Shown piece after piece: positions 1 to 36,107 of a stretch of 36,107 nucleotides of DNA. The stretch is taken from positions 1 to 36,107 of the forward strand of contig JAIRZX010000186.1 of NCBI GenBank assembly GCA_031267005.1, read 5' to 3'. The DNA is from Deltaproteobacteria bacterium (GTDB lineage: Bacteria; Desulfobacterota; Desulfarculia; Adiutricales; Adiutricaceae). The position numbers were made by a program, and so were the translations under genes. Numbering within the stretch: position 1 is the stretch's first letter; each line of letters begins with the position of its first letter. The notes under the pieces were generated by a model that worked only from the letters and a program-made list of their open reading frames with translations, was not told the DNA's origin and made no database searches.

Positions 1-505
1 GGAAACTCAATGCACATTCAATGTAGGGCGTGTTACAATTATCAGAAATCCGCCCGCGCCTTAACTGGATTTTTTTTCCAAGTTAACCTGTACGGAACTA
101 AGATTAAAATTATAATTTCTTGTTGCCGATTCAATTTGATTTAATAAAATATAATCAAGAAAATATTTTTTTATGTTAAATTCTTTGGTTAGCCTGACAA
201 TACGATAATTTATGTTATTTATCCCGTTAAACACTGCAGGGATTGAAATTGCGTTTCTTCCATATAGAAATTTTCATTCCAGTTAATTATTTGAAAAGTC
301 GTAACTGTTATTCCCTATATAGTATGATATATAGTCTGCCATTATTCAGAAATTTAATAAGAACGGCAATAGCTGTATTTCCAAATCATGAACCAATTAA
401 CCAAAATATAAATGTCAGCCGTTTTCCTTGACAGCAAGCCCCTGTAAAGCTATAGTAACCTGTTAATTTTTTTGTGGCGAGCAGTTCCTCTCCAAACTTA
501 AGCTA

Positions 506-1030
506 TTGCTTTATGGAGCTTCAAGCATGACTGATGAAAAAAAACCTTCGCCTGACGGCCCAGCGCCTTTGACTATGGTTCCTTCCCACTTGCTCCCCGA
601 GCCCTACGGAAGCCTGCTGGCGAAGGGATGGCCCAAAGACTGGGCAAGGGCCTACATGAAAAGCCCAGAGCTTGAGTTGGCCAGGGATATCATGCCGAAT
701 ATCGATATCGGACGGCTGGAGTCAATTTACGGGGGGAACGGAAAAATCGGCGGTCCTCCCGAACACCTTCTTGCGCTTGCAGGAATCTTGTTCTACCAGA
801 TGGCCTACGGCCTGACCGACGGCGAAATGCAATCGGAACTGCACAAAAACATGTTCCTGCGCGAGGCCATCGGCAATGACGCCTCGTTGGCGTGCGTGCC
901 GGCCTTAAGCGACTTCCGAAACGAAGTCGCCAAGCGCGGGCTCCTCGACGCCATCTTCAACCCGCTCACCGAGTCCTGCGTGAAAAGCCGCAAAGCCAGG
1001 TCTCGCTTGCGTAAGGCGCTCCGCCCGTAG
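506..1030 (+). pseudogene. Truncated IS1182/IS5-like transposase, N-terminal part only
   Basis: The translation (GGPPEHLLALAGILFYQMAYGLTDGEMQSELHKNMFLREAIGND...LSDFRNEVAKRG) resembles the DUF772-type N-terminus of IS1182-family transposases. No catalytic DDE portion follows. Confidence 0.65.
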
Positions 1031-1751
1031 CGTCAGCCTGCCGTGAAGCCGATGGCAACCCGAGGCACGTCTGACCCGTAAATTTGATCTTTCCTTTGAA
1101 CCCTTAAAGATCCGCCTTCCCGCTCTTCGCGGAGGTTCCCGGCAAACCGGAAAAAAGTCCGGCTCCGAAGAAGGTCCCGCACAAGAACTTTGCCTTCATG
1201 GGCAGTAAATTATACGTTAAGTTGCCGATCGGGAGGCAAAACTACCTAGGTTTTCCGGGCCGCAAGCTTAAGCGCGGACCAGGCGCCGCCTGATTAAATC
1301 CGCCCCGACGTGTCCGGGGCTTAAAAGGGAGGGTCACGATAACTCAGCATGGAGTTCGTCCCGGCTTCCCTGAGGGCGTTCGGGGCATGGGAACGCAACG
1401 CCAGGGAAGCCCTGGCTTACGGGGCATTTTAAGATCAGGAGTACTCATTAAGCTTCAAGAGCGCTGGCATCGGGCGCAAGCCCCGGAAAACGGCTGCCTT
1501 AATGCCGAGCAACAAGCTTTGCTATAACATTGCAGCCGATATCTCCCGGCTCCCCGGCGGCGTCGGCGCCTCACCCTGCCTCGCGTTGCCGGGACCCTGT
1601 CCGCCTTTCTCATGACTCAGTTCGAGGGCAAGCCGTTGGCCGCAATAAACAGAGCCGGGAAGACCTCCCGGATGATTTCGAGTTCGGCTTCCGTAGGGAC
1701 CGAGCATGGGTGCGCCGCTATCCTCTCCGCCTCCCCTCTGGAAATAGGGTT

Positions 1752-2042
1752 TTAGTACCTGAGCATCATGTAACCGTTCCAGAACTTCGAAACGACATTA
1801 CCCGTGCGTTTGAAATCGTAGCCGTAGCTGGCCCCTATCACCTCCAACCTCTCGTCGGACTCGCCTCTGGTCAATGCGCGGAGAAGTTCAAGTCCGCCCG
1901 AGACGTCCGCCTTGGTTATCAGGGTTTCCTTTTCGCACCGCCCGCCCTCCTGGGCGGACAGCGGATACGGGGCGGAGGCGAGGGTAAACACGACGGCGGC
2001 GAAAGCCAGGACGACCGCGTACCGGCGTATGGTGCGGTTCAT
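1752..2042 (-). CDS. Small secreted protein of unknown function
   Basis: ATG start, AAGGAG about 12 nt upstream, and a classic signal peptide (MNRTIRRYAVVLAFAAVVFTLASAPYPLSAQ). No family recognised. Confidence 0.5.
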   Translation of the reverse strand: MNRTIRRYAVVLAFAAVVFTLASAPYPLSAQEGGRCEKETLITKADVSGGLELLRALTRGESDERLEVIGASYGYDFKRTGNVVSKFWNGYMMLRY

Positions 2043-2945
2043 TATTTTTCAGGGCTCCTTTATGGACCGGACGGGTAGTCCCGCCGCCTCGTTTCTTGGC
2101 GTTCCGCCTTCGCATTGAGGCGGTAAGGACCGCAACGAACTTGAAGGCGGGAGGGCCGGCAGAAGAGGTATGAATCACAACCTTCCGCTTTCATTCAAAC
2201 TCTAACCGTCTGCCAAAAATAACCGCCTCTTTCCAAATGGAAAGGACGCGGGCGCAATTGAATCCTCGGTTCAGAAGCTGCCGCAGTGAGTCCTTAAATA
2301 CTTGAGAGAGAGATATATTAATCATGCCAATATGGCAATTGCCGCCGGCGAGACCCTTGGCGGGATCCTCCGCGTCTAAAGCGCGGGAGAAATCCCTGGA
2401 TTCCTGGATGTCGGATAATGACAAAGTCGAGGCGTCACCGCAGAGGATGGAAAGGCATAGCGTTATGCGCACCCCAAATCCGTCGAAATCGGACGGATCT
2501 GTGTGCTTCCTTTCATATCTTAATTATGAAACCGTTTTTTATCAAAGTCTACTTTTTCGTCCGTTTATCCTTTCCGGTCCGGCCAGGGGGACCGACCGAT
2601 TCCAAACCCTTTACGGCCTGCGACCTCCAAACTCGATCCTGGTTCAAGCCCCAGGCATTCAAAACCGCCATAGGTAAACCAGCGCCGCACGGAGGAGCGA
2701 ATGGTTCATGGCCCCGGGAAGCCCGATGATCCATGGACGCCCCATCCGTTCCATATTTCCTCGGAAACGTACAACCTACATGGCCTATCAGACTAGGATG
2801 GACGCTAGAGCCGTTAAATGCTCCAGCTTCCTGAAGCGATATTGAAACATAAATTCAGACGTTACGTTACCCTTGAACCGTCGACTTGGCTTGAGCGCGG
2901 TCATCGCCGCCCGCCCGGTCCGTTCGGCTGCGGCAGATCGTCAAG

Positions 2946-3839
2946 CTAGCTTACGCCCCCGGGTAAAGACTTGGCGAAAGCGATGCATTCCAACGTTTTA
3001 GCTGTCGCCAGACCGGAAAGATACCTGACGAATGGCTTCAAGTCGCCGCGATCGGCATTCGACAGCGCATCCAAGTATTCCTGTTTTCCGGCGACAGCCA
3101 CTACCGGCGGGAAAAAACCGGCCTTGATATACTCCATGGACATAAGTGCCCTTGCCACCCTCCCGTTTCCGTCCTGAAACGGGTGGATCAGTATGAACCG
3201 GTGATGGAGCCAGGCGGCCTCTATGTCAAAGGGCACCTTGGCCTCGATATGCGCGGCGTGCATTTCGAGGAGTTTGTCCATCTCAATGTCCACCTGCTCG
3301 GGCGGGCAATACTCAAAAATACCTTCCCCCGCGGAAGGGTTGTTCGGCCAACGCTTATAAACTCCTTTTAAGAGTTTAATCGGGACATGATGTCCCGTAG
3401 GCAACACTCCGATTGCGAATTCCTGGTTCTCGACAAACGCCGCGTGATAGGCCCTGATCGCTGTCGCATAGAGATGACGCCCATGCTTTATGTCCTGGTA
3501 CAAGGAATTGATGATCTGGTAATGGTTTTCAATAACCGCGGCAGTGTCTATGATTCCAATGCCGTTCGACTGATGGGATAATTCTACAGAATCAAGACCG
3601 TTATCAATCATGGCCTTGGTTAGGTTCCCGTCCAAGCTGTATAGCTTTTCCACTTGGCCGGTCTCGATCGCCCACTCGCGGATTATCTTCTCCCTAAAAG
3701 ACTCAAAAAGCTCGTGCTTAATCCTGTTTCGGACGAGTCCCCATTCCAGCTTGATATCATTGAAGTCCGGATCGGAAAAATCTAAATAGTTTTCCGGCAA
3801 ATCCTTTATCGGTTCCCATCTGTAAGCATATCCAGGCAT
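2946..3839 (-). CDS. Fic family protein (putative AMP-transferase)
   Basis: Fic core motif HPFQDGNGRVAR matches HPFx(D/E)GNGRxxR. N-terminal AIETGQVEKLYSLDGN segment is typical of Fic proteins. GGGAGG Shine-Dalgarno-like sequence upstream of the ATG. Confidence 0.9.
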   Translation of the reverse strand: MPGYAYRWEPIKDLPENYLDFSDPDFNDIKLEWGLVRNRIKHELFESFREKIIREWAIETGQVEKLYSLDGNLTKAMIDNGLDSVELSHQSNGIGIIDTAAVIENHYQIINSLYQDIKHGRHLYATAIRAYHAAFVENQEFAIGVLPTGHHVPIKLLKGVYKRWPNNPSAGEGIFEYCPPEQVDIEMDKLLEMHAAHIEAKVPFDIEAAWLHHRFILIHPFQDGNGRVARALMSMEYIKAGFFPPVVAVAGKQEYLDALSNADRGDLKPFVRYLSGLATAKTLECIAFAKSLPGGVS

Positions 3840-4655
3840 TCAACCGCCTCCCTATACGAATCGCAGATCAAAAAATTAAACCCTGACGCTACGATTCTGC
3901 TAAATAAATCATTATACGCCAAAATGACGCTCTTGCGCCCGCCAGCCATAAACAACTATCTTCGTCGAGTTTTTTCCGGTCGCAAGGCGACAGGCCATCT
4001 CGCCCCTGCTACCGGAGCACCTCCAACAGCACAGAAACTAAACCGCTTTGCGAGAATTGGTTCAAAAACAGAATGTCGGGTGCAGTTTGCCGTAAAACAA
4101 CCTTTTATCCGTACACGAGGAGGCGTTACGTTCAGGACATACCCCGTTCCTCCCAGCGCCGGCCGGTAACCCCTTAGGCTCCCTGGCCGCCTCCGCGCCG
4201 CCCCCGGCAACCCTCATTCGGGTCACGGACCGCACCCCCCAGCCTTCCGGCGGCTCTCTTTCGGCTCGCTTTCAACTTCGCCTGATCATTTCGCCTACAG
4301 CTCCCGTAATGTCTCCGCCAGACGCCTGCCCTCTCCGCCTCCAAACGGATACCTGAAACAGCATCCGTTCGCGGGGGGACCCAAATTCCAGGATTCCTGA
4401 AAGCAGCCTCACAAACCATTCCGTCGCGCCAGAGACATGTCCATTGCCGCCAACCGCTTCTTCTGCTGTCCCCCAACGCCAAGCGGGCCACGCCCCCCTC
4501 AGCCGCCTGGCTTGCCCCGCTCAGACGGGTCGCTTGTTCTTACCGTGAACGGAAACAGCATTCGCTATTAACATTATTTAAATTCTAATCTTCTAGATTG
4601 TTAATTATCTATAGATATATAAATGGTAAGGGCAATCGCCCTCCCCTGCCTTAAT

Positions 4656-5210
4656 TCATTTTTGCCCTCTTGGTTTGCCGTCGGGTTTGGATGGAGTGAG
4701 ATTCAACTGTTCAAACGCATTGGATAAATTCCGTTCATGTTTGGCTTCAAGCTGAAAAGCGGGAAAAAACTTATAAACTAAAGTTAAAGCTTCACCTTTG
4801 CTCTTGATGCCTAGTTTATCAATCAAAAATTTAGTGTCATTAAAATCTTCCGTCCCTTTTCTTGAAGCTCTGATTTTTGTAGCTAAAAGAAAATCGGGCG
4901 TTACCACTTTAATGTTTAAGCCGGGAAGACTTAGAAAATCTAAAGTGGGAGTATCTGGATTGATCAAATAATTTCCAGAGCTGTTTAGCCAATCATCCGA
5001 AAATCCTTTCCCCTTACGCATATCCAAAGCTAATATTTGAACATCCAAATATGGCTCATAAACAGCATCGATATCGCGGGTCATTCTTCTTTCATTATAA
5101 GCCAATGCCATTGCTGCTCCGCCAAATATAACCATCTCGGCCTCAATGCCTTCATTGGCTAATCTCCGGCCCAACTCCTTAAGCCTAGCTAAAATGGCGT
5201 CTTTGTCCAT
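4656..5210 (-). CDS. DUF6036-like nucleotidyltransferase
   Basis: Nucleotidyltransferase-like EMVIFGGAAMALAYNERRMTRDIDAVYEP, followed by LLATKIRASRKGTEDFNDTKFLIDKLG. Strong AAGGAG (5217-5222) 6-7 nt before the ATG. Confidence 0.8.
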   Translation of the reverse strand: MDKDAILARLKELGRRLANEGIEAEMVIFGGAAMALAYNERRMTRDIDAVYEPYLDVQILALDMRKGKGFSDDWLNSSGNYLINPDTPTLDFLSLPGLNIKVVTPDFLLATKIRASRKGTEDFNDTKFLIDKLGIKSKGEALTLVYKFFPAFQLEAKHERNLSNAFEQLNLTPSKPDGKPRGQK

Positions 5211-5230
5211 GCTAAACTCCTTGAATTCAC

Positions 5231-6142
5231 TCAGATCCGGTACAGTACGTACCCGGAGACGAAAACGTTTCGTTCCACGAATTCCGGAGGCGTATCACGC
5301 GCAGGTCCCGTGGAACCAGGAAGAGATTCGGGCGCGTAAGGAGACTCGTCCGGGAAAAAGCAACGGGGCTCGAAAGTCCAGGCCGGGACTGGCAGGTCGA
5401 AACGCCTTGAAAGGACGGCCGCCGCGGCGCCGAGGAACGGAACATGCCAGCGTTCAGGAGTGTCGTGCGGGGAATCTTTAAGCATATGTTCGCGGACTTC
5501 TTTGCCTCGGTAAAGGTAAAACGCGTCCAAGAAATTTCCAAGATTGATGGAAAAGTCATCGTATTCGCAAATGTCCGCAGATACGCTCCGTATCGTTGGT
5601 AATTTTTTTAAATCCGGCGCCTGGCATAAGGAATCAACGCTAAAGGGGAACGGCAGAAGCGGCGGCACCACGTTCTTCGGCGTACCGGCAATTTTGATCA
5701 AATCCTGCCAATCCGTTATGCCTTTGGGCATGTGCCGGTGAATACACGCGGTTTCAGCGACGTTGAACCCGCATCGATCCCGAAGCGTCCAGAGATCAAA
5801 GTCCGGCGGCAAAGGCGTTTCCTCGACCCAAACATGCGCCGCCGTTCTCCCCATCCGATCGCGGATTTCCCAGTCGTTAAAACCAGAAGGTAACGTCCCG
5901 CGTTTGAAGGCGATATGCCCGACCGGAACACCATAATGATCTGTAAGTCCCCATTCGGAAAAATCCTGAGGCAACAAATCGTTCCGCGCTGCTATTTGGG
6001 CGAGCCCGTACCCTTTCTCAGTCAATAGACCCCAGCCGCGTTCGTCCGGGAGGGTGCCGTCCCGAAGGGCGTCTATCAAAGGCAGACTGTCCCGCTTATA
6101 GCTCTCGAAAATCATGGGGGCGACCTTCCCTGCCAGGGTCAT
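5231..6142 (-). CDS. Ankyrin-like repeat protein with a conserved C-terminal domain, partner of the downstream nucleotidyltransferase
   Basis: About four 26-27 aa units (LPxxFxxWxLxDxxGxxxAxxA...). C-terminus LPVPAWTFEPRCFFPDE...TPPEFVERNVFVSGYVLYRI. The ORF track starts at a TTG (6169); ATGs at 6142 and 6115 are more plausible starts. Only 20 bp to the next gene. Confidence 0.7.
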   Translation of the reverse strand: MTLAGKVAPMIFESYKRDSLPLIDALRDGTLPDERGWGLLTEKGYGLAQIAARNDLLPQDFSEWGLTDHYGVPVGHIAFKRGTLPSGFNDWEIRDRMGRTAAHVWVEETPLPPDFDLWTLRDRCGFNVAETACIHRHMPKGITDWQDLIKIAGTPKNVVPPLLPFPFSVDSLCQAPDLKKLPTIRSVSADICEYDDFSINLGNFLDAFYLYRGKEVREHMLKDSPHDTPERWHVPFLGAAAAVLSRRFDLPVPAWTFEPRCFFPDESPYAPESLPGSTGPARDTPPEFVERNVFVSGYVLYRI

Positions 6143-6198
6143 AATCCCGTCTCGGGCCGACTGAGGCAAGCCCGAAGCCTGGGCCAGGATCTGCTGAA

Positions 6199-6462
6199 TT
6201 ACCGCTTGCCCCTAAAGGCTAAAACGGTTTCGGGTAAGTATACGGGAAAACACCTTGTGCACGTCCGGAAATACCTTAAGCCAGCCTTTCCCGCTTCCGT
6301 CCGCAACGAAGCAGGCATACCGTCGTCGCGAAGCGCCTTTTGCCCTTGTTTCGCCATCTCCTTGAACGTCTCAATCAATGCCGTCCGGCTGTCAGGAACG
6401 ACCGTTGCGAACGGGCGTGCCAAGAATCTTGCCTCTCCGAGCCTGAGTTTCTCCGCGGCCAA
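6199..6462 (-). CDS. Small ORF or gene remnant, function unknown
   Basis: Protein-like composition (RTALIETFKEMAKQGQKALRDDG), but only a TTG start preceded by a stop. Same strand and just upstream of the ankyrin-like gene. Confidence 0.3.
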   Translation of the reverse strand: MAAEKLRLGEARFLARPFATVVPDSRTALIETFKEMAKQGQKALRDDGMPASLRTEAGKAGLRYFRTCTRCFPVYLPETVLAFRGKR

Positions 6463-6503
6463 CTCATCTTAATTTAAGCACTGATTTCCCGGACAATCAA
6501 ATC

Positions 6504-6530
6504 GTTTTAGATATCTAAATATCTAAAAAC
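6504..6530. promoter_or_regulatory. AT-rich inverted repeat, possible operator or promoter region
   Basis: gttttagatat / atatctaaaaac arms, with one extra A in the second arm, upstream of the minus-strand 6462-4656 gene set. Confidence 0.35.
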
Positions 6531-6923
6531 TTTATTCCGCTGCGAAAACCCAGCTATCAACCGCGAAGTATCCGTAAGCAGGGTTGAAGACCACCTCCCC
6601 CCAGCTCACGGACCCAGCTCGCGGACCGCCTCACGCCCTCCCCCAAGATCGTCTGCCCCTGCTCGCAGCGGCCCCCCTCTCGCCTGCCCGAAGCTCGACT
6701 CCAGCCTGACACCGGACCGCCCCGCCTAGAGCCCCTGATCCGATATGCGCAATTGAACTCATTTGCTTTTGGTTTGCCGGCACTCTCTGGGCTGCCGATT
6801 TCGGAGGATGGGAGGGGAGGGTTTTCGCAGCCGAATCGACATGCGCAACGTCCACAAGTAGGCCTGGGGCAGTCCAGGCCCGGGACCAAGCTCGTGAACG
6901 GATACCCCGGTGGCGCTCAGGGA

Positions 6924-6952
6924 GCAGGGCGGAGATGCCCTGCCGCCTTTTT
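6924..6952 (+). terminator. Intrinsic-terminator-like hairpin
   Basis: Stem gcagggc-(ggagat)-gccctgc followed by cgcc and TTTTTT. Confidence 0.35.
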
Positions 6953-7199
6953 TCCGGATACTGAAGGGGGGGAACGACAGTCGTAAAGATGATTCAGCCA
7001 AGGGCTACCATAGAATTTCCACGCAGGCTTTAACTGCCGAGCGCGAGCGCCATAATCCCGACGAGTATCCCCCGGCCCCCCCCCGAACCGCGCGGCTTTG
7101 AGGTTATTTCAGAACCGCCGCCAGGGCGTGACTTGTCGGGCCGCCTTTAATCAGCTGTCCTTTCGCGCGTAAATACCCCACCGTGCCGCTTCCCCTGGT

Positions 7200-10100
7200 T
7201 CAGGACGCCCGGGGGGCCCTGGCGCCCGAGGCGCCGCCGGGAGCGGGCGGGTCCGCGGGCTCCGGGAACTCAGGGGGCTCCGGAGCCCCCATGGCGGCCA
7301 GCGCCTCCAAAGCCTCCCCGTAGTCGCCCGTCAGGATGCCGTCGGCAACCGCTTCCACGGCTTTCTTCAGCGCGGGCGCCGCGTACGCAGCGGCCTCCTG
7401 GAGGCGGCCCAGCTCCTCGTCCACGCGCGGGAAGTCGTGGGACTCCAAAGCATCCGCCAGTCCCGCCGCCAGGGATTTGAGGCTGGCCTTCGGGGCCGGG
7501 GGGGCGGCCTGCGCGGCTCGCCCGGAGGAGCCCGGGCCCGCGCCGGGGCCCGGAGCGGCGGACAGTTCCCTGATGCTTCCCGCGCGCCGTTCCAGACGCT
7601 CCATGAAGGAGGGGAGCTTCACGGCCACGAGCCCGAAATCTCCCTCGCGCCCGGCCTTCTCGAGGGCCGCTGCCCGGGCGGACAAAGGCCCTGCGCCTAT
7701 GTTGGCGCAGGCGCCCTTCAAGGCGTGCGCGGCTACGACGAAGCTCGCCGCCGAGGCCGCGTCCGGTGTCCCGGAGACGCCCCCCAGAGCCCCGAAGGAC
7801 CCTTCGGCGTCCTTGCGGAAGGCTTCCAGGAGCTTCAGGTACCTGGCCGATCCCCCGGCCCTGGTGACCCCGAGCGAAATGTCTACCCCCTCCAGGACGG
7901 GCATCGCGACGGACCCCGCGCCTCCCGAGCCCGCCCGGCCCGACCCGTCGCCTCCCGGGCCCGCCCGGCCCGGCCCTTCGCCTCCCGGGCCCGCCCGGCC
8001 CGACCCGTCGCCTCCCGGGCCCGCCCCGTCCTTCCCGGAGCCGCTTTCGTCGCCGCGCGGGCCGTAGGCCGTCCCCCCGGAAACGTTCCAAGCCGTCCCG
8101 GCCGCCGCCATCGCCGCCTGGGCGGCCGCGGCAGCCGTCGCCTGCGCCCCAGGGCCCCTGGCGTCCTGGAAGGCGGCCGCTGACGGCGCCGCCCCTCCGG
8201 GAAACGGCGCGCCGAAGCGCTGGGCCCCGCTTCCGTCCGGGTCCGCGTCGGCGTTCGCCGTCGCCTCCCTGCGCTTGGAGTGGGGGATCCAGCGGGCGAG
8301 GAGCCTGTCCAGGCGGGCCGGGTCTATGGGCTTGGTCAGGTAGTCGTCGAAGCCGCTCTCCAGGTACATCTCGCGCATGCCCGCAACCGCGTTCGCGGTA
8401 AGAGCCACTACGGGCACGTCGCGGCACCCGTCCAGGGCCCTTATAGCCTTCATCGCCTCGATGCCGTCCATCTCCGGCATCATGTGGTCCATCAGCACGA
8501 GATCGAAGTCCCTCTCCCGAGCCAGGCCCACCGCCTCCAGGCCGCCGGACGCGAAGGAGAGCCGCATGCCGTAGGGGAGGAGAAGGCCTTCGGCCACCAT
8601 CAGGTTCGAGGCGTAGTCGTCCACCACCAGCACCTCGGCGCCGGGGGCCGAGAAGGTGGCGCTGGGGGCCCCGCGGGACGGCCCGCGGCTGTCGGAGAGC
8701 TGGCCCATGGGCGTCCAGTCGGCGACCTTCTGGAAGATCCCGGCCCTGAACGTCGAGCCCTCGCCGTAGACGCTCTCGCACACGATGTCCCCGCCCATTG
8801 CGCGGCTCAGTTTCTTGGCGATTGCCAGCCCCAGGCCCGTGCCCTCGACGCCTATGTTCAAACGCTCGTCGAGCCTGGTGAACTCGCCGAACAGCCTCGC
8901 CAAATCCTCGGGGCGGATGCCCACCCCCGTGTCCTTGACCTCGAAGGAGAGCTTCGCCTCGTCCGCCCCGGCGCGCTTCGAACTGACGGTAAGCCTTATG
9001 CTCCCCTTCTGGGTGTACTTGACCGCGTTGGAGAGCAGGTTCAATAGTATCTGCCTCACGCGGGCGGGGTCCCCCACCATCATCCGGGGAATGTCCGGCG
9101 ACACGTCCGTCACGAGCCTCACGGGCTTCTCGCCCATGCGGACGCGGATCAGGGTGAGCGCGTCGTTTAGAAGCGACGAGGCCCGGTAGCGGGAGGGAAC
9201 GAGCTGCAGGGTGCCCGCCTCAATTTTCGAGAAGTCGAGGATGTCGTTTATGATGGTGAGGAGGTTCGCGCCAGCGCTCCGTATGCCGTCTATGTACTCC
9301 AGGGCCTTGGCCTTGCCGTGCTCCCTCCGCGCCAGCTCGGAGAAGCCTATGATGGCGTTCATGGGGGTGCGGATCTCGTGGCTGGTGCGGGCCAGGAACT
9401 CGCTTTTCGCCTTGGAGGCCTTCTCGGCGATGGAGATCTGGCGGGTGAGCTCCTCGGTCCTGGCGGAGACCGCCTCCTCCAGGAGCCTGCCCGTCCTGCG
9501 GGATTTTATGAACATGACGGCCAGGAGCAGTATCAGCATCGCCAACAGCGCCAGGCCCAGGGCCATGTAGGGCATCCGTGCCCGGGCCATGGCGCCCCGG
9601 TAGTCGAAGACCTTGGCCCGCCAGCGGGAGGCTATCTCCTCGGTGTCCACCAGCCTCTGCGCCTTGGAGAGGACGCTCCTCAAAACCCCCTCGCCAGCGG
9701 CGACCCCGAAATACGAGTCGCTGCTGCGGTCCTCCAGGGTCAGGTTCACCTTGAAATAGGGCCTTTCAAGGTAGTTGGTCATGGCCAGGAGCTCGTTTCT
9801 GGTCCCCATTACCAGATCGACTTCCCCGCGTTCGAGCCCGCCGTAGGGCCCGGTGTTGTCGTCGTAGGTCACCGTTCTCCTGTGGCCCGGAAACCACGCC
9901 CAGAAAAGCTCCGTCTTGGCCGTGCCCGCGCTCAGGCCGACGCGCAGGTCCGGCACGTCCTCTATGGCTATGTCCGGGAAGCCCGTCAACGACAGGAAGG
10001 CGTAACGGTCGACTACGTAGGGGGCGTCGGTCCACAGGAACCTGCCCTCCCTCTCGGGCGCCCTCAAAAGCTCGCTCAAGACGGATACCTTTCCTGTCTC

Positions 10101-11237
10101 CAGCGCCGCGAGGGACTCCTCCCACCCGACCGGACCGTCGTGGCCGGGCCTGATGTCCAGGCCGCTCAAGTCGGCGATCTCGCGCAGCACGTCCACCGCC
10201 GCCCCTTGGAACTCCCCCTCCCGGGCGTTCCAGAAGCTCATCGGGTAGTTGTCGTGCTCGAAGCCGGCCAGCACCGGCTCCCCCCGCCTTATACGCCCGC
10301 TCCTCCAGTTCAGCTCCTCCGGGGTGAGGGAAGCCAGGAACCTGTCGCGCACGTACTCCCTGCGCCCCCTGCGCCAGATCTCCTGGAAGGGTGCCCGCCC
10401 GCCCTGGTCGAGCCGCTTCTGGACTGCCGACACCAGGGGCGAGAGCTCGGGCTTGCGGGCCGCCAGGGCAACCTCCACCGTCACCATGGGCAGGATGTTC
10501 TCGGCCGTCACCTCCCCGTAGGGGTCGAAGGCGGCGCGGAAGGGGGCCTCGGCCACCACGGCGTCGGCCTTGCCGGTGGAAAGCGCCCTCCAGGCGTCCC
10601 CGGCGTCGTTCACCCCGATGGCGACGTAAGGCTTCTCGACCGCTTCCCTTGCCGCCTTGAAGTCGCCGGAGCCCCTCAGGTAGGCGAAGCGCACCGCGCG
10701 CCCGGCCGCTATCTCCGGAATGGGCCTGGAGCCCGGAAGCCTGATGTACTGGATGGGGCGGTCGGCTATGGGGGTGGTGGCGTAGGGCTGCTTCCCCCTG
10801 AGCCTCCCGGCGGAAGTAGCGGCCGTGAAGTCAACGGCGCCGGACTTTAACCCTTCCGCTATCCCCTCGCGGGAAAGTATGGCCGTCTCGAAGGTTATGC
10901 CGAAGAACTCGGAGAGCCAGTCGCACAAGAGCACCCCGGCCCCGCCTGTCTTGCCGTCCACGGTCGGGAACAGCTCCGAACTCCGCTCCCCCGCGAAGAA
11001 CAGGGCCCGGCGGCCGGCCTTGACGCTCTCTATGGCGTCCGCCTCCTCCCGGGTTATCCCGGGCACGTCCAGGTAGCCCGGGCGGACGGAAGGCCCGTGC
11101 TCCCCGGGCTTGGCCAGCGGCGTGCGCGGCTGCTGGGCGTATGGCTCCCCGGCGCCGAAGGAAAGCGCCAAAAATCCGAAGAGGATCGCGAAGGCGGCAA
11201 AGGCCCTGGACCCTGAGACATTCTTTCTGCGAGGCAT
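7200..11237 (-). CDS. Hybrid sensor histidine kinase 1 (SBP_bac_3 x2, TM, HisKA, HATPase_c, REC, Hpt)
   Basis: H-box FLARTSHEIRTPMNAIIGFSEL; N-box QILLNLLSNAVKYT; VKDTGVGI and GTGLGLAI; REC VLVVDDYASNL...LMDHMMPEMDG...TKPIDP; Hpt AAHALKGACANIGA. Second ATG (MPRRKNVSG...) precedes the signal peptide; the ORF track start is 11267. Confidence 0.95.
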   Translation of the reverse strand: MPRRKNVSGSRAFAAFAILFGFLALSFGAGEPYAQQPRTPLAKPGEHGPSVRPGYLDVPGITREEADAIESVKAGRRALFFAGERSSELFPTVDGKTGGAGVLLCDWLSEFFGITFETAILSREGIAEGLKSGAVDFTAATSAGRLRGKQPYATTPIADRPIQYIRLPGSRPIPEIAAGRAVRFAYLRGSGDFKAAREAVEKPYVAIGVNDAGDAWRALSTGKADAVVAEAPFRAAFDPYGEVTAENILPMVTVEVALAARKPELSPLVSAVQKRLDQGGRAPFQEIWRRGRREYVRDRFLASLTPEELNWRSGRIRRGEPVLAGFEHDNYPMSFWNAREGEFQGAAVDVLREIADLSGLDIRPGHDGPVGWEESLAALETGKVSVLSELLRAPEREGRFLWTDAPYVVDRYAFLSLTGFPDIAIEDVPDLRVGLSAGTAKTELFWAWFPGHRRTVTYDDNTGPYGGLERGEVDLVMGTRNELLAMTNYLERPYFKVNLTLEDRSSDSYFGVAAGEGVLRSVLSKAQRLVDTEEIASRWRAKVFDYRGAMARARMPYMALGLALLAMLILLLAVMFIKSRRTGRLLEEAVSARTEELTRQISIAEKASKAKSEFLARTSHEIRTPMNAIIGFSELARREHGKAKALEYIDGIRSAGANLLTIINDILDFSKIEAGTLQLVPSRYRASSLLNDALTLIRVRMGEKPVRLVTDVSPDIPRMMVGDPARVRQILLNLLSNAVKYTQKGSIRLTVSSKRAGADEAKLSFEVKDTGVGIRPEDLARLFGEFTRLDERLNIGVEGTGLGLAIAKKLSRAMGGDIVCESVYGEGSTFRAGIFQKVADWTPMGQLSDSRGPSRGAPSATFSAPGAEVLVVDDYASNLMVAEGLLLPYGMRLSFASGGLEAVGLARERDFDLVLMDHMMPEMDGIEAMKAIRALDGCRDVPVVALTANAVAGMREMYLESGFDDYLTKPIDPARLDRLLARWIPHSKRREATANADADPDGSGAQRFGAPFPGGAAPSAAAFQDARGPGAQATAAAAAQAAMAAAGTAWNVSGGTAYGPRGDESGSGKDGAGPGGDGSGRAGPGGEGPGRAGPGGDGSGRAGSGGAGSVAMPVLEGVDISLGVTRAGGSARYLKLLEAFRKDAEGSFGALGGVSGTPDAASAASFVVAAHALKGACANIGAGPLSARAAALEKAGREGDFGLVAVKLPSFMERLERRAGSIRELSAAPGPGAGPGSSGRAAQAAPPAPKASLKSLAAGLADALESHDFPRVDEELGRLQEAAAYAAPALKKAVEAVADGILTGDYGEALEALAAMGAPEPPEFPEPADPPAPGGASGARAPRAS
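7921..8040. repeat. 30-bp tandem repeat (about 3.7 copies) inside the REC-Hpt linker of kinase 1
   Basis: cctcccgggcccgcccggcccgacccgtcg units at 7921, 7951, 7981 and a partial unit at 8011. They encode decapeptides such as DGSGRAGPGG and EGPGRAGPGG. Confidence 0.95.
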
Positions 11238-11308
11238 AGGCGGCCCGGACAGCGCCCCGCCGGGCACGGCTGGCGTTCCGGCGGGGAGAATTCAAAGTGA
11301 GCTGTTAG

Positions 11309-11335
11309 CCCCCTCCGGACGTACCCCGGAGGGGG
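11309..11335. promoter_or_regulatory. Strong GC hairpin in the leader upstream of kinase 1
   Basis: ccccctccgg-(acgtacc)-ccggaggggg, a perfect 10-bp stem; on the + strand it is followed by ttt. Confidence 0.45.
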
Positions 11336-11802
11336 TTTCGGGGCCTGGGACTCCCCGGTTGCAGGGCGGGTCCGCTCTCCCTGAAGCCCGCCGGGAAGGC
11401 GGGGGGACGCGGCTGCCCGAGTCGCTTTCTGAAATTGTTGAACTCCCTGCCGTATCCGGGCGACCCGCCGCGGCCCCCGTTTAGGGGCGCCGCCCCGGGG
11501 AGGACGAAAGGCCCTCCCGCGGAGGCTTCCGCCGGAAAGGCCGCGCGTTTCGGAATAACGGCTCTTTTCGCCTTAACGGCCTCACCGCTTAAGACCTGTT
11601 TCGCGGGAGCTTCGCCGTTCCCGGCGGAACCGCTGGCGCGAAAAGGGACGTTACGGCTGTCCGGCAGACGGGAAACGACCGGCCCGGCGCGCCGCGCGTG
11701 GGCCATGTCGCAAAGCGCAACTGGCGGCAACGGCGCCACGACGTCCGACGCTGTCCTTGCCCGCCCTGCCGGGCGGAAGCCGACCGTTTCGGCTAGGCGC
11801 CG

Positions 11803-11846
11803 CCTTGCGGCCGTTAGCCTAGGCACCTTGCGACCGTTAGCCTAAG
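11803..11846. repeat. Two-copy 23-bp direct repeat in the kinase 1/kinase 2 intergenic region
   Basis: ccttgcggccgttagcctagg / ccttgcgaccgttagcctaag. Confidence 0.7.
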
Positions 11847-12328
11847 CCGCGTGACGAGGCCTTTTCGCGGGCGGAAGGTTCATGGGCCTTCCGGAAGGCA
11901 TCCGATGGCTTCCGGAGCCTGCCGGCCTTCCGGAGCGCTCGCGGCCGGGAGCGCCGCTTCCCCGATTCCCGCCTATATGACGGGGAACCGTACAGGCGCC
12001 ATTCCAATAACGATATTTGACCGGCGCCTGTTTGTCAATTCCGACTCCAAACTCCAGCGGAAAATTTTCCCCCCGTTTTCCCCGTAGCCCTTCCAGTTAC
12101 TTTACCCCACGCTCCAGGATGTGCCCCGGCCCGCGTAAGGCGCCGCATATCGCGCGCTTCATGCGCATGGCGCCCGGGGCCGCTCCGCTATAAAAACGCC
12201 GCAAGCCCGTTCGGCCGGTTCCGCACGGAAGGCGACGGCCAGGCGGAAGCCCGCCCCCCCCGGAGCCCGTTTCCCGGCCCGCGAGGGAAACGCCGCGACC
12301 CCGCCCGCCAACGCCCGCCCAGGGCGCG

Positions 12329-15300
12329 TCACGAACTCTTCCGGAACCCTTTGGCCGGCCCGAACGCCTCCCGGGCCTTTCCGAAGTCGCCGGTCAGGAT
12401 GCCGGACGCCGCCCTGTCCGGGGACCCGTTCCGGCTTTCCGGCGCCGCGCCGCCCCGCCCGGCCTCCGCGCCTCCCCGGGCAAGTCCGTCCCCTCCTCCC
12501 CCACAAGGAAGCCCCGGGACTCCCCCTTCAAGGAAGCCTCGGGACTCCAGGGCGTCGGCCAGACCCTCGATGAGCGCCTTCAAGACCGCCTTCCTCCCCG
12601 GCGAAAGGCTCATGCGGAGTCCCTCCGGATCCGCCTCCAGGACCCCTTTCGCAAGCGCCTCGGCCCCCTTGGCAAGCGCGGAGGCCGAAGCCGCCGCGTC
12701 TTTGCTGGCGTCCAACTCCTCCCCGTCCTTCCGCTCCTCCCCCGGCGCCCGGGCCTCCCCCGCGATCGACGAGGCGCCAGTTGCCGCTTTTGCCGGTCCG
12801 TCGGCGCGGGCTCCCGCCGAGGCTCCCGCGTCCTGCCCGCCCGCCGGAGGGACGCTTTCGGAATGAGCGCCCCCGTTAAGCTCCGATATGCCTTTGACGA
12901 GCTTTCCCAGGCTTTCCCTGAACGGCGGGACGAGAACCCCGGCCGCTCCGAGATCGCCCGCCCGCAAGCGCGATTCCAGCTCGGCGGCCATCCCGGCGAG
13001 GGAGGGGGCCCCGATAGCCCCCAAGGCGCCTTTGAGCGCGTGGGCCGCCATCGCGAAGCTCCCCGCCGAGTCCCCGTCCGGGGCGCCCTCCAGGTTTCCC
13101 ATGGCCCCCTCGGCGTCCTTGACGAAGGCCTTAAGGATCAGCATGTACCTGGCCGAGCCCCCGGCGCGGGCGACCCCCGCCTGGATGTCCACCCCCTCCA
13201 GTGCCGAGGGGCGAACGGGCGAACCGACAGGCGGGGCCGAAGGTACAGGCGGGGCGGGCGTGGCCGAACCCGAGGGCGCCGAGGCGTCACGGGCCCCGTC
13301 CGCCGTTGGAGCGCCGTCGCCGGAAGCGCCGTCCCGTTCCCGGACGGCGCCGGGGGCGCCCGAGGCGGCCGCGTCGCGGCGCTTCGAGGCCGGGAGCCAT
13401 CGGTAAAGGAGCCTGTCCAGGCGCCCGGGGTCGATCGGCTTCGGAAGGAAGTCGTCGAAGCCGTTGTCCAGGTACATCTCGCGCATTCCGCTCACCGCGT
13501 TGGCCGTGAGCGCCACTATCACGGCGTCGTTCCCCCCTTCCATGGCCCTTATGTTCCTCGCGGCCTCGATTCCGTCCATTTCAGGCATCATGTGGTCCAT
13601 CAGCACGAGATCGAAAAAGCGGTCGCGTAGGAGCGCCACCGATTCCAAGCCCCCGGAGGCGAGCGTCACCCGCATGCCGTAGGGCGCGAGCAACCCCTCC
13701 GCTACCAAGAGGTTGGAGGAGATGTCGTCCACGACCAGCACTTCGGCCTCCGGGGCGGTGAAGCTGGCCGCGGAGGCGTCGCCGCCGTCGCGTTCGTCCG
13801 CCAGGCGGCCCATGGGGCTCCAGTCGCAGACCTTCTGGACCATGCTCGCCTGGAAGGAGGAGCCTTCGCCGTAGACGCTCTCCGCCTCCACGTCCCCGCC
13901 CATGGCCCTGCACAGGCGCCTCGCGATGGCGAGCCCCAGCCCCGTGCCCTCCAACCCGCTGTTGCGCTTCTCGTCGAGGCGGGTGAACTCCCCGAAGAGC
14001 CTGGGCAAATCCTCCGCGCGGATGCCGACGCCGGTGTCCTTCACCTCGAAGGTCAGGAGCGCCTCGTCCTCGCTGATGCGCCCGGCCCTCACGCTCAGGT
14101 CGATCCTCCCCTCCCTCGTGTACTTCACGGCGTTGGAAAGCAGGTTGAGGAGGATCTGCCTCACGCGCCCGGAGTCGCCTACCATGGAGGACGGTATGCC
14201 GGGGGAGACGTCCGCCACGAGCCTAACGGGCTTCTCGCCTATACGCACCCGGAAGAGCATTATCGCGTCGTTGAAGAGCGAGGCGGGCCTGTACCGGGCG
14301 GGTGCGATCCTCAAGGCCCCGGACTCTATCTTCGAGAAGTCCAGGATGTCGTTTATGATCGTGAGCAGGCTCGCCCCCGCGCTCCTTATGGCCCTGATGT
14401 ACTCGAGCGACTTGGGGCCCCCGCGCTCGCGCTGGGCGAGTTCGGAAAAGCCTATGATGGCGTTCATGGGGGTGCGGATCTCGTGGCTGGTGCGGGCCAG
14501 GAAGTCGCTCTTGGCCCGGGAGGCCTGTTCGGCTATGGCTATGTGCCGGGCGAGCTCGTCCCCGCGGCTTACGAGCTCCGAGGTGCGGGCGGCCACGGCT
14601 TCCTCCAAAAGCCTCCCCGCCTTGATGGACCTCGCGGACATGCAGGCCAGGAGCAGGATGAGGGCCGCCAGGAGCCCCAGGCCCCCCGCCATGTAGGGCA
14701 TCCGCGCCCTGGCGAGCGCCCCCCTGTAGTCGAAGACCCTGGACCTCCAACGGGAGGCGATCCCGTCGGCGTCCACCAGCCTTTGGGCCTTGCTCAGCAC
14801 CGCCCTCAGGCGGGGCTCATTGGGCGCCACCCCGAAGTAGGCGTCGCGCCTCCCGCCCACGACCGCGAAGTTCACCTTGAAATAGGGCTTTTCCAAGTAG
14901 TTGGTCATGGCCAGGAGCTCGTCGCGGGTCCCCAGCACCAGCTCCGCCTCCCCGCTTTCCAGCGCCGAAAAGGCCTCCTGGACGCCCGGGTACTCCATAG
15001 CGCTCCTGTGGTCCGGAAACCAGCTCCGGAACAGCTCGGCCGCCTCGGAGCCCGCCGCCAGCCCCACCTTCAGGTCCGGAACGTCCCCCATGCCCGCCTC
15101 CGGGAAGCCCGCGAGGGACAGGAAGGCGTAGCCGTCGGACATGTACGGCTCGTCCGCCGCGAGCGCCCCCTCCCAGTTCTTCCGCCCGCCCGGAAGGGAG
15201 CCCGCTATCTCGATTTCGCCGGCCGCCAATGCCTCCCTGGCCCCCGCGCCGGAAAGGCCCGCGCCCCGCGCCGCCCTGATTTCCAGCCCGGCCAAATCGC

Positions 15301-16351
15301 CGATCTCGTATAAGACATCGGGCGCCACCCCCTGGAACTCCCCCTCCCGCAGGTTGAAGAAGCTCGCGGGATAGTCGTCCGCTGCCAGCCCGGCCGCGAC
15401 GGGCTTCCCGGCCAGGCGCCTTTCGCCCACCCAGTCCCGCTCGTCCGGGGTAAGGGATCTCCTGAAGCGCGAGCGCGTGTGCTCCCTGCGGCCCTGGCGG
15501 TAAATCTCCCTGAAACGGGCCCGGCCCCCGGCCTCGACGCTTTTCTGGAGGACGGAGACGAAGCTCTCCAGTTCCGGCTTCGCCGTCGCCAGCGCCGCCT
15601 CGCTCGTCACGACCGGAAAGAGGTCCTCCCCCGAAACCTCCCCGTAGGGATCGAAGGCCCCGGCGGCGGGGGCTTCGGCGACGAAGGCGTCCGCCCGCCC
15701 GGAAGCGAGCATTTCCCAGGCCTCGCGGACGTCCTTCGCGCTGTAGGCCAAGTACGGCCTTTCCAGGGACCGCCTGGCCGCCCGGAAATTTACCGCCCCT
15801 TGGGCGTGGGCGTAGCGCACGGGCCTCACGGCCAGGATCTCGCGGAAGGGCCTCGCCCCCGGGAGCCTGAGGTACTGGACGGGCCGCTCCACCAGGGCGC
15901 CCGTCATGAAATAGATCCCGCGCCGCTCCGGGGTAGGGCTTATTTCGAGGGCGAAGTCCACCGCGCCGTCGCGGAGCCCCGAAAGCGCCGAACGCCAGGG
16001 CAGCATGGCGGGCTCGAACCTGATGCCGTAGAAGGCGGTCAGCCACTCGCACATGAGCGCCGCGGCCCCCGCCGGGCGCCCGTCCTCGGCTGGGAAGAGC
16101 TCGACGGAGCGCTCGTTTCCCAGCACGAGCGAACTCCTGGAAGCCTTGACGCCCTCTATGGCCGCGATCTCCTCGCCGGTCAGGCCCGGGACGTCGAGAT
16201 ATCCCGGCCTCCCGTCGGTGTGGCCCCGTCCGGCAGCGGGAAGCGGGGCCGTCGGCCGCTGAGCCCGGAGCTCAGCCGACGCAATCAGCGCCGAAGCCGC
16301 GAGCAGGGCTGACAGGGCGCAAAGGGCCGCGGCTGGCATGCGTTTTGGCAT
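12329..16351 (-). CDS. Hybrid sensor histidine kinase 2 (same architecture)
   Basis: Signal peptide MPKRMPAAALCALSALLAASALIASA; PGYLDVPG; FLARTSHEIRTPMNAIIGFSEL; REC MDHMMPEMDG; Hpt AAHALKGALGAIGA. Confidence 0.95.
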   Translation of the reverse strand: MPKRMPAAALCALSALLAASALIASAELRAQRPTAPLPAAGRGHTDGRPGYLDVPGLTGEEIAAIEGVKASRSSLVLGNERSVELFPAEDGRPAGAAALMCEWLTAFYGIRFEPAMLPWRSALSGLRDGAVDFALEISPTPERRGIYFMTGALVERPVQYLRLPGARPFREILAVRPVRYAHAQGAVNFRAARRSLERPYLAYSAKDVREAWEMLASGRADAFVAEAPAAGAFDPYGEVSGEDLFPVVTSEAALATAKPELESFVSVLQKSVEAGGRARFREIYRQGRREHTRSRFRRSLTPDERDWVGERRLAGKPVAAGLAADDYPASFFNLREGEFQGVAPDVLYEIGDLAGLEIRAARGAGLSGAGAREALAAGEIEIAGSLPGGRKNWEGALAADEPYMSDGYAFLSLAGFPEAGMGDVPDLKVGLAAGSEAAELFRSWFPDHRSAMEYPGVQEAFSALESGEAELVLGTRDELLAMTNYLEKPYFKVNFAVVGGRRDAYFGVAPNEPRLRAVLSKAQRLVDADGIASRWRSRVFDYRGALARARMPYMAGGLGLLAALILLLACMSARSIKAGRLLEEAVAARTSELVSRGDELARHIAIAEQASRAKSDFLARTSHEIRTPMNAIIGFSELAQRERGGPKSLEYIRAIRSAGASLLTIINDILDFSKIESGALRIAPARYRPASLFNDAIMLFRVRIGEKPVRLVADVSPGIPSSMVGDSGRVRQILLNLLSNAVKYTREGRIDLSVRAGRISEDEALLTFEVKDTGVGIRAEDLPRLFGEFTRLDEKRNSGLEGTGLGLAIARRLCRAMGGDVEAESVYGEGSSFQASMVQKVCDWSPMGRLADERDGGDASAASFTAPEAEVLVVDDISSNLLVAEGLLAPYGMRVTLASGGLESVALLRDRFFDLVLMDHMMPEMDGIEAARNIRAMEGGNDAVIVALTANAVSGMREMYLDNGFDDFLPKPIDPGRLDRLLYRWLPASKRRDAAASGAPGAVRERDGASGDGAPTADGARDASAPSGSATPAPPVPSAPPVGSPVRPSALEGVDIQAGVARAGGSARYMLILKAFVKDAEGAMGNLEGAPDGDSAGSFAMAAHALKGALGAIGAPSLAGMAAELESRLRAGDLGAAGVLVPPFRESLGKLVKGISELNGGAHSESVPPAGGQDAGASAGARADGPAKAATGASSIAGEARAPGEERKDGEELDASKDAAASASALAKGAEALAKGVLEADPEGLRMSLSPGRKAVLKALIEGLADALESRGFLEGGVPGLPCGGGGDGLARGGAEAGRGGAAPESRNGSPDRAASGILTGDFGKAREAFGPAKGFRKSS
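12505..12548. repeat. 25-bp-period direct duplication within the 3' end of kinase 2
   Basis: aaggaagccccgggactcc (12505-12523) and aaggaagcctcgggactcc (12530-12548). Confidence 0.85.
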
Positions 16352-16625
16352 ATTTGCTCTGGAATCCCGCCGCCGTGGGGAGCCGCCCGCCCGGGACGGG
16401 AGCGCCGCGTAACACGGCGCGGCTCGGGCGTCCGCCCGTCTCCCCGCGCGAAGGGCGGAGCCCCGGCGGCGCGGTAAGGGAACCGGCCCGCGTTACGGGG
16501 ACGGAGGCCTGGAAGCCGCCCGCAAGACGGAAGCCCGCCGGCCGCGGGCACGCTGATGGAGAGTCGCTTTCGTTTCTTAAGTTAGAACATGCCGGTTCGC
16601 ATGTCAATATACGCCCCCGTCCGCC

Positions 16626-16732
16626 GGGACCGGCGGCGCGGTTCCCTTTATCCACCTTCCCCGTATCCAGTCCCAGCCCGCGGGGAACGGCGGCGCGGCT
16701 CCCCTTATACCCCTTACCCGCATCCCGGTCCC
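16626..16732. repeat. Two-copy repeat of about 57-bp period upstream of kinase 2
   Basis: gggaccggcggcgcggttccctttatccaccttccccgtatccagtccc versus gggaacggcggcgcggctccccttataccccttacccgcatcccggtccc. Confidence 0.8.
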
Positions 16733-17360
16733 TGCCTACACGATCATGCGGGACATTCGCCGCCCCGACCCGTGAAAGGCGCCGCAAGCAGCGCGCGGCA
16801 TGCGGAGCGCCGGGGGGATCCGCTCCTCAAGAAAATATTTCATGCTCAAAGACGAATTCGCCTGTCTTCCTGAGCATCGGGAAAAAGTAAGCCTTATCGA
16901 CGCAGACGGCATTACTATTTGCGTGGTTTTCGAAAACATGTCGTCCAACTGGAATAAACCGGATTTACTGGATAGTCAGTTCCGCCTTGTCCCCTATGAA
17001 ATTCCATGAAAACCCCCGCCCTTGCACGTGAATGGCTACTCTAAATTTTGGGCGACTGCATAGTGTATTTGAAAAAAAAATTCCACGTCCCGTAACTTGC
17101 CGCCCCTCGGGCGGTTGTCCCGGAACTTTTCCCCGTTCTGGCGACGGCGCCCGGCATCCGCAAATGCCGCCAAGCTCAATTCCGTCCGCCCCCCTTACCC
17201 CTCCCGCGAACGAAGGCCATGGCGAGCGGCAATTATTCCCCCGCCCGCGTTTCCGTCAGACGCTCGGCTCGCCTCCGAGGCCGGATAATACTCGGCGGCA
17301 ATTACGTTTGAATTCGGCGAACGGTCCCAACGCCCGCTCCCCGCCGCCTGAGAGCCCGGG

Positions 17361-20300
17361 CTACACGCCGGCTTCGGGGGAGCCGGTTTCAGGGGAACCT
17401 TCTCCCCCCCGCTCCCCCCCCAAGAACTCCGGTTCCAGGGAAGCCAGGTGGACGGCGGGGTCCAGATCCGTCAGGGCCCCTGCCAGGGCAGCCAGGCTCT
17501 CCTTGAACGCGCCGAGCCTTTTCTCTATGAAGGGCAGGTTCCCCTCGCGCCCGGCCTTTTCCAGGGCGGCGGCCCTCAACGACAACGGGACCGCCCCTAT
17601 GTTCCCGCAGGCGCTTTTGACGGAATGCACCTTTGCGGCGAAGGCCTCCCCCCCGCAAGCGCCCGGGGCGCCCGCCAAGGCGTCGCAAAACTCCAAGGCG
17701 TCCTTGCGGAAGGCCTCCAGCGCCTTCGCGTACCTGGCGGTGCCCCCGGCCCTGGCTGCCCCCAGCTTCACGTCCACGCCCTCCAAGGCGGCGAGCCCGG
17801 CCCATCCCCGGGCCGGCCGGACGAGGGGCCCGTCGAAGGAACTCCCCGCCGCGCCGCCGGGGTACGTTCCCGGGGCGGGGGCCGGGCGGCGCAACGACAG
17901 GGGGATCCAGCGGACGAGAAGCCTGTCCAGGGCCTCGGGGTCCAAAGGCTTGGCGAGGTAGTCGTCAAAGCCGAGCTCCAGGTAGCTCACGCGCATGGCG
18001 AACGCGGCGTTGGCGGTGAGCGCCGCCACCGGCACCTCCCTGCCGCCGGGCAGCTCCTTTATGGCCTTCAACGCCTCGACGCCGTCCATTTCTGGCATGA
18101 GGTGATCCATCAGGACGAGGTCGAAGCGCCGCTCCCGGGCGAGCCCCACCGCCTCCAGGCCCCCGGAGGCGAAGGACAGGCTCATGCCGTAGGGGAGCAG
18201 GAGCCCCTCGGCCACCATGAGGTTCGAGGCGTAGTCGTCAGCCACCAGCACGTGCGCGCCGGGGGCCGAAAAACTCGCCGGGCGCGGCGCCCCCCTGTCG
18301 CCCGGCTCCTCCTCCAAAGGCCCCATCGGAGTCCAGTCGCCAGCCTCCTGGACGACCCGCGCCCGGAACGTCGAGCCCTGGCCGTAGACGCTTTCGGCGC
18401 TCGCGTCCCCGCCCATCGCGCGGCAAAGCCTTCTCGTTATGGCCAAACCCAGCCCGGTCCCCTCCACGCCGGTGTTGCGCTTCTCGTCAAGGCGGATGAA
18501 CTCCCCGAAGAGCTTGTCCAGATCCTCGCCCCGGATGCCGACGCCGGTGTCCTTCACCTCTATGCGCAGCTCGGCGCGCCCCTCGCCGGCCCGGACGGCG
18601 TTCACGGCGAGCCTTATGTGCCCGCGGTGCGTGTATTTTACCGAATTGGAAAGCAAGTTTAGCAGTATCTGCCGGATGCGGCCGTAGTCCCCGGTCATGT
18701 GCGCCGGGATGTCCGGGGATACCGCCAGCTTCAGGCGGACCGGCTTCTCCCCCAGGCGCGCCCGGATAAGCGTCAGCGCGTCGTTTAACAGCCTCGCCGT
18801 CCCGTACCGCGCGGGAACCAGGTTGAGGCTCCCGGACTCTATCTTGGAAAAGTCCAGGATGTCGTTAATAATCGTCAGCAGGTTCCCCCCGGCGCTCCGT
18901 ATGCCGTCTATGTACTCCAGGCACTTCGGCTGGCCGTGCGTCCTGCGCGCCAGCTCGCTGAACCCTATTATCGCGTTCATGGGGGTCCTGATCTCGTGGC
19001 TCGTGCGGGCCAGAAACTCGCTTTTGGCCCTGGACGCCTGTTCCGACAAGGCTATCTGGCGCGAAAGCTCTTCCGTGCGGCGGCTCACCGCCTCCTCCAA
19101 AACCCGGCCCGAACGCCTCGAGCGGGCGAACATCACGGCCAGGAGCATGATGACCAGGGCCAGGAGCCCAAGCCCGGCCGCCATGAACGGCATGCGGGCC
19201 CGGGCCAGGGCGCCCCGGTAGTCGAAGACCCTGACCCGCCACCTGGCGACGATCTCGGGGACGTCCACCAGCTTCTGCGCCTTGGAGACGACGGATCCGA
19301 ACAGGGGTTCCCTGGGGCTGATCCCGAAGTACGAGTCGTAGCTCATCTCCTCCACGGTGAAGTTCACCTTGAAAAAAGGCCGCTCCATGTAGTTGGTCAT
19401 GGCCAGGAGCTCGTTTCTGGTCCCCATCACCAAATCGATCTCGCCGCGCTCCAACCCTCCGTACGGCTCGATGTTGTCCCGGTAGGTGACGGAGCGCCGG
19501 TGCCCGGGGAACCAGCTCCGGAAGAGCTCGGCCGCCGCCGTCCCGGAACTCAGCCCGACGCGGAGTTCCGGGACGTCCGCGATGCCCACGTCCGGGAACC
19601 CCGAAAGCGACAGGAAGGCGTAGCGGTCTGCCATGTACGGCGCGTCGGTCCACAGGTACCTGCCCTCGCGTTCCGGGGTCCGCACCAGCTCGCTCAAGAC
19701 GGCTATCTCGCCGCTCTCTAGCGCCGCGAGCGATTCTGCCCAGGGCACGGGCCCGTCGTGCCCGCCCCTGATGTCGAGGCCGGTCAGATCGCTAATTTCC
19801 TTCAGTATGTCCACCGCGACGCCCTGGAACTCGCCCTCGCGCTCGTTGTAAAAGCTCGCGGGGTAGTTGTCGTACTCCAGCCCCGCGAATACCGGCATGC
19901 CGCCGTCCAGCCTGTTTTTGACCCACTCCAGCTCGGAGCGGGTCAGAGACGCCAGTAACCTCGCCCGGGCGTAGTCGCGCCGCCCGAGCCGGGAAATCTC
20001 CTGGAAAGGGGCCCGCCCGCCCGCCTGGAGACCCTTTTCGAGTACGCCCACGAAGGCCGCGAGCTCGGGTTTCCGGGCCGCAACGGCCCCCTCGCTCGTG
20101 ACCATGGGCAATACGGTCTCCGCCGCCACCTCGCCGTAGGGATCGAAGCCGGCCCGCTCAGGGGCCCCGGCCACGAAGGCGTCCGCCTCCCCGGCCCTTA
20201 GCCTCTTCCACGCCTCGCGGAAGTCCTTTACGGAGACGGCCACGTAGGGCCCGGCCACCGACTCCCTGGCCGCCGGGAAAGCGGGGGAACCCCGCAAGTA

Positions 20301-20909
20301 GGCGTAGCGGAGCGGGCGGTTGTTTAAGATCTCCTGGAAAGGCATAGCGCCGGGGATCCTCATGTACTGAATCGGCCTCTCGAAGACGGCGGAGGTCATG
20401 AAATAGTCCGCCTTGCGCTCCGGCGCAGGGGCCATGTCGGTCGTAAAGTCCGCCGAGCCGTCGTCCAGGGCCTCAGGCGCCTCGCCCCGTTCCAACACCT
20501 CCGGCCTGAAGCGTATCCCGAAAAAGCCCGTAAGCCACTCGCAAAAAATCACCCCCGTCCCGCCGACGCGCCCGTCCACGCTTACGAACATCTCCGAGCT
20601 TCGCTCGTTGGCGAACACCAGCTCCTTCCTGGCGGCCTTCACCAGCTCGATGGCGTCTATCTCCCCTTGCGTGACGCCCGGCACGTCCAGATAGCCCGGC
20701 CGCCCTCCCGGCAAGCCCGCCGCCCCCGCGTCCGCGGCGACTCCCGCGTCCTCCGCCCCGCCAGCCTCCGCTTCGGCCTCCGTTTCGGCGAAGCCTCCAA
20801 GGCGGCCGTCCGGGGCCTGGGCCCGCGACGCGCCATGGGACGCCGCCGCCGCGAAGGCGAAGGCGGCGATGAAGGCATAGAAGGCCATATGCGGCTTGGG
20901 GGATGGCAT
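17361..20909 (-). CDS. Hybrid sensor histidine kinase 3 (same architecture, shorter C-terminus)
   Basis: PGYLDVPG; FLARTSHEIRTPMNAIIGFSEL; REC VADDYASNL...LMDHLMPEMDG; Hpt KVHSVKSACGNIGA. Confidence 0.95.
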   Translation of the reverse strand: MPSPKPHMAFYAFIAAFAFAAAASHGASRAQAPDGRLGGFAETEAEAEAGGAEDAGVAADAGAAGLPGGRPGYLDVPGVTQGEIDAIELVKAARKELVFANERSSEMFVSVDGRVGGTGVIFCEWLTGFFGIRFRPEVLERGEAPEALDDGSADFTTDMAPAPERKADYFMTSAVFERPIQYMRIPGAMPFQEILNNRPLRYAYLRGSPAFPAARESVAGPYVAVSVKDFREAWKRLRAGEADAFVAGAPERAGFDPYGEVAAETVLPMVTSEGAVAARKPELAAFVGVLEKGLQAGGRAPFQEISRLGRRDYARARLLASLTRSELEWVKNRLDGGMPVFAGLEYDNYPASFYNEREGEFQGVAVDILKEISDLTGLDIRGGHDGPVPWAESLAALESGEIAVLSELVRTPEREGRYLWTDAPYMADRYAFLSLSGFPDVGIADVPELRVGLSSGTAAAELFRSWFPGHRRSVTYRDNIEPYGGLERGEIDLVMGTRNELLAMTNYMERPFFKVNFTVEEMSYDSYFGISPREPLFGSVVSKAQKLVDVPEIVARWRVRVFDYRGALARARMPFMAAGLGLLALVIMLLAVMFARSRRSGRVLEEAVSRRTEELSRQIALSEQASRAKSEFLARTSHEIRTPMNAIIGFSELARRTHGQPKCLEYIDGIRSAGGNLLTIINDILDFSKIESGSLNLVPARYGTARLLNDALTLIRARLGEKPVRLKLAVSPDIPAHMTGDYGRIRQILLNLLSNSVKYTHRGHIRLAVNAVRAGEGRAELRIEVKDTGVGIRGEDLDKLFGEFIRLDEKRNTGVEGTGLGLAITRRLCRAMGGDASAESVYGQGSTFRARVVQEAGDWTPMGPLEEEPGDRGAPRPASFSAPGAHVLVADDYASNLMVAEGLLLPYGMSLSFASGGLEAVGLARERRFDLVLMDHLMPEMDGVEALKAIKELPGGREVPVAALTANAAFAMRVSYLELGFDDYLAKPLDPEALDRLLVRWIPLSLRRPAPAPGTYPGGAAGSSFDGPLVRPARGWAGLAALEGVDVKLGAARAGGTARYAKALEAFRKDALEFCDALAGAPGACGGEAFAAKVHSVKSACGNIGAVPLSLRAAALEKAGREGNLPFIEKRLGAFKESLAALAGALTDLDPAVHLASLEPEFLGGERGGEGSPETGSPEAGV

Positions 20910-21197
20910 AGTTGAGCGATCGGCCCGGCAGTTCGGGCGGCAAGCGACGGCCCAGGGGGCAGACGGCAGGGACGGGCGGGACTAGGCGTCCCCGGGGACC
21001 GACGGAAGGGGGCGGAGGTTAGCGGGGCTGACGGTAAAATCCGGGCTGTCTTGGGGGGGGGAACGGGGCTTTGTTCGGGCAAGGAAAGTTCGGGCCTGTA
21101 ACCGGGAGGATCAGGCGCGGAGCCTCCCGCTCCGGAACCGCTCCTGAAGGGGCGGCGTGGAGAGAGGCGAGCGGCATGGCCGCCAATGGAAAAAGAG

Positions 21198-21253
21198 GGC
21201 CAAGGGGAAAGGAAAAGGCGGCCGGGGCCAAGGGGAAAGGTAAAGGCGGCCGG
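21198..21253. repeat. Tandem duplication of a 28-bp unit upstream of kinase 3
   Basis: ggccaaggggaaaggaaaaggcggccgg followed by ggccaaggggaaaggtaaaggcggccgg. Confidence 0.85.
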
Positions 21254-21352
21254 GGCCAAGGGCCAGCGGCGACGGGAAGGGGAAAAGCCGCCGTGGGGTT
21301 GGGGCACGGGACGGGCAAGGGCCGTCAGGAAGGACGCCGGCCAGAGCGGTCG

Positions 21353-24300
21353 CTAGCGAGTCGCCCGGCTCTCGTCCCTCATAGCCGTAAGGCCGTCCAG
21401 CGCCTTCACGAAGTCGCCGACCAGGATGTCGTCCGATACGGCGTCCACTGCGTCGCGCAATCCCGGAGAACCGGCCGAGGCCGCAGCGTCCTGGAGGCGA
21501 GCCAGCACCTCGTCCACGCGGGGGAAGTCGCTGGCCTCGATGGCGTCCGCGAGGCCGGCCGCCAGGGCCCCAAAATCCGGCGCGGGCCGGCCGGGGGAGG
21601 GCGCCGAAGGGGCCTCGGGCGGGCTCCCGCCGCCGCCGGGGAGGGGCGAAAGGTCCAAGATGCTCTGGGCAAGTCGCTCCAGCCGTTCCCTGAAGGGGGG
21701 GAGCTTCCTGACGATGAAACCTTGGTCGCCATCGCGGCAGGCCGCCTCCAGGGCGGCGGCCCGGGCCGACAAGGGGCCGGCGCCTATGTTCGCCAAAGCG
21801 CTTTTCAAGGCATGCACGACGACCGCGAAGCGGTCCGTTGAGTCGGGGCCGGGCGCCGCCTTCAAGATATAGGCGCTCCCGGCCACGTCCCTCCGGAAGG
21901 TCTCCAGGAGCTTCAGGTACCTCGCCGCTCCCCCCGCCCTGGCCGCGCCGAGGCCGGAGTCCACGTCCTCCAGGACCGGGACCGGGGTGGAGGCCTCCCC
22001 CGCCGGGCCCTGGGCCCCAGGGGCTGCGCCCCCCGGCAAGGCGCCCGCGGCTGGGGCGCCGCGGCGCTTGGAGGGCGGGATCCACCGAGACAGGACGGCG
22101 TCCAGCCGGGCCGGGTCGATGGGCTTGGAAAGGAAGTCGTCGAAGCCGTTTTCAAGGTACATCTCGCGCATGCCCGCCACGGCGTTTGCGGTAAGCGCCA
22201 CGACTGGGATATCGCGGCCGCCCTCTAAGCCCCTTACCGCCTTCATGGCCTCGATCCCGTCCATCTCGGGCATCATGTGGTCCATCAGGATCAGATCGAA
22301 GGGATGCTCCCGCACGAGGCCCACGGCCTCGAGGCCGCCCGAGGCGAAGGAGAGCCTCATGCTGTAGGGGGCCAGCAGGCCTTCAGCCACCATGAGGTTA
22401 GAAGCGTAGTCGTCCACGATGAGGATCTCGGCGCCCGGTGCCGTGAAGGTCGCGCGCCTGGCCTCTTCCACCTCCCCGTGCTCCTCCGCGAGAGGCCCCA
22501 GAGGAGTCCAGTCGGTGACCTTCTGGAAGATCCGGGCGCGGAACATCGATCCCTCGCCGTAGGAACTCTCGGCCTCGATGTCCCCCCCCATGGCCCGGCA
22601 GAGGCTCCTGGCGATGGCGAGCCCCAGCCCGGTGCCTTCCACCGCGCTGTTGCGCTTCTCGTCGAGGCGGGTGAATTCCCTGAACAGCCTTTCCAGGTCC
22701 TCCTTCCTGATGCCCACCCCGGTGTCCTGCACCTCGAAGGTGAGCCTCGCCTCTTCTTCCCCGGTCTTGTCCGCGCGCACGCTCAGGCGTATATGCCCCC
22801 TCTCGGTGTACTTCACCGCGTTGGAGAGGAGGTTTAGGAGGATCTGCCGTATGCGCCCGGAATCGCCGGTCATGGAGGAGGGGATGTCCGGGGAGACGTC
22901 GGCCACGAACTTGACGGGCTTCTCGCTCATCCTCACGCGGATGAGCGTTATCGCGTCGTTTAGAAGCGACGACGCCCTGTAGCGCGATGGCGCCAGCTGG
23001 AGGCTTCCGGACTCTATCTTCGAGAAGTCCAGGATGTCGTTAATTATGGTGAGCAGGCTCGCCCCGGCGCTCCTTATGCCCTGGATATACTCCAGCGCCT
23101 TGGGCTTGCCGTACTCGCGCTGGGCGAGTTCCGAAAACCCAATGATGGCGTTCATGGGGGTGCGGATCTCGTGGCTGGTGCGGGCCAAAAAGTCGCTTTT
23201 GGCCTTGGACGCCCGCTCGGATATGCCTATCTGGCGCGTCAGCTCCTCTGTGCGCGAGCTTACCGCCTCCTCGAGGAACCTTCCGGCGCGGCGGGATTTC
23301 ATGAACATGACGGTCAGGAGCACTATCACGAAGGCAAGGAGTCCCAGCCCGGCCGCCATGAAGGGCATCCTGGCCCTCGCGAGGGCCCCGCGGTAGTCGA
23401 AGACCCTGGTGCGCCACCTTGACGCGATCTCCTCCGCGCCTACGAGCGCCTGGGCCTTGGAAACGATCGCCCTTAACTCCGTCTCCGAGGAGGTTATGCC
23501 GAAGAACGACTCGTAGTGGCGGTCGATTGCGATGTTGACCTTGAAGTACGGCCGTTCGAGGTAGTTGGTCATGGCCAGGAGCTCGTTGTGGGTGCCCATC
23601 ACCAGATCCACCTCGCCGCGCTCCAGCCCGGCGAAGGGCAAGGTGATGTCCTTGTAGTTTACCGTGTTGGGGTGCTCGGGGTACCATTTCCAAAACAGTT
23701 CGGCGTAGGCGGACTTCTCCGTGATCCCCACCCTCAGGTTCGGAACGTCCATGAGGGTCACGTCCGGGAAGCCGGTCAGGGACAGGAAGGCGTAGCGGTC
23801 GGTCATGTAGGGCTGGTCCGCCCACAGGAACCTGCCCTCCCTGTCCGGGGTCCGCACGAGTTCCGTCACGAGCGAGACGCTTCCGGATTCCAGGCGCGAG
23901 ACGATCTCGTCCCAGGCCGCGGGGCCGCTGAAGGCGTGCACGAACTCCAGCCCGGTCATGTCCCGGATCTCCTTTAGGATATCGACGGCTACTCCCTGGA
24001 ACTCCTTTTCCCGCTCGTTGTAGAAGCAGACGGGGTAGTTGTCGTTCTCCATGGCGACCGGGATCGGGCCCTCCCCGGCCCGCCTCTTAAGCCATTCCTG
24101 CTCCGGGCGTGTCAGGGACGCCAAAAACCGCGTACGGACGTAATCGCGGTTCCCCTCGCGGTACAGCGCCTGGAAAGAGGCCCTGCCGCTGTGGTCAAGA
24201 TGCTTCTGGACGGCCGAGATGAAAGGCGCGAGCTCCGGGTTCCTGGCGGTCAGCGCGACCTCGCTTGTCACCATGGGGAGGATGTTCTCGGTTTCCACCT

Positions 24301-25072
24301 CCCCGAAAGGATCAAAGGTAGCCTTCGCCTGGGCCTCGGACACGAAGGCGTCCACCCTGCCCGAGGACAGGGCCCTCCACGCCTCGCCGACGTCGCGCAC
24401 GGTCTGGGCCACGTAGGGCTTCTCGACGGAGCTCCTGGCCATTTCGAAGTTGACCGTCCCGAGAAGGTAGGCGTAGCGCACCGGCCGCGTCGCGAGTATC
24501 TCGGAAAAAGGCCTCGCTCCGGGCATCCTCATGTACTGCAGCGTCCGCTCGGCTACGGGCGTGGTCATGAAGTAAACCTTGCGCCGTTCCGGGGTGGGGG
24601 TCATCTCGGACGTGAAATCGACGCTCCCGTCCGAAAGCCCGCCCACGATGCGGTTCCAGGGGAGGATCTCGGCCTTCACCCTTACCCCGAAGAAGGCGGT
24701 CAGCCACTCGCAGATGTAGACCCCGGCCCCGCCCGGGCGGCCTTCCACCGTCATGAAGAGCTCGGAGCTGTTCGAGTTCGCGAAGACCAGCTTGCCCCGC
24801 GAGGCTTTAACGCCCTCGATGGCGTCTATCTCCTCCCGCGTCACGCCGGGCACGTCCATGTACCCCGGCCGGGCCGCCGCGCTCCCGCCCGGAAGGGCGC
24901 CCCCCTGGTCCCCCTCCCCCGCCCGGAGCCCGGCGGGCCCGCCGGGGGCGGCGGCGTCCCTCTGGGCCCAGCCGAAAGAGGTCGGAAACAGCGCCGCCCC
25001 GCACGCCGCCGCCAGGAGTGCGACGGCCGCAAGCAGGCGCGGGCTCAGGACAGCTTTGGGGATTGGGTGCAT
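21353..25072 (-). CDS. Hybrid sensor histidine kinase 4 (same architecture)
   Basis: PGYMDVPGVT; FLARTSHEIRTPMNAIIGFSEL; REC LIVDDYASNL...LMDHMMPEMDG; Hpt VVHALKSALANIGA. Confidence 0.95.
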   Translation of the reverse strand: MHPIPKAVLSPRLLAAVALLAAACGAALFPTSFGWAQRDAAAPGGPAGLRAGEGDQGGALPGGSAAARPGYMDVPGVTREEIDAIEGVKASRGKLVFANSNSSELFMTVEGRPGGAGVYICEWLTAFFGVRVKAEILPWNRIVGGLSDGSVDFTSEMTPTPERRKVYFMTTPVAERTLQYMRMPGARPFSEILATRPVRYAYLLGTVNFEMARSSVEKPYVAQTVRDVGEAWRALSSGRVDAFVSEAQAKATFDPFGEVETENILPMVTSEVALTARNPELAPFISAVQKHLDHSGRASFQALYREGNRDYVRTRFLASLTRPEQEWLKRRAGEGPIPVAMENDNYPVCFYNEREKEFQGVAVDILKEIRDMTGLEFVHAFSGPAAWDEIVSRLESGSVSLVTELVRTPDREGRFLWADQPYMTDRYAFLSLTGFPDVTLMDVPNLRVGITEKSAYAELFWKWYPEHPNTVNYKDITLPFAGLERGEVDLVMGTHNELLAMTNYLERPYFKVNIAIDRHYESFFGITSSETELRAIVSKAQALVGAEEIASRWRTRVFDYRGALARARMPFMAAGLGLLAFVIVLLTVMFMKSRRAGRFLEEAVSSRTEELTRQIGISERASKAKSDFLARTSHEIRTPMNAIIGFSELAQREYGKPKALEYIQGIRSAGASLLTIINDILDFSKIESGSLQLAPSRYRASSLLNDAITLIRVRMSEKPVKFVADVSPDIPSSMTGDSGRIRQILLNLLSNAVKYTERGHIRLSVRADKTGEEEARLTFEVQDTGVGIRKEDLERLFREFTRLDEKRNSAVEGTGLGLAIARSLCRAMGGDIEAESSYGEGSMFRARIFQKVTDWTPLGPLAEEHGEVEEARRATFTAPGAEILIVDDYASNLMVAEGLLAPYSMRLSFASGGLEAVGLVREHPFDLILMDHMMPEMDGIEAMKAVRGLEGGRDIPVVALTANAVAGMREMYLENGFDDFLSKPIDPARLDAVLSRWIPPSKRRGAPAAGALPGGAAPGAQGPAGEASTPVPVLEDVDSGLGAARAGGAARYLKLLETFRRDVAGSAYILKAAPGPDSTDRFAVVVHALKSALANIGAGPLSARAAALEAACRDGDQGFIVRKLPPFRERLERLAQSILDLSPLPGGGGSPPEAPSAPSPGRPAPDFGALAAGLADAIEASDFPRVDEVLARLQDAAASAGSPGLRDAVDAVSDDILVGDFVKALDGLTAMRDESRATR

Positions 25073-26257
25073 CGCTTGCTCGGCGACTGGCTCGGGTAGG
25101 CCTCCGCGCTACGTTCCGGCGGGCGGTCGCCGCCGACGCTGCGGGGGAGGCGGGTGACGGACCGGGCTTGGGTTAAGGCTCGCGGAGCCGGGCCGGCCGG
25201 GCCCTGGGCCCGCAGCCGGCGGGGTAAGCTCGGGGGCTAGGCGAAAATCGCGGCCCGGCCGCGCTTAGGGCCGGGCAAACCGCTCCGGATAACTAAGGCT
25301 TGGGAGGACGGCGGCAAAAAAGGTCCGCGAAAGCGCCGGGGCGGAGCGCCCAGCGACGGGAAGGCTTACGCCGGGAGGCAGGGCCGGGCCGGAAGGCGGG
25401 AGACAGGCGCGGGGCCGACCGGAAGCATGCCGTGTAGGCCTGGTAGGCCTGGCAGGCCGGTTAGGCCGCAACCGGTGCCTTTCAGGAAACTTTGCAACTG
25501 GTTGCGGGGAAAGGTTCCGTCGGGGGGAGAAAAGCGGGGCCGGGCCCGGAAAGGAAACCCAAGACCTCGCCCGGACGAGCCCGGGGGAGGCTTTCCTCGC
25601 CGGAGGGCTTGTCGGGCGACGGGCCGCAGGCAAAACCCCAAACCAGGGCTTCAAGTGAGATTCCGGAAATATGCCGGAAAGCCACGCCCTGAGCCAGTTT
25701 GACTTGAGACAATTTTAATTATATTGCCAGGGTCGATAAAGTCAAGAGCGGCTGCCCGCCAGCCCGAATGCGGCTGGAAACGCGCGTTCCCGCAGTTCCG
25801 GGAGACGGGCGGGGGGGGGCGGCCTTCCATAAATCATACTAACCCGCCTTCGCACAAAAATCTGAAATTGGAAATTAAATATAGCATGTTATGAAATAAA
25901 ATCCGTAATATGGCTTCAAGTGATTTTTGTTGTTTTGAAAAAGATTATAATAAGGCGGCAGTAAATTCGATTATGGCGCCATCTGAAAGCATGTGAATCA
26001 TGCTTCACGCCTGACTGGCCTCCGGCAAATTTGACGGCGGGGGGCGATTGATTACCATCCTAAATTTTACAGGTTCGAATTGCGGCATATACCGTATTCC
26101 AACAAAGAGTTTTCAGGGAAAACCGGGAAAAAGAAGAAGAAAAATAGGGAAAGGAAAACAAAGGAACTGCGGAAAGCAAGCCCCTCCCCGTCCGGAACCG
26201 AATCTTTCCCAAAAATACGGCGCGGCCCCGACGTCCGCGAAGCCAAAGCGAAACGTC

Positions 26258-29200
26258 TCAAATGCCATTTGCCGTGAAACGCGAGAACTCCCGTTTCAAG
26301 GCGTCCAGCGCTTCCTGGGCCACCGCGAAGTCCCCGTCGAGCATGCCGTCCGCCAGCGCGCTTACGGCTCCTTCAAGCCCCAACCCGGAGGCGGCCTCCC
26401 TGAGCTCCGCCAGCCGCGCGTCCGCAAGACGGATGTCCCCCGCCTCCAACGCCCCGGAAAGGACCGCCGCAAGCCGCCTGAATTCGTCCGCCCCGCCCTC
26501 GTCCACGCGCTTCAGCCACGCTCCGGACCCGTTGGCGGCAGGGCCGACGACGGGGGCGGACAGCTCCCTGATATCCAGGATCAGGTGCTCCAGCCCAATT
26601 TTAAAGGGCGCGAGCTCCCTTTCGACGAACTTGCCGTCGCCGTCGCGGCAGGCCGCCTCCAGGGACGCCGCTTTCGCGGACAGGAACGCGGCCCCTATGT
26701 TGGCGCAGGCGCCTTTCAAAGCATGCGCCGCCACGCGGAGCCGCTCCAGCTGGCCGTCATCCGGCGTAAACTCCAGCCCGGCGGCGATCGCCTCCGCGTC
26801 CCTCCGGAAAGCGTCCAGGAGCAGAAGGTACCTGGCGGGACCGCCTACCCGGGCCGCGCCCTTTTCCGCGTCCACGCCCGCAAGGTCGGGCAGCCCCGGA
26901 GCCGCGCCGGCAGCGGTTCCCGAAACCTCTCCCCGGGGCCCGCCCGCTCCCTTTTCCTGATCTTCCCGGCAGCCCCGCCCTTCCGGCCCCTCCCCGTTCC
27001 CCGTAACCTCCAGCCCGCCCCGGCCTCCCCCGCTTTCCGGCATTCCCCCGATCCCGCGGCCGTCCCCGCCGCCAGGGCCGCCCTGGCCTTCCGGAGCGCC
27101 CGCAAAAGCGGGCCTGCCTGAAGCGGCTCCGGCGCCGCCCCCGCCCTCTCCGACGCCGCCTGCCCGGTCCGGCCCGGGCGGATCCAGGCGCTTTGAGGGG
27201 GGGATCCACCTGGCGAGGAGGCGGTCCAGGCGCTCGGGGTCGATAGGCTTGGTAAGGTAGTCGTCGAAACCGTTAGAGAGGTACATCTCGCGCATGCCCG
27301 CTACCGCGTTGGCGGTCAAGGCCGCCACCGGGACGTGCCGCCCGCCTTCCATGTCCCTTATTGCCTTCACGGCCTCGATGCCGTCCATATCCGGCATCAT
27401 GTGGTCCATCAGGATGAGATCGAAGGACCGCTCCCGCACGAGCCCCACGGACTCCAGCCCCCCCGCGGCGAAGGAAAGCCTCATGCCGTAGGGCGCCAAC
27501 AGTCCCTCCGCGACCATCAGGTTTGACGCGTAGTCGTCCACCACCAGCACCTCAGCCTCGGGGGCCAGGAAGCTCGGCCCTGCCGACTCCTTGGGTGCCG
27601 GCTCCCCGCCGAGCAGGGGCCCCATAGGCGTCCAGTCCGCCACCTTCTGTACAAAGGAGGCGCGGAACGCGGAGCCCTCGCCGTAAACGCTCTCGCAGTC
27701 TACGTCCCCGCCCATGGCCCGGCAGAGGCTTCTGGCGATGGCGAGCCCCAACCCGGTACCGGTAACGCCGATGTTCCGCTTGCCTTCCAGGCGCGTGAAC
27801 TCCTCGAAAAGCTTCCCCATATCCTCCGCGCGTATGCCTATACCCGTGTCCGATACCTCGAAGGCGATCCTGGCTTCCCCCTCCCCGTTCTTCCGCGCGC
27901 CCACGGAAAGAATGATTTGTCCGCTATCCGTATATTTGACGGCGTTTGACAGGAGATTCATGAGGATTTGCCGCACCCGGGCGGAATCCCCCGACAGCTC
28001 CTGCGGCACGTCGGGCGCCACCTGGCATACGAGCTTGACCGGCTTGGCGACAAGCCGCGCACGGGCGAGCGTTATCGCGTCGTTTAAAAGAGACGACGCC
28101 CTGTACCTTTCCGACGAGAAATTTATGCTTCCCGATTCGATTTTAGAAAAATCCAGTATATCGTTTATTATAGCGAGCAGGGTGCCTCCCGCGCTCCTGA
28201 TTCCTCGGATGTACTCAAGGCCCTTGGACTTTCCGAACTCGCGCTGGGCGAGTTCCGAAAATCCTATGATGGCGTTCATGGGGGTCCTGATCTCGTGGCT
28301 GGTGCGGGTAAGAAAGTCGCTCTTGGCCCGGTTCTCCCGCTCCGACACCGCTATCTGGCGGGTAAGCTCCAAAGTGCGGGCCGCAACGGTCTCCTCCAGC
28401 CCCTTAGCTGTCCTTTTCGATTTCGCGAACATCAAGCCTAACAGGGCAATCGCGGACGCCATCAGCGCGATGCCTGCCACCATGTAAGGCATGCGTTCCC
28501 TGGCCAGGGCGCCTCGGTAGTCGAATACCCTGTTGCGCCACCTGGAGACAATTTCCTCCGTGTCCACGCGTTTCTGGGCCGCAGAGATAATCGCGCTTAA
28601 CTCCGGGGCCCCGAGCGACACGCCGAAATACGACTCGTACGGGATGCCTAACGGGAGGTTCGCCTTGAACGCCGGCCTTTCCATGAAATTTGTAATAGAC
28701 AGGAGATCGTTCCCGGAGCCCACCATGAGATCTATCTCACCGAGTTCGAGCGCCCTGAACGGCACGAAGCTGTCGCGGTAGAATACCTTGCGCTCCTGGC
28801 CGGGAAAGAGCCTCGTGAACAGCTCCAAATGGGCCGTTCCCTCAGTTAGCCCCACCCTGAGCCCGGGCACGTCCGACAAAGACACGTCGGGGAATCCGGA
28901 AAGCGAAATAAACAAGTAACGGTCTTTCATGTAAGGCACGTCGGTCCAGTGGTAGCGGCCCAGGCGTTCAGGCGTGCGCAACAGCTCGCTTATGAGCTGG
29001 ATCTCCCCCGTCTCCAGCTCACGCAGCAATTCGGCCCAGTCGACGGGCCTGTCGTTCGCCGGCCTTATGTCCAGTCCGGTAAGTCTCCTTATTTCGTTTA
29101 GGATATCGACCGCAATCCCTTGAAACTCGCCTTCCCGCTCGTTGAAAAAGCATATGGGGTAGTTGTCGTACTCAAGCCCGACGAGAATTGGTATAGCAGC

Positions 29201-30199
29201 CTCCCCCGTCCTTTCGTCCGCCCATTTCAATTCGTCCCGGCCGAGCGAAATAAGGAACCTCGACCGCCTGTATTCGCTCGCCCCCTCGCGGTATATGCCC
29301 GCGAAGGGATTCGGCCCGGACGCGTCCATATACTTCTGCACGGCCGAGACGAACGGCGCGAGCTCGGGGTTCTTGGATGCAAGGGACACCGGGCTCGTCA
29401 CAAGCGGCAGGATGTCTTCGGCTTCTATTAACCCGAACTGGTCGAAGGAGGCCTGTATGGGCGACTCCACTACGATGGCGTCGCACTCGCCGCTTGTCAG
29501 GGCGTTCCATGCCCCGGCCAGGTCGCTTTTCCTGTGGGCGACGTATGGGCGCTCCACCGCGTGTTGGGCCGACTTGAAGTTCACTGACTTGTCGAAATAG
29601 ACGTAGCGCACGGGCCGCGTCTTTAAAATCTCCCCCAAGGGCTGCGCCTCCGGAAGCCTCAAATACGCGATGGGGCGCTCGGCTATGGGCGTCGTCATGA
29701 AATAGGTCCCGGCCCGCTCCGGCGTAGGCGTCATCTCGGCAGTGAAATCCACCGTGCCGTCGTCCATGCCCGCCAGCACCTTGTCCCAGCTGACGATGCG
29801 CGCTTCCACCTCGATTCCGAAGAACTCGGCGAGCCACTGCGCCATGAGCGGCACCGCCCCGCCCAGGCGGCCGTCGGCGGTCCTGAACAGTTCCGAACTC
29901 CGCTCGTTTGCGAACAACAGCCTCTTGCGGCGCGACTTTACCCTTTCTATCGCCTCGATTTCATCGTCCGTGACGTCCCGAACCGAGAGATACGCGGGAG
30001 GCCCGGAGGGAAGCCCGTCCGGAGGCCCCCCCGCCACCGCCCTCCGGAGCGGGGTGCGCGGCTGTTGGGCTTCCAGGGGTTGCGGCCAGCAAGCGAGCGC
30101 CGCCAGAAACACGGCGAAGGCCGCTGCCGCAACCCGCAAAGCCGCGGGACGGCCGGGGGCCAGGGTTACCGGCGGCTCGGAGGGAGCCCCCCTGCGCAC
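26258..30199 (-). CDS. Hybrid sensor histidine kinase 5 (same architecture; start uncertain)
   Basis: FLTRTSHEIRTPMNAIIGFSEL; REC VLVVDDYASNL...LMDHMMPDMDG; Hpt AAHALKGACANIGA. The ORF track begins at 30448, but a GTG at 30199 puts the hydrophobic segment AALRVAAAAFAVFLAALACWPQPLEAQ near the N-terminus. Confidence 0.9.
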   Translation of the reverse strand: MRRGAPSEPPVTLAPGRPAALRVAAAAFAVFLAALACWPQPLEAQQPRTPLRRAVAGGPPDGLPSGPPAYLSVRDVTDDEIEAIERVKSRRKRLLFANERSSELFRTADGRLGGAVPLMAQWLAEFFGIEVEARIVSWDKVLAGMDDGTVDFTAEMTPTPERAGTYFMTTPIAERPIAYLRLPEAQPLGEILKTRPVRYVYFDKSVNFKSAQHAVERPYVAHRKSDLAGAWNALTSGECDAIVVESPIQASFDQFGLIEAEDILPLVTSPVSLASKNPELAPFVSAVQKYMDASGPNPFAGIYREGASEYRRSRFLISLGRDELKWADERTGEAAIPILVGLEYDNYPICFFNEREGEFQGIAVDILNEIRRLTGLDIRPANDRPVDWAELLRELETGEIQLISELLRTPERLGRYHWTDVPYMKDRYLFISLSGFPDVSLSDVPGLRVGLTEGTAHLELFTRLFPGQERKVFYRDSFVPFRALELGEIDLMVGSGNDLLSITNFMERPAFKANLPLGIPYESYFGVSLGAPELSAIISAAQKRVDTEEIVSRWRNRVFDYRGALARERMPYMVAGIALMASAIALLGLMFAKSKRTAKGLEETVAARTLELTRQIAVSERENRAKSDFLTRTSHEIRTPMNAIIGFSELAQREFGKSKGLEYIRGIRSAGGTLLAIINDILDFSKIESGSINFSSERYRASSLLNDAITLARARLVAKPVKLVCQVAPDVPQELSGDSARVRQILMNLLSNAVKYTDSGQIILSVGARKNGEGEARIAFEVSDTGIGIRAEDMGKLFEEFTRLEGKRNIGVTGTGLGLAIARSLCRAMGGDVDCESVYGEGSAFRASFVQKVADWTPMGPLLGGEPAPKESAGPSFLAPEAEVLVVDDYASNLMVAEGLLAPYGMRLSFAAGGLESVGLVRERSFDLILMDHMMPDMDGIEAVKAIRDMEGGRHVPVAALTANAVAGMREMYLSNGFDDYLTKPIDPERLDRLLARWIPPSKRLDPPGPDRAGGVGEGGGGAGAASGRPAFAGAPEGQGGPGGGDGRGIGGMPESGGGRGGLEVTGNGEGPEGRGCREDQEKGAGGPRGEVSGTAAGAAPGLPDLAGVDAEKGAARVGGPARYLLLLDAFRRDAEAIAAGLEFTPDDGQLERLRVAAHALKGACANIGAAFLSAKAASLEAACRDGDGKFVERELAPFKIGLEHLILDIRELSAPVVGPAANGSGAWLKRVDEGGADEFRRLAAVLSGALEAGDIRLADARLAELREAASGLGLEGAVSALADGMLDGDFAVAQEALDALKREFSRFTANGI

Positions 30200-31075
30200 T
30201 GGGACGCCTTCGGGCGCCCGGGAACGCCTCCGGAAAACCGGGGCCGCAGGACGCAAGGGCAAAACATGGTTTTGGGGAGGACGCAGGCCGTCTCTGTCGC
30301 CTGAAGCGCCGTCGGCCGGCGAAATGCTGAAAGCGGAAGGATGAAGACGGAAAGCGAGAGGCGTCACGTGGGAAACGGAAGGCATAACGAGCCGGATTAG
30401 TCTAACGCGCACGGCAGACCGGGAGGCCTTTCGGGACGAAAGAGGCAAAAGCGCGAAGGATGTCTGAGATGTCAGGCCACCGAAGCGCGAGAGGCGATCA
30501 GGTGCTGGGAATGACGGACCGTCCGTGCCGGACGGATCGCGATAAGGGCCGGGAGTCAGGCCAGCGGCCCGGACGGAAGCCCCGGGGCCGGGCAGGCGAC
30601 CGGAGGCCAGCTTGAGGCGGGAGAGAGCCGCTGGGGAGCCTTGGGGCCGACGGATCCGGGAAGTGTCCGGACGTTCCGGGCTTTGGGAGGCGACGCGGCG
30701 GGCGGCGCCGCCCCCCCCCGTTCCTGACGGTTCGGGTCACCCTCTAACAATCTATTTGCGCGGAGCCTTCGTGTCAAGACGGGTTTCCAAGCTCTCCGAA
30801 GTTCGCTTCCCAGACAGAGGAACGTGAAAGGGATTTATGCTAGCTGGATAAGCTCCAGCCGTCCGCCGCCCGATTGGCTTTCTCCGGGGAGATTTCGAAG
30901 CCGCAAGCGAATAGGGGCGCCGTTCGATAATGGAGGCGTTCAGCTTCAACCAGAGGGGCTCCCCGGGCTCCCTGAAGCCCCCGGAAAGGCTTTCAAACAG
31001 TTGCGGGCGCTCCCGGCAAATCTTATCGGAGCGTATCCGTTCACAGGTTCAAGGGGGAAACAGTCATTTGTCAGG

Positions 31076-31330
31076 CTGGAGGCGGGCTGGCGGAAGTCTG
31101 GAGGCAGGCCGGGGGAGGTCCGGGGGAGGCCCGGGGGCAGGCCGGGGCGGGCCGGAGGAGGTACGGAGACGGGCTGGAGGAGGTACGGAGGAGGTCCGGG
31201 GCGGGATGGAGGAGGTCCGGGGCGGGCTGGAGGAGGTCCGGGGCGGGATGGAGGAGGTCCGGGGCGGGATGGAGTGAGGGTCCGGAGGCGGGATGGAGTG
31301 AGGTCCGGAGGCGGGATGGAGGCGGATTGG
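31076..31330. repeat. G-rich degenerate minisatellite (about 21-24 bp units)
   Basis: Repeated ggaggaggtccggggcgggatg / ...ctg units with strong G richness on the + strand, between kinase 5 and proB. Confidence 0.9.
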
Positions 31331-31702
31331 GGTTAGGAGTGAGGCCGTAGCTCGAGACAAGGGTACCGAGGTGGTCTTGTCCCCTGTGAACGAATACCTC
31401 GGAGCGTCGTCGGGGCAAAGCCTTAACCGGAGGCGTTGCGGAACGGATTTTTATCGATAATTATAGTATCGATACTTTAGACAGCGATATATTGGTGCAA
31501 GCTCGAAAAAACTCCTCCCCGCCCGTAGCGGCCCGTTCTGCGGCCCTATTCTGGAGGCAGCTCCACCCGTCCGTTCAGGCGCTTCTTCGACCGAATAGCT
31601 GCATCCCATGCCGTTGCCGCCAAGCTCCGCCGGACACCGTCCCGGATCGAGACCAACTGGCTCGGCCGGGGCGCTCCTGTCAGGGCGAGACCGGAACAGG
31701 GC

Positions 31703-32851
31703 TCAGGCCTTAGCGGCGGCTTTTTCGAAGATGACCAAGTTGTCCCGGTGGATGACCTCTTCCGAGTGGCAAAAGCCTAAGATCTCCTGGATCTCCTGGC
31801 TCGCGCGGCCCATGATGCTCTTCAGCTCCGGGCTCGTGTAGTTGACCAGGCCCACGCCCAGCTCGGCCCCTCCTTCGGAGTCGACGATGGTGACGGCGTC
31901 GCCCGCCGCGAAAAGGCCGTCAAAGCCCTTTACGCCCTTGGGAAGCAGGCTCTTGCCGTGGTTTACGAGCGCCTTCGCGGCGCCATCGTCCACCATGAGC
32001 TTGCCCTTGGGCCGCGCCGCGAAGGCCAGCCAGTGTTTCTTCGCGCCCCTGGGTTTGGCGGCAGGCTTGAAGAAGGTGCCAAGCTCCTCCCCGTCCATGA
32101 GCCTGGGCAACACGTCGCGGGTAAGCCCGTTAGCTATGACGCTCGGCAAGCCCCGCTCGGAGAGCCTGGCCGCGGCCCGGACCTTGGTGTACATGCCGCC
32201 CGTGCCCTCGGGTGAGCCTCCGCGTTTCCCTGCCTTGGCGAGGACGGCGGGCCCGACCTTCTCGACCGCCTTGATGAGGGGCGGCTGGGAACCGTCCCGG
32301 GGGTCCCGGTCGTAGAGGCCGTCAATGTCGGTAAGGTTGACGAAGAGGCAACTCTCCGCCAAGGAGGCCACGAGCGAGCCCAAGGTGTCGTTATCCCCGA
32401 ACTTCAGTTCGTCCAAGGCGACCGTGTCGTTCTCGTTAATGACGGGAACCGCCTTCATTTCCAGGAGCGTGAAGAGGGTGTTCTTCGCGTGGATGAACCG
32501 ATGGCGGTCGGCCAAGTCGTCGGCCGTCAAAAGTATCTGAGCGGCCCTCAGGTCGTGGGCCGAAAGCGCCTTCTCCCAGGCGGTCATGAGCGCAACCTGG
32601 CCGGCGGCCGCGTAGGCCTGCTTGCGCTGGATCGTCAAGGGCCCGGGGGGGCTTTTGAGCTTCCTCCGGCCAGCGGCGACCGCCCCGGAGGAGACAAGGA
32701 TCACCTCCATGCCCCGGCGGCGGAGGAGGTCCACCTGGCCGGACAAGGCGCGTAGCCTGTCGAAGGCGAGGCCTTGGTCGTTGCAGATGATCCGGGATCC
32801 GATCTTAACGGTGACCCGGCGGCACTTCCTGAAGTCGGCGCGGCTGTCCAT
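31703..32851 (-). CDS. proB: Glutamate 5-kinase (amino-acid kinase plus C-terminal PUA-like domain)
   Basis: VTVKIGSRII, ILVSSGAVAAGRRKL, QAYAAAGQVALMTAWE, PVINENDTVALDELKFGDNDTLGSLVASL, LTDIDGLYDRDPR, GTGGMYTKVRAAARLSERG. Confidence 0.95.
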   Translation of the reverse strand: MDSRADFRKCRRVTVKIGSRIICNDQGLAFDRLRALSGQVDLLRRRGMEVILVSSGAVAAGRRKLKSPPGPLTIQRKQAYAAAGQVALMTAWEKALSAHDLRAAQILLTADDLADRHRFIHAKNTLFTLLEMKAVPVINENDTVALDELKFGDNDTLGSLVASLAESCLFVNLTDIDGLYDRDPRDGSQPPLIKAVEKVGPAVLAKAGKRGGSPEGTGGMYTKVRAAARLSERGLPSVIANGLTRDVLPRLMDGEELGTFFKPAAKPRGAKKHWLAFAARPKGKLMVDDGAAKALVNHGKSLLPKGVKGFDGLFAAGDAVTIVDSEGGAELGVGLVNYTSPELKSIMGRASQEIQEILGFCHSEEVIHRDNLVIFEKAAAKA

Positions 32852-32860
32852 AAACTCTCG

Positions 32861-33403
32861 TCAGTCGGGCAGGATGAGCGAGTCCCTTTCCCAGACCATG
32901 TAGTCGTTCCTGTTTGCGAGCCTGGGGTTCAGCTCCACGATGGCCTGAATGGTGGTCCCGTGTTCTCTGGCGATCTGTGAAAGCGTGTCGCCCTTCTGAG
33001 CTATGTAGACCTTGGTCCGTCCCGGCGGTGGCGACGGCGCCGGAGCCCTTTCGGCGGCCGTGGCCGCAGGGGCGGCCACGCGCCCGCCCTCGCCCGCCGC
33101 AGGCGCCTGGCCGCCGACTTCGGCTCCCGCAACGGCGGAATCCGGGCTCTCTGGGCTAACAGCCAAGTCCCCGGACAGCGCGTTCAGCCGGTCCACCACC
33201 CGGTCCTTCTCCCGGTAGACGTTGGTCAAGGCCCTGTCCAGGAGCTCGGATTCTGTTTTAAGCCTGGTGAGTTCAGCCGCCAGGGCTTCGGTCTCGACAC
33301 GGAGACTGCCCATCTCCTCGTCGGATGCCGACGAGCAGGCGCAAAGAGCGAACGCCGCCATGAACGCCAGCGCCTGCGACGGGAAGGCGCGGAGCATCCC
33401 CAT
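32861..33403 (-). CDS. LysM-domain lipoprotein
   Basis: C-terminal LysM: KVYIAQKGDTLSQIAREHGTTIQAIVELNPRLANRNDYMVWERDSLILPD. Lipobox-like FALCACSS. The ORF track start at 33559 gives an implausible N-terminus; ATG at 33403 or 33397 fits the signal peptide. Ends 9 bp before proB. Confidence 0.85.
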   Translation of the reverse strand: MGMLRAFPSQALAFMAAFALCACSSASDEEMGSLRVETEALAAELTRLKTESELLDRALTNVYREKDRVVDRLNALSGDLAVSPESPDSAVAGAEVGGQAPAAGEGGRVAAPAATAAERAPAPSPPPGRTKVYIAQKGDTLSQIAREHGTTIQAIVELNPRLANRNDYMVWERDSLILPD

Positions 33404-34104
33404 CTTCCCCGGAGGGGAAGCGGGGGAAGGGGCCCCTTCTGGCGCGGGGGGGGGATTCCGGACTGATGAGGCCCGAAATATAGCTTTTTGCTCGAAACTC
33501 TTCAAAAACTCATCTCCGGAAAAGGGGATCGGAATGTCGGGGAAACGGGAACAGGACAACCATTCTATCAGAACGCCCCAGGTAAGGCAAAACCGCGCTT
33601 TCTCGGCCTAACTCGCCTCAGCCGCGCTACAGGGTTGCCCGCGATAGGCCCCGGAACGTCCGGGCGTCCCGCCAGCCCGTCTTAAAGACGGGGGCCGGAC
33701 CTCCGCCGACCGCGCCTTTCCGTGAGAAATGATTCGACAGTTTCCAGTCAGGCCGCAACGCCGTCTCAAAGCGCAAGCCGCGACTCCGCCGCAGGAAAGT
33801 TCAGATGGCCGCGAGGGCTGGGAAATCCCATTGAGGGCTAACCAGTATGCTGCAAGGGTCCCGGACGCTGCCGGAGCCGGAGCCGGGAGGCCTGGACGCA
33901 ATGCTAGGGAAGGCCGGTCCTGAGGGCGGGCGCGGAGCGCCGTCAGCTTCGCCTGCGGGGGCCCACTTGTTTCAGCTATGAAGAAGGGGGCGTCCCGGGC
34001 CGGGGCGCAGCTGAATGGTTATAAATATTAGATGGGGGGACTATATTAAGTATTTACTGCCACCCTTTTTTCTCATGTTTAATTAAGAATGGTAATATTA
34101 AGGC

Positions 34105-34353
34105 TTAATTAGAGGATAAGAGATCAGACTTACCAGAACCAATACGCGAAATTCTACCCTCATTAAGAGGCTCCAGCCCAACTCATTGATTTCATCTGCA
34201 ATTGCTGTCCCAGATAGACTTCACAATACGGCTGACAGATGCAATTCTATCATACCCAAGCAAATTTACCGTACTTCTAGCCTGCAATCTCCTCATTTGA
34301 ATGGATATATACATCGAGTCAAATAATTTTAATGGCATAAATATCAAAATTGA
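34105..34353 (-). pseudogene. Frameshifted gene remnant, not in the ORF track
   Basis: Joining three minus-strand frames gives SILIFMPLKLFDSMYISIQMRRLQARSTVNLLGYDRIASVSRIVKSIWDS / AIADEINELGWSL / LNEGRISRIGSGKSDLLSSN*, a coherent protein-like C-terminus. Confidence 0.55.
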
Positions 34354-34552
34354 TCAGATACCAGTATAATTTTCCCCCCGACAACGTAAATTTTCAAAAT
34401 TTATGCATGTGGCCTATCGCTAGATTTTTTAAAAATATTTCTAAATATATTTTAAACACGATCAGCCAATAATACTTCACCTGTTTCAGAAATCATTAAT
34501 AAATTTATATCAAAAAGCAAATGGATATCTGCCCGGAGAGCAAACCCGTTTG

Positions 34553-34828
34553 TTATATCGCTTTTGCCAAGGATTTAAATGATTTGATATGAGCGCTCTC
34601 AAGCACTTCAGGCATATCAAAATGTGTAATAACACACTTTTGAAATTCACGTAAGATATCACGCCGGAAGAAAATTTTGTTCAGGTCTCGCCAGGCCTTG
34701 TTTATAATATTTTTGAAAAGCGACATTATCCTCAATACTTCCAAATAGAACAGTATCGGAGTACTCTTTAAATTTATCTTTAATTCAAAAATTAAGTTGG
34801 TGTGGTTGGATCTCTTCTTTAAAATCAT
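34553..34828 (-). pseudogene. Partial HNH endonuclease-like ORF
   Basis: FRRDILREFQKCVITHFDMPEVLESAHIKSF resembles the first half of an HNH motif (CxITGxDxPExLExAHI). The second half (DNGI-type, HHxxFD) is missing. Confidence 0.5.
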
Positions 34829-34838
34829 TATTATATTA

Positions 34839-35171
34839 TTAATAATAATGCCGAATCAGATCTCTTGCATTTTCATAGTCGGATTTTTGTTGTATCCATA
34901 CTAATTCAAAAACAACAATAAACTCGTTTGCCATACGCTTATCATTGCATTCAGGTATACAATTCGGCCATTCTTTGCAATTATTAATATTATTATTTCT
35001 ATATTTGGAAATTAACTTGGTATAATCAGATATTTCTGCATGCTTTCCAGACAAAGGCATAACTACATCACATAACTCTTTAGCTGTAATAAACCCGTCG
35101 TCAGAATTTATCTTATATAGCCCATGAAGAATAGTTAGCAACAGCCTAAAAGGATAGATTTCTAAGTCCAC
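34839..35171 (-). CDS. Hypothetical ORF, possibly a fragment of a restriction-associated gene
   Basis: GTG start, protein-like AT-rich coding sequence; adjacent to the HNH fragment and the methyltransferase on the same strand. Confidence 0.45.
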   Translation of the reverse strand: MDLEIYPFRLLLTILHGLYKINSDDGFITAKELCDVVMPLSGKHAEISDYTKLISKYRNNNINNCKEWPNCIPECNDKRMANEFIVVFELVWIQQKSDYENARDLIRHYY

Positions 35172-35214
35172 ATCTTTCCATTATTGACAAATCACATTAT
35201 TTTGTATCCTTTCA

Positions 35215-35493
35215 TTAGTCAATTTTAAAGATTGAATAATCTTTTGAAGCAAATTCCTCTGTAGCAATCTCGTAATCAGCTATCTTTTTAACGAAATCAG
35301 AAAGATGAATAATCCCATCATGCTTACTGCTAATATCTAGTAATCCTAAAGACTTCCAATACTGCTGAGAATTTCGCATTCTATTCCTGTCTTGTGAACG
35401 GACTGGCAAGCGGAAATTGGGCACTCCATTAAAATCATTAATTAAATCTAAATATTCGTCCTGGAATTCTGTTGAACTAAACTTAATTTTCAA
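35215..35493 (-). CDS. Hypothetical ORF, possibly the N-terminal region of a restriction-associated protein
   Basis: MKIKFSSTEFQDEYLDLINDFNG...; coherent coding sequence between the methyltransferase and the downstream ORFs. Confidence 0.5.
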   Translation of the reverse strand: MKIKFSSTEFQDEYLDLINDFNGVPNFRLPVRSQDRNRMRNSQQYWKSLGLLDISSKHDGIIHLSDFVKKIADYEIATEEFASKDYSIFKID

Positions 35494-35649
35494 ATTACCC
35501 TTTTATAATTTTCTCATACGATACAATATCCCAAGAAACACATCGGGATTATTCATTATTTCAGTAGGGTTTCCATTTGCCCAACGCCTTTTAAAACCAA
35601 CAAATGTAAGGGATGGTATATAATTATCTGAAAATATTAAGATAATTAC

Positions 35650-36107
35650 CTATTCTTGAATAAATCGCTTGGCTATGGCATAAGCAAGCAAAGGAGGAAC
35701 AGCATTGCCTATCTGCCTATATACTGAAGATCTTGTTCCAAAAAATTCATAATCTAAGGGAAAACTTTGTACTGTTGCCAACTCTCTACAAGACATTCTA
35801 CGAACATTGTTAGGATGATGCAATACTACAACCCCACCCTTTTCATCACCTCTAGCTGTAACCGTCGGCGCAGGTTTCATGGGATCAATTCGCCTGTGTC
35901 CAAGATACCCATTAAATCTTAACTTATATTTTGAATAATCATGATTTAAAATATTATTCGGAATATCGGGATCAGGAATATTTGAAAGCGCCTGCCCAAC
36001 AGGGATCCACTTAGGCAATCCATTTGATCCATCGCTACTGTTAGTTGGCACAGGATAATTAAAAGAATAATTAATATCATTATGGACACCCACAATAAAC
36101 AGCCTCT
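35650..36107 (-). CDS. DNA (cytosine-5-)-methyltransferase, C-terminal part (runs off the window)
   Basis: PAPTVTARGDEKGG and RMSCRELATVQSFPLDYEFFGTRSSVYRQIGNAVPPLLAYAIAKRF match C5-MTase motifs IX and X. The frame appears to continue past 36093. Confidence 0.9.
   Translation of the reverse strand, partial: RLFIVGVHNDINYSFNYPVPTNSSDGSNGLPKWIPVGQALSNIPDPDIPNNILNHDYSKYKLRFNGYLGHRRIDPMKPAPTVTARGDEKGGVVVLHHPNNVRRMSCRELATVQSFPLDYEFFGTRSSVYRQIGNAVPPLLAYAIAKRFIQE

Follow-up and report, generated by a model that had tools for sequence, protein, structure and literature searches.

What is encoded by two closely spaced genes, one of which bears ankyrin-like repeats, in a 36,107-nucleotide stretch of Deltaproteobacteria DNA (the whole of which is referred to as the window)? 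The two open reading frames lie on the minus strand with 20 bp between them. The upstream frame encodes a partner protein of 294 residues (5231–6115), a putative antitoxin made up of a repeat domain and a conserved C-terminal domain, and the downstream frame encodes a 184-residue nucleotidyltransferase of the DUF6036/AbiEii type (4656–5210), a putative toxin assigned from Pfam and AlphaFold2. An earlier sequence-only reading of the locus had reported the 20 bp gap and a strong Shine-Dalgarno sequence on the second gene, and both are present, with AAGGAG (5217–5222, minus strand) standing in the gap 6–7 nt ahead of the nucleotidyltransferase ATG. Both frames that it had described are real, and the C-terminus that it quoted for the partner agrees with the translation to the letter; its partner start at 6142, however, fits less well. 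The partner frame (5231–6169, minus strand) is open back to a TTG at 6169, and the ATG at 6115 is the more likely start, since the relatives begin at the equivalent ATG and since a better probable ribosome binding site, AGGGAAGG (6124–6131, minus strand), precedes it.

The nucleotidyltransferase scores above the cut-offs of the Pfam families AbiEii (PF08843; 29.9 bits against 22.5, with the best stretch at the N-terminus, residues 17–52), DUF6036 (PF19502; 25.0 bits against a gathering threshold of 23.6) and DUF2204 (23.6 bits against 20.3), which bears out its initial description as a DUF6036-like enzyme. It also matches the AbiEii models in the PADLOC defence library, and a DUF6036 match at E ≤ 0.01 was obtained for 15 of its 17 aligned relatives. 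The AlphaFold2 model (pLDDT 87) displays a mixed alpha-beta, nucleotidyltransferase-like layout, for which the best PDB match in Foldseek is the nucleotidyltransferase-like protein 5uvd. Existing annotation assigns no function to DUF6036 enzymes, and our literature search found no paper that names them.

A profile of the nucleotidyltransferase relatives detected the Mycobacterium tuberculosis toxin MenT1 (PDB 8an4) with an E value of 0.0043. In the profile alignment, the MenT1 segments GG..FTRDVDIV and LIAMKLL..DRSDL are aligned with GG..MTRDIDAV and LLATKIR..DFNDT of the window enzyme, respectively. Residues R37-F38-T39-R40-D41-x-D43 of MenT1 thereby correspond to the metal-binding motif G30-G31...R42-M-T44-R45-D46-I-D48 (5067–5123, minus strand) from R42 onwards, and K137...D149-x-x-D152 corresponds to K112...D122-x-x-D125 (4836–4877, minus strand); both features were delimited using the MenT1 chain of 8an4 and an alignment of the nucleotidyltransferase relatives, A2. 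Within A2, D48, K112, D122 and D125 are invariant (17/17), D46 is found in 16 of the 17 sequences, and position 44 is Thr or Ser in 15. The toxicity of MenT1 requires D41, K137 and D152, and T39 is phosphorylated upon MenA1 binding (PMC10435456, PMC11375011). The counterparts of the mutation-tested residues T39, D41, K137 and D152 are T44, D46, K112 and D125, all of which are present; the window enzyme thus keeps, as aligned, an intact MenT-type active site.

The MenT1 alignment also bears on a reading in which the nucleotidyltransferase is dispensable and acts on a small molecule, as an ANT-like, antibiotic-modifying enzyme for example, and the partner is its accessory subunit. A Foldseek match to ANT(2'')-Ia (E 0.024) points in this direction, but the profile matches MenT1 over both catalytic regions, and, to our knowledge, a small cross-phylum partner encoded alongside is not typical for ANT enzymes; we find such a function barely credible.

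The partner was matched by none of the family models in Pfam, NCBIfam, PADLOC and PHROGs, and the AbiEi models of Pfam and PADLOC matched neither it nor its relatives. Searching the solved structures in the PDB with profiles of the partner alignments A1 and A6 returned noise alone, with no solved antitoxin among the matches. The AlphaFold2 model (pLDDT 82) is mostly helical. The conserved part is a C-terminal domain of ~125 residues (5231–5605, minus strand) that ends in PEFxERNxFVxxxxLYRx and was delimited using A1, A6, HMM searches and a tree. Scanning of genome contigs with the single window protein yielded no loci, and scanning with an alignment yielded seven. In genomes of the same family, the domain is encoded directly upstream of the nucleotidyltransferase in one of two forms: fused to repeats (the window, G001 at three loci, G003, G005, G009, G024 on contig C208, and G029), or free as a protein of ~125–150 residues (G014, G016, G023, G024 on contigs C234 and C229, and G030). 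An HMM built from host-family sequences alone finds a Brevibacillus partner at 4.9e-25 and a mycobacterial fusion protein at 0.005; a wider HMM, from which the mycobacterial fusion was excluded, scores that fusion at 4e-11. The partner domain crosses phyla, yet no family model covers it.

That a small nucleotidyltransferase adjoins a small, mostly helical partner is also reminiscent of the type VII-like HEPN-MNT arrangement, in which the antitoxin is a nucleotidyltransferase that AMPylates its toxin partner (PMC11586414). The partner lacks the R-x(4-6)-H motif of HEPN proteins, and A1 and A6 contain no conserved histidine, which renders a HEPN-MNT pair unlikely. Additionally, the enzyme matches none of the MNT families and fits AbiEii/DUF6036 instead, and it is the enzyme rather than the partner that is more often broken, as detailed below. 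We consider this assignment of roles very unlikely.

The sequence-only reading had put the two genes forward as a candidate module, to be checked for conserved pairing, and other genomes do show such pairing. Among 26 nucleotidyltransferase matches in relatives (16 genomes), which were collected by enzyme search alone and independently of the partner, 21 carry the partner domain within the adjacent kilobase. The five that do not comprise two fragments, two very diverged enzymes (27–28% identity) and an orphan interrupted by a stop; in G004, the nucleotidyltransferase has no detectable partner and its frame carries a stop. The gene order is reversed in more distant families of the phylum, with the enzyme followed by the partner. 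Beyond the phylum, pairs occur in Actinomycetota and Bacillota, where the domain protein precedes a DUF6036 enzyme on plasmids of Mycobacterium, Curtobacterium, Tessaracoccus and Brevibacillus; in NZ_CP012886 and NZ_CP144923, the partner is directly upstream, at a distance of 2–16 bp. On these actinobacterial and Brevibacillus plasmids, the protein beside DUF6036 is labelled 'hypothetical protein'; the plasmid pairs share the enzyme family and the directly upstream partner domain with the window, and differ in that their partners are devoid of ankyrin-like repeats. Several mycobacterial plasmids (those of M. riyadhense, M. sp. JS623, M. intracellulare and Mycolicibacterium TY66) encode partner and enzyme as one protein of 360–380 residues. 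No relatives were found among phage records. Partner and enzyme co-diverge: their pairwise distances correlate with a Mantel r of 0.61, a value reached by none of 5000 permutations.

The likeness of the partner C-terminus to HTH proteins encoded beside DUF6036 enzymes, as suggested in the sequence-only reading, stands in part. The C-terminal domain is indeed homologous to the neighbours of DUF6036 enzymes; the HTH, in contrast, is visible by eye only, in the first ~45 residues of the fused mycobacterial proteins, for which Pfam called no HTH. That reading had named two observations that would speak against it, a lack of conserved co-occurrence in other genomes and a C-terminus dissimilar to the DUF6036-linked HTH proteins. 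As the pairing is conserved and homology links the C-terminal domain to DUF6036 neighbours, neither was encountered, save that the HTH of these neighbours was not confirmed.

How does the pair compare with characterized systems? With MenAT1 of M. tuberculosis (MenT1 PDB 8an4/8an5), it shares the catalytic residues T-x-D-x-D, K and D-x-x-D, and in both a small nucleotidyltransferase is encoded with a dedicated partner. The enzyme similarity is low, however, with MenT1 detected only by the profile search; by sequence, the window partner is unlike MenA1 or any other solved antitoxin, and it bears ankyrin-like repeats. With AbiE, the phage-defence toxin-antitoxin system comprising AbiEi and AbiEii, the likeness is that the window enzyme passes the Pfam AbiEii cut-off, although it has 184 residues as compared to the 238 positions of the AbiEii model, whose N-terminal part it matches best, and the partner shows no match to the winged-helix antitoxin AbiEi. 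The window enzyme probably works like the AbiE and MenAT enzymes. On the antitoxin side, assignment of the pair to either AbiE or MenAT fails as far as the sequence comparisons reach.

A further pattern concerns which half of the module decays. At four of the eight other loci where the partner bears repeats, the enzyme is stopped, truncated or without D46: early stops or truncation affect G001 (a genome from the same genus as the host) at loci a and c, and G005, and D46 is lost in G003. The partner beside each of these four broken enzymes is complete. If harm comes from the enzyme, it is the enzyme that should be broken more often, as is the case here. In G001, one broken copy of the pair is directly followed (L072, 2432–3445) by a different, larger nucleotidyltransferase-like open reading frame with a SRAFGKVDDYSDYDVVF motif recognized by eye.

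The N-terminal part of the partner is built differently. Following an N-terminal cap (residues 1–29), four 27-residue ankyrin-like repeats occupy residues 30–56, 57–83, 84–110 and 111–137 (5705–6028, minus strand), as delimited from periodicity, the units themselves and arrays elsewhere. The identity at offset 27 over the first 150 residues is 24.4%, a value that none of 2000 shuffles reached at any offset from 20 to 40; the roughly four ankyrin-like repeats of the initial reading are therefore present. The host genome contains about eleven open reading frames of 390–1173 residues made almost wholly of the repeat; 195 units were counted in its arrays, with a spacing of 27 in 159 gaps and the consensus W-E-L-A-D-x-x-G-x-T-V-A-H-x-A-A-x-x-G-x-L-P-x-G-F-D-x. 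The Pfam ankyrin models did not match the window partner, and its best Foldseek matches are ankyrins and DARPins, which are weak (E 0.015 or worse). The description as ankyrin-like is nevertheless correct, as the long arrays of the host genome match Ank_2 (4.8e-23) and also Ank_4. Within the repeat, G-x-T-V-A-H-x-A-A-x-x-G-x-L-P matches the first half of an ankyrin unit; the unit differs in having 27 residues in place of 33, and one helix in the AlphaFold2 model in place of two.

Proteins made almost entirely of this repeat, giant and cytosolic-looking, are encoded on host contigs C120, C167, C175, C463, C604, C91, C412, C5 and C41. The repeat is expanded across the genus, with 57–99 matches in five of six genomes and open frames of up to 2038 residues in G004. 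A related 27-residue ankyrin-like repeat protein (GWTVAHEQARNGWTTEDKEILKLADEK) was also seen in another phylum, on the megaplasmid pDF308 of Deferribacter desulfuricans (L115, 2375–3889).

Were these repeats exchanged for a DNA-binding domain, as had been suggested? A tree of the 125-residue domain places all nine partners that bear repeats in a single group (support 98/98), and none of 500 label shuffles gave a value as low. Their nearest outgroups are bare proteins of ~125 residues with no extra domain and no HTH, so the repeats are an addition and not an exchange for an HTH. The tree thus implies a single gain of repeats by the partner, within the host family. On contig C234 of G024, the arrangement is the converse: the partner is bare, but the C-terminus of the enzyme carries about four 27-residue repeats in a frame that extends to the contig end. 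The only copies of the repeat in G024 at E ≤ 1e-5 are this enzyme and the fused partner on C208. The attachment to the enzyme is separate from the partner fusion, and with repeats on the partner N-terminus in one case and on the enzyme C-terminus in the other, the module has received the repeat in two positions. Most genomes with fused partners hold repeats elsewhere too. We rejected a dependence of fusion on genome-wide repeat arrays, as G024 has repeats only in the module and G016 has repeats and yet a bare partner; owing to these two genomes, no simple rule for the fusion emerges.

The repeats bring into consideration a sensor-effector pair with a defence or regulatory role, in which the partner, instead of being an antitoxin, would turn the enzyme on or direct it to its target, with the repeats recognising a phage or cell protein. 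Placement of the repeats on the partner in one clade and on the enzyme at another locus is as expected for a shared recognition arm, the mycobacterial plasmids provide fused enzyme-partner proteins, and the PADLOC matches of the enzyme connect it to defence. However, most lineages manage with the bare partner domain, which indicates that repeat recognition is not the core function, and intact partners beside broken enzymes would be odd for an activator. Apart from a Fic gene, moreover, Pfam and PADLOC revealed no phage-defence gene among the few neighbours scanned. We judge a sensor-effector pair to be unlikely.

The Fic-domain protein in question (2946–3839, minus strand; PF02661 1.3e-15, PADLOC PDC-S04 1e-19) is encoded downstream of the pair, in the same orientation. 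On the Clavibacter plasmid pCM2 (L119), a partner homologue is likewise followed by a Fic gene. No Fic relatives were found in the fetched loci of relatives, which for most genomes had short flanks only; with none in these loci and the pCM2 case too little to build on, the Fic gene was dismissed as a third component. On the other side of the pair, the intergenic region at about 6530–6960 belongs to a family of dispersed repeats that gave about 50 matches elsewhere in the host genome, at 69–90% identity. Five consecutive paralogous hybrid sensor kinases of 1182–1396 residues then fill 7200–30448 on the minus strand (7200–11267, 12329–16351, 17361–20909, 21353–25072 and 26258–30448), an unusual tandem expansion; each has, by eye, two substrate-binding-like regions, a kinase, a receiver and a C-terminal HPt-like part. 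Near the start of the window, the stretch 506–1030 on the plus strand looks by eye like an N-terminal piece of an IS-type transposase.

Taken together, a functional model for the pair can be proposed. The MenT-type active site, the small conserved partner, the natural fusions, the presence on plasmids and the decay of the enzyme beside a complete partner make the locus fit a toxin-antitoxin module with what would be a new antitoxin family. We put a probability of roughly 0.6 on this reading, a two-gene toxin-antitoxin-like operon in which a MenT/AbiEii-like toxin is accompanied by a dedicated antitoxin of a new family with an added repeat arm. Points that count against it are that the partner is unlike AbiEi and all solved MenA antitoxins in sequence, the partnerless enzyme of G004, the reversed gene order in more distant families and the negative result among phage records. 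The 184-residue nucleotidyltransferase would add nucleotides to RNA, most likely tRNA 3' ends, and, when free, would stop translation. The ~125-residue C-terminal domain of the partner would act as the antitoxin by binding the enzyme and blocking its activity, possibly by pushing T44 towards the bound nucleotide, as MenA1 does to T39 of MenT1. The N-terminal solenoid of four repeats would most likely bind another protein, and this binding may set the place or the time at which the toxin is held or released. Toxicity, neutralisation and the RNA target are properties that we infer for the pair, as we do a role in defence.

In a broader form, offered tentatively and with considerable doubt, the partner domain would define a family of antitoxins to DUF6036 toxins that spans phyla and is so far unnamed, and in the host's bacterial family the repeat would have been attached to the complex at least twice, at the antitoxin N-terminus and at the toxin C-terminus, as a recognition arm. 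If true, this arm would make toxin release depend on one particular protein cue, for which the organism's own giant repeat proteins are conceivable candidates. For DUF6036 enzymes, the case supplies a concrete partner that can be tested, in a pair whose MenT-like active site is intact, and the repeat domain on either half of the complex represents a natural experiment in grafting sensing domains onto toxin-antitoxin pairs.
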